From Streptomyces sp. NBC_01268 (GTDB lineage Bacteria > Actinomycetota > Actinomycetes > Streptomycetales > Streptomycetaceae): 64,000 bases of DNA. A program made the position numbers and the translations under genes. Position 1 is the stretch's first letter, and each line of letters starts with the position of its first letter. The notes beneath the pieces are model-generated. The model was not told the DNA's origin. It saw only the letters and a list, made by a program, of their open reading frames with translations, and did no database searches. The stretch covers positions 5,084,001 to 5,148,000 of the forward strand of contig NZ_CP108454.1 of assembly GCF_036240795.1 (NCBI RefSeq). Direction: 5' to 3'. Shown here one piece after another: positions 1 through 64,000 of the stretch.

Positions 1-29
1 GACCTCCCCGGCGCCGCGAGAGGAGCGTC

Positions 30-707
30 ATGGCCGCCGCCCGCAACTTCGGCCGTCTCACCGTCACGACCCCCGACCTGGACGAGCCGGGTCTCTACCT
101 GTCCCACGTCGAGACCTTGGAGAGCCCGCGCGGAACCCTTCAGGACTTCACGTACGGCGGCGCGGATCTGCGTGCGCTGGACATCGCCGACCTGCGGCTC
201 GTCACCGGCCGCATCGGCGGCGTACGGGCGCGGCGGACTTCCTTCGAGGCGCTGAACCTGCACGACGTGGAGATCATCGGCAGCGATCTGGGCGCGGTCC
301 GCTGGAGCGAGAGCAAGCTGTCGCGTGTCCTCGTGCGCGACTGCAAGTTCCTCGGAGCCTCGCTGGGCGACCTGGCCCTGGACGACGTGCTGTTCGAGCG
401 GTGCAGATTCGACTACGCCACCTTCGACAGGGTCCGTGTCACCGGCCCCGTCGTCTTCCAGGAATGCGTCCTCACCGAGGCCGTCTTCACCGACTGCGAC
501 CTGTCCGGCGTCGCATTCTCCGAGTGCACGCTCCGGCTCACCGCATTCGGTGCCGGTCGATACCGGGAAACCGACCTGCGGGGCAACGATCTCTCAGCCG
601 TACGCGGAGTGGCGTACCTCGCGAAGGTACGGATCGGGCCGAGTCAGCAGAGCGACCTCGCCCAGGCCCTCGTGAACGAGCTCGGCATCACCGTCGGGGA
701 CGACTGA
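30..707 (+). CDS. pentapeptide-repeat protein
   Basis: A 225-residue protein built almost entirely of A(D/N)Lxx-like pentapeptide units (for example ADLRA, CDLSG, SFEAL, CRFDY, CDFT-like steps from about residue 40 to 190), which predict a right-handed quadrilateral beta helix. There is no signal peptide or membrane segment, so it is probably cytoplasmic. Known members of the family include DNA-gyrase-protecting proteins, but nothing here identifies a target. The ATG follows an AGAGGAG ribosome site. The gene is followed after 17 bases by a small hypothetical gene on the same strand, probably an operon. Family call firm, role unknown. Confidence 0.8.
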   Translation: MAAARNFGRLTVTTPDLDEPGLYLSHVETLESPRGTLQDFTYGGADLRALDIADLRLVTGRIGGVRARRTSFEALNLHDVEIIGSDLGAVRWSESKLSRVLVRDCKFLGASLGDLALDDVLFERCRFDYATFDRVRVTGPVVFQECVLTEAVFTDCDLSGVAFSECTLRLTAFGAGRYRETDLRGNDLSAVRGVAYLAKVRIGPSQQSDLAQALVNELGITVGDD

Positions 708-724
708 CCAGGAGGGGACGGACC

Positions 725-1111
725 GTGCCTCTGCACGTGGCGGTCGAGGACTTTCGCGCCCTGCGCGCGCGGTGCGAACACAGCACGATCCGGAATGCCA
801 AGGGCGGGACGCGTTACGAGGACGGGGCCGTGGTTCCGGTGGGGGCCTGGCGGCCGATCACGGAGGCGCAGGCCCGCGCGCTGGCCGCCCCTCCGGGCAC
901 GTCACCCGACGTGACCGTGGAAATCGTGCGACCTCCTGGGCTTGAACAGCCCGGCTTCGAGCTCGACACCCTGACCGCCGGGCTGGGCGACGAAGACGCT
1001 CACTACCTGGGGCAGGCGCTTGCCGCGCCTGGCATGCCCACAACGACCGTCAACCCGAACGGGGGCCGTCTGCTGGGCCTTCACCTCGACAACTGGGACA
1101 AGTTGATCTAG
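725..1111 (+). CDS. hypothetical protein, 128 aa
   Basis: A small soluble protein with no family I recognise. I chose the GTG at 725 because AGGAGGGG lies just upstream and the preceding pentapeptide-repeat gene ends at 707; the open frame extends further upstream only as a shadow inside that gene. The protein has a central prediction of mixed helix and strand and ends in an aromatic, acidic tail (HLDNWDKLI). It looks co-transcribed with the gene before it. Function unknown. Confidence 0.6.
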   Translation: MPLHVAVEDFRALRARCEHSTIRNAKGGTRYEDGAVVPVGAWRPITEAQARALAAPPGTSPDVTVEIVRPPGLEQPGFELDTLTAGLGDEDAHYLGQALAAPGMPTTTVNPNGGRLLGLHLDNWDKLI

Positions 1112-1449
1112 AGCGGAAGGGGCAGGGGCGGCGCCGTGTCGCACTCAACCTCGGGCCCGGCGCTCGCTACGTCGTCCTTGCGGAGCTGGATGCTCAGGAA
1201 GCCTGCCGGGGCGTCCATCCCCGGGACTTCGCCGCGCGCCATCCTCATACCGACGACTGCCGCGCCTATGTCGCGGCCGCGCGGCGCCCCGTCCAGTGCT
1301 TCCGTATCCGGATCGACCCGGGCGAGGGCTACGTCGCTCCCACCGAGTACCTGCTTCACGACGGCTCCACCGAGGGGCAGTCCCTTCCGTCGGCCATCGC
1401 CTTCTGGCTGGGGCGCTGGCCGTCGGGGGCGCTGCTCTCGCTTCTCTGA
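1111..1449 (+). pseudogene. start-less C-terminal gene remnant
   Basis: Reading from about 1111 to the TGA at 1447-1449 gives about 110 residues with strongly coding-like codon use (nearly all third positions G or C) and protein-like composition, including RIRIDPGEGYVAP, TEYLLHDGSTEG and AFWLGRWP. No ATG, GTG or TTG lies in this frame over the coding-like part, and the frame runs back without a start into the tail of the preceding gene. It therefore looks like the C-terminal remnant of a larger gene, or a gene joined to the upstream one by a frameshift. I do not recognise the family. Confidence 0.45.
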
Positions 1450-1533
1450 AGTCCGTGGCGCGAGTCGAACAGGCGAGGGGGGCGCGGAGAACCACGCGGC
1501 CGGGCTCGCCGTGATCAAGTGCTTCGAGGGTGA

Positions 1534-2619
<1,086 letters not shown>

Positions 2620-2635
2620 GTCCTAGGACCCTGGC

Positions 2636-2680
2636 CACGAGGGTGGTGCAGGCCGCACACTGGCGCCTGCACCACTCGTG
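2636..2680 (+). terminator. trpS terminator hairpin
   Basis: GTGGTGCAGGC (2643-2653) pairs perfectly with GCCTGCACCAC (2665-2675), and CACGA/TCGTG extend the stem across a two-base bulge. It lies 17 bases after the trpS stop. Confidence 0.7.
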
Positions 2681-2713
2681 CACATTTCTCGACGGACGAC
2701 GGAGGAGAACGAC

Positions 2714-3310
2714 GTGGGGACCGTAACGCTCGGCGTTTCGATCGCGGTCCCGGAGCCTCACGGCAGCCGCCTTCAGGAGCGGCGCGCGGGCTTCGGGGAT
2801 CCCGCCGCGCACGGCATCCCCACCCACGTCACCCTCCTCCCGCCGACCGAGGTGACCGAGGACCGGCTGCCGGAGATCGCGGCGCACCTCGCCGGGATCG
2901 CGGCCGGCAGCGAGCCCTTCGCGATGCGGCTGGAGGGCACCGGAACGTTCCGCCCGCTCTCCCCGGTCGTCTTCGTCAAGCTGGTCGAGGGCACCCCGGC
3001 CTGCGACCGCCTCCAGGAGCTGGTCCGCGACGAGACCGGCCCGGTCCCGCGCGAGCTCCAGTTCCCCTACCACCCGCACGTCACCGTCGCCCACGGCATC
3101 TCCGAGGAGGCGATGGACCGGGCGTTCACGGAGCTCGCCGGCTACGAGGCGGAGTGGGTCTGCCGCTCCTTCTCGCTGTACGAGCAGGGCGCGGACGGCG
3201 TGTGGCGCAAGCTGTGCGACTACGAGTTCGGCAGCGGCCGCACCGTGTCGGCGGTCCCGTCCCAGGGCGGCAGCCCGGTCGAGGCGCCGGCGGCGACCCC
3301 GGCGGTCTGA
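2714..3310 (+). CDS. 2'-5' RNA ligase-like 2H phosphoesterase
   Basis: Belongs to the 2H phosphoesterase (LigT-like) superfamily: the two catalytic HxT/S-type motifs are visible as HVTLL near residue 37 and HVTVAHG near residue 123, the usual spacing. Members hydrolyse or join 2',5' or cyclic nucleotide phosphodiesters; the physiological substrate here is unknown. I start at GTG 2714 because GGAGGA lies at 2701-2706; the longer frame from 2678 has no ribosome site. A proline/alanine-rich C-terminal tail follows the domain. The gene stands alone between trpS and the convergent DprE2-like gene. Confidence 0.85.
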   Translation: MGTVTLGVSIAVPEPHGSRLQERRAGFGDPAAHGIPTHVTLLPPTEVTEDRLPEIAAHLAGIAAGSEPFAMRLEGTGTFRPLSPVVFVKLVEGTPACDRLQELVRDETGPVPRELQFPYHPHVTVAHGISEEAMDRAFTELAGYEAEWVCRSFSLYEQGADGVWRKLCDYEFGSGRTVSAVPSQGGSPVEAPAATPAV

Positions 3311-3373
3311 GCCGGCCGGGCACCGCTTCCGCGGCCCCGTCGGCGCACGCACCCGCGCGGCCCCCGCCCCGCG

Positions 3374-3431
3374 CCCGTACCGCCGCGCGCCGTCACCCCC
3401 CCCGCACCCGTACCGCCGCGCGCGCCGTCAC
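3374..3431 (+). repeat. direct repeat at the dprE2-like 3' end
   Basis: Two near-identical copies (3374-3396 and 3407-3431) of a GC-rich 23-25-mer beginning CCCGTACCGCCGCGCG; the second has one extra GC step. The second copy contains the stop codon of the minus-strand SDR gene, so the gene's 3' end seems to have been duplicated into the intergenic space. Confidence 0.6.
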
Positions 3432-4183
3432 ACCGGCAGCCGCCGGAACACCCCCCGCGGCACGTGCCGCAGCGCCGACATCACCACCCGCAGGCTGCCC
3501 GGCACCCACACCGTCTCCGAGCGGCGCCGCAGCCCCAGCTCGATCGCCGTCGCGACGGCCTCGGGCGTGGTCGCGAGAGGGGCCTGGGGCAGGCCCTCGG
3601 TCATCTTGGAGCGGACGAAGCCCGGGCGCACGACCATCACCTGCACCCCGGTGCCGTGCATCGCGTCCCCGAGCCCCTGCGCGAAGGCGTCGAGTCCGGC
3701 CTTGGACGAGCCGTAGATGAAGTTGGCCCGCCGGGCCCGCTCCCCGGCCACCGACGAGAGCACCACCAGCGAACCGTGCCCCTGCGCCTGGAGCGCCTGC
3801 GCGCAGACGAGGCCGGCCGAGACGGCGCCGGTGTAGTTGGTCTGGGCGACCCGTACGGCGGCCATCGGGTCGGACTCGTCGCGCGCCTGGTCGCCGAGGA
3901 CGCCGAAGGCGAGCAGGACCATGTCGATGTCGCCTTCGGTGAACAGCTTGCCGAGCCGCTCCTCGTGCGACTCGGTGTCCAGCGCGTCGAAGGGCACCGT
4001 GTGCACCACGGCGCCGAGCGCGCGCAGTGAGTCCGCGGCGGCGGCGAGGGCGGGGGAGGGGCGTCCGGCGAGCCAGACGACGCGGGTGCGGCGGGCGATC
4101 AGCCGGCGCGCGGTGGCCAGGCCGATCTCGGAGGTGCCGCCGAGGACGAGCAGGGACTGCGGGGCGCCGAAGGCGTCCTTCAT
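3428..4183 (-). CDS. DprE2-like short-chain dehydrogenase
   Basis: SDR-family oxidoreductase of 251 aa resembling mycobacterial DprE2, which reduces the 2'-keto intermediate made by DprE1 to give decaprenylphosphoryl-D-arabinose. The NAD(P)-binding GGTSEIG is at the N-terminus, with the catalytic Ser (LSSVAGE) and YxxxK (YGSSKAG) in mid-protein. I use the ATG at 4183: GAGGAG lies ten bases upstream, while an in-frame GTG nine bases earlier would sit on top of the ribosome site. The DprE1-like gene ends 46 bases upstream on the same strand, and the rest of the pathway lies divergently, which supports the assignment over a generic SDR. Confidence 0.85.
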   Translation of the reverse strand: MKDAFGAPQSLLVLGGTSEIGLATARRLIARRTRVVWLAGRPSPALAAAADSLRALGAVVHTVPFDALDTESHEERLGKLFTEGDIDMVLLAFGVLGDQARDESDPMAAVRVAQTNYTGAVSAGLVCAQALQAQGHGSLVVLSSVAGERARRANFIYGSSKAGLDAFAQGLGDAMHGTGVQVMVVRPGFVRSKMTEGLPQAPLATTPEAVATAIELGLRRRSETVWVPGSLRVVMSALRHVPRGVFRRLPV

Positions 4184-4229
4184 GGCGTTCACGCTCCTCA
4201 AGGGGCGAGTCGTAGGGAACAAGCGGGGG

Positions 4230-5621
4230 TCACAGCCCCAGGCGGCGGGACAGGTCCGACACGAACACCCCCGTGGGGTCGAGCCGGCCCCGCAGCTCGC
4301 GGAAGTCGGCGAGCTTCGGGTACATCGCGGCGAGCAGCTCGGGCCGCAGCCGTGAGTCCTTGGCGAGGTAGACCCGGCCGCCCGCGGTGACGACCTCCTC
4401 GTCGAGTTCGTCGAGGAAGGCGCCGAGGCCGCTGAGCGAGGCCGGGATGTCGAGGGCGAGGGTCCAGCCGGGCAGGGGGAAGGAGAGCCAGCCGGGGTCG
4501 GCCTCGCCGAAGCGCTTCAGGACGGCGAGGAAGGACGGGCAGCGGCGGCTGGCGATCCGCTGGACGACCCGGCGCAGGGTCTCCTCCTGCCCGTACCCGA
4601 CGACGAACTGGTACTGCACGAAGCCGCCCCGCCCGTAGACCCGGTTCCAGTGCGGGACCCCGTCGAGGGGGTGGAAGAAGGAGGTCAGCCGCTGGAGGCG
4701 GCCGGTGGAGCGGCGGGGCGCCTTGCGGTACCAGAGCTCGTTGAAGAGGCCGACCGTGTGCCGGCCGAGCAGCCCCTCGGGGACGTACGCGGGGGCGCCG
4801 GGCAGCTGTCCGGGCCGGAAGGCGAGGGGGCTGCGGCGGGCGCGGAGGGGCAGGGCGTCGTAGGGGGCGTGGTCGCCGCGGGTGAGGACGGCGCGGCCCG
4901 TCGCGGCGCCGCGGGCGAGCAGGTCGATCCAGGCGACGGAGTAGCGGTGGAGGTGGTCGGTGGCGTTCAGCCGGTCCATCAGGTCGTCGAGGTCGGTGGC
5001 GCGTTCGGTGTCGACGGCCATCAGCGAGGTCGCGACGGGCAGCAGCCGGAGCGTGACGGAGAGGATCACCCCCGTCAGGCCCATGCCGCCGGCGGTCGCG
5101 TCGAAGAGCGGCCGGCCGGGCGTGACGGTGTGCACGAGGCCGTCGGCGGTCAGCAGGTCCAGGGAGACGACGTGGCGGGTGAAGGAGCCGGAGACGTGGT
5201 GGTTCTTGCCGTGGATGTCGGCGCCGACCGCCCCGCCGACGGTGACGTAGCGGGTGCCGGGGGTGACGGGCACGAACCAGCCGAGCGGCAGCAGCACCTC
5301 CATGAGGTGGTGCAGGCTGACGCCCGCGTCGCAGACGGCGAGCCCGGCCTCGGCGTCGATCGCGCGGATCCGGGCGAGGCCGGTCATGTCGAGGACGGAG
5401 CCGCCGGCGTTCTGGGCGGCGTCGCCGTAGGCCCGGCCGAGTCCGCGGGCGATCGACCCCCGGGCGCCGCAGGCGCGGACGGCGGCGGCGGCCTCCTCGT
5501 ACGTGCGGGGGCGGATCACGCGCGCGAGGGTGGGGGCGGTGCGGCCCCACCCGGTGAGGGTGTCGACATCGGTGGGGACATCGGTCGGGATGTCGGTGGG
5601 GATGTCCGTCTCGGCAGCCAT
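4230..5621 (-). CDS. DprE1-like FAD-dependent oxidase
   Basis: A 463-aa FAD_binding_4/D-arabinono-1,4-lactone oxidase-type flavoprotein resembling DprE1, which oxidises polyprenylphosphoryl ribose at C2'. The FAD region ends with DIHGKNHH (around residue 135-142), and the C-terminal active-site stretch YLAKDSR (Lys about 421) is conserved. In the position corresponding to benzothiazinone-reactive Cys387 of M. tuberculosis DprE1 (GWNIC), this protein has Ala389 (GWTLA). The N-terminus carries a small repeat (DIPTDIPTDVPTDVD). It is the first gene of a minus-strand pair with the DprE2-like SDR and is divergent from the PAP2-UbiA-GtrA operon. Confidence 0.87.
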   Translation of the reverse strand: MAAETDIPTDIPTDVPTDVDTLTGWGRTAPTLARVIRPRTYEEAAAAVRACGARGSIARGLGRAYGDAAQNAGGSVLDMTGLARIRAIDAEAGLAVCDAGVSLHHLMEVLLPLGWFVPVTPGTRYVTVGGAVGADIHGKNHHVSGSFTRHVVSLDLLTADGLVHTVTPGRPLFDATAGGMGLTGVILSVTLRLLPVATSLMAVDTERATDLDDLMDRLNATDHLHRYSVAWIDLLARGAATGRAVLTRGDHAPYDALPLRARRSPLAFRPGQLPGAPAYVPEGLLGRHTVGLFNELWYRKAPRRSTGRLQRLTSFFHPLDGVPHWNRVYGRGGFVQYQFVVGYGQEETLRRVVQRIASRRCPSFLAVLKRFGEADPGWLSFPLPGWTLALDIPASLSGLGAFLDELDEEVVTAGGRVYLAKDSRLRPELLAAMYPKLADFRELRGRLDPTGVFVSDLSRRLGL

Positions 5622-5785
5622 GGAGGTGACCGTATCGCCGTGAGTGTCGCTTATGCCGGGATTGGTGGGCGGTTCGTCGAAATGGGTGATTAAACGAGTG
5701 TCAGGAAAGCGTGCCGCCCCGTACGCCGCCTCCGCGCGTCAGAGTCGCCCCTGGCCGACGGCGAACCGGGGAGGCGACGAGACGC

Positions 5786-6325
5786 ATGCGATACGGGGAC
5801 TGGGCCGAGACCGACCACCGGGTCCTGGCCGCCGTGCACGCCCAGGGGCGCCGGCCCGCCGTGGCCGCGGCCGCCCGCGCGCTCTCCCTCGGCGGCGAAC
5901 ACGGCGCGCTGTGGATCGCCGCCGGACTCGCCGGCGCCGCCCTGGACCGGCCGCACCGCACCGGCTGGCTGCGCGGCACGGCCCTGATCGCGGCGGCGCA
6001 CCTCGCCAGCATGGGCGTCAAACGGGTCGTACGGCGCCCCAGGCCGCGCCCCGAGGAGTACCCGCCGCTCGTCCTCACCGCCGGCCGCCACTCCTTCCCC
6101 AGCTCCCACGCCGCCTCCGCCGCCGCGGCCGCCGTCGCCTTCGCCGCCCTCAGCCCGGCCACCCGCCCCGTCGCCGTGCCGGCCGCCACCGCGATGTGCC
6201 TCTCCCGCCTCGTGGCCGGCGTCCACTATCCGACCGACATCGTCGCCGGAGCCCTCCTCGGCGCCGCCACGGCGACGGCGGGCCTGCCCTGGCTGGCGAG
6301 CCCTCAGGGAGGCCCCCGTGCCTGA
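5786..6325 (+). CDS. PAP2-family phosphatase (DPPR phosphatase-like)
   Basis: Phosphatidic-acid-phosphatase-2 domain protein with the three motifs in order: KRVVRRPRPRP, PSSHAAS and SRLVAGVHYPTD. In mycobacteria the homologous gene beside UbiA (Rv3807c) is thought to remove the 5-phosphate of decaprenylphosphoryl-5-phosphoribose, and the same role is inferred here from context. Several hydrophobic segments indicate a membrane enzyme. ATG 5786 is preferred (GGGGAGG upstream, protein starts MRYGDW); a GTG at 5711 would add 25 Arg/Pro-rich residues. Its end overlaps the UbiA start by eight bases. Confidence 0.83.
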   Translation: MRYGDWAETDHRVLAAVHAQGRRPAVAAAARALSLGGEHGALWIAAGLAGAALDRPHRTGWLRGTALIAAAHLASMGVKRVVRRPRPRPEEYPPLVLTAGRHSFPSSHAASAAAAAVAFAALSPATRPVAVPAATAMCLSRLVAGVHYPTDIVAGALLGAATATAGLPWLASPQGGPRA

Positions 6326-7277
6326 CCCCACCGCCGGCACGGCCGTCCTCGTCACGCCCGCCGCCGTGCCCCCGGCCCCCGCCCGCCCCCAGGCCCTCGC
6401 CGTCGCCCGGGGAGTGGTCCGCACCGCCCGGCCCCGGCAGTGGGTCAAGAACGCGCTCGTCGTCGCCGCGCCCGTCGCCGCCGGGCAGCTCGTCTCCTGG
6501 CACATCGCCGCCCGGCTCGCCCTGGTCTTCGCCCTGTTCACGGCCGCAGCCTCCGCCGTGTACCTGGTCAACGACGCCCGCGACGCCACCGCCGACCGTG
6601 CCCACCCGGTGAAGCGGCACCGCCCCGTCGCCGCCGGCCTCGTCCCCGTACCCCTCGCGTACGCGACGGGCGCCCTGCTCGGGCTCGGCGCGGCGGTCGC
6701 GAGCGCCCTGGTGTGCAACGCCATGACGGCGCTGCTCCTGACCGCGTACCTCGCGATGCAGCTCGCCTACTGCGTACGCCTCAAGCACGTCCTCGTCGTC
6801 GACCTCGCCGTCGTCTCCACCGGCTTCCTGATGCGGGCGATGATCGGCGGGATCGCCCTCGGCATCCCGCTCTCCCGCTGGTTCCTCATCACCACCGGCT
6901 TCGGCGCGCTCTTCATGGTCGCGGCCAAGCGCTACTCGGAGGCGGTGCAGATGGAGGAGGCCCAGGGCGCCACCCGGGCCCTGCTCACCCAGTACACGAC
7001 CGGCTACCTGCGCTTCGTCTGGCAGCTGGCCGCCGGGGTGGCCGTCCTCGGCTACTGCCTGTGGGCGCTGGAGAGCGGCGGCGTCGCCGACGGCGCGCTG
7101 CTGCCCTGGCGCCAGCTCTCGGTCGTCGCCTTCATCCTGGCCGTCCTGCGGTACGCCGTCTTCGCCGACCGCGGCACCGCCGGGGAGCCGGAGGACGTCG
7201 TCCTGCGCGACCGGCCGCTCGCCGTCATCGGCCTGGTCTGGGCGGCGATGTACGGGATGGCGGTCGTCGACCTGTGA
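6318..7277 (+). CDS. UbiA-family phosphoribosyl-1-phospho-polyprenol synthase
   Basis: Polytopic UbiA prenyltransferase-fold enzyme of 319 aa. The metal/diphosphate motif NDARDATADR (about residues 75-84) and the N-terminal RPRQWVKN match the decaprenyl-phosphate phosphoribosyltransferase subgroup (Rv3806c), which transfers 5-phosphoribose from PRPP to polyprenyl phosphate rather than prenylating an aromatic ring. It starts at a GTG inside the end of the PAP2 gene and ends overlapping the GtrA start (GTGA), so the three genes are translationally coupled. Substrate assignment rests on motif and neighbourhood. Confidence 0.87.
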   Translation: MPDPTAGTAVLVTPAAVPPAPARPQALAVARGVVRTARPRQWVKNALVVAAPVAAGQLVSWHIAARLALVFALFTAAASAVYLVNDARDATADRAHPVKRHRPVAAGLVPVPLAYATGALLGLGAAVASALVCNAMTALLLTAYLAMQLAYCVRLKHVLVVDLAVVSTGFLMRAMIGGIALGIPLSRWFLITTGFGALFMVAAKRYSEAVQMEEAQGATRALLTQYTTGYLRFVWQLAAGVAVLGYCLWALESGGVADGALLPWRQLSVVAFILAVLRYAVFADRGTAGEPEDVVLRDRPLAVIGLVWAAMYGMAVVDL

Positions 7278-7750
7278 GGGCGGGAGGCGGACGCGGTCGC
7301 CACGAGCTGCTGGGCTTCGCCGTCTCCGGCGCCGCCGCCTACGCCGCCGACCTCGCCGTCTTCCTCGCCCTGCACGGCCCCCTCGGCCCGGTCGCCGCCA
7401 AGTCGTCCTCGTTCCTGGCCGGTTGCACGGTCGCCTACCTCGGCAACGCGTTCGGCACCTACCGCCGCCGCAGCGTCGGTGCCCGCGAGTACGCGGCGTT
7501 CTTCGGCGTGAACCTGGCCGGTGCGGGCGTACAGCTGCTCTGCCTCGCCGTGTCCCACTACGGCCTCGGCCTCACCTCCGCGTGGGCCGACACGGTGTCA
7601 GGACTCGGTGTCGGCATGGCACTCGCGACCTGTCTGCGATTCTGGGGTAACCGGACGTTGGTGTTCCGAGTCTCGACCACCCCGACCACCCCGTCCGTCC
7701 CGTACACCCCGTCGACCGAGGGAGGGTCGCGCACGACATGGACTGGCTGA
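7274..7750 (+). CDS. GtrA-family membrane protein
   Basis: A 158-aa GtrA-like protein with four predicted membrane helices. In mycobacteria a GtrA protein (Rv3789) next to dprE1/dprE2 is implicated in handling decaprenylphosphoryl arabinose at the membrane; a similar lipid-linked sugar flippase or scaffold role is inferred here. The GTG at 7274 overlaps the UbiA stop as GTGA. The C-terminal tail is Thr/Pro-rich and overlaps the first 13 bases of the YihY gene in another frame. Confidence 0.8.
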   Translation: MRAGGGRGRHELLGFAVSGAAAYAADLAVFLALHGPLGPVAAKSSSFLAGCTVAYLGNAFGTYRRRSVGAREYAAFFGVNLAGAGVQLLCLAVSHYGLGLTSAWADTVSGLGVGMALATCLRFWGNRTLVFRVSTTPTTPSVPYTPSTEGGSRTTWTG

Positions 7751-8721
7751 GCAGACTGCCCGTCATCGGCCCCTGGGTCGTCCGCCTGATGAAGACCCAG
7801 GCCTGGCACGCGTACGAGATCCTCGACGAGGTCCGCTGGAGCCGGCTCGCCGCCGCCATCACCTTCCTCAGCTTCCTCGCCCTCTTCCCGCTGATCACCG
7901 TCGCCGCCGCGATCGGCGCCGCGCTGCTCAGCACCGAACAGCTCGACAAGATCGAGAACAAGATCGCCGACCAGGTCCCCGGCATCTCCGACCAGCTCGA
8001 CATCGGCGGTCTCGTCGACAACGCCGGCACCGTCGGCCTCGTCGCGGGCGCCGTGCTGCTCTTCATGGGCATCGGCTGGGTCGGCTCGATGCGCGAATGC
8101 CTGCGCGCCGTCTGGGGCCTCGACGGCGTCGACGAGGACAACCCCGTCGCGCGCAAGGGCAAGGACACCCTGGTGCTGCTCGGCCTCGGCGGTGTCGGGC
8201 TCTGCTCGCTCGCCGCGTCCTGGCTCGGCTCCACCGCCGTCGGCTGGAGTGCCGACCGGCTCGGCATCGAGAACACCGGCGCGGGCGGCACCCTGCTCCA
8301 GGCCGCCGCCCTGCTCGTCGCGATCCTCGCCGACTTCCTGCTCCTGGCGTACATGCTCACGCTGCTGCCGGGCGTCGAACCGAGGCGCCGCGACCTGGTC
8401 GTCGCGGCGCTCCTCGGGGCGGTCGGCTTCGAGCTGCTGAAACTGCTGCTCGGCGGCTACATGAAGGGCGTCGCGGCGAAGTCGATGTACGGGGCCTTCG
8501 GCGTGCCGGTGGCCCTGCTGCTGTGGATCAACTTCACCGCGAAACTGCTGCTGTTCTGCTCCGCCTGGACGGCTACGGGGTCACGCCCTCGTCCACCGGA
8601 GCAGGAGCCGACTCCTTCTCCCCCCGCGGCCCCTTCCGGCCCTTCCGGTTCTTCCGTCGCCCCGAAGGCTTCCCGGACTCCTGACGACGGGCCGCCCCCG
8701 CCAGCGGCCAGCGCCGGTTGA
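7738..8721 (+). CDS. YihY/BrkB-family membrane protein
   Basis: A 327-aa protein with about six hydrophobic segments and the YihY (formerly 'ribonuclease BN'/BrkB) fold; these are membrane proteins of unsettled function, not RNases. GGGAGGG lies upstream of ATG 7738. The last 55 or so residues are a Pro/Ser-rich hydrophilic tail. This tail overlaps the 3' end of the convergent D-Ala-D-Ala carboxypeptidase gene by 149 bases, an unusually long sense/antisense coding overlap. It may be co-transcribed with the DPA-type genes. Confidence 0.83.
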   Translation: MDWLSRLPVIGPWVVRLMKTQAWHAYEILDEVRWSRLAAAITFLSFLALFPLITVAAAIGAALLSTEQLDKIENKIADQVPGISDQLDIGGLVDNAGTVGLVAGAVLLFMGIGWVGSMRECLRAVWGLDGVDEDNPVARKGKDTLVLLGLGGVGLCSLAASWLGSTAVGWSADRLGIENTGAGGTLLQAAALLVAILADFLLLAYMLTLLPGVEPRRRDLVVAALLGAVGFELLKLLLGGYMKGVAAKSMYGAFGVPVALLLWINFTAKLLLFCSAWTATGSRPRPPEQEPTPSPPAAPSGPSGSSVAPKASRTPDDGPPPPAASAG

Positions 8722-9928
8722 CGAGGAAGACGGCGCCCGCGAGGAGCACCAGCACCCCGCCCGCCACGGCGAGCGCGATCCCCACGCCGCCCGACCTCTC
8801 CTGGGAGGCGGCCGCCTTCTCCACGCCCGTCGGGGCGTTCTTGCCGGGGGCGGGCGCCGTGCCGTCGGAGCCGGCCCCTGCCGTGGCGCCGGTGTCCGTA
8901 CGGGCGGACTTCGGCGGCACCAGCTCGCCCACCGGCGTCACCTTGCCGGAGGCGGCGAAGCCCCAGTCGAGCAGCCGGGCGGTCTCCTTGTAGACCGCGT
9001 GCTGCTCCTTGGAGGACGGGTTCATGACCGTGACGAGCAGCACCTTGCCGTTGCGCTCGGCGACGCCCGTGAAGGTCGCGCCCGCGTGCGTGGTGTTGCC
9101 GTTCTTGACCCCGGCGATGCCCTGGTAGGCGGGGACGCCGATGTCACCGGTCAGCAGCCGGTTGGTGTTCTTGATCTCGAAGGTCTCACGCTTCTTGCCG
9201 GGCTTCTGCTCCCCGGGGAAGGCGGCCCGGGGCGTCGCCGCGTACTCCCGGAAGTCGGCCTTCTGCATGCCGCTGCGGGCGATGAGGGTGAGGTCGTACG
9301 CGGAGGAGACCTGCCCGGGGGCGTCGTAACCGTCCGGCGTGACGACGTGGGTGTCGAGCGCCTGCAGGTCGGCGGCGTGCTCGTTCATGTCCCGCACGGT
9401 CTGCGGCACGCCGTTGTTCATCGCGGCCAGGACGTGGACGGCGTCGTTGCCGGAGCGCAGGAAGACGCCGAGCCACAGGTCGTGGACGCTGTACGTCTGC
9501 TTCTCCTTGAGGGGCACCAGGCTGGAGCCCGCCCCCATGCCGGCCAGGTCCTCCGGCTTGACCGTGTGGTTCTCGGTCCTGGGGAACTTCGGCAGCACGG
9601 TGTCCGCGAAGAGCATCTTCAGCGTGGAGGCGGGGGCCAGCGGCCAGTGCGCGTTGTGCGAGGCGAGCACCTGTCCGCTCTCCGCGTCCGCCACCACCCA
9701 CGCCCGCGCGCTCAGCTCCTTCGGCAGCACCGGGGCACCCGGCCCCAGCTGCACCTGCGTACCCGGCCGGGACAGCAGCGCACCGCCGACGCTGGACATC
9801 GCGTTCGGCGGTTTCGGCTGCTTGTCCTTGTCCTCCGCATGCGCGGGAGCCGAGGCGAGGAGCGGGAGCAGTGCGGCGGCGGCGGTCACCGTCACGGCGG
9901 CCTTCGCGGTCATCTTCGATGCGGACAC
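8573..9928 (-). CDS. D-alanyl-D-alanine carboxypeptidase (PBP5 class)
   Basis: Low-molecular-weight penicillin-binding protein of 451 aa that trims the terminal D-Ala from peptidoglycan stem peptides outside the membrane. A signal peptide ends at APAHA; the catalytic motifs are STLK (PASTLKM), SGN (RSGNDAV) and KNG (VKNGNTTHAG, where KTG is more usual). A C-terminal transmembrane anchor (GIALAVAGGVLVLLAG) is followed by a basic tail. I start at GTG 9928 because a TACGTT hexamer lies exactly seven bases upstream, a leaderless arrangement; ATG 9913 is the alternative. The ORF is open far upstream but that part is not protein-like. S. coelicolor SCO4847 is the likely counterpart. Confidence 0.9.
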   Translation of the reverse strand: MSASKMTAKAAVTVTAAAALLPLLASAPAHAEDKDKQPKPPNAMSSVGGALLSRPGTQVQLGPGAPVLPKELSARAWVVADAESGQVLASHNAHWPLAPASTLKMLFADTVLPKFPRTENHTVKPEDLAGMGAGSSLVPLKEKQTYSVHDLWLGVFLRSGNDAVHVLAAMNNGVPQTVRDMNEHAADLQALDTHVVTPDGYDAPGQVSSAYDLTLIARSGMQKADFREYAATPRAAFPGEQKPGKKRETFEIKNTNRLLTGDIGVPAYQGIAGVKNGNTTHAGATFTGVAERNGKVLLVTVMNPSSKEQHAVYKETARLLDWGFAASGKVTPVGELVPPKSARTDTGATAGAGSDGTAPAPGKNAPTGVEKAAASQERSGGVGIALAVAGGVLVLLAGAVFLVNRRWPLAGAARRQESGKPSGRRKNRKGRKGPRGEKESAPAPVDEGVTP

Positions 9929-9941
9929 GATCGAGAACGTA
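9929..9941 (-). promoter_or_regulatory. candidate leaderless -10 element
   Basis: On the minus strand TACGTT (9941-9936) is followed by seven bases and the GTG at 9928, the spacing expected if transcription begins at the start codon. No good -35 is seen. The rest of the gap back to 10242 (about 300 bases) shows nothing else I can support. Confidence 0.4.
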
Positions 9942-10242
9942 CATCCCCGGAAGCGGGTTCCGAGAACCGCGGGGCGGTTCGCCCGGGCTCGTCCACCCGT
10001 CCGCAGGCCCGCCGAGGCGCCCGGTGCGACGGGGGCGGTGAATCCCAGCCGGTCCGTCCCCTGCTTCCTGCTCGTGTCCGGCGTGTGGGGCTGGTTCATC
10101 TGGACCGCTTTCCGTGCAGCAGGGGGTGGGAGCTTGTTCACACGTTCCAAGACGTGAAGAGCCCGGGTGGGGATCCAGATGTGACCGGTCCGTCTTTCGA
10201 GGCTCCCGACCGACGACGTGGCGACCGCCGGGAGGGCGGGGC

Positions 10243-10479
10243 CTACTTCCTGCCCGCGCGGACGCCCCGGAGGCCGATCGTGCCGACGGCCGTCCCGAGG
10301 ACGAACGACGTGATCGCGAGGGTGAGGTGGACCCAGAAGTACGCGGTGGGGTCCCCCGCGTCGTCGAAGGCGAGGCCGCTCCCGTCCTTCCAGAGGTTCT
10401 TGGCGAAGGTCACCCAGATCACCCACGACCAGGCGCCGAACGCGAGCAGGAACCAGGAGGCGCGGCGGCTGAGCTTCAT
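10243..10479 (-). CDS. SCO4848-family small membrane protein
   Basis: A 78-aa protein with two hydrophobic helices (residues about 9-25 and 48-68) separated by a short loop containing NLWKDGSG. Its size and position between the carboxypeptidase and the metallophosphoesterase match the conserved SCO4848 family of actinobacterial membrane proteins, which has no known function. ATG 10479 is preceded by GAAGGA. The much longer open frame upstream is a shadow of the divergent phosphoesterase gene. Confidence 0.8.
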   Translation of the reverse strand: MKLSRRASWFLLAFGAWSWVIWVTFAKNLWKDGSGLAFDDAGDPTAYFWVHLTLAITSFVLGTAVGTIGLRGVRAGRK

Positions 10480-10620
10480 CAGGTGTCCTTCGGGGTGGGG
10501 AGGGCTTGCCCTGCCAGTATCGAACGGGCCCGCGGTGGGCTTGCGGCAGGGTCTCGGTACGCTCGCGACCGGCGCGGGCATCGCGTGCCGGCGGACAAAC
10601 GGACAAGGGGTACGTGGGGC

Positions 10621-11931
10621 GTGGTCGTCGTCTTCCTGCTGGTGCTGGTCGTGGTCCTCGCCCTGCTCGGCGCGGTCCACTGGTACGTGTGGCGGCGCCT
10701 GGTGCGCGACCTGACGGCCCCGGGCGGTCCCGCCCGCCGGGTCGGCACGGCCGCGGCCGTCGTCCTGCCGCTGCTCTCCGTCGCCGCCCTGGTCTCGGGC
10801 CGCGCGGGCGCCCCCTTCGGGCTCCAGCAGGCCGTCGCCTGGCCCGGCTTCCTGTGGCTGGCCCTGCTGCTGTACCTGACCCTCGCCCTGGCGGTGACGG
10901 AGCCGCTGCGACCGCTGCTGCGGCGGGTAATGGCGCGGCGGGCCGGGGCGACCCCGGTCGCGGCTCCGGTGCCGGTGCCGACTCCGGCCCCGCCGGGTGC
11001 GGAGGCCACCGCCCCGCCCGAGGCCGCCGCTCCGCCGGAGGCCGCCGCCCCGCCCGAGGCCACTGCCCGGCCGGGGGCCCCGCAGGTCCCCGACGCCCCC
11101 GGCCTCTCCCGCCGCCTCTTCGTCAACCGGGTCGTCTCCGGCACCGCCGCCGCCGTCGCCGTCGGGACGGTCGGGGCCGGGACGTACGGGGTGCTGCGGG
11201 GGCCGCGGGTGAAGCGGGTCACCGTGCCGTTGGCGAAGTTGCCGCGCGGGGCGCACGGGTACCGGATCGCGGTGGTCTCCGACATCCACCTCGGGCCGAT
11301 CCTCGGGCGGGCCCACACCCAGCGGATCGTCGACACGATCAACGCCACCCAGCCCGATCTGGTCGCCGTCGTGGGCGACCTGGTCGACGGCACCGTCCAG
11401 GACCTCGGGCCCGCCGCCGAGCCCCTCGCGCGGCTGCGCGCCCGCGACGGGTCGTTCTTCGTGACGGGCAACCACGAGTACTTCTCGGGGGCCGACGCCT
11501 GGGTCGACCACGTCCGCGAGCTCGGGCTGCACCCGCTGCGCAACGCCCGGGTCGAGATCGGGGCCGGGTTCGACCTCGCCGGGGTGGACGACGTCGCGGG
11601 GGAGAGCGAGGGGCACGGGCCGGACTTCGGCAGGGCGCTCGGGGACCGGGACCGGGCGCGCACCGCGGTGCTGCTCGCGCACCAGCCGATCGTCATCGAC
11701 GACGCCGTCCGCCACGGCGTCGACCTCCAGCTCTCCGGCCACACCCACGGCGGCCAGCTGTGGCCCGGTAACTACCTCGCCGAGCTGGCCAACCCGACCG
11801 TCGCGGGGCTCGAACGCTACGGCGACACCCAGCTCTACGTGTCGCGCGGCGCGGGTGCCTGGGGGCCGCCGGTCCGGGTCGGTGCGCCCTCGGACATCAC
11901 TGTCGTGGAGCTGGCGTCCCGTCAGGCGTGA
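10621..11931 (+). CDS. membrane metallophosphoesterase (YkuE/YaeI type)
   Basis: Calcineurin-like phosphoesterase with a membrane-anchored N-terminus. About three hydrophobic segments come first, then a Pro/Ala/Glu linker with a repeated APPEA unit, another hydrophobic stretch resembling a Tat/Sec anchor (RRLFVNRVVSGTAAAVAVG), then the catalytic domain with SDIHLG, GDLVDG, GNHEYF, HQP and GHTHGGQ, which together form the dimetal site. The domain probably faces the outside. Start is uncertain: GTG 10621 gives a clean membrane start, GTG 10585 adds 12 residues. It is divergent from the SCO4848-type gene. Confidence 0.85.
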   Translation: MVVVFLLVLVVVLALLGAVHWYVWRRLVRDLTAPGGPARRVGTAAAVVLPLLSVAALVSGRAGAPFGLQQAVAWPGFLWLALLLYLTLALAVTEPLRPLLRRVMARRAGATPVAAPVPVPTPAPPGAEATAPPEAAAPPEAAAPPEATARPGAPQVPDAPGLSRRLFVNRVVSGTAAAVAVGTVGAGTYGVLRGPRVKRVTVPLAKLPRGAHGYRIAVVSDIHLGPILGRAHTQRIVDTINATQPDLVAVVGDLVDGTVQDLGPAAEPLARLRARDGSFFVTGNHEYFSGADAWVDHVRELGLHPLRNARVEIGAGFDLAGVDDVAGESEGHGPDFGRALGDRDRARTAVLLAHQPIVIDDAVRHGVDLQLSGHTHGGQLWPGNYLAELANPTVAGLERYGDTQLYVSRGAGAWGPPVRVGAPSDITVVELASRQA

Positions 11932-12144
11932 GGGGCGGGAATGGTGCAGATGTGACCGAGCGCGCCGTTACGGATACGTACCGCTCCGTCCGCTCCGTCC
12001 CTTAATTCCCTTCATCCCGGACATATGTGTGCCGTGTGAATGTTTACTCTTCCACTTGTGAAATCCGTGTGATTGGCTGACGCCATCGCGACTGGCCGGG
12101 CGCCGTCGTGACAGGGGTGGGAACAAAAAAAGGAAGCACGTCTC

Positions 12145-13704
12145 ATGCGGTCGTCCGTCCGTCTGCGGATCCTGATCACTTGTGGAGTTCTGGTGGCCGC
12201 CGGAGTCGGAGGCTGGCAACTCCTGCCCTCCGATGACGTGCGGAACGAGCCGATCACCGTCGGCACCACCGACAAGGTGACCTCGCTGGACCCGGCCGGC
12301 GCCTACGACGCCGGTTCCTGGGCGATGTACAGCAACGTCTTCCAGTCGTTGCTGACCTTCAAGCCCGGTTTCACCACTCCGGTCCCGGACGCCGCCGAGA
12401 GCTGCAAGTTCGTCGGCACGAAGCTGACGACCTACCAGTGCACGCTCCGGGACGACCTCACCTTCGCCAACGGGCGCAAGATCACCGGTGAGGACGTGCA
12501 GTTCTCCTTCGAGCGGATGCTGGGCATCAAGACGGACGTCGGTCCGCAGCCCCTCTTCCCGACCCTGAAGAGCGTCGTCGCCGACGGGCAGAAGGTCACG
12601 TTCAACCTCAGCGGCCGGGACGCCACCTTCCCGCTGAAGCTGGCGACCGGCGCCGGTTCGATCGTCGACCGCACCGCGTACCCGGAGAAGACGCTGCGCA
12701 CGGGCACCACGGTGGACGGCTCGGGACCGTACGTCCTCAAGGACTACAAGCCGGGCGAGAGCGCCCGCCTGGAGCCCAACCCGAACTACCGGGGCGCCGT
12801 CACGAAGACCGGCCGCACGGTCGTCGTGAAGTACTTCAAGCAGTCGGGGGAGCTCGCCGCCGCCTGGAAGGCCCAGCAGGTGGACGTGACGCACCGCCAG
12901 ATGCCGCCGGCCTTCATCAACACGCTGAAGGACGCGACGAAGGACGGCACCCGGATCACCGAGGCGGCCAGCGCCGAGATCCGCAACCTCAACTTCAACG
13001 TCCGGCCCGGCTCCGTGATGGCGAAGAAGGCGGTGCGGCAGGCCGTCGCCGCCGTCGTCGACCGCCCGGCCATCACCACCGGCACCTACCAGAGCACCGT
13101 CGAGCCGCTCTACTCCCTCATCCCGCAGGGCTTCGTCGGCCACAGCACCGCCTTCTACGACGTCACCCCGGAGCCGGACAAGGCCAAGGCCAAGCGCCTG
13201 CTGAAGGCCGCGGACGTCGACATCCCGGTGAAGTTCACCCTCGGGCACAGCGAGGACGCCACCTACGACGCCGAGGCCGCCGAGCTGAAGAAGCAGCTGG
13301 AGGAGACGGGCCTGTTCGAGGTCGACCTCGTCGCCACCGACTGGCAGTCCTTCCAGAAGGGGTACGCGAAGGGCGCGTACGACGCGTACACCGTCGGCTG
13401 GCTCCCCGACTACCCCGACTCGGACAACTTCACCGGCCCGCTCGTCGGCACCGACAACACCCTGCACAACGGCTTCTCCAGTGCGCGGATCGACACGCTG
13501 ATCGCCGCCACGCAGCAGTTCAGCGACCGCTCCCGGGCCACCGGCGACTTCCGGGACATCCAGGCCGAGGTGGCCGACGAGGTGCCGCTGGTGCCGCTGT
13601 GGCAGAAGAAGGACTACGTCCTGTCGACCGAGGACGTCTCCGGTTCGCAGTTCCTCTCGGACGGCACCGGCATCTGGCGCCTGTGGGAGCTCGGCTGGAT
13701 CTAG
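12145..13704 (+). CDS. ABC transporter substrate-binding protein, family 5
   Basis: SBP_bac_5-type (oligopeptide/dipeptide/nickel class) extracellular binding protein of 519 aa. An N-terminal hydrophobic segment (residues about 7-22) serves as signal or anchor; a Cys lies inside it but no proper lipobox is present, so it is probably not a lipoprotein. The conserved family signature TLRDDLTFANGRKITGEDV is present. There are no permease or ATPase genes next to it, so it is an orphan binding protein. AGGAAG lies nine bases before the ATG. The 213-base region upstream is unusually AT-rich between 12000 and 12070 and probably holds its promoter. Confidence 0.85.
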   Translation: MRSSVRLRILITCGVLVAAGVGGWQLLPSDDVRNEPITVGTTDKVTSLDPAGAYDAGSWAMYSNVFQSLLTFKPGFTTPVPDAAESCKFVGTKLTTYQCTLRDDLTFANGRKITGEDVQFSFERMLGIKTDVGPQPLFPTLKSVVADGQKVTFNLSGRDATFPLKLATGAGSIVDRTAYPEKTLRTGTTVDGSGPYVLKDYKPGESARLEPNPNYRGAVTKTGRTVVVKYFKQSGELAAAWKAQQVDVTHRQMPPAFINTLKDATKDGTRITEAASAEIRNLNFNVRPGSVMAKKAVRQAVAAVVDRPAITTGTYQSTVEPLYSLIPQGFVGHSTAFYDVTPEPDKAKAKRLLKAADVDIPVKFTLGHSEDATYDAEAAELKKQLEETGLFEVDLVATDWQSFQKGYAKGAYDAYTVGWLPDYPDSDNFTGPLVGTDNTLHNGFSSARIDTLIAATQQFSDRSRATGDFRDIQAEVADEVPLVPLWQKKDYVLSTEDVSGSQFLSDGTGIWRLWELGWI

Positions 13705-13725
13705 CCGGGCCCCGACCCGAACCGA

Positions 13726-13750
13726 CCCCACCCCACCCCACCCCACCCCA
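13726..13750 (+). repeat. five tandem CCCCA pentamers
   Basis: Five perfect copies of CCCCA directly after the solute-binding protein gene. The minus strand reads as TGGGG five times, a sequence type that readily forms a G-quadruplex. Confidence 0.85.
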
Positions 13751-13752
13751 CT

Positions 13753-13779
13753 CAGGGCCTGTCCATCGGACGGGCCCTG
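13753..13779 (+). terminator. terminator of solute-binding protein gene
   Basis: CAGGGCC and GTCC pair with GGAC and GGCCCTG around an ATC loop with one mismatch, directly after the CCCCA repeat. Confidence 0.7.
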
Positions 13780-13890
13780 ATTCGTCTCCCGGAAAAAAAG
13801 TCGTCCGCCCCGCACGACATCCCGCCGCCCCGCGTAGTCATGAGGGGTATGCACGGGGAACTCGGAGCAATCCGAACAAACACACCGATC

Positions 13891-13917
13891 CGAAGCAATC
13901 GAAGCACGCGAAGCATA
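13891..13917 (+). repeat. 9-bp CGAAGCA repeats before a sigma gene
   Basis: CGAAGCA occurs at 13891, 13900 and 13909, exactly nine bases apart, followed by degenerate copies (CGAACCATC, GGAACAAGG) up to about 13936. The stretch is A-rich against the GC-rich background and lies just before the GTG start of the SigE-type sigma factor. Confidence 0.6.
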
Positions 13918-13953
13918 CGAACCATCGGAACAAGGGGAACGGGCGGACAGCGC

Positions 13954-14460
13954 GTGACATCAGCACAGGAGGAGGCCTACCTGGAGTTCGTGGCCGACAG
14001 GGCCCGGGCCCTGTACCGCTCCGCGTACGTCCTCGCCGCCGGTGACGCGCACCTCGCCGAGGACCTGGTCCAGGAGACGCTGAGCCGGGTGTACGTGCAC
14101 TGGAAGCGGGTGGCCCGGGCCGACAGCCCGGCGGCCTACGCGCAGACGGTGCTGGTCCGCTCCTTCCTCAGCCTGCGGCGCCGCCGCAGCACCGGCGAGC
14201 GCCCCGTCGGGAACCTCCCCGACCGCGCCGACTCCGGTCCGGACACCGCCCTCCGGCTCACCCTGCTGGACGCGCTCCACCAGCTCCCGCCCCGCGACCG
14301 GGCGGTGCTGCTCCTGCGCTACTGGGAGGACCGCAGCATCGAGGAGACCGCCCGCATGCTCCGGACCAGCAACAGCGCGGTCCGCTCCCAGGGCACCCGG
14401 GCCCTCGCGCGGGTGCGCGCGCTGCTCGGCGACAGCCTGTCCGACCTGGTCCCGCGCTGA
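13954..14460 (+). CDS. SigE-family ECF sigma factor
   Basis: Extracytoplasmic-function sigma factor of 168 aa with sigma region 2 (AEDLVQETLSRVYVHW) and region 4 (LPPRDRAVLLLRYWEDRSIEE, then an HTH ending NSAVRSQGTRAL). It directs RNA polymerase to a small regulon that is unknown here. The frame is open from ATG 13840, but the extra 38 residues come from the 9-bp repeat zone and are Arg/Thr-rich, so GTG 13954 (VTSAQEEAY) is the better start. The next gene, 47 bases downstream, encodes a single-pass membrane protein and is the probable cognate regulator. Confidence 0.88.
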   Translation: MTSAQEEAYLEFVADRARALYRSAYVLAAGDAHLAEDLVQETLSRVYVHWKRVARADSPAAYAQTVLVRSFLSLRRRRSTGERPVGNLPDRADSGPDTALRLTLLDALHQLPPRDRAVLLLRYWEDRSIEETARMLRTSNSAVRSQGTRALARVRALLGDSLSDLVPR

Positions 14461-14507
14461 ACAGCGCCACCTGCCACTTCACCGACGTCAGAGAAGGCGA
14501 CACCACC

Positions 14508-15323
14508 ATGCCGTTCGAAGCAGACCTCGCGCACGCCCTGGACCGCACGACCGACTCCCTCGCCCCCGATCTCACCTCGCTCACGGACGGAGCCGTCGCA
14601 CGCGGCCGCCGCCGCCGGCGCCGCCGCACCGCCGGTCTCGTCGCCGGGGCGGGCGCCTGCGCCGCCGTCGCGGTCGCCGGGCTGGTGATCCCCGGCGCGC
14701 TCGCCGGGTCCCGTGCCGGGGGATCCGACATGGAGACGGTGGCGCTGGCGATGCCCCGTTCCGCGATCAGCGGGACCCAGATGATCAAGGCCCTGGAATC
14801 GACCTTCCCCGGGGGGAAGTTCAGCCGGGTGACGGGGCAGAGCAACAACCCCTCCGATCCGTCCGCCGGTTACGTGGCCATGGCCGGACTGGTCGTCGAC
14901 GACGGGCACGGCGCCGCCGGTGTCGGAGTCTCGGCCGTACGGCTCAAGCTGCCGCTGCCCGAGGCCGACGGCGACGGGCTGAGCTGCGAGCGTGAGCAGA
15001 CGCCCCCGCGCGCCGAGGGCGACACCTGCACGATGAGCGAGCTGCCGAGCAGTGCGGCGGTTCCCGGCGGGGCCCTGGTGATGTCGGAGCGGACCGCCGC
15101 CGAGCAGCCGGCCGGCCCCGGCACCGCGCACCGCTGGACGGTGACGGTGACCCTGAAGTCGACCGGTGCGCAGCTGCAGATGGTGCAGTGGAACAGCCTC
15201 GGCGGGGGTGACGGCGCCTCGACGCCGAAGCCGACCCGCCCCGCGCCGCCGCTCTCCGAGCAGCAGGCGGTGAAGGCGCTCACCGGCGCCGCCTGGGCGC
15301 CGATCCTCGGCGCGGTCGCCTGA
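14508..15323 (+). CDS. membrane protein, probable sigma-factor partner
   Basis: A 271-aa protein with a short N-terminal cytoplasmic region, an Arg-rich patch (GRRRRRRRR), one transmembrane helix (residues about 44-66) and an extracytoplasmic domain with no family I recognise. This topology and its position behind an ECF sigma gene suggest it binds or regulates that sigma factor, as anti-sigma factors do, though no zinc-binding HxxxCxxC motif is present. GAGAAGG precedes the ATG. A long perfect hairpin follows the stop. Confidence 0.7.
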   Translation: MPFEADLAHALDRTTDSLAPDLTSLTDGAVARGRRRRRRRTAGLVAGAGACAAVAVAGLVIPGALAGSRAGGSDMETVALAMPRSAISGTQMIKALESTFPGGKFSRVTGQSNNPSDPSAGYVAMAGLVVDDGHGAAGVGVSAVRLKLPLPEADGDGLSCEREQTPPRAEGDTCTMSELPSSAAVPGGALVMSERTAAEQPAGPGTAHRWTVTVTLKSTGAQLQMVQWNSLGGGDGASTPKPTRPAPPLSEQQAVKALTGAAWAPILGAVA

Positions 15324-15325
15324 CC

Positions 15326-15372
15326 GCCGGCCGGACCCGGGCGCCGGACCCGGGCGCCCGGGTCCGGCCGGC
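15326..15372. terminator. bidirectional 20-bp hairpin
   Basis: Bases 15326-15345 pair perfectly with 15353-15372 around a seven-base loop, between the convergent membrane-protein and TetR genes. No T tract; typical of GC-rich actinomycete terminators. Confidence 0.85.
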
Positions 15373-15374
15373 CG

Positions 15375-16154
15375 CTAGCCCGACTTGGAAGCCCGCCTCG
15401 GCTTGCCCGAGGCGGCCATCCCGGCGGCCGTCGGCATCATGTCGGCGAGCAGCTCGTGGGTCTCCTTCACCAGCGGGCGCAGGATCCGGAAGCGGGAGAG
15501 CTGGATGGCCCGGGCGGTGACGGGGGAGAGGCGTTCGACGAGGCGGCGGCTGTTGGCGGCGCCCTCGGAGCGGTCGTACACCCAGAACAGCACCAGGCCC
15601 ATCTGCTGGAGCCACAGCAACTGGGGCAGTGCCTCGGCCAGTTCGGGGTCGACCTTCACGGAGGCCCCGGAGATGACCCGACGGTGGACCTCGATCGCCG
15701 CCTCGCGCGGGCCCTCCGACTCGGGCGAGAAGGGGCTGAGCGGACTGTCCGGGTCGGCGGCGTTCTTGAAGAACTGGGACGCGAACTCCTGGTAGGGCTC
15801 GGCGATGTCCAGCCAGGCGAGCAGCACGCCCCGGATCCGGGCCGTCAGGTCCTTCTCGCCGCCCTCCAGGATGGGTTCGACGGCCGCCTGGTGCTCCTCG
15901 GCGATCCGGTCGTAGAAGCCCTGGACCAGGTGCTCCTTGGAGGAGAAGTAGTAGTAGGCGTTGCCGACGGAGACCCCGGCCTCCTGCGCGATGGCCCGCA
16001 TCGTCGTCTTGTCGTATCCGCGTTCCTTGAACAGCCGGAGCGCGGTCTCCAGGATGAGCGCGCGGGTCTGCTCGCTCTTGGGCGCCTTGGCGGGCTTCTC
16101 CGCCGTCTGCCCGCCCGCGGGCGTGCCCTGCTTCTCTTCAGTCGCGTCCGTCAC
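15375..16154 (-). CDS. TetR-family transcriptional regulator
   Basis: A 259-aa repressor-type regulator. After a Lys/Ala-rich N-terminal tail, the TetR DNA-binding domain runs from about residue 28 to 75 (TRALILETALRLFKERGYDKTT, then AGVSVGNAYYYFSSKE). The C-terminal helical ligand domain does not reveal the ligand. GTG 16154 is the only good start; the frame upstream belongs to the MFS gene in shadow. It lies 11 bases downstream of the MFS exporter gene on the same strand, so the two are probably one transcript, with TetR perhaps adding a second control to that locus. Confidence 0.88.
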   Translation of the reverse strand: MTDATEEKQGTPAGGQTAEKPAKAPKSEQTRALILETALRLFKERGYDKTTMRAIAQEAGVSVGNAYYYFSSKEHLVQGFYDRIAEEHQAAVEPILEGGEKDLTARIRGVLLAWLDIAEPYQEFASQFFKNAADPDSPLSPFSPESEGPREAAIEVHRRVISGASVKVDPELAEALPQLLWLQQMGLVLFWVYDRSEGAANSRRLVERLSPVTARAIQLSRFRILRPLVKETHELLADMMPTAAGMAASGKPRRASKSG

Positions 16155-16165
16155 AGGGCCTGAGC

Positions 16166-17407
16166 CTAGTCGGCCGCACGGGAAGCCCCGAACCGCCGTA
16201 CTCCCGGCACGAGCCCGGTGCCCAGGCAGCACCCGCCGACCACCACGGCGGCGGCCAGCAGCGGGACCTCCGGGCCCCAGGCGGAGGCGGCGAGCGGGGC
16301 GAGGGCGTAGCCGAGGGGCATCGCGGCGAGCGAGAGGAGCCAGTCGTACGAGGTGACGCGGGCCAGCGCGTGGGCGGGCACCGCCCGCTGGACCGCCGTC
16401 TCCCAGATGGGGCCGAGGAAGCCGAGCCCGGCCTGGGCGAGCCCGTACGCGGCGATGGTGAGCGGCGCGGGCGCGGCCGCCGCGAGGAGGACCAGGGGCA
16501 GCGCGTACGTGGCGAGGGCGAGGTTGGCGGTGAGGATCGGGCGCCGGGGCCGGACCCGGTCGGCGACGACGGAGCCGAGGAGCAGTCCGAGGGCGCCGAC
16601 CTGGAGCAGCAGGACCCAGGTCGCCTTGCCGCCGAGCCGGTCGAGGGCGACGGCCGGGCCGAGGGTCATGAGGACGGCGGCGGCGCCGTTCCAGGCGCTG
16701 TGGCCGATGAGGCTGGTCCAGTACCAGTCGCGGGTGCGGACCTCGCGCCAGCCCTCCTTGAGGTCGTCGAGCAGGGCGCGGCGGGGGACGGCGACCCGTT
16801 CGACGCGTACGGCGCACAGCAGGGCGGCGCTGACGGCGAAGCTGGCCGCGTCCAGGACGAACGCCCAGCCGGGGCCGACGGTCCAGATCAGCGCGCCGGC
16901 GAGGGCCGGGCCGCCGACGCGGCTCGCGCTGTGGGCGATGCCCATGGCCGCGTTGGCCCGCTGGAGCCCTTCCGCGGGCACCGTGCCCTTGATGAGCGGT
17001 GCGCTGGTCGGCATCGCGAACGCCCCCGCGGCGCCGCCCGCCACCTCGACGGCGGCGATCACCCAGAGCGTGGGCGAGCCGCTCAACAGCTGGATGCCGA
17101 CGAGGAGTTGGGTGGCGCAGCGGACGAGGTCCATGGCGAGGGCGACCGTCCGGGCGTCGAACCGGTCGCCCACCACGCCGCCGAGCGGCAGCAGGAGCAG
17201 CTTGGGCACCATCGAGCAGCCGAGGACCAGGGCGAGGGCCGCGGTGGAGCCGGTCGCCTCCAGGACGGCGAGGGCGAGTGCGGCGGGGATGACGGCGTCG
17301 CCGAGGAGGGAGAGCGTGCGGCCGGTGAAGAGCAGCCGGAAGGAGCGGGTGCGCAGGGGGTGAGGGGTGGACGGGGGAGCGGGCAGGGCAGTGCTGGGCA
17401 GGGGCAT
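16166..17407 (-). CDS. MFS transporter, EntS/MFS_3 type
   Basis: Major facilitator of 413 aa with 12 predicted helices and the loop signatures of the DHA exporters (GGVVGDRFDARTV between helices 2 and 3). Substrate unknown, probably export of a small toxic or signalling compound. Transcription appears leaderless: on the minus strand TTGACG, 18 bases, TACTCT, seven bases and then ATG 17407. A palindrome, CGAATAATTCG, sits in that spacer and the divergent gene encodes a MarR regulator, so MarR repression of this exporter is likely. Confidence 0.87.
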   Translation of the reverse strand: MPLPSTALPAPPSTPHPLRTRSFRLLFTGRTLSLLGDAVIPAALALAVLEATGSTAALALVLGCSMVPKLLLLPLGGVVGDRFDARTVALAMDLVRCATQLLVGIQLLSGSPTLWVIAAVEVAGGAAGAFAMPTSAPLIKGTVPAEGLQRANAAMGIAHSASRVGGPALAGALIWTVGPGWAFVLDAASFAVSAALLCAVRVERVAVPRRALLDDLKEGWREVRTRDWYWTSLIGHSAWNGAAAVLMTLGPAVALDRLGGKATWVLLLQVGALGLLLGSVVADRVRPRRPILTANLALATYALPLVLLAAAAPAPLTIAAYGLAQAGLGFLGPIWETAVQRAVPAHALARVTSYDWLLSLAAMPLGYALAPLAASAWGPEVPLLAAAVVVGGCCLGTGLVPGVRRFGASRAAD

Positions 17408-17452
17408 GCCAGGCAGAGTATTTCGCTGCCGAATAATTCGTCAACGAAATAC
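17408..17452. promoter_or_regulatory. MFS promoter with nested MarR-type operator
   Basis: Minus-strand -35 TTGACG (17444-17439) and -10 TACTCT (17420-17415), 18-base spacer. The 11-mer CGAATAATTCG (17430-17440) is palindromic and is flanked symmetrically by GTATTTCG (17418-17425) and CGAAATAC (17445-17452). The whole element is centred between the divergent MFS and MarR genes. Confidence 0.7.
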
Positions 17453-17493
17453 TTCACTGCCCGGTGCCCCACCTCCGGACGTACGATCACCCC

Positions 17494-18021
17494 ATGGCAC
17501 CCACCGAGGAACCGCGCGACTGGACCGACGAGCACGTGGCCCGTTGGCAGCCCGTGCTGCCCGACCTCGATCCGGTTGTCGAAGGCGCGGTCACCCGGAT
17601 GAAGAAGCTCTCCGTCCACCTGCGCCGGGTGCGCGAGCAGTCGCTCGCCGACTTCGACCTCGAACGCCACGAGTTCGAGACCCTCCACAAGCTGGCCGGC
17701 CGCGGCGGCAGCGCCGCCCCCTCCGAACTCGCCCAGGACCTCGACCTGGCCCCCGCCTCCGTCACCGGACGCCTCGACGCCCTGGAGAAGCGGGGCCTCG
17801 TCCACCGCACCCCGTCCACGACCGACCGGCGCCGGGTGGTCGTCGCGCTCACCCCCGCCGGTCACGAGACCTGGCTCGGCGCCATGGACGTCCTGGGCCA
17901 CGAGGAGTACCGCCTCCTGGGCGCCCTCACCGCCGAGGAACGCACCCAGCTCAACGACCTGCTCCGCCGCATCATGCTCGTCGCCGAGGAGCACACGGGC
18001 GTGGAGCCCTGGCACGGCTAG
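17494..18021 (+). CDS. MarR-family transcriptional regulator
   Basis: Winged-helix MarR regulator of 175 aa: helices HEFETLHKLAG and PSELAQDLDLAPASVTGRLDALEKRGLV and the wing DRRRVVVALT are all present at about residues 55-120. ATG 17494 is preferred over a GTG ten codons upstream because TACGAT lies six bases before it, giving a leaderless start. It is divergent from the MFS exporter with a palindromic operator between them, so autoregulation and exporter repression are the natural inference. Its stop is two bases from the stop of the convergent membrane-protein gene. Confidence 0.88.
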   Translation: MAPTEEPRDWTDEHVARWQPVLPDLDPVVEGAVTRMKKLSVHLRRVREQSLADFDLERHEFETLHKLAGRGGSAAPSELAQDLDLAPASVTGRLDALEKRGLVHRTPSTTDRRRVVVALTPAGHETWLGAMDVLGHEEYRLLGALTAEERTQLNDLLRRIMLVAEEHTGVEPWHG

Positions 18022-18022
18022 G

Positions 18023-18529
18023 TCAGATGCTCAGCGAACGCGCGTAGTTCAGCTGGCCCATGACCCAGTGCAGGGTCTCCGGGCCGGCCGCCGGGATCAT
18101 CGTCGCGTGGTACCGGCCGCCGCTGGTCACCGTGACCTGGATGAAGCCGGTCGTCTGCTTCTCCTTCATCAGCAGGAACAGCAGGCCCAGGAAGCAGAAG
18201 ACGAAGAACACGATCGCGAGGACGATGCCCGCGGTGGAGATCTTCTCCTCGGTCCGCGACATGTCCATCACGTTCCACGTCGCGCCCTTGAGCGGCATGG
18301 GGCCGGCCGGGGTGATGATCTGGTCCCCGACGACGGTGATGTCGCCCAGGGTCAGCTGCGGCCCCGGCGCGTGCTGCGGCGGCACGGGCACCCCGGCCGG
18401 AAGCGTCGGCTGCTGCGGGTACCCGTACGCGGGTGTCCCGGCCTGCGGGTAGCCGTACGCGGGCGTCCCGGACTGCCCGCCGGGTCCCCACTCGTACTCC
18501 CCGGCCTTGTAAGGGTTCGGCTCGCTCAT
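18023..18529 (-). CDS. single-pass membrane protein, 168 aa
   Basis: Unrecognised actinomycete membrane protein. Residues 1-55 are Pro/Gly/Tyr-rich with a duplicated GTPAYGYPQ; a folded-looking segment follows (LGDITVVGDQIITPAGPMPL), then a transmembrane helix (residues about 98-122) and a short C-terminal region. The Pro/Tyr-rich head resembles those of many Streptomyces membrane proteins of unknown role. GGAGGACGGGG precedes the ATG. It lies downstream of the sdh operon terminator and is probably transcribed separately. Confidence 0.7.
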   Translation of the reverse strand: MSEPNPYKAGEYEWGPGGQSGTPAYGYPQAGTPAYGYPQQPTLPAGVPVPPQHAPGPQLTLGDITVVGDQIITPAGPMPLKGATWNVMDMSRTEEKISTAGIVLAIVFFVFCFLGLLFLLMKEKQTTGFIQVTVTSGGRYHATMIPAAGPETLHWVMGQLNYARSLSI

Positions 18530-18550
18530 CAGTCCCCGTCCTCCACATGC

Positions 18551-18593
18551 GAAAAAGCCCGCTCCTGCACGTCGCAGCGTACAGAAGCGGGCT
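18551..18593 (-). terminator. sdhCDAB intrinsic terminator
   Basis: On the minus strand AGCCCGCT (18593-18586) pairs with AGCGGGCT (18563-18556), followed by a TTTTT run (complement of 18552-18556). This is one of the few T-tailed terminators in the window. Confidence 0.85.
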
Positions 18594-18617
18594 CTCCCGC
18601 AGTGCGGTGACCAGGGG

Positions 18618-19376
18618 TCAGAAGCGGCGGGTGATCAGCGCGCGCTTCACTTCCTGGATCGCCTTCGTGACCTCGATGCCACGCGGGCAGGCGTCCGTGC
18701 AGTTGAACGTCGTGCGGCAGCGCCACACGCCGTCCTTGTCGTTCAGGATCTCCAGGCGCTGCTCGCCCGCCTCGTCACGCGAGTCGAAGATGAAGCGGTG
18801 CGCGTTGACGATCGCGGCCGGACCGAAGTACTGGCCGTCGTTCCAGAAGACCGGGCAGGACGACGTGCACGCGGCGCACAGGATGCACTTGGTGGTGTCG
18901 TCGAAGCGCTCGCGGTCCTCGGCGGACTGCAGGCGCTCGCGGGTCGGCTCGTTGCCCTTGGTGACCAGGAACGGCATGACGTCCCGGTACGCCTGGAAGA
19001 AGGGGTCCATGTCGACGACAAGGTCCTTCAGCACCGTCAGGCCCTTGATGGCCTCGACCGTGATCGGCTTCTCGGGGTTGATGTCCTTGATCAGCGTCTT
19101 GCAGGCGAGCCTGTTCTTGCCGTTGATCCGCATCGCGTCCGAGCCGCAGATGCCGTGCGCGCACGAGCGGCGGAAGGTCAGCGTGCCGTCGACGTCCCAC
19201 TTGATCTTGTGAAGGGCGTCGAGCACACGCTCCTTCGGGTCGATCTCGATCTGGAAGTCCTCCCAGACCGCGGCGTCCGACACCTCGGGGTTGAAGCGGC
19301 GGATCCGCATCGTGACCGTGATGTACGGGGAGGCGGCGGACTCCGCCTCGACCTTGTCCAGTACGGGGGTAGCCAT
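18618..19376 (-). CDS. sdhB: succinate dehydrogenase iron-sulfur subunit
   Basis: Electron-transfer subunit of complex II, 252 aa. The 2Fe-2S cluster cysteines are in RRSCAHGICGSDAM and NRLACKTL, the 4Fe-4S set in CILCAACTSSCP, and the 3Fe-4S set in CRTTFNCTDACPRG. It passes electrons from the SdhA flavin to quinone at SdhC/SdhD. Its ATG overlaps the sdhA stop by one base (TGATG), so translation is coupled. It is the last gene of the operon and ends 25 bases before a T-tailed terminator. Confidence 0.96.
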   Translation of the reverse strand: MATPVLDKVEAESAASPYITVTMRIRRFNPEVSDAAVWEDFQIEIDPKERVLDALHKIKWDVDGTLTFRRSCAHGICGSDAMRINGKNRLACKTLIKDINPEKPITVEAIKGLTVLKDLVVDMDPFFQAYRDVMPFLVTKGNEPTRERLQSAEDRERFDDTTKCILCAACTSSCPVFWNDGQYFGPAAIVNAHRFIFDSRDEAGEQRLEILNDKDGVWRCRTTFNCTDACPRGIEVTKAIQEVKRALITRRF

Positions 19377-21130
19377 CAGTACTTACGCTCCATCGGCTGG
19401 TAGCGGGTCTGGACGACCGGCTTGTAGTCGAGACGGACGGTCTCGGAGCCGTCCTCGCCGACCTCGCGGTACGCCATGGTGTGGCGCATGAAGTTGACGT
19501 CGTCGCGGTTCGGGTAGTCCTCGCGGTAGTGACCGCCGCGGGACTCCTTGCGCGCCAGGGCCGAGACGGCCATGACCTCGGCCAGTTCGAGCAGGTTGCC
19601 CAGCTCGATGGCCTCCAGCAGGTCCGTGTTGAAGCGCTTGCCCTTGTCCTGGATGGACACGTTCTCGTAGCGCTCGCGCAGCTCGGCGATCTTCTCGACG
19701 GCCGTCTTGATGGTCTGCTCCGTACGGAACACCATCACGTTGGCGTCCATCGTCTCCTGGAGCTCACGGCGGATGTCGGCGACCCGCTCGCTGCCCGTGG
19801 AGTTGCGCAGCTTCTCGATCTGCGCGACGACGAAGGCCTCGGGGGCCTCCGGCAGCTCGACGTAGTCGGCCTTGGCGGAGTACTCGGCGGCGGCGATGCC
19901 GGAGCGCTTGCCGAAGACGTTGATGTCGAGCAGCGAGTTGGTGCCGAGACGGTTGGCGCCGTGCACGGAGACACAGGCGACCTCGCCGGCCGCGTACAGG
20001 CCCGGGACGACGGTGGTGTTGTCCGACAGGACCTCACCCTCGACGTTGGTCGGGATGCCGCCCATGGCGTAGTGCGCGGTGGGCTGGATCGGGATCGGGT
20101 CCGTGTAGGGCTCGATGCCGAGGTAGGTGCGCGCGAACTCCGTGATGTCGGGCAGCTTGGCGTCCAGCTGCTCCGGCGGGAGGTGCGTCAGGTCCAGGTA
20201 GACGTGGTCGCCCTCGGGACCGCAGCCGCGGCCCTCGCGGATCTCCGTGTAGATGGAGCGCGAGACGACGTCACGGGACGCGAGGTCCTTCATGACCGGC
20301 GCGTACTTCTCCATGAAGCGCTCGCCGTCCTTGTTGCGCAGGATGCCGCCCTCACCGCGGGCGCCCTCCGTGAGCAGGATGCCCATGCGCCAGATGCCCG
20401 TCGGGTGGAACTGGAAGAACTCCATGTCCTCCAGCGGCAGCCCGCGGCGGTAGCACGCGGCCTGGCCGTCACCGGTCAGGGTGTGGGCGTTGGACGTCAC
20501 CTTGAAGAACTTGCCGGTGCCGCCGGACGCGTAGATCACGGCCTTCGCCTGGAAGACGTGGATCTCGCCGGTGGCCAGCTCGTAGGCGATGACACCGGCG
20601 GAGTGCTTGACCCCGTCGACCTCGACGATGAGCTGGTCCAGGACGTAGAACTCGTTGAAGAACTCCACGCCCTCCTTGACGCAGTTCTGGTACAGCGTCT
20701 GGAGGATCATGTGGCCGGTGCGGTCCGCGGCGTAGCAGGACCGGCGGACCGGGGCCTCGCCGTGGTTGCGCGAGTGACCGCCGAAGCGGCGCTGGTCGAT
20801 GGTGCCGTTCGGGGTGCGGTTGAACGGCAGGCCCATCTTCTCCAGGTCGAGGACGGCGTCGATGGCCTCCTTCGCCAGGATCTCGGCGGCGTCCTGGTCG
20901 ACCAGGTAGTCACCGCCCTTGACCGTGTCGAAGGTGTGCCACTCCCAGTTGTCCTCCTCCACGTTGGCCAGCGCGGCGGCCATGCCGCCCTGCGCGGCGC
21001 CCGTGTGGGAGCGGGTGGGGTAGAGCTTCGTCAGCACGGCGGTACGGCTGCGCTTCGTCGCCTCGATGGCGGCGCGCATGCCGGCGCCGCCGGCGCCGAC
21101 GATGACGGTGTCGTACTTGTGGATCTTCAT
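19376..21130 (-). CDS. sdhA: succinate dehydrogenase flavoprotein subunit
   Basis: Catalytic subunit (584 aa) oxidising succinate to fumarate in the TCA cycle and respiratory chain. GAGGAGMRAAIEA at the N-terminus binds FAD; the covalent-FAD histidine lies in RSHTGAAQGG; the substrate region GGHSRNHGEAP and the C-terminal ESRGGHYREDYP signature are intact. GAGG precedes the ATG. The low-conservation C-terminus is normal in length. Codon use is typical of a highly expressed gene. Confidence 0.96.
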   Translation of the reverse strand: MKIHKYDTVIVGAGGAGMRAAIEATKRSRTAVLTKLYPTRSHTGAAQGGMAAALANVEEDNWEWHTFDTVKGGDYLVDQDAAEILAKEAIDAVLDLEKMGLPFNRTPNGTIDQRRFGGHSRNHGEAPVRRSCYAADRTGHMILQTLYQNCVKEGVEFFNEFYVLDQLIVEVDGVKHSAGVIAYELATGEIHVFQAKAVIYASGGTGKFFKVTSNAHTLTGDGQAACYRRGLPLEDMEFFQFHPTGIWRMGILLTEGARGEGGILRNKDGERFMEKYAPVMKDLASRDVVSRSIYTEIREGRGCGPEGDHVYLDLTHLPPEQLDAKLPDITEFARTYLGIEPYTDPIPIQPTAHYAMGGIPTNVEGEVLSDNTTVVPGLYAAGEVACVSVHGANRLGTNSLLDINVFGKRSGIAAAEYSAKADYVELPEAPEAFVVAQIEKLRNSTGSERVADIRRELQETMDANVMVFRTEQTIKTAVEKIAELRERYENVSIQDKGKRFNTDLLEAIELGNLLELAEVMAVSALARKESRGGHYREDYPNRDDVNFMRHTMAYREVGEDGSETVRLDYKPVVQTRYQPMERKY

Positions 21131-21154
21131 GGCGTGGTTACCTCAGCCCCGTGC

Positions 21155-21628
21155 CTAGCGGATGTTCGGGTCGAAGGTGAAGATCACCAGCGTGCCCAGA
21201 AGGATGGTGAACACCGTGGCGGTGTACAGCAGGCCCTTCAGCCACAGACGCGTGTTGGCGCGCTCCGCGTAGTCGTTGATGACCGTGCGGAGGCCGTTGG
21301 CGCCGTGCAGCATCGCGAGCCACAGCATCAGCAGGTCCCAGACCTGCCAGAACGGGGACGCCCAGCGGCCGGCCACGAAGGCGAAGCCGATCTTGGAGAC
21401 GCCGCCGTCCAGGAAGAGCTGGATCAGCAGGTGGCCGAGGACCAGGACGACGAGGACGACACCCGAGAGGCGCATGAAGAGCCATGCGGCCATCTCGAAG
21501 TTGCCCCGGGTCGCCCGCGGGGTCTTGCCCGTGCGCTTGCGGGGGGCCTCGATGTACGGGGCCGGGTTGTCCACGCCGTAGGCAGCGCCCTCGACGGGAC
21601 CGATGGCGGAAGTGGTGTCAGCAGACAT
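21155..21628 (-). CDS. sdhD: succinate dehydrogenase membrane anchor
   Basis: A 157-aa hydrophobic anchor with three helices. The second helix contains HLLIQLF and the third region HGANGLRTVINDY, matching the heme/quinone-site histidine pattern of the actinobacterial SdhD. A hydrophilic 45-residue N-terminus with PRKRTGKTPR precedes the first helix. GGGAG precedes the ATG. It follows sdhC by eight bases. Confidence 0.9.
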   Translation of the reverse strand: MSADTTSAIGPVEGAAYGVDNPAPYIEAPRKRTGKTPRATRGNFEMAAWLFMRLSGVVLVVLVLGHLLIQLFLDGGVSKIGFAFVAGRWASPFWQVWDLLMLWLAMLHGANGLRTVINDYAERANTRLWLKGLLYTATVFTILLGTLVIFTFDPNIR

Positions 21629-21636
21629 GTCTGGCG

Positions 21637-22017
21637 TCAGCTCCCGAACAGTTCACGTGCGGCGTGGCCGAGGACGGGGTACAGCGAACCCGCCATCAGG
21701 ACGACCCAGATGCCCACGACGGTCCAGAGCATCTGCTTCTGGTAGCGCGGGCCCTTGGACCAGAAGTCCACGGCGATGACACGGAGACCGTTCAGCGCGT
21801 GGAAGAGGATGGCGGCGACGAGGCCGTACTCGAGGAGTGCGACGATCGGCGTCTTGTACGTCGCCACGACATCGTCGTACGCCTCGGGGGAGACGCGGAC
21901 GAGAGCGGTGTCCAGCACGTGTACGAACAGGAAGAAGAAGATGAGGACGCCGGTGACTCGATGAGCCACCCAGGACCACATTCCTTCCCGGCCGCGGTAC
22001 AGCGTTCCAGCCGGCAC
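21637..22017 (-). CDS. sdhC: succinate dehydrogenase cytochrome b556 subunit
   Basis: A 126-aa three-helix subunit with the SdhC signature (HRVTGVLIFFFLFVHVLDTAL) and a second histidine in FHALNGLRVIAVDF, which bind heme b and shape the quinone site. I start at GTG 22017 because GGAGGG sits seven bases upstream; the longer frame to 22092 would add an Arg/Pro-rich segment without a ribosome site. It is the first gene of sdhCDAB. A TACGAT hexamer on the minus strand (22109-22104) is a possible -10 element. Confidence 0.92.
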   Translation of the reverse strand: MPAGTLYRGREGMWSWVAHRVTGVLIFFFLFVHVLDTALVRVSPEAYDDVVATYKTPIVALLEYGLVAAILFHALNGLRVIAVDFWSKGPRYQKQMLWTVVGIWVVLMAGSLYPVLGHAARELFGS

Positions 22018-22264
22018 GGAAAAACCCTCCGGGAGCGGGGATCGGGGTCGGCCGGCTTCTCTGTCGGTCTGACCCGGCCGGGTACGGTCCACCGGCCCCG
22101 GTCATCGTAGCGACGACTTGTCGGTTCGCTCGCGCGGGGTCCATCGGTGTGATCAAACAGGCACGGACGGACTATCAGCCGAGCCGTCACCGGGACCTGA
22201 ATCTCCGCATTTGGGGCGCTTGCGGAGGAATCGCGGGAGCAGCGCGGTCGAATCGCCGACGGAG

Positions 22265-22810
22265 TCACCCTCCTGCGACCGAACGGGTGAGCCGGGTGCG
22301 GGCCAGCCGGCGCAGTTCCTCGGCGGCGACCACCCGCTCCTCCTCCCTTTCGTTGCCGAGACGTGACCGGATTCCGGCGAGGACCCGGTCGAGCCGCTCG
22401 CCCGCCGGGACCCCGTCCAGGCTGATCAGGAACGCGTGCCCGAAGCCGCTCTCGTACGCCGCGTGCGCGGCCCGCAGCGCCGTCCGGGCGGCCGGCGGGG
22501 CGTCCGGGTGCGGCAGCGCCGCGGTCTCGTGGGAGAGTGCCTCGTCCAGATCCGGCCCCGACAGGTCGTAGCCGGCCTCGTCGGCGGCGGCGAGCAGTGC
22601 GTCGAGGGTCGGGTACGGGCGGTGCGCGGCCACCCGTTCGGCCCAGCGCCGACTGCCGCAGCAGCGCAGCAGCAGGGCCTCGGCGAGGGCGTGCGGGGCC
22701 GCGTTGAAACCGGTGAGGCCCGCGGGGTGCCAGTGACGCGCCGCCTGGGCAGGTATGGCGGGGGAGCCCAGGGTCCGGGAGGGTGCGTGAGTGTCGCTGG
22801 TGCTGGTCAG
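22265..22810 (-). CDS. OHCU decarboxylase-like protein, non-canonical CTG start
   Basis: Resembles 2-oxo-4-hydroxy-4-carboxy-5-ureidoimidazoline decarboxylase (UraD, purine catabolism): GFNAAPHALAEALLLRCCGSRRWAERV, HRPYPTLDALLAAADEAGYDL and YESGFGHAFLISLDG follow the family pattern, though the usual catalytic HPR(I/L)G segment is altered, so activity is uncertain. The conserved N-terminus lies upstream of the first GTG (22633), and no ATG, GTG or TTG precedes it before an in-frame TAG. A CTG at 22810 with GGAG six bases upstream gives a 181-residue product of normal length. Alternatives are a truncated 122-aa protein or a recently damaged gene. Confidence 0.6.
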   Translation of the reverse strand: MTSTSDTHAPSRTLGSPAIPAQAARHWHPAGLTGFNAAPHALAEALLLRCCGSRRWAERVAAHRPYPTLDALLAAADEAGYDLSGPDLDEALSHETAALPHPDAPPAARTALRAAHAAYESGFGHAFLISLDGVPAGERLDRVLAGIRSRLGNEREEERVVAAEELRRLARTRLTRSVAGG

Positions 22811-22886
22811 CGGTGACTCCGGGAGCGAAAGCCGTGGGGTGGATGTGACGCCACGCTATCGGCGGGACGGGGGAAGTGTCCGACGG

Positions 22887-22982
22887 ATGCGCGAATTTCA
22901 CCTGGACGAGTGGTTTCGGGTCGGGCGGCGACAGAAGGCCCGGGATGCCGTGAATCGCGCGGTGAGGGAGGATTCCGAGTGA
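22887..22982 (+). CDS. small ORF coupled to hexosaminidase, 31 aa
   Basis: ATG 22887 with GGGGGAAG about ten bases upstream opens a 31-codon frame rich in charged residues (MREFHLDEWFRVGRRQKARD...). It ends in TGA that overlaps the hexosaminidase GTG (GTGATG), so ribosomes finishing it could restart on the next gene. Third positions are mostly G/C. It could be a leader peptide or a small protein; evidence is limited to codon use and arrangement. Confidence 0.4.
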   Translation: MREFHLDEWFRVGRRQKARDAVNRAVREDSE

Positions 22983-24598
22983 TGCGGTACTCCATACGGG
23001 GGCCCCTCCGGGGCCCCGCACTCCTGGCGGCCGCGGTGGCGCTGGCCACCGTGACGTCCTGTTCGAGCGGTTCCGGCGGTCCGCCCGCCGCCTCCGGCAC
23101 GGGCACCACGGTCACCGCACCCACCACGGCTCCGCCGCCCCCGCCGCCGAGCCCGACGCCCACCAGGACGTACCCGCTCTCCACGGCCCCCCTCACCATC
23201 CCGGCGGTCCGCTCCCACCAGGCGGCCCGCGGCCCCGGCTGGAAGCCCGGACCGGACACCGGCGTCGTCGTCGCCGCGAAGGACGAGGGCGCCCTCGCCG
23301 ACGAGGCCCGGCTGATCGCGGGCGAGCTGCGCGTCCCGTACCGCGGCACGGCCGCCGCCCGCCCCGGCGACGTCTCCCTCGCCCTCGGCGGGCAGGGCGC
23401 CGCCGAGTCGTACACCCTCGCCGTCCAGGGCGGCGGGGTCCGGATCACCGGCCCCGACCAGGCGGGCGTGTTCTACGGCACCCGCACCCTCAAGCAGTCC
23501 GTCAGGTCCACCGGGGCGATACCCGAGGGCGTGATCGCCGACGCGCCGGCCAAACCGCAGCGCGGGCTGATGGTCGACATCGCCCGGAAGTACTTCACCG
23601 CCGGCTGGATCGAGGACCGGGTCCGCGAGATGGCCGACCTCAAGCTGAACCAGCTCGGTCTGCACTTCTCCGACGACCAGGGCTTCCGCATCGCCTCCGA
23701 CAGCCACCCCGAGATCGTCTCCGCCAGGCACCTGAGCAAGGCCGAGGTGCGGCGGATCGTGGACCTCGCGGCGAGCCTGCACATCACCGTCGTCCCCGAG
23801 ATCGACTCGCCCGGACACCTCGGCGCCGTCATCGACGCGCACCCGGAGCTCCAGCTCGTCAGCGCCACCGGACGCGCTCCGCGCGGCGCCGTCGACATCT
23901 CGAAGCCGGCCTCCGCGAAGATCGTCGACGAGCTGCTGCGCGAGTACACCGGCCTCTTCCCCGGCGCCTACTGGCACCTGGGAGGTGACGAGTACGTGGC
24001 CCTGATGTCCAAGAACCCCGAGGCGAGCTACCCGCAGCTGGCCCGCGCCGCCACCGCGAGGTACGGCGCCTCGGCCCGGGTCCAGGACCTCGCCACCGGC
24101 TGGCTGAACGACCGCGCGGCCGTGGTGCGGCCGACCGGCAAGGCCCTGCGCGCCTGGAACGACGGCTTCTACCCGGGCGGTGTGACCTCCGCCGACAAGG
24201 ACCTCCAGGTCGCCTACTGGACCGGCAAGGAGATCGGCGCGCGGCAGCCCGTCCCCTACCTGAGCGCGGGCCGCGAGATGCTCAACTACAACGACGAGTA
24301 CCTCTACTACGTGCTCGGGCAGCCCAACGACTTCACGTACCCGACCGGCCGCCGCATCTACGAGCAGTGGACCCCCCTCGTCCTGCGCGGCACCACGCCC
24401 GTGCCCAGCCGTTACGACCCGCAGATCCTCGGCGGCAGCTTCGCGGTCTGGTGCGACCTCGCGGGCGCGCAGACCCAGGCGCAGGTGGCCGACGGCATCC
24501 GGATGCCGCTGACGGCGACGGCGCAGAAGCTGTGGGACGCGCGGAGGCCGGCGCTGACCTGGGACCGCTTCCGGGCGCTGGCGGCCCAGGTGCGCTGA
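22979..24598 (+). CDS. beta-N-acetylhexosaminidase lipoprotein, GH20
   Basis: Secreted glycoside hydrolase family 20 enzyme that releases terminal GlcNAc/GalNAc from chitin or wall fragments. The signal peptide ends in a lipobox (VTSC), then a Pro/Thr/Ser linker. The non-catalytic GH20b-type domain comes next (about 70-190), then the TIM barrel with LHFSDDQGFR and the catalytic Asp-Glu pair in HLGGDE (D337, E338). GGGAGG lies seven bases before GTG 22979; ATG 22982 is also possible. It is coupled to the 31-aa ORF. Streptomyces enzymes of this class act in chitin use and wall turnover. Confidence 0.9.
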   Translation: MMRYSIRGPLRGPALLAAAVALATVTSCSSGSGGPPAASGTGTTVTAPTTAPPPPPPSPTPTRTYPLSTAPLTIPAVRSHQAARGPGWKPGPDTGVVVAAKDEGALADEARLIAGELRVPYRGTAAARPGDVSLALGGQGAAESYTLAVQGGGVRITGPDQAGVFYGTRTLKQSVRSTGAIPEGVIADAPAKPQRGLMVDIARKYFTAGWIEDRVREMADLKLNQLGLHFSDDQGFRIASDSHPEIVSARHLSKAEVRRIVDLAASLHITVVPEIDSPGHLGAVIDAHPELQLVSATGRAPRGAVDISKPASAKIVDELLREYTGLFPGAYWHLGGDEYVALMSKNPEASYPQLARAATARYGASARVQDLATGWLNDRAAVVRPTGKALRAWNDGFYPGGVTSADKDLQVAYWTGKEIGARQPVPYLSAGREMLNYNDEYLYYVLGQPNDFTYPTGRRIYEQWTPLVLRGTTPVPSRYDPQILGGSFAVWCDLAGAQTQAQVADGIRMPLTATAQKLWDARRPALTWDRFRALAAQVR

Positions 24599-24737
24599 GG
24601 TACCCGGTCCCGCCCGGGCGCCTTCCCCGTGGACGCCGGTCTTCCGCATCACGTACGGTCCTCCCCGCTGCGGCCGCCCGGCCGCGCCGGTGCCTCGGGG
24701 AGGGGCGCCGCACGTCCCTGGGGGGATCCGCCCGACC

Positions 24738-25382
24738 ATGCTCCGCAATCCCAACGGCCTGTCCATCGCCGTCGTGTCGCTGCTCGGCGCCACCGCCGTC
24801 GCCGACGTCTGCAGCCTGATCACCACCTCCGCGGTCCGCGCGGACCTCACCGGCCCGCTGGCGGACCACCCCGACCCGGAGGGGTACGAGGGCAGCCTGG
24901 GCACGGTCGTGGCCTGGTCGGCGCAGGGCCTGCTGCTGCTCGCGACCGCGGTGCTCTTCATCGTCTGGATGTTCCGGGTGCGGGGCAACGCCGAGGTCTG
25001 GGCGCCGGACCTCCAAAGCCGGGCCAAGGGCTGGATGATCGCCGGCTGGGTCGTCCCGATCGTCTCGCTCTGGTTCCCGCGGGGGCTGATCGCGGACATC
25101 TGGCGGGCGAGCCGTCCCGAGCCGTACGGGCCGGACCGCCGGGACGAGTTCGTCCTGATCAACTTCTGGTGGCTGTTCTTCCTCGTCTCCAGGATCACGA
25201 CCGAGGTCGGCAGCCGGAGCTTCGAGGACGCGCGGACCGTCGACACGCTCGTCGCCGCGACCCAGTGGATCCTCGTCGGCGACGCGCTCGACCTCGTCGC
25301 CGCCGCCCTCGCGATCCTGCTCGTCCGACGTCTGACCTCTATGCAGCACGTGAAGGCGACTGGCATGATTCCGGCCGCGTAG
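24738..25382 (+). CDS. DUF4328 membrane protein
   Basis: A 214-aa integral membrane protein of the DUF4328 type: about four helices, with the typical WMFRVRGNAEVWAPDLQS loop and the following KGWMIAGWVVPIVSLWFPRG. Function unknown. ATG 24738 is chosen because it begins the first conserved helix region; a GTG at 24690 would add a poorly conserved 16 residues. An inverted repeat follows the stop. Confidence 0.8.
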   Translation: MLRNPNGLSIAVVSLLGATAVADVCSLITTSAVRADLTGPLADHPDPEGYEGSLGTVVAWSAQGLLLLATAVLFIVWMFRVRGNAEVWAPDLQSRAKGWMIAGWVVPIVSLWFPRGLIADIWRASRPEPYGPDRRDEFVLINFWWLFFLVSRITTEVGSRSFEDARTVDTLVAATQWILVGDALDLVAAALAILLVRRLTSMQHVKATGMIPAA

Positions 25383-25401
25383 TGACGGAAAAGCGCCGTA
25401 C

Positions 25402-25426
25402 GACGCAGTAGTGGAAGTACTGCGTC
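25402..25426 (+). promoter_or_regulatory. 9-bp inverted repeat
   Basis: GACGCAGTA (25402-25410) and TACTGCGTC (25418-25426) are perfect inverted copies with a seven-base spacer, 20 bases after the DUF4328 stop and 25 bases before the next start. It could be a terminator hairpin or an operator; the short loop and lack of T tract leave both open. Confidence 0.5.
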
Positions 25427-25451
25427 CGCATCGGGTGGCGAGGAGGCGTCC

Positions 25452-25982
25452 ATGACGTCGGCGACGAGCACGGGGCTGCTGGAACTGATCGAGCGGGCCG
25501 ACGAACGGAGCCTGGCCGCCGCCGGGCTGGCCTGCCTGGACCGCTGTCTACCGCTGCTCGCGCCCGAGGGCGCGGAGGTGCTGCGGCCCGTGTGGGCCGC
25601 GGTCGCGCGCGGCGACGGCGGGGCCTGGGGCGAGGCGGTCGGCAAGGCCAGGGCCGAGCTGGACGGCGCGGGAGGTGCGGAGGCCGACGCCGGCGGGGTC
25701 GCCACCATGGTGCGCGTGATGCTCGACGGCCTTCCCGCCGAGTGGTCCGGGGGGCCGCTGCGGGAGTGGGCCGGGCGGTGCTCCACGATCGCGCTGACCG
25801 TGCACCGCCTGTACGACGCCAACGAGGGCGGCCCGCTCCAGGCCGGCGAACTCCGGCGTCAGCAGGCCGTACTCGAAGCCGCCGCCCACGGCCCGACGGG
25901 GCTGCGCCGGGCCCGGGAGCTGTCGGCCGAGGGCGGCCGGGTGCTGCGGGCGGTCGTCTCGCGCCGGGCGCGGACCGCCTGA
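25452..25982 (+). CDS. hypothetical protein, 176 aa
   Basis: A soluble, helix-rich, Ala/Arg/Glu-rich protein with no motif I recognise. The ribosome site GAGGAGG is just before ATG 25452. It has no membrane segment or signal peptide. It may be expressed with the DUF4328 gene 70 bases upstream, unless the inverted repeat between them separates them. Function unknown. Confidence 0.7.
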   Translation: MTSATSTGLLELIERADERSLAAAGLACLDRCLPLLAPEGAEVLRPVWAAVARGDGGAWGEAVGKARAELDGAGGAEADAGGVATMVRVMLDGLPAEWSGGPLREWAGRCSTIALTVHRLYDANEGGPLQAGELRRQQAVLEAAAHGPTGLRRARELSAEGGRVLRAVVSRRARTA

Positions 25983-25987
25983 GACGA

Positions 25988-26014
25988 GCGGCCGGACCCG
26001 TGGGGCCCGGCCGC
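25988..26014. terminator. convergent terminator
   Basis: GCGGCCGG (25988-25995) pairs with CCGGCCGC (26007-26014) between two convergent genes. Confidence 0.65.
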
Positions 26015-26036
26015 CGTTCCGTACCGGGACTCCGGC

Positions 26037-26789
26037 TCAGGCCTCCGGCTCCGGCTCCTGGATCTGCACCGACGCGATGGCCTCGGCGATCTGCTGTTCG
26101 GCCACCGCCTTGTCGAGGCCGAGGCCCGCGAGCGCGCCCTTGCCGTCCTCGAACTCCATGAGGGCCAGCAGGATGTGCTCGGTGCCCACGTAGTTGTGGC
26201 CCAGGCGCAGGGCCTCCCGGAAGGTGAGTTCCAGGACCTTCTTGGCGTCCGCGTCGTACGGGATGAGCGCGGGCACCTCCGCCACCGCCGGCGGCAGTGC
26301 CGGGGTGAGGGCCTCGCGGAGCGCGTCCAGGGTGACGCCCTGGCGGGTGATCCAGACGGCGGCGATGCCCTGCGGCTCGGCGATCAGGCCGAGCGCCAGG
26401 TGGGTCGGGGTGGTCTTGTCGTTGCGGGCGGCGGAGGCCTCGTTCTGCGCGGCCATCACGACGTTCCGGGCCCGGGGCGTGAACCGGCTGAAGCCGGCGT
26501 TCGGGTCCATCCTGGCCGCGTCGCCGTCCTTGTCCTCCTTCGGGACGAAGCGCTTCTGGGCGGCCTGCCGGGTGACGCCCATGCTCTTGCCGATGTCGGT
26601 CCAGGAGGCGCCCGCGCGCCGGGCCTGGTCCACGAAGTGGCCGATGAGGTGGTCGGCGACCTCGCCGAGGTGGTCCGCCGCGATGACCGCGCCGGAGAGC
26701 TGGTCGAGGGCGTCCGGGTGGGACTTCTTGATCGCGTCGATCAGGTCGTCCAGTCGCACGGGATTGCTCATGCCGAGTGGATTCGTCAT
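26037..26789 (-). CDS. Clp-N domain protein with helix-turn-helix
   Basis: A 250-aa protein joining two parts. Residues about 10-85 are helical and end with an HTH-like stretch (WTDIGKSMGVTRQAAQKRF); residues about 100-240 carry two ClpA/ClpC-type N-terminal repeats (FSRFTPRARNVVMAAQNEA ... PTHLALGLI; LRLGHNYVGTEHILLALM). There are no AAA+ motifs, so it is not an unfoldase; it may bind Clp substrates or adaptors and DNA. The ATG appears leaderless, with a near-consensus promoter overlapped by two palindromes, which suggests autoregulation. Function not established. Confidence 0.83.
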   Translation of the reverse strand: MTNPLGMSNPVRLDDLIDAIKKSHPDALDQLSGAVIAADHLGEVADHLIGHFVDQARRAGASWTDIGKSMGVTRQAAQKRFVPKEDKDGDAARMDPNAGFSRFTPRARNVVMAAQNEASAARNDKTTPTHLALGLIAEPQGIAAVWITRQGVTLDALREALTPALPPAVAEVPALIPYDADAKKVLELTFREALRLGHNYVGTEHILLALMEFEDGKGALAGLGLDKAVAEQQIAEAIASVQIQEPEPEA

Positions 26790-26838
26790 GAGTGCAACCC
26801 TAGGTTGACAGCCGGAGGGTGTCAACCGTCGGTTGACA
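26790..26838 (-). promoter_or_regulatory. leaderless promoter with tandem palindromic operator
   Basis: Minus strand: TTGACA (26825-26820), 17 bases, TAGGGT (26802-26797), seven bases, then the ATG. Palindrome CAACC-N3-GGTTG (26795-26807) covers the -10, and TGTCAACC-N3-GGTTGACA (26820-26838) covers the -35; their centres are 28 bases apart. Confidence 0.75.
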
Positions 26839-26849
26839 GTCGACGGGCA

Positions 26850-26974
26850 AAAGAAAAGGGCGCCCGTGACGAGCGCCCGAAAAGTGCCGAGAGGTCCCGG
26901 AAGGACCCCGGGAGGATCCCGGAAAAGGAAGACGACCGGGGCCGCCACCCCCCACAGGAGAGGCCCCGGTCGTC
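26850..26974 (-). ncRNA. candidate structured RNA, hairpin array
   Basis: A non-coding stretch holds four hairpins: 26931-26943 with 26962-26974 (13 perfect pairs), CCGGG/CCCGG (26908-26922), GGTCC/GGACC (26893-26907) and GGGCGC/GCGCCC (26858-26878). On the minus strand the last one is followed by TTTTCTTTT, like an intrinsic terminator, so a minus-strand small RNA is plausible. No clear promoter was found. The remaining bases up to 27228 show no gene I can support. Confidence 0.3.
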
Positions 26975-27228
26975 GTCCGCGGAGCCGCAGCACGGCCCCG
27001 TACTCCTAACAGCGCCGCCTCCGCGATTTCTGTCACACCGGGGCGCGCTCCCCTCCGTGTCCCGCCGCATCCCGGTCGCGCCCCGCCGTCTCCGACGGAA
27101 GTTGCGCGTTGTACAAAGAGCGGACCCGCGTGGACGCGGCGCCCGAAAAGGACGTAGCGTTCTGCTGCGCCCGGGCGGCGCGCGGTGACGACCAGCCGCG
27201 ATGGCGCGACGACGAACAGGTGTGGGGA

Positions 27229-27918
27229 GTGCTGGGGGACGACGCGGAGCTGACCGCCGCAGTGCTCGCCGCGCAGAACGGCGACGAGGACGCCTTCCGC
27301 ACCGTCTACCGCGCGGTGCACCCCCGGCTCCTCGGTTACATACGCACGCTGGTCGGCGACGCCGACGCCGAGGACGTCGCCTCGGAGAGCTGGCTCCAGA
27401 TCTCCCGCGACCTCGACCGCTTCGGCGGTGACGCCGACCGCTTCCGGGGCTGGGCCGCCCGCATCGCCCGCAACCGCGCCCTCGACCACATCCGGATGCG
27501 CGGCCGGCGCCCCGCGATCGGCGGCGACGAGACCGAACTCACCGACAAGCCCGCCGACTCCGACACCGCGGGCGAGGCCCTGGAAGCCCTGGCCACCGGC
27601 CGCGCCATGGACCTCATCGCCCAGCTTCCGCAGGACCAGGCCGAGGCCGTCGTCCTGCGCGTCGTCGTCGGCCTGGACGCCAAGAGCGCCGCCGACACCC
27701 TCGGCAAGCGCCCCGGCGCCGTCCGCACCGCCGCCCACCGCGGCCTCAAGAAACTGGCCGAACTCCTCGGCGCGGCCGGTGTCGCGGACCCCGAGGACCC
27801 CGAGGCGGATCCCGCCGCTCCACTGGACGGCGTACCTCCGCAGCGCGGCCGCCGCCCGGGGGTCACCGCCCCCGGCGGTGTGACGCAATCGCGCGCGCGG
27901 ACGCAGAAGGACATGTGA
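27229..27918 (+). CDS. ECF sigma factor
   Basis: Sigma-70 family ECF factor of about 229 aa: region 2 (VLAAQNGDEDAFRTVYRAVHPRLLGYIRTLVG, then DAEDVASESWLQI and RFRGWAARIARNRALDHIR) and region 4 (LPQDQAEAVVLRVVVGLDAKSAADTLGKRPGAVRTAAHRGLKKL) are complete. The start is uncertain: the frame opens at TTG 27109, but the protein becomes sigma-like only from about 27229; GTG 27220 is another candidate. Its last codons overlap the start of the next gene (TGATG), whose membrane-protein product is the likely regulator. Confidence 0.85.
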   Translation: MLGDDAELTAAVLAAQNGDEDAFRTVYRAVHPRLLGYIRTLVGDADAEDVASESWLQISRDLDRFGGDADRFRGWAARIARNRALDHIRMRGRRPAIGGDETELTDKPADSDTAGEALEALATGRAMDLIAQLPQDQAEAVVLRVVVGLDAKSAADTLGKRPGAVRTAAHRGLKKLAELLGAAGVADPEDPEADPAAPLDGVPPQRGRRPGVTAPGGVTQSRARTQKDM

Positions 27919-29006
27919 TGGCCGACGAGCGGTACCAGTGGCTCGACCAGGAGGCCGCGGAGCGGCTGCTGCGCGGCGAGCCGGTCGATCCCGCCGACGA
28001 CGCCGACGCCGCGTCCCGGGCGCACGCCGCACTCCTCGCGCGGACCCTCGACTCGGCCCGCACCCCCGTCGCCGTGCTCGGCCCCGACGGCGAACTCCCC
28101 GGCGAGGCCGCGGCTCTGGCCGCCTTCCGCAAGGACACCGCCGAGCGCACCGCCGCGGCCGCCGCCGCCCGCTACGCGACGCCCGCCGGGCCCGCCGCCG
28201 CGCCCGAACTCGGCTCCGTACGGATCGCGCCCGCCCCCTCCGGGCACCGCTGGGGCCGCTCCCTGCGCTACGGCCTGGCCGCCGCGCTCGCCGCCGTCAC
28301 CGTCGGAGGGGTCGCCGTCGCCGCCGGTACGGGCATGCTGCCGCTGACCGGGAACCCTGCGCCGGCCCGCTCCGTGAGCGCCGTCGACACCCCGGACGGC
28401 TCGGGCGGCACCGGACCCGCCGTCCCCGGATCGCCCAGCGGCGGCACGGGCTCGGCGATCCCCTCCGAACCCCTGGAGCACGAGACCGGCACCGCCACCC
28501 CCGGCGCCACCGACGGCCCGACCACCGCCACGGCCGGGCCCGGCGGCGGCTCCCCCTCCCCGGACCGGACCACGGGCGGCCTCGGCGAGGACGACGACGA
28601 GCGCCGGAAGACGCTGAAGGCCTGCCGCGAGTTCCAGGACGGCAAGCTGGCCGACAGCGGCCGGCAGCGGCTCCAGAGCGCGCTCAGGAACGGCGAGACC
28701 GTCAAGCGCTACTGCACCCGGGTCCTCTCCGGCAGCCCCGCGACCGGCTCCACCTCCCCCGGCCGGACCCCCTCGGGCGACGGCGCCGACGGCGGCGGTG
28801 ACAAGGGCGGCGGCTCGAACGGCGGCTCCGACACGGGCGGCTCGGACGGCGACGACAAGGGTGACCGAGGCGACGACAAGCACCACCCCGACGCCCCCGG
28901 GAACCCCGACGGCAAGCCCGGCGCGAAGCCGGGGAAGAAGCCCGGCGCGAAGCCCGGCAGCGACGACGGGAAGCCCGACGGGCACGGCCCGCACCACCGG
29001 GTGTGA
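27918..29006 (+). CDS. single-pass membrane protein, probable anti-sigma factor
   Basis: A 362-aa protein with a cytoplasmic N-terminal half (residues 1-115), one membrane helix (LRYGLAAALAAVTVGGVAVAAG) and an outer region that is very Gly/Ser/Asp/Pro-rich, ending in repeats (KPGAKPGKKPGAKPG). Only a short segment in the outer part (ERRKTLKACREFQDGKL ... RYCTRVL) looks folded and has two cysteines. Translational coupling to the sigma gene (TGATG, with AGAAGGA upstream) supports an anti-sigma role; no zinc motif is present. Confidence 0.72.
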   Translation: MADERYQWLDQEAAERLLRGEPVDPADDADAASRAHAALLARTLDSARTPVAVLGPDGELPGEAAALAAFRKDTAERTAAAAAARYATPAGPAAAPELGSVRIAPAPSGHRWGRSLRYGLAAALAAVTVGGVAVAAGTGMLPLTGNPAPARSVSAVDTPDGSGGTGPAVPGSPSGGTGSAIPSEPLEHETGTATPGATDGPTTATAGPGGGSPSPDRTTGGLGEDDDERRKTLKACREFQDGKLADSGRQRLQSALRNGETVKRYCTRVLSGSPATGSTSPGRTPSGDGADGGGDKGGGSNGGSDTGGSDGDDKGDRGDDKHHPDAPGNPDGKPGAKPGKKPGAKPGSDDGKPDGHGPHHRV

Positions 29007-29162
29007 CGTTTTTCGACCCGCCGGCGCAGTACTGAGTGAGCCGACTGGTCATCGGCGAGCGCAACGAGCCGGGGTTCCCCCCGTACCTTCGGCTCAGCGC
29101 ACCGGCGCGGGTGGGACACGTTCCCCCGGTCCCGCCCGCGCCCCTTCCTCCTCAGCCCCCGG

Positions 29163-30059
29163 CTACCAGTGCACGACGACCTTGTCGCCCACCCGCACCT
29201 GGTCGAACAGCTCCGACAGCTTCGCCTTGTCCCGTACGTTGACGCAGCCGTGCGAGGCGCCGGCGTAGCCGCGGGCCGCGAAGTCCGCCGAGTAGTGCAC
29301 CGCCTGGCCCCGGCTGAAGAACATCGCGTACGGCATGGGCGTGTGGTAGATCGTCGACGTCCACTTCCGCGCCTTCCACTCGACCTTGAACAGGCCCTCG
29401 CGGGTCGGGGTGTTCTCCGAGCCGAAGCGCACGTCCAGCGACGAGACGACCTTGCCGTCGATCATCCAGGCCAGCGTCCGGCTCTCCTTGCTGATGCACA
29501 GCACCCGTCCGGTCATGCAGCGCGGGTCGGGGGTGTCCAGCTTGTTGGTGGTGGACGGCTTCAGCTCGTCGGCGGTCGGCTTGTGCGTCATGGCGACCAG
29601 CTTCTGCCAGGTCGTCTCGTCGACCGAGCCGGTCTGGGGCAGCCCCCGCTTCTTCTGGAAGGACTTCACCGCGCCCGCGGTCATCGTCCCGTAGAAGCCG
29701 GTGGGCGCCCGGTCGAAGTAGCCGGCCTGCCGCAGCCGCGCCTGGAGCTCGCGGACCTGCTCGTTCTCGTCGCCGTCGCCCATCAGGGCCTTGGGCGCCG
29801 GGGTGCCCTCGGTCGCGGAGGGCGTGGGGGACGACGGGCCCGACGAGGGCGACGACGGGTCCGAGGACGGCTTGTCGTCCGACGACGGGGTCGCCGAGCT
29901 CGCCGGGGGAGCGCTCGTCACCGCGGCCGGTGGCGCCGCCGTGCCGCCGCCACCCCCGCCCGCACCCTGCGGCCCGCAGCCGGCGACGAGCGCGACGGCT
30001 GCCAGGCCCAGCGCCACTCTGCGTACCACTGCACCGCGTATGACGGACGATCGCTTCAT
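29163..30059 (-). CDS. L,D-transpeptidase lipoprotein
   Basis: Peptidoglycan 3-3 cross-linking enzyme or relative, 298 aa. Signal peptide with lipobox LVAGC (Cys28), then a Gly/Pro/Ser linker, a PG_binding_1 domain (about 95-160: NEQVRELQARLRQAGYF ... VKSFQKKRGLP) and a YkuD catalytic domain ending in SHGCVNVRD with the nucleophile Cys272. This is one of two L,D-transpeptidases in the window and keeps the canonical His before Gly-Cys. GGGGGG precedes the ATG. It is divergent from the mutase gene across 199 bases. Confidence 0.9.
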   Translation of the reverse strand: MKRSSVIRGAVVRRVALGLAAVALVAGCGPQGAGGGGGGTAAPPAAVTSAPPASSATPSSDDKPSSDPSSPSSGPSSPTPSATEGTPAPKALMGDGDENEQVRELQARLRQAGYFDRAPTGFYGTMTAGAVKSFQKKRGLPQTGSVDETTWQKLVAMTHKPTADELKPSTTNKLDTPDPRCMTGRVLCISKESRTLAWMIDGKVVSSLDVRFGSENTPTREGLFKVEWKARKWTSTIYHTPMPYAMFFSRGQAVHYSADFAARGYAGASHGCVNVRDKAKLSELFDQVRVGDKVVVHW

Positions 30060-30258
30060 GAGAGCCCCCCGGGAAAGTCGTGTGTACCCAAGGGATGATT
30101 CCCGGCCGCGCGCGGTTGCGCACGTGACCGAATCGAGACGGGCATGCTGTGAGGAAGGTCCCAGCGGGCTGCTCTCCTCCCTGTCGCACGGCCGGGGTTA
30201 CAGTCCGTCGCGACGGGACCGTACCGCTGAGTAGCAAGCTGATCGGGAGGCACACCAC

Positions 30259-31839
<1,581 letters not shown>

Positions 31840-31856
31840 GCCGCGCCCCGAAGTCC

Positions 31857-31883
31857 GGGCCGGCGGAAGCAAGCGCCCGGCCC
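31857..31883 (+). terminator. weak hairpin after mutase gene
   Basis: GGGCCGG (31857-31863) pairs with CCGGCCC (31877-31883). The rest of 31840-32189 is GC-rich with no gene or clear site that I can support. Confidence 0.4.
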
Positions 31884-32189
31884 TGCCCCTCCGGACCCGG
31901 CCCGAGGGCGCCGTCCGGCCCAGCGGGCCGGGAGCCGACGGGGCCACCTGGGCTCGTCCGCCGCGCCCGCCGGGGGACGCGGCGGGGACGCGCGGCGCGC
32001 CTCACCCTGATGGGCGTCCGCAACGGTCTGATGCTCACGGCCGCCCTGCTCTCCTGCAGGCGCCTGTGGCGGGCGACGGCCGCGGACGGGATCCGGGCGG
32101 AGTAGCGGAGAACCGGCGAAGGGACCGGACCATTCCGCATAGCGAAACCCGAAGGCGGAGTGTCGCACTCACGTGCGAGACTCCGCTCC

Positions 32190-32843
32190 ATGCTGGGTGT
32201 CACCGATCTGCCGACCTATCTCGCCGGGCTCGTCCTCATCATTCTCCTGCCGGGGCCGAACTCGCTGTACGTACTGTCCGTCGCGGCCCGCAAGGGCACC
32301 CGGACCGGATACCAGGCCGCCGCCGGAGTCTTCACCGGCGACGCGGTCCTCATGACGCTGGCCGCCCTCGGCGCGGCCTCGCTGCTCCAGACCACGCCCC
32401 TGCTCTTCATGATCGTGAAGTACGCGGGCGCCGGCTACCTGGCGTGGATGGCGTACGGGATGCTGCGCTCCGCCCTCGCGATGTGGCGCACCCGGCACGA
32501 GGCGGCCGCGGAGGCCGCCGCCGAGCCGGACGCGGGCCCGTCCGAGCACCCGTACCGGAGGGCGCTGATCATCAGCCTCTTCAACCCCAAGGCGATCCTC
32601 TTCCTGATCTCCTTCTTCGTGCAGTTCGTGGACCCGTCCTACGCCTACCCGGCGCTGTCCTTCCTGGTCCTCGGCACCCTGCTCCAGCTCGGCAGCTTCC
32701 TCTACCTGACCACCCTCATCTTCAGCGGCACCCGCCTGGCCGCCGCCTTCCGGCGCCGCAAGCGCCTCTCCGCCGGCGCCACGACCGCCGCGGGCGCCCT
32801 CTTCCTGGGCTTCGCGGTGAAGCTGTCGACGGCCGGGGCCTGA
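32190..32843 (+). CDS. LysE/RhtB-family amino-acid exporter (LeuE-like)
   Basis: A 217-aa protein with six predicted helices and the family signature near the N-terminus (LPGPNSLYVLSVAARKGTRTGYQAAAG). Family members export amino acids or homoserine lactones by proton antiport. The sequence is closest in pattern to LeuE-type leucine exporters, but the substrate is not certain. ATG 32190 starts the first helix; the frame from 32160 would add ten residues. The MerR gene follows 48 bases downstream with its own promoter. Confidence 0.85.
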   Translation: MLGVTDLPTYLAGLVLIILLPGPNSLYVLSVAARKGTRTGYQAAAGVFTGDAVLMTLAALGAASLLQTTPLLFMIVKYAGAGYLAWMAYGMLRSALAMWRTRHEAAAEAAAEPDAGPSEHPYRRALIISLFNPKAILFLISFFVQFVDPSYAYPALSFLVLGTLLQLGSFLYLTTLIFSGTRLAAAFRRRKRLSAGATTAAGALFLGFAVKLSTAGA

Positions 32844-32851
32844 CCACGGCT

Positions 32852-32882
32852 TGACCCTCACACCGTGTGAGGCCGTTCTCTC
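32852..32882 (+). promoter_or_regulatory. MerR-type promoter with palindrome
   Basis: TTGACC (32852-32857), a 19-base spacer and TTCTCT (32877-32882). A perfect 17-mer palindrome CCTCACACCGTGTGAGG (32857-32873) fills the spacer. Stretched spacers with a central dyad are the mark of MerR-activated promoters, and the gene behind it encodes a MerR protein. Confidence 0.75.
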
Positions 32883-32891
32883 AGGGACATC

Positions 32892-33713
32892 ATGTTCGCC
32901 ATCGGAGACTTCGCCCGGCACGGGCGGGTGTCGGTCCGGATGCTGCGTCACTACGACGCCATCGGACTGCTGCGCCCGGCCCGGGTCGACCCGCACAGCG
33001 GCTACCGCTTCTACGAGGCGGGGCAGCTCGCGCGGCTCAACCGTGTCATCGCGCTCAAGGACCTCGGCTTCACGCTCGACCAGGTGCAGTCGATCCTCGA
33101 CGAGCAGGTGGGCGCGGAGGAGCTGCGCGGGATGCTGCGGCTGCGCCAGGCCGAGCTGGAAGCGGCCCTGGAGCAGGCGCGGGCTCGGCTCGCCCAGGTC
33201 GGATCGAGGCTCCGAGCCATCGAGAGCGAGGGACGCATGTCCACTCAGGACGTCGTCGTCAAGAAGGTCCCGGCCGTGCGGATCGCGGAGCTGAGCGGGA
33301 TCGCGGCCAGCTTCGAGCCCGAGCACATCACGCCGGTCATCGGGCCGCTGTACGAGGAGCTGTGCGGGCGGCTGGAGGGCGCGGGGGTCACCGGGTCCGG
33401 CCCCGGCATCGCCTACTACGAGGACGCCGGGCGGGGCGACGGCTCGGTCGTCGTGCACGCCGCGATGACGGTGCCCGAGGGCACCGCCGTCGAGGGGGTG
33501 GAGGTGCTGGTGCTGCCCGGCATCGAGGAGGCGGCGACCGTCGTGCACCGGGGGCCGATGGAGACCCTGCTGCCGACCGTGCAGACCCTGGCCACCTGGA
33601 TCGACACCAACGGCTACACCTCCACCGGCTACGCCCGCGAGCTGTACCTGGAGTGCCCGGAGGACCGGACGAAGTGGGTGACCGAGTTCCAGGAGCCGGT
33701 CAGCCGGGTCTGA
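32892..33713 (+). CDS. MerR-family regulator with GyrI-like effector domain
   Basis: A 273-aa regulator. Residues 1-70 form the MerR winged helix (FAIGDFARHGRVSVRMLRHYDAIGLL ... GYRFYEAGQ), 75-115 a dimerising coiled coil, and 120-270 a GyrI-like/SOUL-type small-molecule-binding domain (STQDVVVKKVPAVRIAEL ... ELYLECPED), as in multidrug sensors such as BmrR and TipA. The AGGGAC ribosome site lies eight bases before ATG 32892. It probably activates its own promoter; whether it also governs the LeuE-like gene upstream is unknown. Confidence 0.88.
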   Translation: MFAIGDFARHGRVSVRMLRHYDAIGLLRPARVDPHSGYRFYEAGQLARLNRVIALKDLGFTLDQVQSILDEQVGAEELRGMLRLRQAELEAALEQARARLAQVGSRLRAIESEGRMSTQDVVVKKVPAVRIAELSGIAASFEPEHITPVIGPLYEELCGRLEGAGVTGSGPGIAYYEDAGRGDGSVVVHAAMTVPEGTAVEGVEVLVLPGIEEAATVVHRGPMETLLPTVQTLATWIDTNGYTSTGYARELYLECPEDRTKWVTEFQEPVSRV

Positions 33714-33733
33714 CCGGCCGGTTGCCCGGCCGG
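33714..33733. terminator. convergent terminator
   Basis: CCGGCCGG (33714-33721) and CCGGCCGG (33726-33733) form an eight-pair hairpin directly after the MerR stop, facing the convergent surface-polymer gene. Confidence 0.65.
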
Positions 33734-33774
33734 GAGGCGGCTCGCCGGCGGCCGGGTCCGGCCGTCTGGGGGGG

Positions 33775-35079
33775 CTAGCCGCCCAGGGCCCGTCGCTTCA
33801 GCTTCAGGGCGCGGCGGGCCAGCCGGCGGATCTTCGGGTGGCGGGGGACCGGGAGGCCGCCCGGGAGGCCCAGGGAGGTGAGCCGGCGGCGGGTGAAGTG
33901 GTACCGGGTGCGGGCCGCCAGCGGGCCGGACAGGTGCCGTACCGCCGGCTCCCGCAGGTCCGCCCGCACCTTCGGCTGCATCGCGAAGCCCACCGCGGCG
34001 ACCAGCCCCGCGAGCTCCTCGGTGGTCAGCGGGGCGGTCTCCTCCCCGTCCTCCAGGGCGGGGACGAGCGCGTCCACCAGGGCCAGCGGGATCCGGTTGC
34101 TGTTCTGGTACGGGGTGAGCCGGGCCAGCAGGGGGCGGGTGCCGACCCGGGCGGTGGCGATCCCGTAGAAGGCGCTCGCGGTGAGCAGTGCCGTGGAGAA
34201 GCAGCCCACCACCAGCGCGGGCCGCAGCTCCCTGTACAGCACCTCGGCGAGCACCGGGCGGTCCAGGACGGTCAGTTCGGCGCCGAGTGCCTCCGCCTCC
34301 CGGACCAGGGCCCGCGACCAGGCGTCGGGGGCCGTGGGGTGCGGCTTGAAGACGAGTCGCCGGTGGCCGCGGGCGACGGCGCCGCGGACCATCCGCAGGT
34401 GCAGCTCGCCCTCCTCCTCGGGGGTGAGGAGGGAGAGCGCCGCGAGGTACTGGCCGAGCAGCAGGGCGGGGCCCTCCTGTGCGGCGGCGGGCCCGGCCAG
34501 CTCCTCGACGACCTTGGTGAACGCCTCGGTCGGCACGGTCTCGGCGACGGCGCCGAACTCGGCGAGCAGCAGCGGGGCGAGGTCCGGCACCAGGTCGAGG
34601 TGGAGGAGCCGGCGCACCCGCTCGCCGACCAGCGGGTCGATCTTGTTGCGGGTCGGCCCGTAGCTCATCAGGCCGTCGGCGTAGACGTCGACGGCGGCGT
34701 CCGGGAAGAGCTGGGCGATCGTCAGCGCGGGTGCCACCTGGAGGGATTCCAGGACGAGTTCGACCCGGTCGGTGCCGAGTCCCCACAGCAGTCGCAGGTG
34801 GCGCTGGAGCATCGGCAGGTCGTCTGCGCGGGGCGTCCAGCCGCCGGGGTGCAGCGGCTCGATCGTCTCGTTCCAGTCCAGGACGCCGTCGAAGCGGTCG
34901 CGCAGCCGCTCGAAGCCGGGCATCCGGTCGAGCGGGGTGGCCGTCTCGGGGACGGCGGCGTTGGTGGTGACGAGCAGCAGGCGCCGGTCGGCGGGGCGGA
35001 AGCAGCCGCTGTCGAGGGCGGCGGCGAGGGTGGCGGCGCCGTAGAGGGTGGAGGCGCAGAAGATCTGGGTGGTGCTCAT
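33775..35079 (-). CDS. polysialyltransferase-like glycosyltransferase
   Basis: A 434-aa protein of the alpha-2,8-polysialyltransferase (POLYST) type: an N-terminal GT-B-like half beginning TQIFCASTLYGAATLAAAL, and a C-terminal half with KPHPTAPDAW and GCFSTALLTA, the HP and ST motifs typical of bacterial sialyltransferases. It probably adds nonulosonic acid to a cell-surface polymer using the CMP-sugar made by the divergent operon. ATG 35079 overlaps the stop of the GT2 gene (ATGA), so the two are coupled. The C-terminus is very basic. Confidence 0.82.
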   Translation of the reverse strand: MSTTQIFCASTLYGAATLAAALDSGCFRPADRRLLLVTTNAAVPETATPLDRMPGFERLRDRFDGVLDWNETIEPLHPGGWTPRADDLPMLQRHLRLLWGLGTDRVELVLESLQVAPALTIAQLFPDAAVDVYADGLMSYGPTRNKIDPLVGERVRRLLHLDLVPDLAPLLLAEFGAVAETVPTEAFTKVVEELAGPAAAQEGPALLLGQYLAALSLLTPEEEGELHLRMVRGAVARGHRRLVFKPHPTAPDAWSRALVREAEALGAELTVLDRPVLAEVLYRELRPALVVGCFSTALLTASAFYGIATARVGTRPLLARLTPYQNSNRIPLALVDALVPALEDGEETAPLTTEELAGLVAAVGFAMQPKVRADLREPAVRHLSGPLAARTRYHFTRRRLTSLGLPGGLPVPRHPKIRRLARRALKLKRRALGG

Positions 35080-36167
35080 GCGGCTCCCGCCTCCTTGACG
35101 GTCGGGGCGGAGGGGGAGGCCGGGGTGCTCGGAGCGGCCGAAGTGGCCGAAGTGGCCGAAGTGGCCGAAGTGGCCGAAGTGGCCGAAGCGGTCGGCGTGG
35201 CCGGCGTCGTCGGGCGGCGGCGCTTCAGGCGGCGCAGGGCGCTCGCCCGGTCGTCGCCCATCGCGGTGAGCGCCTCGCCGAGGACGTCCTGGGGGAGGCG
35301 GCGCAGTGCGCCCGCGCTCATCGAACGCAATTTCCGCGCCACTTCCGGTTCGAATTTGGCCATGTTCCCGATGTGGTGGGAAATCACCGCGCAATAGGTG
35401 CGGACGGCCTTCGGGAGAAGCCTGTCCGCATCCGGATCGCTCATTGTTTCTTCGATCACCTGGTCGAATGCGCGAATGAAATCGAGCTGCCGTACGTCGC
35501 CGATCTGCGTGAGCGAGGTGGCGACTCCTCGCCGGTAGAAGATTCCCAGCTCACCGGTGACGGCGAAGGATTCCGCCTCCCGGTGCAGCCGCCAGATCCA
35601 CGGCCGGTCCTCGGCCGTCCGCAGCCCGTGCGAGAAGTGCAGCAGCCCCCGGTCGAGCAGCCGCCGGCGGTACAGCCCGGCCCAGGCGTACGGGTAGTCC
35701 ACCGAGGTCGTCCGGTCCGCCGGCAGGATCGCGTCCCGCGGCCGCAGCACCTCGCCGCGCCGCCCCACCGGCACCCGCCGCACCGACCGGCTGCGCCCGG
35801 TGACCCGGACGTGGTCGGTGCGCAGGAAGTCGCAGCCGAGGCCGTCGAGGGTGGCCACCAGCCGCTCGTAGCAGCCGGGCGCCACCCAGTCGTCGCCGTC
35901 CAGGAAGGCCAGGTACTCGCCCCGGGCCGCGTCGAGGCCGGTGTTGCGGGCGGTGGCGAGACCCTCGTTGCGCGCGTGCCGGATCAGCACCGCCCCCGGG
36001 ATCTCGCGCACGGCCCGGTCCAGGAGCTCCGCGGTCCCGTCGGTCGAACAGTCGTCGACCAGCAGGAACTCGAAGTCCTCGCGGGCGTTGGCGCGCAGGC
36101 TTCTGAGGGCGTCGGGGGCATATGTCTGCACGTTGTAGAACGGCACGACGACGGAGAGCTTGACCAC
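35076..36167 (-). CDS. family 2 glycosyltransferase
   Basis: GT-A-type glycosyltransferase of 363 aa: the N-terminal SVVVPFYNVQTY, LVDDCSTDGTAEL, ARNTGLDAARGEYLAFLDGDDWV (DxD) and a later ED (AEDRPW) are all present. It probably transfers a sugar within the nonulosonic acid polymer. The C-terminus carries a repeated Ser-Ala-Thr run encoded by a 9-bp minisatellite. GTG 36167 is preceded on the minus strand by TAGCGT seven bases upstream, consistent with a leaderless mRNA. It is coupled to the polysialyltransferase-like gene. Confidence 0.87.
   Translation of the reverse strand: MVKLSVVVPFYNVQTYAPDALRSLRANAREDFEFLLVDDCSTDGTAELLDRAVREIPGAVLIRHARNEGLATARNTGLDAARGEYLAFLDGDDWVAPGCYERLVATLDGLGCDFLRTDHVRVTGRSRSVRRVPVGRRGEVLRPRDAILPADRTTSVDYPYAWAGLYRRRLLDRGLLHFSHGLRTAEDRPWIWRLHREAESFAVTGELGIFYRRGVATSLTQIGDVRQLDFIRAFDQVIEETMSDPDADRLLPKAVRTYCAVISHHIGNMAKFEPEVARKLRSMSAGALRRLPQDVLGEALTAMGDDRASALRRLKRRRPTTPATPTASATSATSATSATSATSAAPSTPASPSAPTVKEAGAA
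35136..35189 (-). repeat. 9-bp minisatellite in GT2 gene
   Basis: Plus-strand GGCCGAAGT is repeated five times without change from 35136 to 35180 and once more with a final C. It encodes (Ser-Ala-Thr)n on the minus strand; copy-number change would keep frame. Confidence 0.9.
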
Positions 36168-36180
36168 GCGGCCGACGCTA
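36168..36180 (-). promoter_or_regulatory. leaderless -10 for GT2 gene
   Basis: Minus-strand TAGCGT (36180-36175), seven bases, then GTG 36167. Mirrors the element in front of the divergent gene. Confidence 0.5.
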
Positions 36181-36353
36181 GGCGCCGCCCCGGCATTCGT
36201 CCTGACCGAGAGAGGGATGCCCGGTGAACACAAAGCGGCGGGCCCCTTAACCACCCCGGACCCGATCCCCTTTCTGTCCGTTTCCCGCAATGCGTCATGG
36301 TGCTGTTAACCATTTGTTGTGGCCCAGTTGGGCCGCGAATCCCCCGGCCCTCC

Positions 36354-36366
36354 TAGCGTCCTCGAC
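36354..36366 (+). promoter_or_regulatory. leaderless -10 for the divergent operon
   Basis: TAGCGT (36354-36359), seven bases, then GTG 36367. Same hexamer and spacing as the promoter of the divergent GT2 gene. Confidence 0.5.
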
Positions 36367-37659
36367 GTGCCATCACGTACCGATCGAGCGGCGCGCGTCG
36401 CCGTACTCGCCGACTCCGACACCCGGTGGAAATGGGGCGTGCTCACCGCCCGCAGAATCACCACCGGAAGCCCGGAGAACGCCGCATCCGAAGGCCCCAC
36501 GGGATTCGTCCTGCGCGGCCGGGCCACCCCCACCGCACGGCAGCTCGCCGAGACCGGCGTGTCGGACGTGGCCCCGCGCGAGGTCACGGGCGCGGAGTTC
36601 CTGCGCGAGGTGCGCGACGGCGCCTACGACGTGATCGTCCTCGCCCTCGTCGGCGGCACCGTCCGGGCCATGCTCCAGGGCCTCGCGGAGCTCTCCGCGG
36701 CCCGCCGCCCGGTGATCGTCACCGGCTACGTCGGCGTCGTCTACGAGAAGCTGGCCGACGGGCTGCTGCTGCGCCACGGCGCCGATGTCGTCCTCGCCAA
36801 CTCCCGCCACGACGCCGAGCGTTTCCGCGCCGTCTACGAAGGGGTCGGCGCCGGCGCGGACGCGGTCGTGGAGGCCGCCCTGCCCTTCCTCGGCGGCGCC
36901 CCGCACGCCCCCGAGCCCGGCCGCGACACCCTCGTCTTCGCCGCCCAGCCCTCCGTGCCCGCCACCAAGGCCGAACGCGCCTACGTGCTGCGCCGCCTCG
37001 TCGAGCACGCCCGGCTGCACCCGGACCGCGAGGTGCTGCTGAAGCTGCGCTCCAAGCCCGGCGAACACACCACGCACCTGGAGGAGTTCCCGTACCAGAA
37101 GCTGGTGCGCGACCTGACCGTGCCGCCCAACTTCCGCCTCGTGTACGGGCACATGGGCGAGGTCCTGGACCGCACCGACCTGCTGGTCACCGTCTCCTCG
37201 ACGGCCGCCCTCGAAGCCCTGCACCGGCGGATCCCCACCGCGATCCTCACCGACCTCGGCGTGCGCGAGGCGCTCGGCAACCACCACTTCATCGGCTCGG
37301 GCCTGCTCACCTCCTTCGACCGCCTCGACGCGCGGGCCGTGCCCCGCCCCGACGAGGAGTGGCTGGCCCGCCAGGGCGTCGCCGCCGACTCCCCGTACGA
37401 GAAGGCCTTCGACGCCGCCCGCGCGCGGGTCGCCGCACTGCTCGACGGGCCCCCGCTGCCGCCGCTCGCCCCCTACTACACGCCCGAGACCGCGGGCGGC
37501 TACCTGCCGACGGTCCTCGCCCGCCACCGGCTCGACCTCACCGCGCCGGAGCCCCGCGAGAGCGGCGTGCGCCGGATCGTCCGCGAGGCCGCGCGCGGTG
37601 CCTACCGCCACGGCGTGCAGCGCGTGGCCCCCGTCATCCGCCGTCTGGGAGAGATCTGA
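36367..37659 (+). CDS. DUF6716-type putative glycosyltransferase
   Basis: A 430-aa protein with a two-domain GT-B look: N-terminal AVLADSDTRWKWG, central VFAAQPSVPATKAER, then a C-terminal VTVSSTAALEALHRRIPTA resembling the ST motif of CDP-glycerol and sialic acid transferases. Such proteins occur with neuA/neuB in actinomycete nonulosonic acid clusters and are annotated as putative glycosyltransferases. GTG 36367 fits the leaderless promoter; the GTG at 36319 would add residues encoded by the promoter itself. The stop overlaps the neuA start (TGATG). Confidence 0.8.
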   Translation: MPSRTDRAARVAVLADSDTRWKWGVLTARRITTGSPENAASEGPTGFVLRGRATPTARQLAETGVSDVAPREVTGAEFLREVRDGAYDVIVLALVGGTVRAMLQGLAELSAARRPVIVTGYVGVVYEKLADGLLLRHGADVVLANSRHDAERFRAVYEGVGAGADAVVEAALPFLGGAPHAPEPGRDTLVFAAQPSVPATKAERAYVLRRLVEHARLHPDREVLLKLRSKPGEHTTHLEEFPYQKLVRDLTVPPNFRLVYGHMGEVLDRTDLLVTVSSTAALEALHRRIPTAILTDLGVREALGNHHFIGSGLLTSFDRLDARAVPRPDEEWLARQGVAADSPYEKAFDAARARVAALLDGPPLPPLAPYYTPETAGGYLPTVLARHRLDLTAPEPRESGVRRIVREAARGAYRHGVQRVAPVIRRLGEI

Positions 37660-38855
37660 TGACACCGCCGACGCCGACCGTCCTCGCCGTGATCCCCGCC
37701 CGGGGCGGCTCCAAGGGCGTCCCCGGCAAGAACCTGGCCACCGTCGCGGGACTGCCGCTGGTCGCCCGCGCCGTCCGCGCCTGCCTCGGCGCCCCCCGCG
37801 TCACCGACGTCGTCGTCTCCACCGACGACCCGGGCATCGCCGACGCCGCCCGCTCCTTCGGCGCGGAGGCGGTGCACCGCCCGGCCGCCCTCTCCGGCGA
37901 CACCGCCACCAGCGAAGCGGCCGTCCTGCACGCCATGGACGCCTTCGAGGCCACCTCGGGCCGCCGCCCCGACGTCGTCCTGCTCGTCCAGTGCACGAGC
38001 CCCTTCCTCACCCCGGACGAGGTCGACGGCACGGCCGCGAGGATCACCTCCGGCGCGGCCGACTCGGCCTTCACCGCCGCCCCCTCGCACGGCTTCCTGT
38101 GGCGGGAGGAGCCCGACGGTGCGACCGCCACCGGCGTCAACCACGACAAGGCGCACCGCCCCCGCCGCCAGGACCGGACGCCCGAGTACCTGGAGACCGG
38201 CGCCGTGTACGCCATGGCCGCCGAGGGCTTCCGGACCCACCGGCACCGCTTCTTCGGCCGCACCGCCCTCGTCGTCACCGACCCGGCCCGGGTCCTGGAG
38301 ATCGACGACCCGCACGACCTCGCGCGGGCCCGCGCCCTCGCCCCGCTCCTGGACTCCGCGGCCGGCCCGACGCTCGACGACGTCGACGCGGTGGTCCTCG
38401 ACTTCGACGGCACCCAGACCGACGACCGCGTCCACATCGACGCCGACGGACGCGAGTTCGTCTCCGTCCACCGCGGCGACGGCCTCGGCATCGCGGCCCT
38501 GCGCCGGGCCGGCGTCCCGCTGCTCATCCTGTCCAGCGAGCAGAACCCCGTCGTCGCCGCCCGCGCCCGCAAGCTGCGCATCCCCGTGCTGCACGGCGTG
38601 GACCGCAAGGACCTCGCCCTCAAGCAGTGGTGCGACGAACAGGGCGTCGACCCGCAGCGGGTGCTCTACGCCGGCAACGACGTCAACGACCTGCCCTGCT
38701 TCCACCTCGTCGGCTGGCCCGTCGCGGTGGGCAGCGCCCACGACTCCGTACGGGCCGCCGCCCGTGCGGTCACCGAGACCCCCGGCGGCTTCGGAGCGAT
38801 CCGCGAGATCGCCGCCTGGCTCCTCGGACCCGAGCTCCACACCCCCGCACGCTGA
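37659..38855 (+). CDS. neuA: CMP-nonulosonate cytidylyltransferase fused to HAD phosphatase
   Basis: A 398-aa two-domain enzyme. Residues 1-235 are a NeuA-type acylneuraminate cytidylyltransferase (IPARGGSKGVPGKN at the N-terminus, VQCTSPFL, later EYLETGAVY), which activates a nonulosonic acid with CTP. Residues 242-398 are a HAD-IIIA (KdsC-like) phosphatase with nucleophile Asp248 and Asp250 in VVLDFDGTQTDD and the distal GNDVNDLPCF. The phosphatase would remove a 9-phosphate before activation, as expected in a Kdn or Neu5Ac-9-phosphate route. It is coupled to the genes on either side. Confidence 0.9.
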   Translation: MTPPTPTVLAVIPARGGSKGVPGKNLATVAGLPLVARAVRACLGAPRVTDVVVSTDDPGIADAARSFGAEAVHRPAALSGDTATSEAAVLHAMDAFEATSGRRPDVVLLVQCTSPFLTPDEVDGTAARITSGAADSAFTAAPSHGFLWREEPDGATATGVNHDKAHRPRRQDRTPEYLETGAVYAMAAEGFRTHRHRFFGRTALVVTDPARVLEIDDPHDLARARALAPLLDSAAGPTLDDVDAVVLDFDGTQTDDRVHIDADGREFVSVHRGDGLGIAALRRAGVPLLILSSEQNPVVAARARKLRIPVLHGVDRKDLALKQWCDEQGVDPQRVLYAGNDVNDLPCFHLVGWPVAVGSAHDSVRAAARAVTETPGGFGAIREIAAWLLGPELHTPAR

Positions 38856-38881
38856 TCCCCCGATCTCCCGAAGGAACCCTC

Positions 38882-39775
38882 ATGAGCACCCGCCTCCGCA
38901 CCCTCGGCAGCAAGACCGCCGGCCCGGGCCACTCCGTCTACATCACGGGCGAGATCGGCATCAACCACAACGGCGACCTCGAGAACGCCTTCGCGCTCAT
39001 CGACGCGGCCGCCGAGGCCGGCTGCGACGCCGTCAAGTTCCAGAAGCGCACCCCCGAGATCTGCACCCCGCGCGACCAGTGGGACATCGAGCGCGACACC
39101 CCCTGGGGCCGGATGACCTACATCGACTACCGCCACCGCGTGGAGTTCGGCGAGGACGAGTACCGCGCCATCGACGAGCACTGCGGGAAGCGCGGCATCG
39201 ACTGGTTCGCCTCCCCGTGGGACACCGAGGCCGTGGCCTTCCTGGAGAAGTTCGACGTCCCCGCCCACAAGGTGGCCTCCGCCTCCCTCACCGACGACGA
39301 GCTGCTGCGCGCACTGCGCTCCACCGGCCGCACGGTGATCCTCTCCACCGGCATGTCCACCCCGAAGCAGATCCGGCACGCCGTCGAGGTCCTGGGCAGC
39401 GACAACATCCTGCTCTGCCACGCCACCTCGACCTACCCGGCCAAGGCCGAGGAGCTCAACCTGCGCGTGATCCAGACGCTGCAGGAGGAGTACCCGAACG
39501 TCCCGATCGGCTACTCCGGCCACGAGACCGGCCTGCAGACCACGCTCGCCGCCGTCGCCCTCGGCGCCACCTTCGTCGAGCGCCACATCACCCTCGACCG
39601 CGCCATGTGGGGCTCCGACCAGGCCGCCTCCGTCGAGCCGCAGGGCCTGCAGCGCCTGGTCCGCGACATCCGCACCATCGAGGCCGCCCTCGGCGACGGC
39701 GTCAAGAAGGTCTACGAGTCGGAGCTCGGCCCGATGAAGAAGCTCCGCCGGGTCCAGGGGCTCGTCGCCGCATGA
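38882..39775 (+). CDS. neuB: N-acetylneuraminate/Kdn synthase
   Basis: NeuB-family TIM-barrel synthase that condenses phosphoenolpyruvate with a mannose-type sugar. EIGINHNGDLENA, DAVKFQKRTPE, STGMST, CHATSTYPA and GYSGHETG are conserved active-site strands. At 297 aa it lacks the C-terminal SAF (antifreeze-like) domain that completes the active site in the roughly 346-aa E. coli and Neisseria NeuB. GAAGGA precedes ATG 38882. It lies directly after the neuA-HAD fusion, and its end overlaps the next gene (ATGA). Confidence 0.9.
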   Translation: MSTRLRTLGSKTAGPGHSVYITGEIGINHNGDLENAFALIDAAAEAGCDAVKFQKRTPEICTPRDQWDIERDTPWGRMTYIDYRHRVEFGEDEYRAIDEHCGKRGIDWFASPWDTEAVAFLEKFDVPAHKVASASLTDDELLRALRSTGRTVILSTGMSTPKQIRHAVEVLGSDNILLCHATSTYPAKAEELNLRVIQTLQEEYPNVPIGYSGHETGLQTTLAAVALGATFVERHITLDRAMWGSDQAASVEPQGLQRLVRDIRTIEAALGDGVKKVYESELGPMKKLRRVQGLVAA

Positions 39776-40977
39776 CCGGGCAGCTGGCGTTCGTCGAGAG
39801 CCCGGTCCAGCTTCTGAACGTCCTGGAGTGGGCCCACACGGCGGCCCTCCAGGACCCGCCCCGCCTCCAGGCGGTGCCGCCCCAGCCGACCCGCCGCGCA
39901 CCCGTGCCGGCGACCGGCGACCGGGACGGCGGCCGGACCGGCGGCCAGGACGGCGACCGGGGCGGCACGCCCGTCCCAGCCGCCCCGGCCGCCCCGGCCG
40001 CCCCGGCCGCCGGGCCCGGCCGTACCGGCCCCGGCGACCTCACGGTCGTCGTCCTCTCGCCCACCGACCCCATGTCCCGGGGCCAGTTGCGCCGGATGGC
40101 CCAGCTCGCCCGGGACGAGGGCGTCACCGTGAGGTGGCAGGAGGCCCGCCAGGGCCGGGGGGCCGTCGTACGGACGCTCAGGGAGCTCGCCGGGCCGCTG
40201 CGCTCGGCGGACCGGGTGATCGTCGGGGACCCGTTCTCGCGCTACGTCCAGCTGCTGCTCACCCTGTTCGGCCCCCGCCGGGTCACCGTCGTCGACGACG
40301 GCACGGCCACCATGGAGTTCGCCGCCCAACTGGCGCGCGGCGAACGCCTGGTGCGCTGGCACCGACGGGGCAGCCGGGGCCCGCGCGAACTGGTGCTCGC
40401 CCCGGTGACCTCGATGGCCCGCCGCAAGCTGGCCCCCGGCCGCCACCGCACGGTGGAGATCTTCACCTCGCTGCCGGTCGAGCCGCCGCCGGGCACCACC
40501 GTGCTCGTCAACGACTTCTCCTGGACCCGGGCCCGGTTCGGCCCGCCCCGGCTGACCCGCGGGGCCGACCTGGTCGGCACCTCGTTGGTGGAGACGGGTG
40601 TCGTCGACCCCGACGAGTACCTGCGGGCCGTGACCGTGCTGGCCCGCACCCACGGCGCCACCCGCTACTTCGCACACCGCCGCGAGAGCGCCGAGAAGCT
40701 GCACCGGATCGCGGTGGAGACCGGCCTGGAGGTGGTCCGTCCCGATCTGCCGCTGGAGCTGATCGCCCGCCGCGGGCCCATCGGGCGCACGGTCGTCAGC
40801 TTCCCGTCCACGGTCGTGCACACCCTGCCGCTGGCCCTGGCCGGCACGGGCGTGAAGGTGGCCGTCTGTGAGATCGCCCCCGAGTGGCTGCGGGAGAACG
40901 CCTCACCGCGCGCCCAGGGCTTCCTCGCGGGCGTCGCCGGGACCGCGACCCGCACCGAAAGGCTCGAATTCGGGTAA
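39772..40977 (+). CDS. sialyltransferase-like glycosyltransferase
   Basis: A 401-aa protein beginning LAFVESPVQLLNVLEW, a segment typical of bacterial glycosyltransferases that act in nonulosonic acid clusters; later SFPSTVVHTLPL resembles the ST motif. A low-complexity insert rich in Ala/Pro/Gly (residues about 40-85, including repeated APAAP) interrupts the N-terminal domain. It is probably the enzyme that uses the CMP-sugar, in concert with the polysialyltransferase-like protein. Coupled to neuB by ATGA; last gene of the plus-strand operon. Confidence 0.75.
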   Translation: MTGQLAFVESPVQLLNVLEWAHTAALQDPPRLQAVPPQPTRRAPVPATGDRDGGRTGGQDGDRGGTPVPAAPAAPAAPAAGPGRTGPGDLTVVVLSPTDPMSRGQLRRMAQLARDEGVTVRWQEARQGRGAVVRTLRELAGPLRSADRVIVGDPFSRYVQLLLTLFGPRRVTVVDDGTATMEFAAQLARGERLVRWHRRGSRGPRELVLAPVTSMARRKLAPGRHRTVEIFTSLPVEPPPGTTVLVNDFSWTRARFGPPRLTRGADLVGTSLVETGVVDPDEYLRAVTVLARTHGATRYFAHRRESAEKLHRIAVETGLEVVRPDLPLELIARRGPIGRTVVSFPSTVVHTLPLALAGTGVKVAVCEIAPEWLRENASPRAQGFLAGVAGTATRTERLEFG

Positions 40978-41049
40978 GCGTACCCACAGAGGGTGACCAC
41001 CATGCCTGCGGAACCGGGATTCTTTCCCCTAACGGGTTGAACTTTTCGT

Positions 41050-41093
41050 GATCAACGGGCAGTTGATCTTTCTTGGGGCCTATCCTTCAAAAG
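41050..41093 (+). promoter_or_regulatory. M20 hydrolase promoter with inverted repeat
   Basis: GATCAA (41050-41055) and TTGATC (41063-41068) are inverted copies with a seven-base spacer. TATCCT (41081-41086) lies exactly seven bases before GTG 41094, a leaderless arrangement, so the repeat is placed where an operator would act. Confidence 0.5.
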
Positions 41094-42326
41094 GTGAACC
41101 AGTTGAAGTCCCGTGAGCCCGGCCCCGACGCGGCGCCCGCAGCGCTGCCCGGAACGCTGTCCGACCCCCTGCGCGGCGAACTGATCGCGTTCCGCAGGGA
41201 CTTGCACATGCACCCCGAGCTCGGCAAACAGGAATTCCGCACCACCGCGGCGATCAAGGCCCGGCTGGAGGCGGCCGGCCTGGCGCCGCGGGTGCTCGCC
41301 ACCGGCACCGGTCTGACCTGCGACATCGGCACCTGGGACGGTCGGCGGCCGATGCTGGCGCTCCGCGCCGACATCGACGCGCTCCCCATTCCCGACACCA
41401 AGTCCGTGGAGTACCGCTCCACCGTGCCCGACCGCGCCCACGCCTGTGGCCACGACGTCCACACCACCGCCGCCCTGGGCGCCGGACTCGTCCTCGCGGA
41501 GCTGGACCGGCAGGGCCGCCTCCCGGCCCCCGTGCGCCTGATCTTCCAGCCCGCCGAGGAGGTGCTGCCCGGCGGCGCCGCCGACGCGATCGCCTGCGGC
41601 GTCCTGGACGGTGTCGGCCGGATCATCGCCGTGCACTGCGATCCCCGGGTCGACGCGGGCCGGATCGGGCTGCGCGCCGGTCCCATCACCTCCGCCTGCG
41701 ACCGCCTGGAGGTCACCCTCGACGGCCCCGGCGGACACACCGCCCGGCCGCACCTGACCACCGACCTGGTCACCGCCGTCGCCCGGGTCGCCGCCGACGT
41801 GCCCGCGGTGCTCGCCCGCCGGGTCGACGCCCGCTCGGGCCTCTCGCTCACCTGGGGCCGCATCGAGGCCGGTCACGCGCCCAACGTCATCCCGCAGCAC
41901 GCCGAGCTCTCCGGCACCGTCCGCTGCCTCGACCTGCCGTCCTGGCGGGACGCCCCGGACCTGGTGCACGCGGCGATCGACGAGGTCGCGACCCTGCACC
42001 GGGCCAAGTCGACCGTCGACTACGTCCGCGGCGTCCCCCCGGTCGTCAACGACCCGGTCGTCACCGAGCTGCTCCGCGACGCGATGGCCGCCCGGCTCGG
42101 GCCGTGCGCGATCGAGGACACCGAGCAGTCCCTCGGCGGCGAGGACTTCTCCTGGTACCTGGAGCACGTCCCCGGCGCCATGGCCCGGCTCGGCGTCCGC
42201 GTCCCCGGCGACACCCGGGTGCGCGACCTGCACGCCGGCGACTTCGACGTGGACGAGCGGGCCATCACGGTCGGGGTGGAGCTGTTCACGGCGGCGGCCC
42301 TGCTCGACGCGGCCTCCGGGAGCTGA
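41094..42326 (+). CDS. M20-family amidohydrolase
   Basis: Metallopeptidase/amidohydrolase of the M20D group (hippurate hydrolase, IAA-amino acid hydrolase type), 410 aa. RRDLHMHPELG, ALRADIDALPI, HACGHDVHTT and QPAEEVLPGGA carry the dimetal ligands and catalytic acids; LDGPGGHTARP marks the dimerisation domain. It cleaves an N-acyl amino acid or similar amide; the substrate is unknown. GTG 41094 is set by the TATCCT element seven bases upstream. Confidence 0.88.
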   Translation: MNQLKSREPGPDAAPAALPGTLSDPLRGELIAFRRDLHMHPELGKQEFRTTAAIKARLEAAGLAPRVLATGTGLTCDIGTWDGRRPMLALRADIDALPIPDTKSVEYRSTVPDRAHACGHDVHTTAALGAGLVLAELDRQGRLPAPVRLIFQPAEEVLPGGAADAIACGVLDGVGRIIAVHCDPRVDAGRIGLRAGPITSACDRLEVTLDGPGGHTARPHLTTDLVTAVARVAADVPAVLARRVDARSGLSLTWGRIEAGHAPNVIPQHAELSGTVRCLDLPSWRDAPDLVHAAIDEVATLHRAKSTVDYVRGVPPVVNDPVVTELLRDAMAARLGPCAIEDTEQSLGGEDFSWYLEHVPGAMARLGVRVPGDTRVRDLHAGDFDVDERAITVGVELFTAAALLDAASGS

Positions 42327-42361
42327 CACCGGGTGTTCACAGAAGCGCCGATTACCGGACT

Positions 42362-42376
42362 TTAAGTACGACTTAA
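42362..42376. promoter_or_regulatory. AT-rich palindrome TTAAGT-N3-ACTTAA
   Basis: Perfect inverted repeat in the 303-base gap before bmpA, 36 bases after the M20 stop. It is strikingly AT-rich for this genome and may be an operator. The rest of the gap is GC-rich up to the bmpA promoter near 42540-42571. Confidence 0.45.
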
Positions 42377-42543
42377 TGGCTGGCCGGTCTTCGTTCCTCC
42401 GTCCGGCCCAGCCCCCGGCGTGTCGGTTCGGGCCCCGGCCCGAGCACCCGTACCAGCGTGTATGACGGGCCGTATCGGGCCGGATGCCGGGGGTTGCCAG
42501 TTGGCCGGTTCGCGTCGATCCGATAACGACTCATGAACGGGTC

Positions 42544-42571
42544 TTTAACTGACATCTACGCGCGTTACGAT
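42544..42571 (+). promoter_or_regulatory. bmpA promoter with nucleoside motif (site A)
   Basis: CTACGCGCGTTA (42556-42567) lies between a weak TTTAAC-like -35 near 42544 and the -10 TACGAT (42566-42571). It matches 10 of 12 positions of the motif shared with sites B, C and D in this window. Confidence 0.6.
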
Positions 42572-42629
42572 CGCCGCGAAACCAGCGCCGGAAGAGGCGC
42601 TTTCGGTCAGTCTCGAAGGGACCCTCCTC

Positions 42630-43688
42630 TTGCGCCGGATCACCAGGATCACCACGGTAGGCATCGCCTCCGCGGCCCTCGCCCTGTCCGCCACCGCCTG
42701 TGGCAAGTCGTCGACGGACTCCGGTTCGAGCTCCAGCTCCTCCGCCGGTGCCACCAAGGCCGCGATCGCGTACGACATCGGCGGTCGCGGTGACCAGTCC
42801 TTCAACGACGCCGCCTACGCGGGTCTGCAGAAGGCCGAGAGCGAGCTCGGTGTCAAGGGCGCCGAGGCCGAGCCGTCGCAGGGCGAGAGCGACGCCGACA
42901 AGGTCGCGCGCCTCACCTCGCTGGCCCGCGCCGGCAACAACCCGGTCATCGGCGTCGGCTTCTCCTACGCCCCGGCCATCGCGAAGGTCTCCAAGTCCTT
43001 CCCGAAGACCACGTTCGGCCTCATCGACGACACCTCGGTGACCGCCCCGAACATCGCCAACCTGGTCTTCAACGAGGAGCAGGGCTCCTACCTGGCCGGC
43101 GTCGCCGCCGCCAAGGCCTCCAAGACCGGCACGGTCGGCTTCATCGGCGGTGTCGAGGTTCCGCTGATCAAGAAGTTCGAGGCGGGCTTCGTCCAGGGCG
43201 TCAAGGACACCAACCCCAAGGCGAAGGTGCTCACCCAGTACCTGACCCAGCCGCCGAACTTCGACGGCTTCTCGAAGCCCGACCTCGGCAAGGCCGCCGC
43301 CCAGGGTCAGCTCGACAAGGGCGCCGACGTGATCTACGCCGCCGCCGGTCTCGCCGGCTCCGGCGCCATCGAGGCCGCCTCCGCCGCGGGCAAGTGGGCC
43401 ATCGGCGTCGACTCCGACCAGTACAAGCAGGCGGGTCTGGCCGCGTACAAGAACCAGATCCTGACCTCGGTCACCAAGGACGTCCAGGGCTCGGTCTACA
43501 ACGTGATCAAGTCGGTCAAGGACGGCAAGCCGCAGACCGGTGAGATCCGCTACGGCCTCGCCACCAACGGCGTCGGCCTGGCCGACTCCAACCCGGCGTA
43601 CGTCAAGATGACCGACGTCACCGCCGCCGTCGAGAAGGCGAAGAAGGAAATCGTCGACGGCAAGATCACGGTCAAGACCACTCCGTAA
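42630..43688 (+). CDS. bmpA: BmpA/Med-family nucleoside-binding lipoprotein
   Basis: Extracellular substrate-binding component of a nucleoside ABC transporter, 352 aa. Signal peptide ends at ATAC with lipid-modified Cys24, then a Ser-rich linker. The BMP fold is shown by YDIGGRGDQSFNDAAYAGL, PVIGVGFSYAPAI, EEQGSYLAGVAAA and GFIGGVEVPLIKKFEAGF. The TTG at 42630 is the start, with GAAGGG nine bases upstream. A strong hairpin after the gene separates it from the ATPase and permeases, so the binding protein can be made in excess. Confidence 0.92.
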   Translation: MRRITRITTVGIASAALALSATACGKSSTDSGSSSSSSAGATKAAIAYDIGGRGDQSFNDAAYAGLQKAESELGVKGAEAEPSQGESDADKVARLTSLARAGNNPVIGVGFSYAPAIAKVSKSFPKTTFGLIDDTSVTAPNIANLVFNEEQGSYLAGVAAAKASKTGTVGFIGGVEVPLIKKFEAGFVQGVKDTNPKAKVLTQYLTQPPNFDGFSKPDLGKAAAQGQLDKGADVIYAAAGLAGSGAIEAASAAGKWAIGVDSDQYKQAGLAAYKNQILTSVTKDVQGSVYNVIKSVKDGKPQTGEIRYGLATNGVGLADSNPAYVKMTDVTAAVEKAKKEIVDGKITVKTTP

Positions 43689-43714
43689 GGACATCCAGGT
43701 CACGACCTGAGCCC

Positions 43715-43754
43715 GGGCCCGGGTCCGGTGGCACCCCCCACCGGACCCGGGCCC
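43715..43754 (+). terminator. bmpA terminator/attenuator
   Basis: A perfect 16-base stem (43715-43730 with 43739-43754) and eight-base loop directly after bmpA, ahead of the ABC ATPase promoter. Confidence 0.85.
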
Positions 43755-43793
43755 CGGGCCCGTTCCCGTACGGGTTTTCACTTTTCGGCAGCG

Positions 43794-43805
43794 CTACGCG
43801 TGTAG
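43794..43805 (+). promoter_or_regulatory. nucleoside motif before ABC ATPase (site B)
   Basis: CTACGCGTGTAG, palindromic except one pair, overlaps a TAGATG-like -10 (43803-43808) with CTTTTC 16 bases upstream. It belongs to the four-site motif set. Confidence 0.6.
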
Positions 43806-43881
43806 ATGTCTCCCTGGCACGATAACTTCGCCCCGCCCTGCCCTCCCCGCTCCCACTCCTTCCGGCCAAGGAGAGTGCGTC

Positions 43882-45519
43882 ATCAACGCGTCCAGCCCCC
43901 CTGCCGTAGAACTGCACGGCATCACCAAGCGATTCCCCGGCGTCGTCGCCAACAAGGACATCGCCATCACGGTCCGCAAGGGCACCGTGCACGCCCTCAT
44001 CGGCGAGAACGGTGCCGGCAAGTCGACCCTCATGAAGATCCTCTACGGCATGCAGAAGCCGGACGAGGGCACCATCGCGGTCGACGGCGAGCAGGTCACC
44101 TTCTCCAGCCCCGGTGACGCGATCGCCCGCGGCATCGGCATGGTGCACCAGCACTTCATGCTCGCCGACAACCTGACGGTCCTGGAGAACGTCGTCCTCG
44201 GCGGCGAGAAGCTCCACGGCATCGGCGCCAAGGCGCGGAAGAAGATCCAGGAGATCTCCGACGCGTACGGTCTCGGGGTCCGCCCCGACGCCCTCCTGGA
44301 GGACCTCGGCGTCGCCGACCGGCAGCGCGTGGAGATCCTCAAGGTCCTCTACCGCGGCGCGAAGATCCTCATTCTCGACGAGCCGACCGCGGTCCTCGTC
44401 CCGCAGGAGGTCGACGCACTCTTCGACAACCTGCGCGAGCTCAAGTCCGAGGGCCTCACGGTCATCTTCATCTCGCACAAGCTGGGCGAGGTCCTGAAGG
44501 TCGCCGACGACATCACCGTCATCCGCCGGGGCACCACGGTCGGCACCGCCGACCCGAAGACCGCCACCACCAAGCAGCTCGCCGAGCTGATGGTCGGCAG
44601 CGAGCTGCCCTCCCCGGAGACCCGCGAGTCGACGGTCACCGACGTGGCGATGCTCAAGGTCGAAGGCCTGACGCTGCTGGAGAGCGGCGCCTCCGGTGCC
44701 CCGCTGACCACCGCCGCCCCGGCCGACCCGTCCGCGACCGTCACCGTGCACGAGGAGGCCGCGGTCGGCCGCAAGCTCCTCGACGACATCTCGCTCACCA
44801 TCCACAAGGGCGAGATCCTCGGCATCGCCGGTGTCGAGGGCAACGGCCAGACCGAGCTCATCGAGGCCCTGATGGGCATCGCCAGCCCCGACACCGGCGT
44901 CATCACCCTCGACGGCGACGACATCTCCAAGGTCTCGGTGCGCAAGCGCCGCGAGGGCGGCATCGGCTACATCCCCGAGGACCGGCACCGCCACGGCCTG
45001 CTCCTGGAGGCCCCGCTCTGGGAGAACCGCATCCTCGGCCACGTCACCGAGGCGCCCAACTCCAAGCGCGGCATCCTCGACCCGAAGGCCGCCCGCAAGG
45101 ACACCGAGCGGATCGTGCGCGAGTACGACGTGCGCACCCCCGGCATCGACGTCACCGCGGCCTCGCTCTCCGGCGGCAACCAGCAGAAGCTGATCGTCGG
45201 CCGCGAGATGAGCCACAACCCCAAGTTCCTGATCGCCGCCCACCCCACCCGCGGTGTGGACGTCGGCGCGCAGGCGCAGATCTGGGACGCGATCCGGGAC
45301 GCCCGCCGCGACGGCCTCGCGGTGCTGCTGATCTCGGCCGACCTCGACGAGCTGATCGGCCTCTCCGACACCCTCCGTGTCATGTACCGCGGCAAGCTGG
45401 TCGCCGACGCCGACCCCGCCACCATCACGCCCGAGCAGCTGGGATCCGCCATGACCGGCGCAGCCACCGGCCGCCTCGAAGGCACCGAAGAGCAGCCCGA
45501 AGACGGTGACGCCCGATGA
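43882..45519 (+). CDS. nucleoside ABC transporter ATPase, non-canonical start
   Basis: A 545-aa protein with two fused ABC domains. Domain 1 has GENGAGKST near residue 42, a VADRQRVEI signature and LILDEPTAVL. Domain 2 has GVEGNGQTE near residue 316, LSGGNQQKLIVGR and FLIAAHPTRGVD, the degenerate pattern typical of BmpA-linked sugar/nucleoside ATPases. The N-terminal strand PAVELHGITKRFPGVVANKDI is coded upstream of the first GTG (43987), yet no ATG, GTG or TTG exists in frame. AAGGAG (43868-43873) sits eight bases before ATC 43882, which I take as the start; GTC 43879 is the alternative. The stop overlaps the first permease. Confidence 0.88.
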   Translation: MNASSPPAVELHGITKRFPGVVANKDIAITVRKGTVHALIGENGAGKSTLMKILYGMQKPDEGTIAVDGEQVTFSSPGDAIARGIGMVHQHFMLADNLTVLENVVLGGEKLHGIGAKARKKIQEISDAYGLGVRPDALLEDLGVADRQRVEILKVLYRGAKILILDEPTAVLVPQEVDALFDNLRELKSEGLTVIFISHKLGEVLKVADDITVIRRGTTVGTADPKTATTKQLAELMVGSELPSPETRESTVTDVAMLKVEGLTLLESGASGAPLTTAAPADPSATVTVHEEAAVGRKLLDDISLTIHKGEILGIAGVEGNGQTELIEALMGIASPDTGVITLDGDDISKVSVRKRREGGIGYIPEDRHRHGLLLEAPLWENRILGHVTEAPNSKRGILDPKAARKDTERIVREYDVRTPGIDVTAASLSGGNQQKLIVGREMSHNPKFLIAAHPTRGVDVGAQAQIWDAIRDARRDGLAVLLISADLDELIGLSDTLRVMYRGKLVADADPATITPEQLGSAMTGAATGRLEGTEEQPEDGDAR

Positions 45520-46631
45520 TGAAGATCGACAAGGACAAGCTGATCATCGGGGCCGCCGGCCCCGTGCTCGCCCTGGTCACGTCCTTCGTGCTCACCGTCC
45601 TGGTGCTGCTCGCGACGGGCCTCGACCCGATCGAGCCGATCCGGCTGATGATCGAGAACGCCGGGTACTCCGACGTCCAGGTCCTCATCGTCAATCAGAC
45701 GGGGATCTACTACCTGGCGGCCCTGGCCGTGGCCATCGGCTTCCGGATGAACCTCTTCAACATCGGTGTCGAGGGCCAGTACCGCCTCGCCGCGATGGTC
45801 TCGGCGCTGGTGGGCGCCGCCGTGGACCTGCCCGGTCCGCTGCACATCCTGCTCATCGTCGTCGTCGCCATCGCGACCGGCGCGATCTGGGCCGGCATCG
45901 CGGGCATCCTGAAGACCACCCGGGGCGTCTCCGAGGTCGTCTCCACGATCATGCTCAACGCCATCACCACCTCCCTGGTGGCCTGGCTCATCCTGCCCAA
46001 GAACTTCGGCGTCCAGCCCGCCGGCTCCAACGACCTGACCACCGGTCAGATCGCCGAGTCCGGCTGGTTCCCCGGCATCGACATGGGCGACGGCGGCCAG
46101 ATCTACGGCTTCACCTTCGTCGCGCTCGCGCTCGGCGTCGTCTACTGGTTCGTCCTCAACCGCACCCGCTTCGGCTTCGACCTGCGCGCCACCGGTGAGA
46201 GCGAGTCCGCGGCCCAGGCCAGCGGCGTCGACGCCAAGAAGATGATCCTCACCGCGATGCTGATCTCGGGCGGCCTCGCCGGTCTGGCCGGCATGCCGAT
46301 CCTGCTCGGCGAGTCGCACACGTACAGCCTGGCCTTCCCGGTCAACGTCGGCTTCACCGCCATCACCGTCGCCCTACTCGGCCGCAACCACCCGGTCGGC
46401 ATCCTCTTCTCGGCCCTCCTCTTCGCGTTCCTCGACAAGGCGTCCTCGAACCTCGACGTCTCGGGTTACCCGAAGGAGATCACCCAGATCATGCAGGGCA
46501 TCATCGTGATCGCCGTGGTCGTCTCCTACGAGCTCGTCCGCCGTTACGGCACCCGTCGCCAGCAGCAGAAGGTCGGCGAGGAGCTCGCCGCCGGCGGCGC
46601 CATCAAGACCGACAAGGAGGTCTCGGCATGA
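45516..46631 (+). CDS. nucleoside ABC transporter permease 1
   Basis: BPD_transp_2-type permease, 371 aa with about nine or ten helices. FRMNLFNIGVEGQYRLAAM is the family's conserved loop, and LRATGESESAAQASGVDAKK the cytoplasmic coupling region. It forms the channel with the next gene's product. ATG 45516 overlaps the ATPase stop (ATGATG), and its own stop overlaps permease 2. Confidence 0.92.
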   Translation: MMKIDKDKLIIGAAGPVLALVTSFVLTVLVLLATGLDPIEPIRLMIENAGYSDVQVLIVNQTGIYYLAALAVAIGFRMNLFNIGVEGQYRLAAMVSALVGAAVDLPGPLHILLIVVVAIATGAIWAGIAGILKTTRGVSEVVSTIMLNAITTSLVAWLILPKNFGVQPAGSNDLTTGQIAESGWFPGIDMGDGGQIYGFTFVALALGVVYWFVLNRTRFGFDLRATGESESAAQASGVDAKKMILTAMLISGGLAGLAGMPILLGESHTYSLAFPVNVGFTAITVALLGRNHPVGILFSALLFAFLDKASSNLDVSGYPKEITQIMQGIIVIAVVVSYELVRRYGTRRQQQKVGEELAAGGAIKTDKEVSA

Positions 46632-47890
46632 GCACCGGCACTGTCGCCAAGCCGAGCGCCGCGCCCAAGAAGGCCGGACGCCGCAAGCTGACCTGGCCCT
46701 GGATCCTGCTGATCGTCGCGGCCGGCCTCGTCCTCTTCTCGCTGGTCCGGGTCGTCTCCGGCGCCGACGACCTCACCTCCGTCGGCCAGATCTCCGGCGC
46801 GCTCCAGCTCGCCGTGCCGATCGCCATGGCCGGTCTCGGCGGCCTGTGGGCCGAGCGCGCGGGCGTGGTCAACATCGGCCTCGAAGGCATGATGGTGCTC
46901 GGCACCTGGTTCGGTGCCTGGGCCGGCTACCAGTGGGGCCCGTGGACCGGCGTGCTCGTCGGCATCCTCGGCGGCGCGATCGGCGGCCTGCTGCACGCGA
47001 TCATCACCGTCACGTTCAACGTGAACCACATCGTCTCCGGTGTGGCGATCAACATCCTGGCGGTCGGCTTCACCCAGTACCTGTCGAACTTCACCTTCGA
47101 CAAGGCCGAGGGCGGCTCCTCGAAGCAGTCCCCGCGCATCGATCCGATCACCGACATCACGATCCCAGGGCTCTCCGACTGGCTGATGGACCTCCAGCAG
47201 AAGCACTGGTTCCTGATCTCGGACGTCGCCGGCATCCTCGGCGGCCTGGTCACCAACCTGTCGTTGCTGACGATCGTGGCCGCCCTGCTCATCCCGGCCA
47301 CCTGGTGGCTCCTCTGGCGCACGGCCTTCGGCCTGCGGCTGCGCTCCTGCGGTGAGAACCCGGTCGCGGCCGAGTCCCTGGGCGTCAACGTCTACAAGTA
47401 CAAGTACATCGCCGTCGTCGTCTCCGGCGGCCTCGCCGGCCTCGGCGGCGCGTTCCTCGCGATCGTCTCCACCGGCATCTACCAGGAGGGCCAGACCGGC
47501 GGCCGCGGCTACATCGGTCTCGCCGCGATGATCTTCGGCAACTGGATGCCCGGCGGCATGGCGCTCGGCGCGAGCCTGTTCGGCTTCACCGACAGCCTCA
47601 AGCTGCGCGGCGGCGCCGAGAACGTCCACGCGCTGCTGCTGCTCGTCGCGCTGCTGCTCGTGATCGCCGCGCTCTGGCAGCTGTACCGGAAGAAGTACGT
47701 GGTGGCGGCCGTCTCCGCCGGCTTCTCCGCCGCCTTCTTCCTCTGGTACTTCCTGACCGACGAGGTCCCGAGCCAGTTCGTCGACGCCGCCCCGTACATC
47801 ACCACCCTGCTCGTGCTCGCCCTCTCGGCGCAGCGCCTGCGGATGCCCAAGGCGGACGGCTTGCCGTACCGCAAGGGCGAGGGCAAGTGA
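46628..47890 (+). CDS. nucleoside ABC transporter permease 2
   Basis: Second BPD_transp_2 permease, 420 aa. AERAGVVNIGLEGMMVLGTW is the signature loop; RSCGENPVAAESLGVNVYKYKY is the coupling helix facing the ATPase. It is longer than permease 1 because of an extra-cytoplasmic insert (residues about 155-200) and a C-terminal helical extension. ATGA overlap with permease 1; the stop overlaps the cdd start (GTGA). Confidence 0.92.
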   Translation: MSTGTVAKPSAAPKKAGRRKLTWPWILLIVAAGLVLFSLVRVVSGADDLTSVGQISGALQLAVPIAMAGLGGLWAERAGVVNIGLEGMMVLGTWFGAWAGYQWGPWTGVLVGILGGAIGGLLHAIITVTFNVNHIVSGVAINILAVGFTQYLSNFTFDKAEGGSSKQSPRIDPITDITIPGLSDWLMDLQQKHWFLISDVAGILGGLVTNLSLLTIVAALLIPATWWLLWRTAFGLRLRSCGENPVAAESLGVNVYKYKYIAVVVSGGLAGLGGAFLAIVSTGIYQEGQTGGRGYIGLAAMIFGNWMPGGMALGASLFGFTDSLKLRGGAENVHALLLLVALLLVIAALWQLYRKKYVVAAVSAGFSAAFFLWYFLTDEVPSQFVDAAPYITTLLVLALSAQRLRMPKADGLPYRKGEGK

Positions 47891-48291
47891 CGACCCAGCT
47901 CCCGGAGGCCGACTGGGACCTGCTCCGGGAGACCGCCCGCGAGGCGATGTCCCGCGCGTACGCCCCGTACTCGGGCTTCCCGGTCGGTGCGGCGGCGCTC
48001 GTGGACGACGGGCGCGTGGTCTCCGGCTGCAACGTGGAGAACGCCTCGTTCGGCCTCGCCCTGTGCGCCGAGTGCGGCCTGGTGTCGCAGCTCCAGGCGA
48101 CCGGGGGCGGCCGGCTGACGCACTTCGTGTGCGTGGACGGCAGCGGCGGCCCGCTGGTGCCGTGCGGCCGCTGCCGGCAGCTGCTGTACGAGTTCGGGGG
48201 ACCCGAGCTCGTCCTGGAGACGCCCGCCGGCCGCAGCACGCTGGCGGAGATGCTGCCGCAGGCCTTCGGCCCGGACCACCTGAGCAAGTAG
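47887..48291 (+). CDS. cdd: cytidine deaminase
   Basis: Zinc enzyme (134 aa, homotetramer class) deaminating cytidine and deoxycytidine to uridine and deoxyuridine. YAPYSGFPVGAA, CNVENASFG, LCAECGL (the catalytic C-A-E) and PCGRCRQLLYEF with the two further zinc cysteines are intact. The GTG start overlaps the permease stop, so imported nucleosides meet the enzyme from the same mRNA. A hairpin at 48299-48332 follows. Confidence 0.95.
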   Translation: MTTQLPEADWDLLRETAREAMSRAYAPYSGFPVGAAALVDDGRVVSGCNVENASFGLALCAECGLVSQLQATGGGRLTHFVCVDGSGGPLVPCGRCRQLLYEFGGPELVLETPAGRSTLAEMLPQAFGPDHLSK

Positions 48292-48298
48292 CACGACG

Positions 48299-48332
48299 GA
48301 GCGGCCCTTCCGCCACCATGGAGGGGCCGCTC
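48299..48332 (+). terminator. cdd terminator/attenuator
   Basis: GAGCGGCCC (48299-48307) pairs with GGGCCGCTC (48324-48332), extended by T-G, T-A and C-G pairs, between cdd and deoA. Confidence 0.75.
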
Positions 48333-48356
48333 CCGCCTTCCCACCCGTATCACCCT

Positions 48357-48368
48357 CTATGCGCGTAG
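48357..48368 (+). promoter_or_regulatory. nucleoside motif before deoA (site C)
   Basis: CTATGCGCGTAG, palindromic except one pair, flanked by T and A (14-mer TCTATGCGCGTAGA). It ends just before the AGAAAGAGG ribosome site of deoA and could block transcription or its start. Confidence 0.6.
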
Positions 48369-48382
48369 AAAGAGGCTCCACC

Positions 48383-49660
48383 ATGGACGTCATCTCCGTC
48401 ATCCGCACGAAGCGGGACAAGGGCGAGCTGAGCCCCGAGCAGATCGACTGGGTCATCGACGCCTACACCCGCGGCGAGGTCGCCGACGAGCAGATGTCCG
48501 CCCTGGCCATGGCGATCCTGCTCAACGGCATGAACCGGGACGAGATCGCCCGCTGGACCGCGGCGATGATCGCCAGCGGCGAGCGCATGGACTTCTCCTC
48601 CCTCTCGCGCCCCACCTCCGACAAGCACTCCACCGGTGGCGTCGGCGACAAGATCACCCTGCCGCTCGCCCCGCTGGTCGCCGCGTGCGGCGCGGCCGTG
48701 CCGCAGCTCTCCGGCCGGGGCCTCGGCCACACCGGCGGCACCCTCGACAAGCTGGAGTCCATCCCGGGCTGGCGGGCGCTGCTCTCCAACGAGGAGATGC
48801 TGCACGTCCTGGACACCACCGGCGCGGTCATCTGCGCGGCGGGCGACGGCCTGGCCCCCGCGGACAAGAAGCTCTACGCGCTCCGTGACGTGACCGGCAC
48901 GGTGGAGGCCATCCCGCTGATCGCCTCCTCGATCATGTCGAAGAAGATCGCCGAGGGTACCGGCTCGCTCGTCCTCGACGTGAAGGTCGGCACCGGCGCC
49001 TTCATGAAGAACATCGAGGACGCCCGTGAGCTGGCCTCCACGATGGTGCAGCTCGGCACCGACAGCGGTGTGAAGACCGTCGCGCTGCTCACCGACATGT
49101 CGACCCCGCTCGGCCTCACCGCGGGCAACGCCCTGGAGGTCCGCGAGTCCGTCGAGGTCCTCGCGGGCGGCGGTCCCCAGGACGTCGTCGACCTCACCAT
49201 CGCCCTCGCGCGCGAGATGCTGACCGCGGCCGGCATCAAGGACGCCGACCCGGCGAAGGCCCTCGCGGACGGCTCCGCGATGGACGTCTGGCGCCGCATG
49301 ATCGCGGCCCAGGGCGGCGACCCGGACGCGACCCTCCCGGTCGCCCGCGAGCAGCACGTCATCACCGCCCCGTCCTCCGGCGTCCTGACCCGTCTCGACG
49401 CCTACGACATCGGCATCGCCGCCTGGCGCCTGGGCGCCGGCCGCGCCCGCAAGGAGGACCCGGTGCAGGCCGGCGCGGGCGTCGAGCTGCACGCCAAGCC
49501 GGGCGACACGGTCACGGCGGGCCAGCCCCTGCTGACCCTCCACACGGACACCCCGGAGAAGTTCGACTACGCCCTGAAGTCCCTGACGGCGGCGTGGGAC
49601 ATCGCCCCGGCCGGCACCTCGTTCACGGCGAACCCGATCGTGCTGGACCGCATCGCGTAG
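48383..49660 (+). CDS. deoA: thymidine phosphorylase
   Basis: Pyrimidine-nucleoside phosphorylase, 425 aa, cleaving thymidine/deoxyuridine with phosphate to base and deoxyribose-1-phosphate. The family signature SGRGLGHTGGTLDKLESIPG is intact, as are KHSTGGVGDK (phosphate site) and SKKIAEGTGSLVLDVKVG. ATG 48383 follows AGAAAGAGG; an in-frame ATG at 48359 lies inside the regulatory motif and is unlikely. It acts after the deaminase in the salvage route. Confidence 0.95.
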   Translation: MDVISVIRTKRDKGELSPEQIDWVIDAYTRGEVADEQMSALAMAILLNGMNRDEIARWTAAMIASGERMDFSSLSRPTSDKHSTGGVGDKITLPLAPLVAACGAAVPQLSGRGLGHTGGTLDKLESIPGWRALLSNEEMLHVLDTTGAVICAAGDGLAPADKKLYALRDVTGTVEAIPLIASSIMSKKIAEGTGSLVLDVKVGTGAFMKNIEDARELASTMVQLGTDSGVKTVALLTDMSTPLGLTAGNALEVRESVEVLAGGGPQDVVDLTIALAREMLTAAGIKDADPAKALADGSAMDVWRRMIAAQGGDPDATLPVAREQHVITAPSSGVLTRLDAYDIGIAAWRLGAGRARKEDPVQAGAGVELHAKPGDTVTAGQPLLTLHTDTPEKFDYALKSLTAAWDIAPAGTSFTANPIVLDRIA

Positions 49661-49702
49661 CCAGGAGATCGCCCCTGGCATGTGCCAGTGACACCTTCGG
49701 GT

Positions 49703-49736
49703 GAACGGGACCGGTAGCCCCCCGCCGGTCCCGTTC
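49703..49736 (+). terminator. deoA terminator
   Basis: GAACGGGACCGG (49703-49714) pairs perfectly with CCGGTCCCGTTC (49725-49736), loop of ten. Confidence 0.8.
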
Positions 49737-49776
49737 GGCATGCTGGGATCGGTGACGACCGATTGAGGAGCACACC

Positions 49777-50367
49777 ATGAGCGCACTCACCGTCGACCAC
49801 TCGTCCCACGGGTACGGGTGGAGCGATCTCGTCCGGCTCTGGGAGGGGACGGACGCACCCGAGGGCTGCAAGGTGGAGATCATCGAGGGGATCATCACCG
49901 TGTCACCGCCGCCGTCCAACAAGCACAACTACATCGCCGACAGGATCCAACGGGCGCTCTACAGGGTCATTCCCGACGACTGGGGGATCTATCAGACGCT
50001 CGGTACGACAGTCCCGTCCCGCCAGGGGCTGTTCATCCCTGACCTGGCCGTAGTGCCTCAGAAAGTCCTGCACGGAGAAGGCGGCCACTTCGTCGCTGCC
50101 GACGGTGCCGAGATGATCGTAGAGATCACGTCGCCGTCGAATGCGGCCACCGACCGCATCACGAAAGCCGCCGGATACGCGCATGCCGGAGTGCCGCTCT
50201 ACCTACTCGTCGACTCCTTCGCGCCCGGCGGGCCCACCGTCACCCTCTACGGCGAGCCGAAGGGCGACGTCTACCGCGTCCTGAGCGCCGTCCCCTTCGG
50301 CGAGGGCATCCACCTCCCCGCCCCCTTCGACCTCACCCTCGACACCGCCGACTTCCCCGTCAGCTGA
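49777..50367 (+). CDS. Uma2-family protein
   Basis: A 196-aa member of the Uma2 (DUF820) family, which has a restriction-endonuclease-like fold: KVEIIEGIITVSPPP, FIPDLAVV and EMIVEITSPSN hold the E...D...ExT residues expected for a PD-(D/E)XK metal site. Streptomyces carry many paralogues of unknown purpose. Codon use is a little less GC-biased than the neighbours, especially near 49900-50200, hinting at later acquisition. GAGGAG precedes the ATG. It overlaps the convergent HAD gene by eight bases. Confidence 0.82.
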   Translation: MSALTVDHSSHGYGWSDLVRLWEGTDAPEGCKVEIIEGIITVSPPPSNKHNYIADRIQRALYRVIPDDWGIYQTLGTTVPSRQGLFIPDLAVVPQKVLHGEGGHFVAADGAEMIVEITSPSNAATDRITKAAGYAHAGVPLYLLVDSFAPGGPTVTLYGEPKGDVYRVLSAVPFGEGIHLPAPFDLTLDTADFPVS

Positions 50368-51007
50368 GCAGCCCCACCAGGTCCCGCATGTCGTCGAAGA
50401 CCACCGTGCCCGGCCCCGCCAGGCGGTCGGCCCGGGTGAGCCCCCCGGCGTAGCCGAAGGCGCGCATGCCGGCGGCGCGGGCGGCCTGGACGCCGTACGG
50501 GCTGTCCTCGACGACCGCGCAGCGCTCGGGCGGGACGCCCATCGTGGCGGCGGCGTGCAGGAAGAGGTCGGGTGCCGGCTTCGGGTGGGGGACGTGGCGG
50601 GCGCTGAAGAGGCGGCCCTCGAAGCGGTCGAGGAGGCCCGTGCGGGTGAGGTTGGCGCGGATGCTCTCGGGGCTGCCGTTGGAGGCGAGGCAGAAGGGGA
50701 CGTCGAGGGCGTCGAGGACGTCCGTGATGCCCTCGACCACGGTCAGCTCCGCGTCCAGCGCCTCCTCGTAGCGGTGCCGGAAGGCGTGCTGCCAGTCCGG
50801 GGCCAGGGTGCGGCCGGCCCGCTCCTCGACGAGCGTCGTGAGGCGCTTGTGGGAGACGCCGATGAAGAGCTCGGCCATCTCCGTCTCGGTGAACTCCGCG
50901 CCCACCTCCGCGAAGACCTCCCGGTCCACCCGGCAGTAGACGCGCTCGCTGTCGACCAGAACACCGTCACAGTCGAAGATCACCAGTTCGACACGATCAT
51001 GAGTCAT
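50360..51007 (-). CDS. HAD-superfamily phosphatase, beta-phosphoglucomutase type
   Basis: A 215-aa HAD hydrolase: IFDCDGVLVDSE (nucleophile Asp), CLASNGS (motif II), KPAPDLFLHAA (Lys motif III) and VVEDSPYGV (motif IV) all present, with a four-helix cap between motifs I and II. Members are sugar-phosphate phosphatases or phosphoglucomutases; the substrate is unknown. Its end overlaps the Uma2 gene tail-to-tail. Confidence 0.87.
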   Translation of the reverse strand: MTHDRVELVIFDCDGVLVDSERVYCRVDREVFAEVGAEFTETEMAELFIGVSHKRLTTLVEERAGRTLAPDWQHAFRHRYEEALDAELTVVEGITDVLDALDVPFCLASNGSPESIRANLTRTGLLDRFEGRLFSARHVPHPKPAPDLFLHAAATMGVPPERCAVVEDSPYGVQAARAAGMRAFGYAGGLTRADRLAGPGTVVFDDMRDLVGLLS

Positions 51008-51042
51008 GGGCCGAGCCTAAGGGGCGCCGCAAGAGCGGCGCG

Positions 51043-51348
51043 ATGAGTTACGGGGGCGGCGGCGGTCTGCCTGGTGTGGACACCCATCGCACTCTCGAAC
51101 TGCGGCTCACGGGCCGCACCGATCCGGACGAGCTCGGGCGGCTCTGCGCCCTCCTCGCCGCCGCCGAGCCCACCGACGTGGTCTGCGAGCTCGGCGGCCT
51201 CGGCCGCCGGGCCGACCTCGGCGTCGTGGACGCCCTGGCCCGGCTGCGGCTGGCCGCCCGGCGGCGCGGGCACCGGCTCACCTTCCGGGGAGCCGGGCCC
51301 GAGCTGCGCGCCGTGCTCGGCCTCGTCGGCCTCGACGGACTGCTCTGA
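51043..51348 (+). CDS. STAS-like domain protein, 101 aa
   Basis: Small protein with alternating strands and helices resembling STAS/anti-anti-sigma domains (HRTLELRLTGRTDPDELGRLCALL ... DVVCELGGLG ... VDALARLRLAARRRGHRLTFRGAGPELR). The phosphorylatable Ser of true anti-anti-sigma factors is not evident (Gly/Arg in its place), so a switching role is doubtful. Its stop lies three bases from the end of the convergent sigma factor gene. Confidence 0.6.
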   Translation: MSYGGGGGLPGVDTHRTLELRLTGRTDPDELGRLCALLAAAEPTDVVCELGGLGRRADLGVVDALARLRLAARRRGHRLTFRGAGPELRAVLGLVGLDGLL

Positions 51349-51351
51349 GGG

Positions 51352-52311
51352 CTACGCCTCCAGCCGCGGCGGCAGGTCGAACAGCGGGAACCAGCGCTTG
51401 GTGTCCAGGAAGAAGTCCATCCCGCCGACCTTCCCGTCGTGCAGCTGGAGCACGATCAGCGCCCACGGGGCGAAACCGCCCTCCGGGTCCGGGTGGTAGT
51501 GCGCGAAGGCCGGCGAACCGTTCGCCACGGTCGGCACCAGCTTCGAGCCCCGGCACACCTCGCCGACCCCGAGCATCCAGCCCACGATGTCCTCGTGGCC
51601 GCGCAGCCACAGGTCGTAAGGCGGCATGGACATCGTCGCGTCCTCGTGGAGGAGCGCGGTCAGCGCCTGCATGTCGTAGCCCTCGAAGGCCGCCACGTAC
51701 CGGTCGAGGAGCGCCTTCTGCTCCTCGTCCAGCGGGTCCGCCGCGTCCGAGGCGGCCGGCGCCTGCTCGGCCAGCGTCGCCCGGGCCCGCTGGAGCGCGC
51801 TGTTGACGGAGGCGACGCTCGTGTCGAGCAGCTCGGACACCTCGCTCGCCTTCCACGCGAGGACCTCGCGCAGGATCAGCACCGCCCGCTGCTTCGGCGG
51901 CAGGTGCTGGAGCGCCGCCACGAAGGCGAGCCGCACGGTCTCCCGGGAGACCGCCGTCTCCGCGGGGTCGGCCACCGAGGGCAGCACCCGCCCGTCCGGC
52001 ACCGGCTCCAGCCAGGTGATCTCGGGGCGCTCGTTGAGCCGGGCCTGCGCCACCGGCGTCGGATCCGTGAGATCCATCGGACGGGCCCGGCGGTTGCCCG
52101 CGTTGAGGGAGTCGAGGCACACGTTGGTGGCGATCCGGTACAGCCAGGAGCGCAGCGAGGAACGCCCCTCGAAGGAGTCGAGCGCACGCCAGGCGCGCAC
52201 CATCGTGTCCTGCACCGCGTCCTCCGCCTCGAAGGCGGATCCCAGCATCCGGTAGCAGTAACCCGTCAGCTCCGTACGGTACTTCTCCAGATCGTCGGTC
52301 AGCACGTCCAT
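51352..52311 (-). CDS. ECF sigma factor with C-terminal SnoaL-like domain
   Basis: A 319-aa ECF sigma factor. Region 2 (YRTELTGYCYRMLGSAFEAEDAVQDTMVRAW) and region 4 (LPPKQRAVLILREVLAWKASEV, HTH TSVASVNSALQRAR) are followed by a linker and a SnoaL-type domain (about 205-319, LDRYVAAFEGYDMQALTALLHEDATMSMPP ... WLRGHEDIVGWM). In such factors the extra domain regulates activity without a separate anti-sigma. ATG 52311 is preferred; GTG 52320 would add three residues. Confidence 0.88.
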   Translation of the reverse strand: MDVLTDDLEKYRTELTGYCYRMLGSAFEAEDAVQDTMVRAWRALDSFEGRSSLRSWLYRIATNVCLDSLNAGNRRARPMDLTDPTPVAQARLNERPEITWLEPVPDGRVLPSVADPAETAVSRETVRLAFVAALQHLPPKQRAVLILREVLAWKASEVSELLDTSVASVNSALQRARATLAEQAPAASDAADPLDEEQKALLDRYVAAFEGYDMQALTALLHEDATMSMPPYDLWLRGHEDIVGWMLGVGEVCRGSKLVPTVANGSPAFAHYHPDPEGGFAPWALIVLQLHDGKVGGMDFFLDTKRWFPLFDLPPRLEA

Positions 52312-52405
52312 CGGCCCCACCCCACTCGCCCCTCACCGGCACCGGGGTTCGGAGCCGATGAGGGGAAGCTATCGCAGGGCACCGACAACGCGGGGCCTTC
52401 CGGCG

Positions 52406-53101
52406 TCACGTGCCCGGCTTGCGCCCGTACACGTACACGTCGTCACCGTTCCTGAGCAGGTTCCAGTACGCCTTGGCGTCGGCGGACCGCATGTTCACGC
52501 AGCCGCCCGAACCCGGCGGGTTCCACATGGACTTGGTGGTCGAGTGGAAGGCCTGCCCGCCGTCGAAGAACTGGGCGTACGGCATCGAGACGTTGTACAG
52601 CGTCGACCAGTGGTTGATGTTGCGCCAGTAGATCTTCTTCGCGCCGGTACGGGTCGGCGTGCTCGCCTTGCCCGTGCGCACCGGCACCGGGCCGAACTTC
52701 AACCGGGAGCCGTCCTGGATCCAGGTGAGCTGCCGGGTCAGGTCGACGCAGGCGATCCGGCCCTTGTTCGTCGGACACTTGCGGTCCTTGTTGGGATTGG
52801 TCCCGGCCGCCCGCTGCGCCAGCATGGTCGACATCGTGCGCCAGGTGACCGTACCGGCGTACCCCTGCGTCGGGGTGATCCCGTGCTTGCCCTGGAAGGC
52901 CTGGATCGCCTTGCAGTCGGCGAGCGACTGGCGCCCGTCGACCGGCCGGCCCAGGAACTTCTCCACCTGCTTCTGGTACGGGCCGGTCGTCACGTTGCAG
53001 GACGCCGCCGCCGCGGGCGCGGTGCCCAGCGCCACTGTGGTGGGTACCACCAGCGCCGTGACCGCGAGGCCGATGCCGGCCCTCCTCCGTATCGCGTTCA
53101 T
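52406..53101 (-). CDS. secreted L,D-transpeptidase family protein
   Basis: A 231-aa exported protein. Signal peptide ends near APAAAA; a PG-binding-like segment (YQKQVEKFLGRPVDGRQSLADCKAIQAFQ) precedes a YkuD domain. The catalytic motif reads GSGGCVNMR with Cys201: the usual His of (S/T)HGC is Gly here, so the chemistry may differ or an alternative base is used. GGGGGAG lies nine bases before ATG 53101, so I reject the TTG three codons earlier. Confidence 0.85.
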   Translation of the reverse strand: MNAIRRRAGIGLAVTALVVPTTVALGTAPAAAASCNVTTGPYQKQVEKFLGRPVDGRQSLADCKAIQAFQGKHGITPTQGYAGTVTWRTMSTMLAQRAAGTNPNKDRKCPTNKGRIACVDLTRQLTWIQDGSRLKFGPVPVRTGKASTPTRTGAKKIYWRNINHWSTLYNVSMPYAQFFDGGQAFHSTTKSMWNPPGSGGCVNMRSADAKAYWNLLRNGDDVYVYGRKPGT

Positions 53102-53167
53102 GATCGTCAACTCCCCCTTGAGTCCTGTCCCTTACGACGCTCGGGGGAGTCGAACAGTTGCAGCGGG

Positions 53168-54439
53168 TCAGCAGGCGACCGGCAGCCGTCGGGCCTCGAT
53201 GCGGCGGGCCTCGACCCGCGCGCTGTGCGAGCCGTAGAGGGTGACCGACACGACGCCGAGCACCGCCACCAGACCGATCAGGACCGTCCCGGCCCAGCCG
53301 CCCGCGTGGAAGGCGATGGCGCCGAGCGTGCCGCCCGCGCTGCTGCCGAGGTAGTACGCGGACTGGTAGAGCGCCGAGGCCTGCGCGCGGCCGGTCTTGG
53401 CCGTGCGGCTCACCGAGGAGGAGGCGACCGCGTGCCCGGCGAAGAAGCCGGCCGTGATCAGCACCAGGCCCGCGAGGACGGCGGGCAGCGAGTCGGCGAG
53501 CGAGAGCAGCAGGCCCGCCGCCGTCGTGGAGACGGCCAGGTACAGCGCCCCGCGGCGGCCCATCCGGCCGACCAGCCGGCCCGCGGCGGCCGAGGAGACC
53601 GTGCCGACCAGGTAGACCAGGAAGATCGAGCCGATCACGCCCTGCGGGAGCGAGAACGGCGCCTCGACCAGCCGGTAGCCGATCACCGTGTACACGGCGC
53701 CGAACACCGTCATGAACAGCGCGCCGATCACGTAGAGCCGCATCAGCAGCGGGTCCGCGAGGTGCCCCCGGACGGTCCGGCCGAGCGCCTTCGGGTTCAG
53801 CGAACCGGGCGTGAAGTGCCGGGCCTTGGGCAGCAGCGCCCGGAAGGCGATCGCGCAGACCACGGCCATCAGGCCGACGGCCGCCAGAGCCGCCCGCCAG
53901 CCCCACAACTGCGCGACCCAGCCGGTGACGATCCGCCCGCTCATGCCGCCGATGGAGTTGCCCGCCACGAACAGGCCGATCGCGGCGATCAGCGCCTTCG
54001 GCCGCACCTCCTCGGCGAGGAAGGCCATCGCCGAGGCCGGCACTCCGGCCAGCGCCGCGCCCTGCACCGCGCGCAGCACGACCAGGCTCTCCAGGCTGGG
54101 GGCGAGCGGGACGAGGAGTCCGACGGCGACGGCGACCGCGAGCGAGGCCGTCATCATCGAGCGCCGCCCGAAGCGCTCGGACAGGGCGCTGAGGGGGAGG
54201 ACGCACAGGGCGAGCGCGCCGGTCGCGGCGGACACCGTCCAGGAGGCGGCCGACGCGGTGGCGCCGAACTCGGCCGAGACGGCGGGGAGGAGGGCCTGGG
54301 TGGAGTAGAGGAGGGCGAAGGTGGCCACTCCCGCGGCGAACAGCGCGAGGCTCATCCGGCGGTAGCCGGAGGCACCGGGGGAGAGGCGGGAATCGGCGGC
54401 CGGGCTGGTGGCGGCCGCCTTGGTACTGGCGGAAGGCAT
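53168..54439 (-). CDS. MFS transporter, YnfM/DHA1 type
   Basis: Major facilitator of 423 aa with 12 helices; LSALSERFGRRSMM and GRLVGRMGRRGALY are the two conserved cytoplasmic loops. Likely drug or metabolite export; substrate unknown. Divergent from a LysR regulator across 62 bases, the usual layout for a LysR-controlled transporter. The intergenic TTCATGC ... GCACGGAA (about 54461-54482) is an imperfect dyad that could be part of the LysR site. Confidence 0.87.
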   Translation of the reverse strand: MPSASTKAAATSPAADSRLSPGASGYRRMSLALFAAGVATFALLYSTQALLPAVSAEFGATASAASWTVSAATGALALCVLPLSALSERFGRRSMMTASLAVAVAVGLLVPLAPSLESLVVLRAVQGAALAGVPASAMAFLAEEVRPKALIAAIGLFVAGNSIGGMSGRIVTGWVAQLWGWRAALAAVGLMAVVCAIAFRALLPKARHFTPGSLNPKALGRTVRGHLADPLLMRLYVIGALFMTVFGAVYTVIGYRLVEAPFSLPQGVIGSIFLVYLVGTVSSAAAGRLVGRMGRRGALYLAVSTTAAGLLLSLADSLPAVLAGLVLITAGFFAGHAVASSSVSRTAKTGRAQASALYQSAYYLGSSAGGTLGAIAFHAGGWAGTVLIGLVAVLGVVSVTLYGSHSARVEARRIEARRLPVAC

Positions 54440-54501
54440 GTCTCGAACGTAGGACGCCCCGGTTCATGCGTCCAATGCACGGAACTGCTGTAATCGTTCC
54501 C

Positions 54502-55455
54502 ATGCTGCATGAGTACAGGTCACAGCCTCGCCTGTCACCGAACAGTAACGAAGAAGACATGGGACTGCTGCTCGCGCCGCGGCTCGCGTACTTCGCTGCC
54601 GTCGCCCGGCACGAGCACGTGACCCGGGCCGCCGCCGAGATGGGCGTACCCCAGTCGACCCTCTCGCGGGCCGTGGTCCGGCTGGAGGAGGACCTCGGCG
54701 TCGCCCTGTTCGCCCGCCGCGGCCGCACGGTCTCGCTCACCCCGGCCGGCCGCCGCTTCCTCGCCTCCGCCGAGCGGGCGCTCGCCGAGGTCGAGAAGGC
54801 CGCCGACTCGGTACGGGCCGACGCCGACCCCACCGCAGGGCGGGTCGCGTTCGGCTTCCTGCACACCATGGGCTCCGAGACCGTGCCCGGCCTCATCCGG
54901 GCCTTCCGGGTCGACCACCCCCGGGTCCGCTTCACCCTGGTGCAGAACTACGGCGAGGCGATGATCGAACGGCTCCGCGCCGGCGAGCTCGACCTGTGCC
55001 TGACCTCGCCCGTGCCGGACGCGCCCGACCTGGTCGGCCGCCGCCTCGACGAACAGCGGCTGCGGCTCGTCGTCCCCGACGACCACCGCCTCGCGGGCCG
55101 CAAGCGCATCCGCCTGGCCGAGGCGGCCGACGAGACCTTCGTGACCCTGGAGCCCGGGTACGGGCTGCGCCGCATCACCGACGACCTGTGCGCCCAGGCC
55201 GGGTTCACGCCCCGGATCGCCTTCGAGGGCGAGGAGGCCGAGACCCTGCGCGGCCTGGTCGCCGCGGGTCTCGGCGTGGCCCTGCTGCCCCCGCCGGCCG
55301 TCGCCCGCCCGGGCGTCGTCGAGCTGGGCGTGACCTCCCCGCGGGCGGCCCGCGAGATCGGCGTGGCCTGGCTCGACGGGCACCCGGACACGCCTCCGGT
55401 GGCCGCCTTCAAGAAGTTCCTGCTGGGCAAGCGGGGCAGCCTGCTGCCCGAGTGA
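54502..55455 (+). CDS. LysR-family transcriptional regulator
   Basis: A 317-aa LysR regulator: N-terminal HTH (LAYFAAVARHEHVTRAAAEMGVPQSTLSRAVVRLEEDLGVALFARRGR) and C-terminal periplasmic-binding-type effector domain (GRVAFGFLHTMGSETVPGLI ... GELDLCLTSPVPD). I start at ATG 54502 (MLHEYRSQ), as in related proteins; ATG 54559 would start directly before the HTH. It probably controls the divergent MFS gene and its own promoter. Confidence 0.88.
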   Translation: MLHEYRSQPRLSPNSNEEDMGLLLAPRLAYFAAVARHEHVTRAAAEMGVPQSTLSRAVVRLEEDLGVALFARRGRTVSLTPAGRRFLASAERALAEVEKAADSVRADADPTAGRVAFGFLHTMGSETVPGLIRAFRVDHPRVRFTLVQNYGEAMIERLRAGELDLCLTSPVPDAPDLVGRRLDEQRLRLVVPDDHRLAGRKRIRLAEAADETFVTLEPGYGLRRITDDLCAQAGFTPRIAFEGEEAETLRGLVAAGLGVALLPPPAVARPGVVELGVTSPRAAREIGVAWLDGHPDTPPVAAFKKFLLGKRGSLLPE

Positions 55456-55526
55456 AAGCGGGCGGCGGCGCGTGACGGCGGCGGGACGGGCCGGGGGCCC
55501 GTCCCGCGGTCCGCGTCCGGCCGGTC

Positions 55527-56300
55527 CTACCGCAGCGAGCGTCCGAAGCCCGCCGCCAGCGGCATCCGCAGCCCCAGCGGCGGCGGCGCGGCCATCGCGT
55601 CCGCGAGCGGCCGGCTCTGCGGGTGCGCGAAGAGCGCGGACAGGACGAAGTCGGCCGCCAGAGCGCCGACTTCGTCGTGGTACTGGCGCAGTGCGTGCCC
55701 GTCGGCGTGCACCTCGAAGCGGCAGGTGTCCCGGTTGGACTTCTTGGCCCGCTCGGCGAAGCGGTAGGACAGCTCGGGGTCGGTCCGGGCGTCGTTCGTC
55801 CCGTGCACGATCAGCACCCGCCGCCCGACGAGCTGCCGCACCGGCTCCGGCTCGGCCGCCCGGTCCTCCTCGGGCAGCCAGGGCGCGAGCGCCAGGACCG
55901 CCGCCACCGCCGTGTGCCCGGCCGCCCGCAGGGCCGCCCGGCCTCCCATCCCGCGACCCAGGAGGCAGACCGGGACGTCTCCGTAGCGCCGTACCGCCTC
56001 GGACACCGCCCAGGAGGCGTCCCCGGCCAGCTGGGCGTCCGTGCCGTTCCAGCCGCGGCCGCGGTAGCGGACCACGTGCGCGACCAGGCCGTCGGCCCGG
56101 CCCGCGCGGGCCAGCCGGCGCGCCAGCGGCAGCGCCGTCGCGTGGGCGAGGGGCGAGGGGCCCCGTGCGGAGGAGGTCTCGCCGTCCGGGAGCAGCAGGA
56201 CCACCCCGCCCGCCTCGGTGACCGGGGTCGTCGCTCCTGCGGGCCGCCCGAGCCGGGGTGTCCGGGAGCCGGCCGTCCCTACGAGTGCGTAGTGCGCCAT
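55527..56300 (-). CDS. alpha/beta-hydrolase-fold protein, altered nucleophile motif
   Basis: A 257-aa dienelactone-hydrolase-like protein. The nucleophile elbow, normally GxSxG, reads GRGMGG, so the Ser is Gly (codon GGG confirmed). The later acid (HGTNDARTDPE) and His (HADGHALRQY) positions look normal. It may be a non-catalytic paralogue or use other chemistry. No signal peptide. Confidence 0.7.
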   Translation of the reverse strand: MAHYALVGTAGSRTPRLGRPAGATTPVTEAGGVVLLLPDGETSSARGPSPLAHATALPLARRLARAGRADGLVAHVVRYRGRGWNGTDAQLAGDASWAVSEAVRRYGDVPVCLLGRGMGGRAALRAAGHTAVAAVLALAPWLPEEDRAAEPEPVRQLVGRRVLIVHGTNDARTDPELSYRFAERAKKSNRDTCRFEVHADGHALRQYHDEVGALAADFVLSALFAHPQSRPLADAMAAPPPLGLRMPLAAGFGRSLR

Positions 56301-56397
56301 GGCAGAACAGTCTCAGAAGCCGAGGTGTACGCCATCCGTACGCGCGGTCACTGTTACGTATCGCCCGGCGCGCCCGTCGGCCGAACGGCCGCTTCCC

Positions 56398-57195
56398 TCA
56401 CGTCCGTTCGAAGCAGTGCACGCTGCCGACCGGGACGAAGCCCCGCCGCGCGTACCAGTGGCGCGGCCAGTCGTCGGCCAGCGCGATCAGGAAGGTGGTG
56501 GTGCAGCCGGCCTCGGCGCCCATCCGCAGCGCGGTGTCCAGGACGACGCCCGCGTGGCCCTGCCCCAGGTGGGAGGCGGCCGTGACGAGGTCCTCGATCT
56601 GGGCGACGCCGACGGCCGGGTCCACGTACAGGTCGGCCCAGGAGGCCGGCTCGCCGAACTCGTCGTGCGAGGCGAGGAAGCGCACGTCGGCGGCGCCCCG
56701 GCGGCGTGCCGCGCGCCGCTCCACCAGGGTGTGGATCACCTCGTCCGGGGCGTCCGGCAGGAACCGCCGCTGGCTGTCGGCGAGCGCCCCGCGCAGCGCC
56801 GGCAGCTCCACCTCGCGGGCCCCGCCGCGCTCGGGCAGCGGACCGGTGTGGCGCATCACGACCGTGCGCGTGAGGGCGTACCCGGCCCGGGCCAGCGGCT
56901 CGGCGCACGCCTCCCCGGTCGCCGCGTCCAGCACGTACACGGCCCGGTGCGCCAGCGGGGCCATCGCCGCGTCGACGTGGCCGGGCAGCGCCTCGGGGTC
57001 GGTCGGTCCGTCGATCAGGACGTGGTTGTTCCCGTAGGACAGCGCGTACGTGTCGTCGAGCGCGGCGAACCCGCCGGGCACCGGCAGGATCCGCTCGGCC
57101 TGCCGGCGCGTGAACGCGGACAGGAAGGCGTGGATCCGGCGCAGTTCGGCGGCGTCGGAGGCGGGGTTGCGGGGTGCGGGCGCGGCGGGCGGCAT
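56398..57195 (-). CDS. GNAT-family acetyltransferase
   Basis: A 265-aa protein with a C-terminal GNAT domain: the acetyl-CoA region is IEDLVTAASHLGQGHAGVVLDTAL (the Q/RxxGxG/A-like turn is LGQGHA), then TTTFLIALADDWPRHWYARRGFVPVG with the usual Tyr near the end. The N-terminal 120 residues may be a second, degenerate GNAT half. Substrate unknown. Divergent from add across the 105 bases that hold motif site D. Confidence 0.8.
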   Translation of the reverse strand: MPPAAPAPRNPASDAAELRRIHAFLSAFTRRQAERILPVPGGFAALDDTYALSYGNNHVLIDGPTDPEALPGHVDAAMAPLAHRAVYVLDAATGEACAEPLARAGYALTRTVVMRHTGPLPERGGAREVELPALRGALADSQRRFLPDAPDEVIHTLVERRAARRRGAADVRFLASHDEFGEPASWADLYVDPAVGVAQIEDLVTAASHLGQGHAGVVLDTALRMGAEAGCTTTFLIALADDWPRHWYARRGFVPVGSVHCFERT

Positions 57196-57272
57196 ACCGC
57201 CAGGCTAGGGCGCCGGGCGGCCCGTGCGCACCGGAAATTCGGGCCCTGCGAAAGGCGCGGAAGGGGCGCGCT

Positions 57273-57300
57273 CTACGCGCGTAGGCGCTAGAGTGCCGAA
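57273..57300 (+). promoter_or_regulatory. add promoter with nucleoside motif (site D)
   Basis: Perfect palindrome CTACGCGCGTAG (57273-57284), then -10 TAGAGT (57289-57294) and six bases to ATG 57301. If transcription starts at the ATG, the palindrome occupies -28 to -17, a repressor position. Best copy of the four-site set. Confidence 0.7.
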
Positions 57301-58455
57301 ATGACGAGCCAGATCCCCAGCACCCCCGCCGCGGACCAGATCCGCCGTGCCCCGAAGGTGCTTCTCCACGACCACCTCGACGGCGGTCTGCGCCCCGGCA
57401 CGATCATCGAACTCGCCCGCGCCCAGGGCTATGAGAGCCTCCCCGAGACCGAGCCCGACAAGCTGGGTATCTGGTTCCGGGAGGCCGCCGACTCCGGCTC
57501 CCTGGAGCGCTACCTGGAGACCTTCGCACACACCTGCGCCGTCATGCAGACCCGCGAGGCCCTGGTCCGGGTCGCCGCCGAGTGCGCCGTCGACCTCGCC
57601 GAGGACGGCGTCGTCTACGCCGAGGTCCGCTACGCCCCCGAGCAGCACCTGGAGGGCGGTCTCACCCTCGAAGAGGTCGTCGAGGCGGTCAACGAGGGCT
57701 TCCGCGAGGGCGAGCGCCTGGCCAGGGCGAACGGCCACCGCATCCGCGTCGGCGCCCTGCTCACCGCGATGCGGCACGCCGCCCGCGCCCTGGAGATCGC
57801 CGAACTCGCCAACCGCTACCGGGACACCGGGGTCGTCGGCTTCGACATCGCGGGCGCCGAGGCGGGCTTCCCGCCCACCCGCCACCTCGACGCCTTCGAG
57901 TACCTGAAGCGGGAGAACAACCACTTCACCATCCACGCCGGCGAGGCCTTCGGCCTGCCGTCGATCTGGCAGGCCCTCCAGTGGTGCGGCGCCGACCGGC
58001 TCGGCCACGGTGTGCGCATCATCGACGACATCGAGGTCGCCGACGACGGCTCGGTCACCCTCGGCCGGCTCGCCGCGTACGTGCGGGACAAGCGGATCCC
58101 GCTGGAGATGTGCCCCACCTCCAACCTGCAGACCGGCGCGGCCGACTCGTACAAGCACCACCCCATCGGGCTGCTCCGCAAGCTGCACTTCCGGGCCACC
58201 GTCAACACGGACAACCGCCTGATGAGCGGCACCAGCATGAGCCGGGAATTCGAATTCCTTGTCGAGGCATTCGACTACACGCTCGACGACATGCAGTGGT
58301 TCACGGTCAATGCGATGAAATCAGCGTTCATTCCTTTCGATGAACGCCTCGCAATGATCAACGACGTGATCAAGCCCGGCTATGCCGAGCTGAAGTCCGA
58401 ATGGCTGTTCCAGCAGACGGCCACGACCAGCGACTCTTCCCGCCAGGCGAGCTGA
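57301..58455 (+). CDS. add: adenosine deaminase
   Basis: Zinc-dependent deaminase, 384 aa, converting adenosine or deoxyadenosine to inosine. [14 protein letters not shown] (zinc His pair), HAGEAFG (catalytic Glu), LGHGVRI and [10 protein letters not shown], then [10 protein letters not shown] (zinc Asp) are intact. It starts from a leaderless promoter. The last third (58240-58400) uses noticeably more A/T third positions (for example GAATTCGAATTC), a local dip without loss of motifs. It completes the nucleoside salvage set with cdd and deoA. Confidence 0.95.
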
Positions 58456-58481
58456 CTGCTTTCCGCGGGATGATCATCGGA

Positions 58482-58508
58482 GCGGCCGGGCCCACCACGC
58501 CCGGCCGC
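58482..58508 (+). terminator. add terminator
   Basis: GCGGCCGGGC (58482-58491) pairs perfectly with GCCCGGCCGC (58499-58508); CTTTCGGTGTTT follows. Confidence 0.8.
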
Positions 58509-58596
58509 CTTTCGGTGTTTGCGGCCGGGGCTTCCGCTGATTAGTTTGCGTAGCCACTCTGCATTCCCCACTGAGATTCCTGAGGAAGATTTTCTG

Positions 58597-59031
58597 ATGA
58601 AGCAGTCTGCCGCCAAGACGCTCGGTGTCGCCGCTCTCGGTGCCGCTTTCGCCGCTGCCGCCGCCGGCACGGCCTCCGCCGCGCCCTCGCTGCCGCTCGG
58701 CACCGACGCGCTCGGCACGGTCACCAGCATCGTGCCGCTCGGCGAAGACGTGACCGACCTCCCCTCCGGCGTCGCCGAGACCCTCGGAGCCGGCCAGAAC
58801 GCCCTCAACCTCGGCGCCGAGCAGGGTGTCGGCACGCTCCCGCAGATCACCGACCAGGCCGGCAAGGCCCTCCCGCCGGTCACCGAGCAGGCCACCAAGG
58901 TCCCCATGGACGGCGTGCAGAACGGCCTCGCCCACACCCCCGCCGGCCAGCTCACCGGCCTCCTCGGCGGCCTCCCGGTCGGCCAGCTCACCGGCGGCCT
59001 GCCCACCGGCGGCCTCGGCCTGCCGGTCTGA
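58597..59031 (+). CDS. secreted protein, 144 aa
   Basis: An exported protein with a clear signal peptide (KTLGVAALGAAFAAAAAGTASA, then cleavage). The mature part is rich in Leu/Gly/Pro/Thr with GQLTGLLGGLP-like repeats (GQLTG occurs twice, GLPTGGLGLP at the end) and no enzyme motif. Such proteins occur in many Streptomyces next to add. GAGGAAG precedes ATG 58597. The region before it (58509-58596) is AT-richer and probably holds its promoter. Confidence 0.75.
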   Translation: MKQSAAKTLGVAALGAAFAAAAAGTASAAPSLPLGTDALGTVTSIVPLGEDVTDLPSGVAETLGAGQNALNLGAEQGVGTLPQITDQAGKALPPVTEQATKVPMDGVQNGLAHTPAGQLTGLLGGLPVGQLTGGLPTGGLGLPV

Positions 59032-59054
59032 TCCCCCCCGGATCCACCCGCACC

Positions 59055-59101
59055 ACGCCCGAGGGCGCCCCTCCCGGACCGGGAAGGGCGCCCTCGGGCG
59101 T
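59055..59101. terminator. bidirectional 16-bp hairpin
   Basis: 59055-59070 pairs perfectly with 59086-59101, with an inner TCCCG/CGGGA in the loop, between the convergent secreted-protein and PspC genes. Confidence 0.85.
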
Positions 59102-59136
59102 ATCAGGCGTACGTACGCGGTGGCGGTGCGGACCGC

Positions 59137-59337
59137 CTACCAGGCGGCACTCGGCGACTTCTCCGCCGGCAGCAGCACCCACAGCGCCAGGTAGAGCAGG
59201 AACTGCGGGCCGGGCATCAGACACGACACCAGGAAGATCAGGCGCATCGTCCCCGAGGAGATGCCGAAGCGCCGTGCCAGCGCCGCGCACACTCCGCCGA
59301 TCATGCGTCCGTCTCGGGGGCGGGCAAGTGCGGCCAT
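59137..59337 (-). CDS. PspC-domain membrane protein
   Basis: A 66-aa protein consisting of one PspC domain: GRMIGGVCAALARRFGISSG, then a hydrophobic helix-turn-helix in the membrane (TMRLIFLVSCLMPGPQFLLYLALWVLLP). PspC domains sense or relay membrane stress; no partner is seen nearby. AAGGAG lies six bases before the ATG. Confidence 0.85.
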   Translation of the reverse strand: MAALARPRDGRMIGGVCAALARRFGISSGTMRLIFLVSCLMPGPQFLLYLALWVLLPAEKSPSAAW

Positions 59338-59428
59338 GGTGGGCTCCTTCGGAGTCTCGCGGAGGCCGCTTCGCCGGGCCCCCGCTGTGACTCCATCCTC
59401 GCCCGGACCCCGGGGACGAAGCGTCGGT

Positions 59429-59995
59429 CTACGGGGCGATGCCGACCCTGGGAATCGTCGGGGTCGCCCCCTGAGGGGAACGCCCCCGTCTCCTCCCGGA
59501 GGAGGACCGCGCCCCCGACCTGCGGCGCAGTCGCGCCCGCCCGGCCGGGACCACGAGCAGATGGGCCAGGGCCACGCCCGCGGTGTTCAGGAGCACCGAG
59601 TCCACGTCCACGACCTGCCCGGGCACCGCCGTCTGCAACAGCTCGATCGCCGTCGACAGCAACGCCCCCGCCGCCGTCGTCCGGGCCAGCGACGCCCACG
59701 GCGACACGGAGAGCCGCCCGTCGGCCAGCGGCAGCAGCACCCCGAGCGGGGCCAGGAGCAGCAGCCCCCCGGCGATCCGCCGGACCGCCTCGGCCGGGCC
59801 GAGCGCCAGGTCGATCCTGATCCCGGCCAGCGGGGTCAGGTTCGGCGCGGTCACCCAGGCCACGTCCCGTGGGCGGAGCGTCACCCAGGCGACGAACAGC
59901 AGATGAGCGAGGAGAAGGGCGAACCCCGCCGCACGCACGACCACGGCGGCACTGCCGCCCGAACCGTCGGAATCAACCGAACCTTGACGCTGCAC
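59429..59995 (-). CDS. VanZ-family membrane protein
   Basis: VanZ-like protein with about five helices and the typical LHR/RP-type loop (VAWVTLRPRDVAW), LTPLAGI and ELLQTAVPGQVVDVDSVLLNTAGVALAHLL. VanZ relatives affect glycopeptide (teicoplanin) susceptibility or are of unknown function. The C-terminus is an Arg/Ser-rich tail. The start is uncertain: GTG 59995 is used; ATG 60070 would add 25 low-complexity residues, and inner GTGs are possible. Confidence 0.75.
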   Translation of the reverse strand: MQRQGSVDSDGSGGSAAVVVRAAGFALLLAHLLFVAWVTLRPRDVAWVTAPNLTPLAGIRIDLALGPAEAVRRIAGGLLLLAPLGVLLPLADGRLSVSPWASLARTTAAGALLSTAIELLQTAVPGQVVDVDSVLLNTAGVALAHLLVVPAGRARLRRRSGARSSSGRRRGRSPQGATPTIPRVGIAP

Positions 59996-60098
59996 GCCCC
60001 CCAAGACGCACGCCCCGGCGGAATCGGTTCCGCCGCCCCGAAGACGGAGGTCAGGGGCGCGCCGGAGCACGATGAGGAAGCCGGGTCGGGGCCGGCGG

Positions 60099-60731
60099 TC
60101 AGGAGGTCGTCGGCGTCGGCGCGCCCGGTGACCCGATCGGGGCCGTCGGCACCGTCGAGTCCGGGCGCTCCTTCAGTTCCTGCGTGCACCGGTAGCGCCG
60201 CGGCTCGTACGCGCCCGGGCCGCCGAGCAGCACCGTGTCGTCGCCCGCGCCCGCCGCGCTCTCCGCGAAGGTGCACACGATCTGCGCGAACGCCGTCGGC
60301 GGCAGGTCCTCCGGCTGACGGCTCAGCCGCAGCGTGCCCTTCGGGTCGCCCCGGTGGCCGGCGGTCACCACGAGCGGGCCCTTCACGGCCGTGGCGAACC
60401 CGGCCTGCCGCTCGTCCTGGGACGGCTCCGTCCCCAACTGCGCGAGCAGCGCCGAAGCCGTGCGGACGGGATCGGCCACGGCCTTCTCCTCCGGCAGCGG
60501 CGAGCGGCGGTCCACCCGCTCCAGCTGCGCCCCGCACAGCAGGTACACGCGCAGCGGCACGCCCTGCGTCCCGGAGGCCTCCGTCTCACCGCTCACGTCG
60601 CACGGCACCCGGGAGGGGGCCGCGCCCGCGTCCACCGGCACCGAGGTCGTCCTGATCCCGCAGCCGGAGACCAGCCCGGCGGCCAGGGCCACGCCCATGA
60701 CGAGCAGGGCACCCGTACGGTGACGTCTCAA
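60099..60731 (-). CDS. lipoprotein of the AfsQ locus
   Basis: A 210-aa lipoprotein with lipobox LVSGC (Cys24). The mature part (VPLRVYLLCGAQLERVDRRSP ... ALLAQLGTEPSQDERQAGF) is a GerMN-like domain, as in lipoproteins attached to actinobacterial two-component systems (compare LpqB of MtrAB). The TTG start overlaps the afsQ2 stop (TTGA), so it is made with the kinase and may tune it from outside. Corresponds to SCO4905 by position. Confidence 0.8.
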   Translation of the reverse strand: MRRHRTGALLVMGVALAAGLVSGCGIRTTSVPVDAGAAPSRVPCDVSGETEASGTQGVPLRVYLLCGAQLERVDRRSPLPEEKAVADPVRTASALLAQLGTEPSQDERQAGFATAVKGPLVVTAGHRGDPKGTLRLSRQPEDLPPTAFAQIVCTFAESAAGAGDDTVLLGGPGAYEPRRYRCTQELKERPDSTVPTAPIGSPGAPTPTTS

Positions 60732-62305
60732 CGCTCCCCCACCTCGCCCTGGCTGCTGCGGGTCTGCAGCTCCCGTGCGATCCCGGAGGCGTCCCGGGGC
60801 AGCCGCAGCACGAACACCGCGCCGTCCACCCGGCCTTCCTCGTCCGTCGAGTTGGCGGCGCTGATCGAACCGCCGTGGATCAGCGCGTTCTCCATGGCGA
60901 TCGACAGGCCGAGACCGCTGCCCTCGGACCGCGGCCGGGAGGCGCTCGCCTTGTAGAAGCGGTCGAAGACGTGCGGCAGGACCTCCACGGGGATGCCGGG
61001 CCCGTGGTCGCGCACCGCGATCACCAGGTCCTCCCTGTCCTCCCCGCCCTCGCCGCCCTCTGCGTCCCCGCCGTGCTCGGGCACCTCGGTCCGCACCGAG
61101 ACCCGCACCGGCGAACCGCCGTGCTTGAGCGCGTTGCCGATCAGGTTGGCCAGGATCACGTCGAGCCGGCGCGGGTCGAGGCGCGCCACGATCCCGCGCT
61201 CGGCGTCCAGGTCCACCGCGTCCAGCCAGGCCCGCGCGTCGATGCACGCGGTGATCTGGTCGGCGATGTCCACGTCGTCGAGGACGAGCCGCGCGGTGCC
61301 CGCGTCGAAGCGGGTCACCTCCATCAGGTTCTCCACCAGGTCGTTGAGCCGCCGGGTCTCGCTGACCACCAGCGCCACCGCCGGGGCGATCATCGGGTCG
61401 AGCGTGTCCTGCTCGTCCTCCAGGACCTCGGTGACGGCCGTCAGCGCGGTCAGCGGGGTGCGCAGCTCGTGCGACATGTCGGCGACGAAGCGGCGGCTCG
61501 CCTCGTCCCGGGCGCTCATGTCCGCGACCCGCTTCTGCAGCGATTCGGCGGCGCCGTTGAACGTACGCGAGAGATCGGCCAGTTCGTCGGTGCCGGAGAC
61601 CTGCAGGCGGGTGTCCAGCTTGCCCTCGCCGAGCTGCCGGGCGGCCTCGCCGAGCCGCTGCACCGGCCGCAGCACGGTGGCGGCCGCGACCTGCGCGAGC
61701 AGCACGGAGCCGATCACCGCGAGCCCGGTGGCGATCCCGAGGGACCAGGACAGGGAGTTGAGGTCGGCCTTCTCCGCGGCGAGCGACTTGAACATGTAGC
61801 CGGTCGGCCCGCCGCCGTCGATCTTCGTCCCGCCGACCAGGAACGGCGTCGAGCCGCGCTGCGTCCGCTGCCAGAACAGGTGGTACGGGAAGTCGTTGGC
61901 GTCCGTCACCGGTCGCTTGGTCGCCACCGCGGTCTGCAGCGAACGCGGTACGTCCGCGAGCGTGAACGCGTCCGGGTCGGAGGCGCCGACGATCGGCTTG
62001 CCCGCGTCGCGCTCCCCGATGAGCAGCACGCTGTAGCCGGCGCTGCCGCTCGCCATCTGCTCGGCGGTGCGCCGCAGCTCCTCCTCCGTGGGCCGCGGCG
62101 GCAGCGTCGCCGCCCGGTTCTGCATCTCCTGCCGGAAGTCGTTGAGCGCCCCGTTCTGGGTGCGCGTGAGCACCGCCTCACGGTTCAGCCAGTACGCGAT
62201 GCCGGAGGCGGCGGCGGCAGCGGTGAGCGCGACGAGGGCGAACACGATGACGAGCCGGAGCCGCAGGCTGGTGAGCCGGAGCCCCGCGATGATCCCTTTG
62301 CTCAC
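60728..62305 (-). CDS. afsQ2: sensor histidine kinase AfsQ2
   Basis: Membrane histidine kinase of 525 aa. Helix 1 (residues about 18-40), an extracytoplasmic sensor (45-185), helix 2 (188-210), HAMP (210-262), HisKA with the phosphorylated His279 in MSHELRTPLTAL, and HATPase_c with NLIGNALKHG, DHGPGIP and GSGLGLSIA. An acidic Glu/Gly insert (GGDAEGGEGGEDRED) lies within the ATP-binding domain. The GTG start overlaps the afsQ1 stop (GTGA). In S. coelicolor the pair affects antibiotic output and nitrogen (glutamate) responses. Confidence 0.92.
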   Translation of the reverse strand: MSKGIIAGLRLTSLRLRLVIVFALVALTAAAAASGIAYWLNREAVLTRTQNGALNDFRQEMQNRAATLPPRPTEEELRRTAEQMASGSAGYSVLLIGERDAGKPIVGASDPDAFTLADVPRSLQTAVATKRPVTDANDFPYHLFWQRTQRGSTPFLVGGTKIDGGGPTGYMFKSLAAEKADLNSLSWSLGIATGLAVIGSVLLAQVAAATVLRPVQRLGEAARQLGEGKLDTRLQVSGTDELADLSRTFNGAAESLQKRVADMSARDEASRRFVADMSHELRTPLTALTAVTEVLEDEQDTLDPMIAPAVALVVSETRRLNDLVENLMEVTRFDAGTARLVLDDVDIADQITACIDARAWLDAVDLDAERGIVARLDPRRLDVILANLIGNALKHGGSPVRVSVRTEVPEHGGDAEGGEGGEDREDLVIAVRDHGPGIPVEVLPHVFDRFYKASASRPRSEGSGLGLSIAMENALIHGGSISAANSTDEEGRVDGAVFVLRLPRDASGIARELQTRSSQGEVGER

Positions 62306-62979
62306 GCAGGGACGTCCAGCCGGTAACCGACACCCCGCACCGTGCGGATCAGGGTCGGCGAGGACGGCACGTCCTCGACCTTCGCCCGCAGCCGCTGCAC
62401 GCAGGCGTCCACCAGCCGCGAGTCGCCCAGGTAGTCGTGCTCCCACACGAGCCGCAGCAACTGCTGGCGCGACAGGGCCTGTCCGGGCCGCCGGCTCAGC
62501 TCCAGGAGCAGCCGCAGCTCGGTCGGGGTGAGCTGGAGGTCCTCGCCGTTCTTGGTGACGGTCATCGCCGAGCGGTCGATGACCAGCGAGCCGAAGCTGG
62601 CCGAGTCGGTGGACTCCCGCTCGCCGCGGCGCAGCACCGCCCGGATCCGGGCGTCGAGCACCCGGCCCTGGACGGGCTTGACCACGTAGTCGTCGGCTCC
62701 GGACTCCAGGCCCACGACCACGTCGATGTCGTCGCTGCGGGCCGTGAGCAGGATGATCGGCAGCTGGTCCGTGCGCCGGATCCGACGGCACACCTCGAAA
62801 CCGTCGATGCCGGGCAGCATCACGTCCAGCACGACCAGGTCGGGCCGCTGTTCCTTCAGCAGCTTCAGACCGTCCTCTCCCGTCGCCGCGGTGGCCACAC
62901 GGTGGCCCTGGCGGGACAGGGAGAGTTCGAGGGCCGTGCGGATGGCGTCGTCGTCCTCGATCAGCAACAGGAAAGGCAC
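62302..62979 (-). CDS. afsQ1: response regulator AfsQ1
   Basis: OmpR/PhoB-family regulator, 225 aa. Receiver domain with acidic pocket EDDD at residues 8-11, phospho-acceptor Asp52 (VVLDVMLPG), Thr in LLTARSDD and Lys in VVKPVQG; winged-helix domain from about 128 (SFGSLVIDRSAMTV ... LIRTVRGVGYRLD). GTG 62979 gives the family's usual 225 residues; ATG 62997 adds six. It binds GTnAC-N6-GTnAC sites, one of which lies upstream between it and sigQ. Confidence 0.94.
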   Translation of the reverse strand: MPFLLLIEDDDAIRTALELSLSRQGHRVATAATGEDGLKLLKEQRPDLVVLDVMLPGIDGFEVCRRIRRTDQLPIILLTARSDDIDVVVGLESGADDYVVKPVQGRVLDARIRAVLRRGERESTDSASFGSLVIDRSAMTVTKNGEDLQLTPTELRLLLELSRRPGQALSRQQLLRLVWEHDYLGDSRLVDACVQRLRAKVEDVPSSPTLIRTVRGVGYRLDVPA

Positions 62980-63048
62980 GGGCTCATTCTGTCCCATCGG
63001 CCGTCCGAGTTCGACCGTCCGGCCGGGCCGCTGTGCGACCCCCCGCCT

Positions 63049-63064
63049 GTGACACGCCTGTGAC
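63049..63064. promoter_or_regulatory. AfsQ1-type binding site
   Basis: GTGAC-N6-GTGAC matches the described AfsQ1 consensus GTnAC-N6-GTnAC exactly, midway between the divergent afsQ1 and sigQ genes. Confidence 0.85.
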
Positions 63065-63148
63065 AGTCGGGGGACACCGCCATGAAGTGGGCCGGGCAGG
63101 CTTTTCGACATCAGGGACCTACGGACTCCGAACGACGGGGGGCGCGGA

Positions 63149-63871
63149 ATGAACGCACTGCACAGCACCACCTCAAGCGCAGTTGTCACGCGTCTCCACG
63201 ACGTCACACGGAGCACCGAGAAGTCCGGCGCGGTGAACGGACGGGGGTGCGTTCGCAGCGTCGGGCGTCAGTACAAGGCGCCGTACATGGTCGCCGTGAC
63301 TGACGGGGCAGCGGTGTACGGGGAGGTCACGGGGGAGCGCTCCGGCTGTTCGGAGGCCGAGTTCACGGCCTACGTCCAGGAGCGCCGGGCCTCCCTGTAC
63401 GCCACCGCCTACCACCTGACCGGTGACCGTTTCGAGGCCGAGGACCTGCTGCAGAGCGCGCTGTTCTCCACGTACCGGGCCTGGGACCGGATCAGCGACA
63501 AGGCCGCGGTCGGCGGCTACCTGCGGCGCACCATGACCAATCTGCACATCAGCGCCTGGCGCCGGCGCAAGCTCAACGAGTACCCGACCGAGGAGCTCCC
63601 GGAGACGGTGGGCGAGACGGACGCGATGCGGGGCACCGAGCTGCGCGCGGTCCTGTGGCAGGCGCTGGCCCGGCTGCCCGAGCTCCAGCGCACGATGCTG
63701 GTGCTGCGCTACTACGAGGGCCGCACGGATCCGGAGATCGCCGAGATCCTGGACATCAGTGTCGGCACGGTGAAGTCGAGCATCTGGCGCTCGCTGCGAA
63801 GGCTGCGCGAGGACGAGGTGCTGAGCTTCGGCCGTGACGAGGAGGAGTCCTTCGGGCAGCTTGTCGCCTGA
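63149..63871 (+). CDS. sigQ: SigE-family sigma factor SigQ
   Basis: ECF sigma factor of 240 aa. A divergent N-terminal tail of about 65 residues precedes region 2 (FTAYVQERRASLYATAYHLTGDRFEAEDLLQSALFSTYRAW) and region 4 (LARLPELQRTMLVLRYYEGRTDPEIAEI, HTH SVGTVKSSIWRSLRRL). It is divergent from afsQ1 with the AfsQ1 site between, matching the S. coelicolor arrangement where AfsQ1 activates sigQ and SigQ counteracts AfsQ output. ATG 63149 is used; ATG 63287 is a possible shorter start. Confidence 0.92.
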   Translation: MNALHSTTSSAVVTRLHDVTRSTEKSGAVNGRGCVRSVGRQYKAPYMVAVTDGAAVYGEVTGERSGCSEAEFTAYVQERRASLYATAYHLTGDRFEAEDLLQSALFSTYRAWDRISDKAAVGGYLRRTMTNLHISAWRRRKLNEYPTEELPETVGETDAMRGTELRAVLWQALARLPELQRTMLVLRYYEGRTDPEIAEILDISVGTVKSSIWRSLRRLREDEVLSFGRDEEESFGQLVA

Positions 63872-63880
63872 AGGCGGTAC

Positions 63881-63934
63881 GGGGGACCACGGGGGAAAAC
63901 GGGGGACCGTACGGGGGTAACGGGGTAACGGGGG
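63881..63934 (+). repeat. G-run array after sigQ
   Basis: Six runs of four or five G (63881, 63891, 63901, 63913, 63922, 63930) separated by loops of 4-7 bases such as ACCAC, AAAAC and TAAC. The plus strand, and thus the mRNA, could fold a G-quadruplex. Confidence 0.8.
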
Positions 63935-63942
63935 AAGAACGG

Positions 63943-63982
63943 CGAGGGCCGGACAGGATCGGGGGATCCTGTCCGGCCCTCG
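63943..63982 (+). terminator. sigQ terminator, 18-bp hairpin
   Basis: 63943-63960 pairs perfectly with 63965-63982 around a GGGG tetraloop. Confidence 0.9.
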
Positions 63983-64000
63983 GCGCGTGGGGAGCGCGTG

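Follow-up and report, generated by a model that had tools for sequence, protein, structure and literature searches.

A conserved palindrome marks a family-wide purine and nucleoside regulon in Streptomycetaceae, with a LacI-family protein beside glnR as a candidate regulator

Introduction

Several regulators of purine and nucleoside metabolism have been described in bacteria. In Escherichia coli, CytR controls nucleoside uptake and breakdown genes together with CRP, through half-sites that are weak and vary in spacing. E. coli DeoR senses pentose phosphate and recognizes an operator different from the palindrome described here, and the targets of the DeoR type are deoC, deoA and pnp. Operators of the LacI type are palindromes with a central CG step. 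In Bacillus subtilis, purine synthesis and the uptake of purine bases and nucleosides are placed under PurR, which belongs to a different protein family and binds long PurBox operators. The purine regulators XdhR and PecS of Streptomyces are TetR and MarR proteins, respectively, with xanthine dehydrogenase genes as targets. An iModulon analysis of S. albidoflavus reportedly exists. For S. coelicolor, the iModulon study names a purine iModulon and gives motifs in supplements (PMC11538686), so the motif treated here may already be listed there. The link between purine metabolism and antibiotic production in Streptomyces is the subject, by its title, of a review by Sivapragasam and Grove (2019), cited in PMC9739823.

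The original prediction assigned four similar 12-mers to a nucleoside salvage regulon and stated that no Streptomyces regulator with such a site was known. The latter agrees with the open-access literature searched: among the matches listed from open-licence sources, which mostly leave subscription papers outside, no description of the site or the regulon was found, including in the available parts of PMC3224704, PMC4848846 and PMC3737563. A crystal structure of d(CTACGCGCGTAG), as it appears in the accessible text of PMC8063756, is a coincidence. The same letters also occur in the text available from PMC8510090 and PMC12624138.

Sites and genes in the window

The window is the whole stretch of 64,000 nucleotides of Streptomyces sp. 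NBC_01268 that was analysed. A re-check by letters found the four 12-mers exactly where they had been placed, before bmpA, the ABC ATPase gene, deoA and add, all on the forward strand; these sites, their positions and conservation, and the domain content of the target genes are direct observations. The site CTACGCGCGTTA (42556..42567) precedes bmpA (42630..43688), which encodes a nucleoside-type ABC substrate-binding protein (PF02608). The importer genes follow CTACGCGTGTAG (43794..43805) and begin with the ATPase (43882..45519, PF00005), whose start codon is probably the ATC at 43882. The two permeases perm1 (45516..46631) and perm2 (46628..47890), both PF02653, and the cytidine deaminase gene cdd (47887..48291, PF00383) come next and served as control genes without a site of their own. 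The pyrimidine nucleoside phosphorylase gene deoA (48383..49660; PF00591, PF07831 and PF02885) is preceded by CTATGCGCGTAG (48357..48368), and the adenosine deaminase gene add (57301..58455, PF00962) by CTACGCGCGTAG (57273..57284). The regulator of these sites is not encoded in the window, and the LysR gene found there (54466-55455) has no known tie to the palindrome.

The original prediction also described how the sites lie relative to promoters, which proved to be an approximate picture only. Inspection by eye places the add site immediately upstream of a -10-like TAGAGT and shows the bmpA site overlapping TACGAT; at deoC, a further target, some 20 nt separate the site from the start. Between the end of the deoA site, which adjoins the ribosome site, and the ATG at 48383 there are 14 nt. 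The distance from the first base of the site to the start codon ranges from about 25 to 160 nt. A scan for E. coli-type promoters returned none in the bmpA/ABC stretch, and promoter positions are therefore only putative. The closeness of the sites to core promoters suggests a repressor, and repression is a likely mode of action for the regulator.

Averaged over eight gene sets with equal weights, the consensus is TCTACGCGCGTAGA. Variants of the second half are typical of particular genes: bmpA has TTA, and the first nucleotidase gene mostly TTG or TCG. In the first half, ATG is found at deoA and, among others, CCC or CTC at purS. Weak halves that are fixed for each gene in this way suggest that affinity is tuned. 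The central CG, which the most frequent forms show in seven gene sets out of eight, and the 14-bp symmetry of the palindrome would fit the LacI type of operator; in all 27 CN-hydrolase sites the center is TG or GG.

Chance occurrence

In the window alone, the number of sites equals chance and proves nothing: five matches with at most two mismatches were counted, one of them (18036) unrelated, versus 4.22 expected as the mean of shuffles. Loose matches are not enriched genome-wide over the reversed control either. With one mismatch, the pattern occurs 23 times forward and 26 times reverse, versus 51 and 42 for the control, and with up to three mismatches in 14 positions 99 places compare with 119 for the reversed pattern. 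The exact palindrome is found at four places in the 8.5-Mb genome and its reversed control at none, where about one exact site would be expected from base composition by our own estimate. Three of the four, before add, deoC and pnp, are spread over no more than 22.3 kb, and a stretch of 36 kb includes the ABC and deoA sites as well. The fourth (2671407), between hypothetical genes, is left as noise because about one chance site is expected. Whether the site is real is decided by exactness, place and conservation; counting alone is insufficient.

Several further near-matches in this genome fall within coding sequence or precede genes of unrelated function, and carrying the word is therefore no proof of belonging to the regulon. 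Copies of CTGTGCGCGTAG have an identical context in the four loci examined (L013, L014, L017 and L018), were taken for repeated, probably rRNA, sequence and were discarded.

Conservation in relatives

Conservation upstream of orthologous bmpA, deoA and add genes had been named beforehand as a test of the prediction, and it was confirmed. The loci were the best 80 from a deoA search, nearly all from Streptomyces with a few from related genera; upstream regions were counted only when long enough, and a site was called kept with at least 10 of 12 matches. It is kept before bmpA in 76/76 regions, before the ABC ATPase gene in 70/77, before add in 59/60 and before deoA in 35/80, counts that are not independent because the loci are close relatives. 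The deoA site, absent in 45 of the 80 loci, is the weakest of the four window sites. The regions upstream of perm1, perm2 and cdd carry the site in 0/79 each, and 20 of 1465 first-order random copies of upstream regions reach 10 of 12 matches. The site was also detected before second add paralogs and a duplicated bmpA.

Taking the family in the genome counts, on the strength of the deoA search, as Streptomycetaceae, the exact 12-mer is present in 60 of 61 genomes and 16 of 17 genera, the sole miss being one genome (G185). All 13 Streptomyces genomes contain it versus 6 of the 135 other genomes of the class. The related word TCTACNCGNGTAGA stands only once in this genome, at purS, and is present in 11/13 Streptomyces and 4/135 other genomes. 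None of the exact sites in the six genomes outside the family was read as preceding a nucleoside gene. An ORF resembling IMP dehydrogenase by eye lies 2.4 kb from one site in a genome outside the family (G075).

Further targets

Sites with up to one or two mismatches in this genome extend the target list to deoC, pnp (with pmm), two 5'-nucleotidase genes, a purine-type permease gene, a CN-hydrolase gene and purSQL. The regulon is thus larger than the four genes, and the nucleoside salvage regulon first proposed stands as one shared, conserved word although its definition was too narrow. The permease, a putative target, belongs to the Xan_ur_permease family by domain search. Behind the CN_hydrolase gene come an ORF resembling aminotransferases and a gene for an amidohydrolase, a group that presumably encodes beta-ureidopropionase and pyrimidine breakdown. 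The purine synthesis genes are arranged in the order purS-purQ-purL. In Streptomyces loci, the site is kept in 30/30 before purS, 27/30 before the CN-hydrolase gene and 29/30 before the 5'-nucleotidase gene, two of these 29 (L258 and L259) being of the second type; the second nucleotidase gene itself carries it in 19/19 relatives and in the present genome. In 13 genomes, picked because of their exact matches, all 26 promoters of deoC and pnp have the site with at most one mismatch, 25 of them exactly.

Additional occurrences are less regular. An exact site precedes purN (Formyl_trans_N) in genomes of two other genera, and the purN of this genome is without it. The gene of a secreted protein without clear function carries a one-mismatch site here; in a different genus, four genomes (G189, G201, G219 and G225) have the exact site before it. 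The one-mismatch site near a MarR gene (L024) is kept in 14/30 relatives.

Taken together, a regulon for purines and nucleosides that extends across Streptomycetaceae is almost certainly real. It is familiar in kind; its operator is uncharacterised and its regulator candidate is testable.

The LacI-family candidate beside glnR

The regulator may be a LacI-family protein encoded beside glnR, an assignment that is tentative and somewhat short of an even chance. It is called SCO4158-like here because the portion of PMC9739823 that was available places the LacI gene SCO4158 downstream of glnR; the same source mentions a possible effect of this LacI protein on glnR and on pigment production. The gene adjoins glnR and is about 8 kb away from the second nucleotidase gene. 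Its product combines a LacI helix-turn-helix with a periplasmic-binding-like sensor (PF00356, PF13377 and PF00532 over cut-off). The helix-turn-helix region is invariant at 57 of 60 residues in 17 rows, the own sequence being counted twice. For one genome (G159), no copy of the candidate gene turned up in the stretches that were retrieved.

The survey of the LacI family in this genome returned 18 genes over cut-off. Only the candidate has an 11/14 promoter match near the start codon, and a second gene reaches the same score at -210. This weak site is found in all 19 loci (own plus 18 relatives), which were anchored on the right half GCGTAGA, in a post hoc comparison chosen after the site had been seen. 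In every one of the 19, the left half matches at 4/6 positions or more, in eight different sequences and against a background of 2.8%, and no other register within 70 nt matches in half of the 19 loci. One relative (G167) has TCTGCACGCGTAGA at this place. The right half overlaps the -10-like TAGACT, and promoter constraint therefore explains part of its conservation. The LacI type first supposed for the regulator is still a supposition, with this weakly marked LacI-family gene as its candidate.

Regarding ligand sensing, the best PDB matches of the candidate are CcpA and RbsR, followed by PurR, with PurR structures at E about 1e-43. In the position numbers of the PurR pocket, Arg190, Thr192, Phe221 and Asp275 correspond to Thr, Pro, Tyr and Asp in all 17 rows (own twice), and the candidate does not pass as a PurR ortholog. 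Positions 73-74 are aromatic, and the pocket is only partly kept. The presence of de novo purine genes among the targets is a PurR-like trait (purS in 30/30 loci, purN in two other genera only). A wider and slightly more hesitant proposal is that this LacI protein could act throughout Streptomycetaceae as master regulator of purines and nucleosides, doing the work divided among PurR, CytR and DeoR in E. coli, from extracellular 5'-nucleotidases through to de novo synthesis, with a new 14-bp operator and a ligand that is probably neither hypoxanthine nor guanine.

Alternative explanations

The main rival candidate is a DeoR-family protein whose gene is some 2.4 kb away from pnp and which by gene order we take to be SCO4920-like; it might instead repress the regulon upon sensing pentose phosphate derived from nucleosides. 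Its DeoR domains are present, it occurs in 13/13 Streptomyces genomes with 95-100% identity, and its gene lies 2-4 kb from pnp in all eight genomes retrieved for three further genera of Streptomycetaceae. An operator in the own promoter is typical of DeoR-type regulators, if not obligatory, whereas the best match in this promoter is 8-9 of 14 in 13/13 Streptomyces. Another conserved element is seen in the DeoR promoter instead. In seven stretches from other families, the neighbors of this gene are sugar-type ABC genes in four cases and, by eye, a galM-like gene in two, and in none of the seven is it next to pnp or deoC. De novo purine targets also fit DeoR poorly, and this explanation is improbable. 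That another conserved transcription factor reads the palindrome has somewhat better prospects, yet it is still doubtful. The family-wide survey covered LacI-family genes only, and places with three mismatches were considered among the matches listed, which leaves room for such a factor. On the other side, the MarR and the TetR gene are the only regulator genes behind sites with at most one mismatch at the examined places, from which 4892940 and some repeat copies were left out. The MarR protein (L024) has no match at E 1e-35 in 15 of 61 genomes, all 15 with the motif, and was rejected because it does not accompany the motif everywhere. Its provisional label SCO5413-like was dropped: no PDB entry matches it at E 1e-20, while a structure of Sco5413 has been solved according to a title in the reference list of PMC9739823.

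It is very improbable that the palindrome is no operator and merely represents part of the core promoter or a GC-rich word arisen by chance. Several sites overlap or adjoin -10-like sequences, and both the chance-level count in the window and the lack of enriched loose matches would agree with this. The variable distance of the sites from the start codons, the large restriction of the exact word to one bacterial family, and its conservation before genes of one metabolic area with absence at neighboring genes argue against it.

Proposed mechanism and significance

The regulon with the LacI-family repressor beside glnR is preferred as the whole explanation, with a probability of roughly 0.55. 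We infer binding, repression, the regulator's identity and its ligand as follows. A dimeric transcription factor would bind TCTACGCGCGTAGA and cover the core promoter, most likely acting by steric repression, and would be released in response to purines or nucleosides as signals of need or supply. The two 5'-nucleotidases would free nucleosides outside the cell, bmpA and the ABC importer would take them up, and the permease would probably import purine bases. Breakdown would involve add, deoA, deoC, pnp-pmm and the beta-ureidopropionase-like CN-hydrolase, and de novo purine synthesis would be reached through purSQL. The LacI-family candidate seems to bind its own promoter via the weaker site.

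With one operator at eleven promoters here, and in its exact form in 60/61 family genomes, the purine-antibiotic link becomes testable. The analysis also provides a target list and a first functional guess for the SCO4158-like LacI protein.

Comparison with known systems

The proposed regulon resembles that of E. coli PurR in its LacI-family candidate, in a palindrome with central CG at most sites and in purine synthesis targets. It differs in that nucleoside breakdown, importer and 5'-nucleotidase genes share the operator with purSQL, the operator sequence is another one, the corepressor residue Arg190 is not conserved and the candidate is nearer to CcpA and RbsR. Targets in nucleoside uptake and breakdown and a LacI-family candidate are shared with the CytR regulon; a compact palindrome of 12-14 bp and the inclusion of purine synthesis set the present regulon apart. 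The deoC, deoA and pnp-type targets recall the E. coli DeoR regulon, whereas the DeoR candidate here lacks the site in its own promoter. By description, B. subtilis PurR is similar in joining synthesis and uptake targets and different in protein family and operator, and Streptomyces XdhR and PecS share the genus and purine metabolism and differ in families and targets.

Start codon of the ABC ATPase gene

The gene for the nucleoside-type ABC importer ATPase (43882-45519 of the window, forward strand) appears to use the isoleucine codon ATC as its start, placed after a ribosome site as AGGAGAGTGCGYC-ATC. In the window sequence, the 57 codons to the next stop contain no in-frame ATG, GTG or TTG. 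The ATC is in frame in 64 of 79 relatives, 40 of which lack a usual start codon from 15 codons upstream to 25 downstream of it. The same arrangement was judged by eye in 12 further relatives, and it is absent in three of the 79 (Kitasatospora, Yinghuangia).

Further sites and neighboring genes

In one compared locus (L133), bmpA is duplicated in tandem (G116, contig C1, 2766985 and 2768318), each copy having a separate CTACGCGCGTTAATCTGC site. In NBC_01268, GCTACGCACGTAGA (L024:5990; G000:C1:5651990) lies between a secreted lysozyme-like ORF, recognized by eye, and a MarR gene, and a site matching at 10-11 of 12 positions is kept there in 14 of 30 Streptomyces. GCTACGCACGTAGA could mark one more member of the regulon, or be a MarR operator unrelated to it. 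In Streptomyces, a conserved AACAACTTCTGTTATTCGGCGCAAACTGCTGAAAGCAG-like element of its own, possibly a DeoR operator, is present in the promoter of the pnp-neighboring DeoR-family gene (L020:18998-19984, L294-L306).

A secreted protein family marked by FDN(S/T)K(A/G)ETAGNADWII (L329:5663-7189; L412-L414, L416) gives a weak InhA-like MAM match and no other domain match. The exact 12-mer accompanies its gene in four genomes, all of one other genus; the NBC_01268 gene has one mismatch. Upstream of the nucleoside cluster, at 36400-39800 of the window, NeuB-like and CMP-sugar synthetase-like ORFs, assigned by eye, resemble sugar synthesis of the sialic-acid type.
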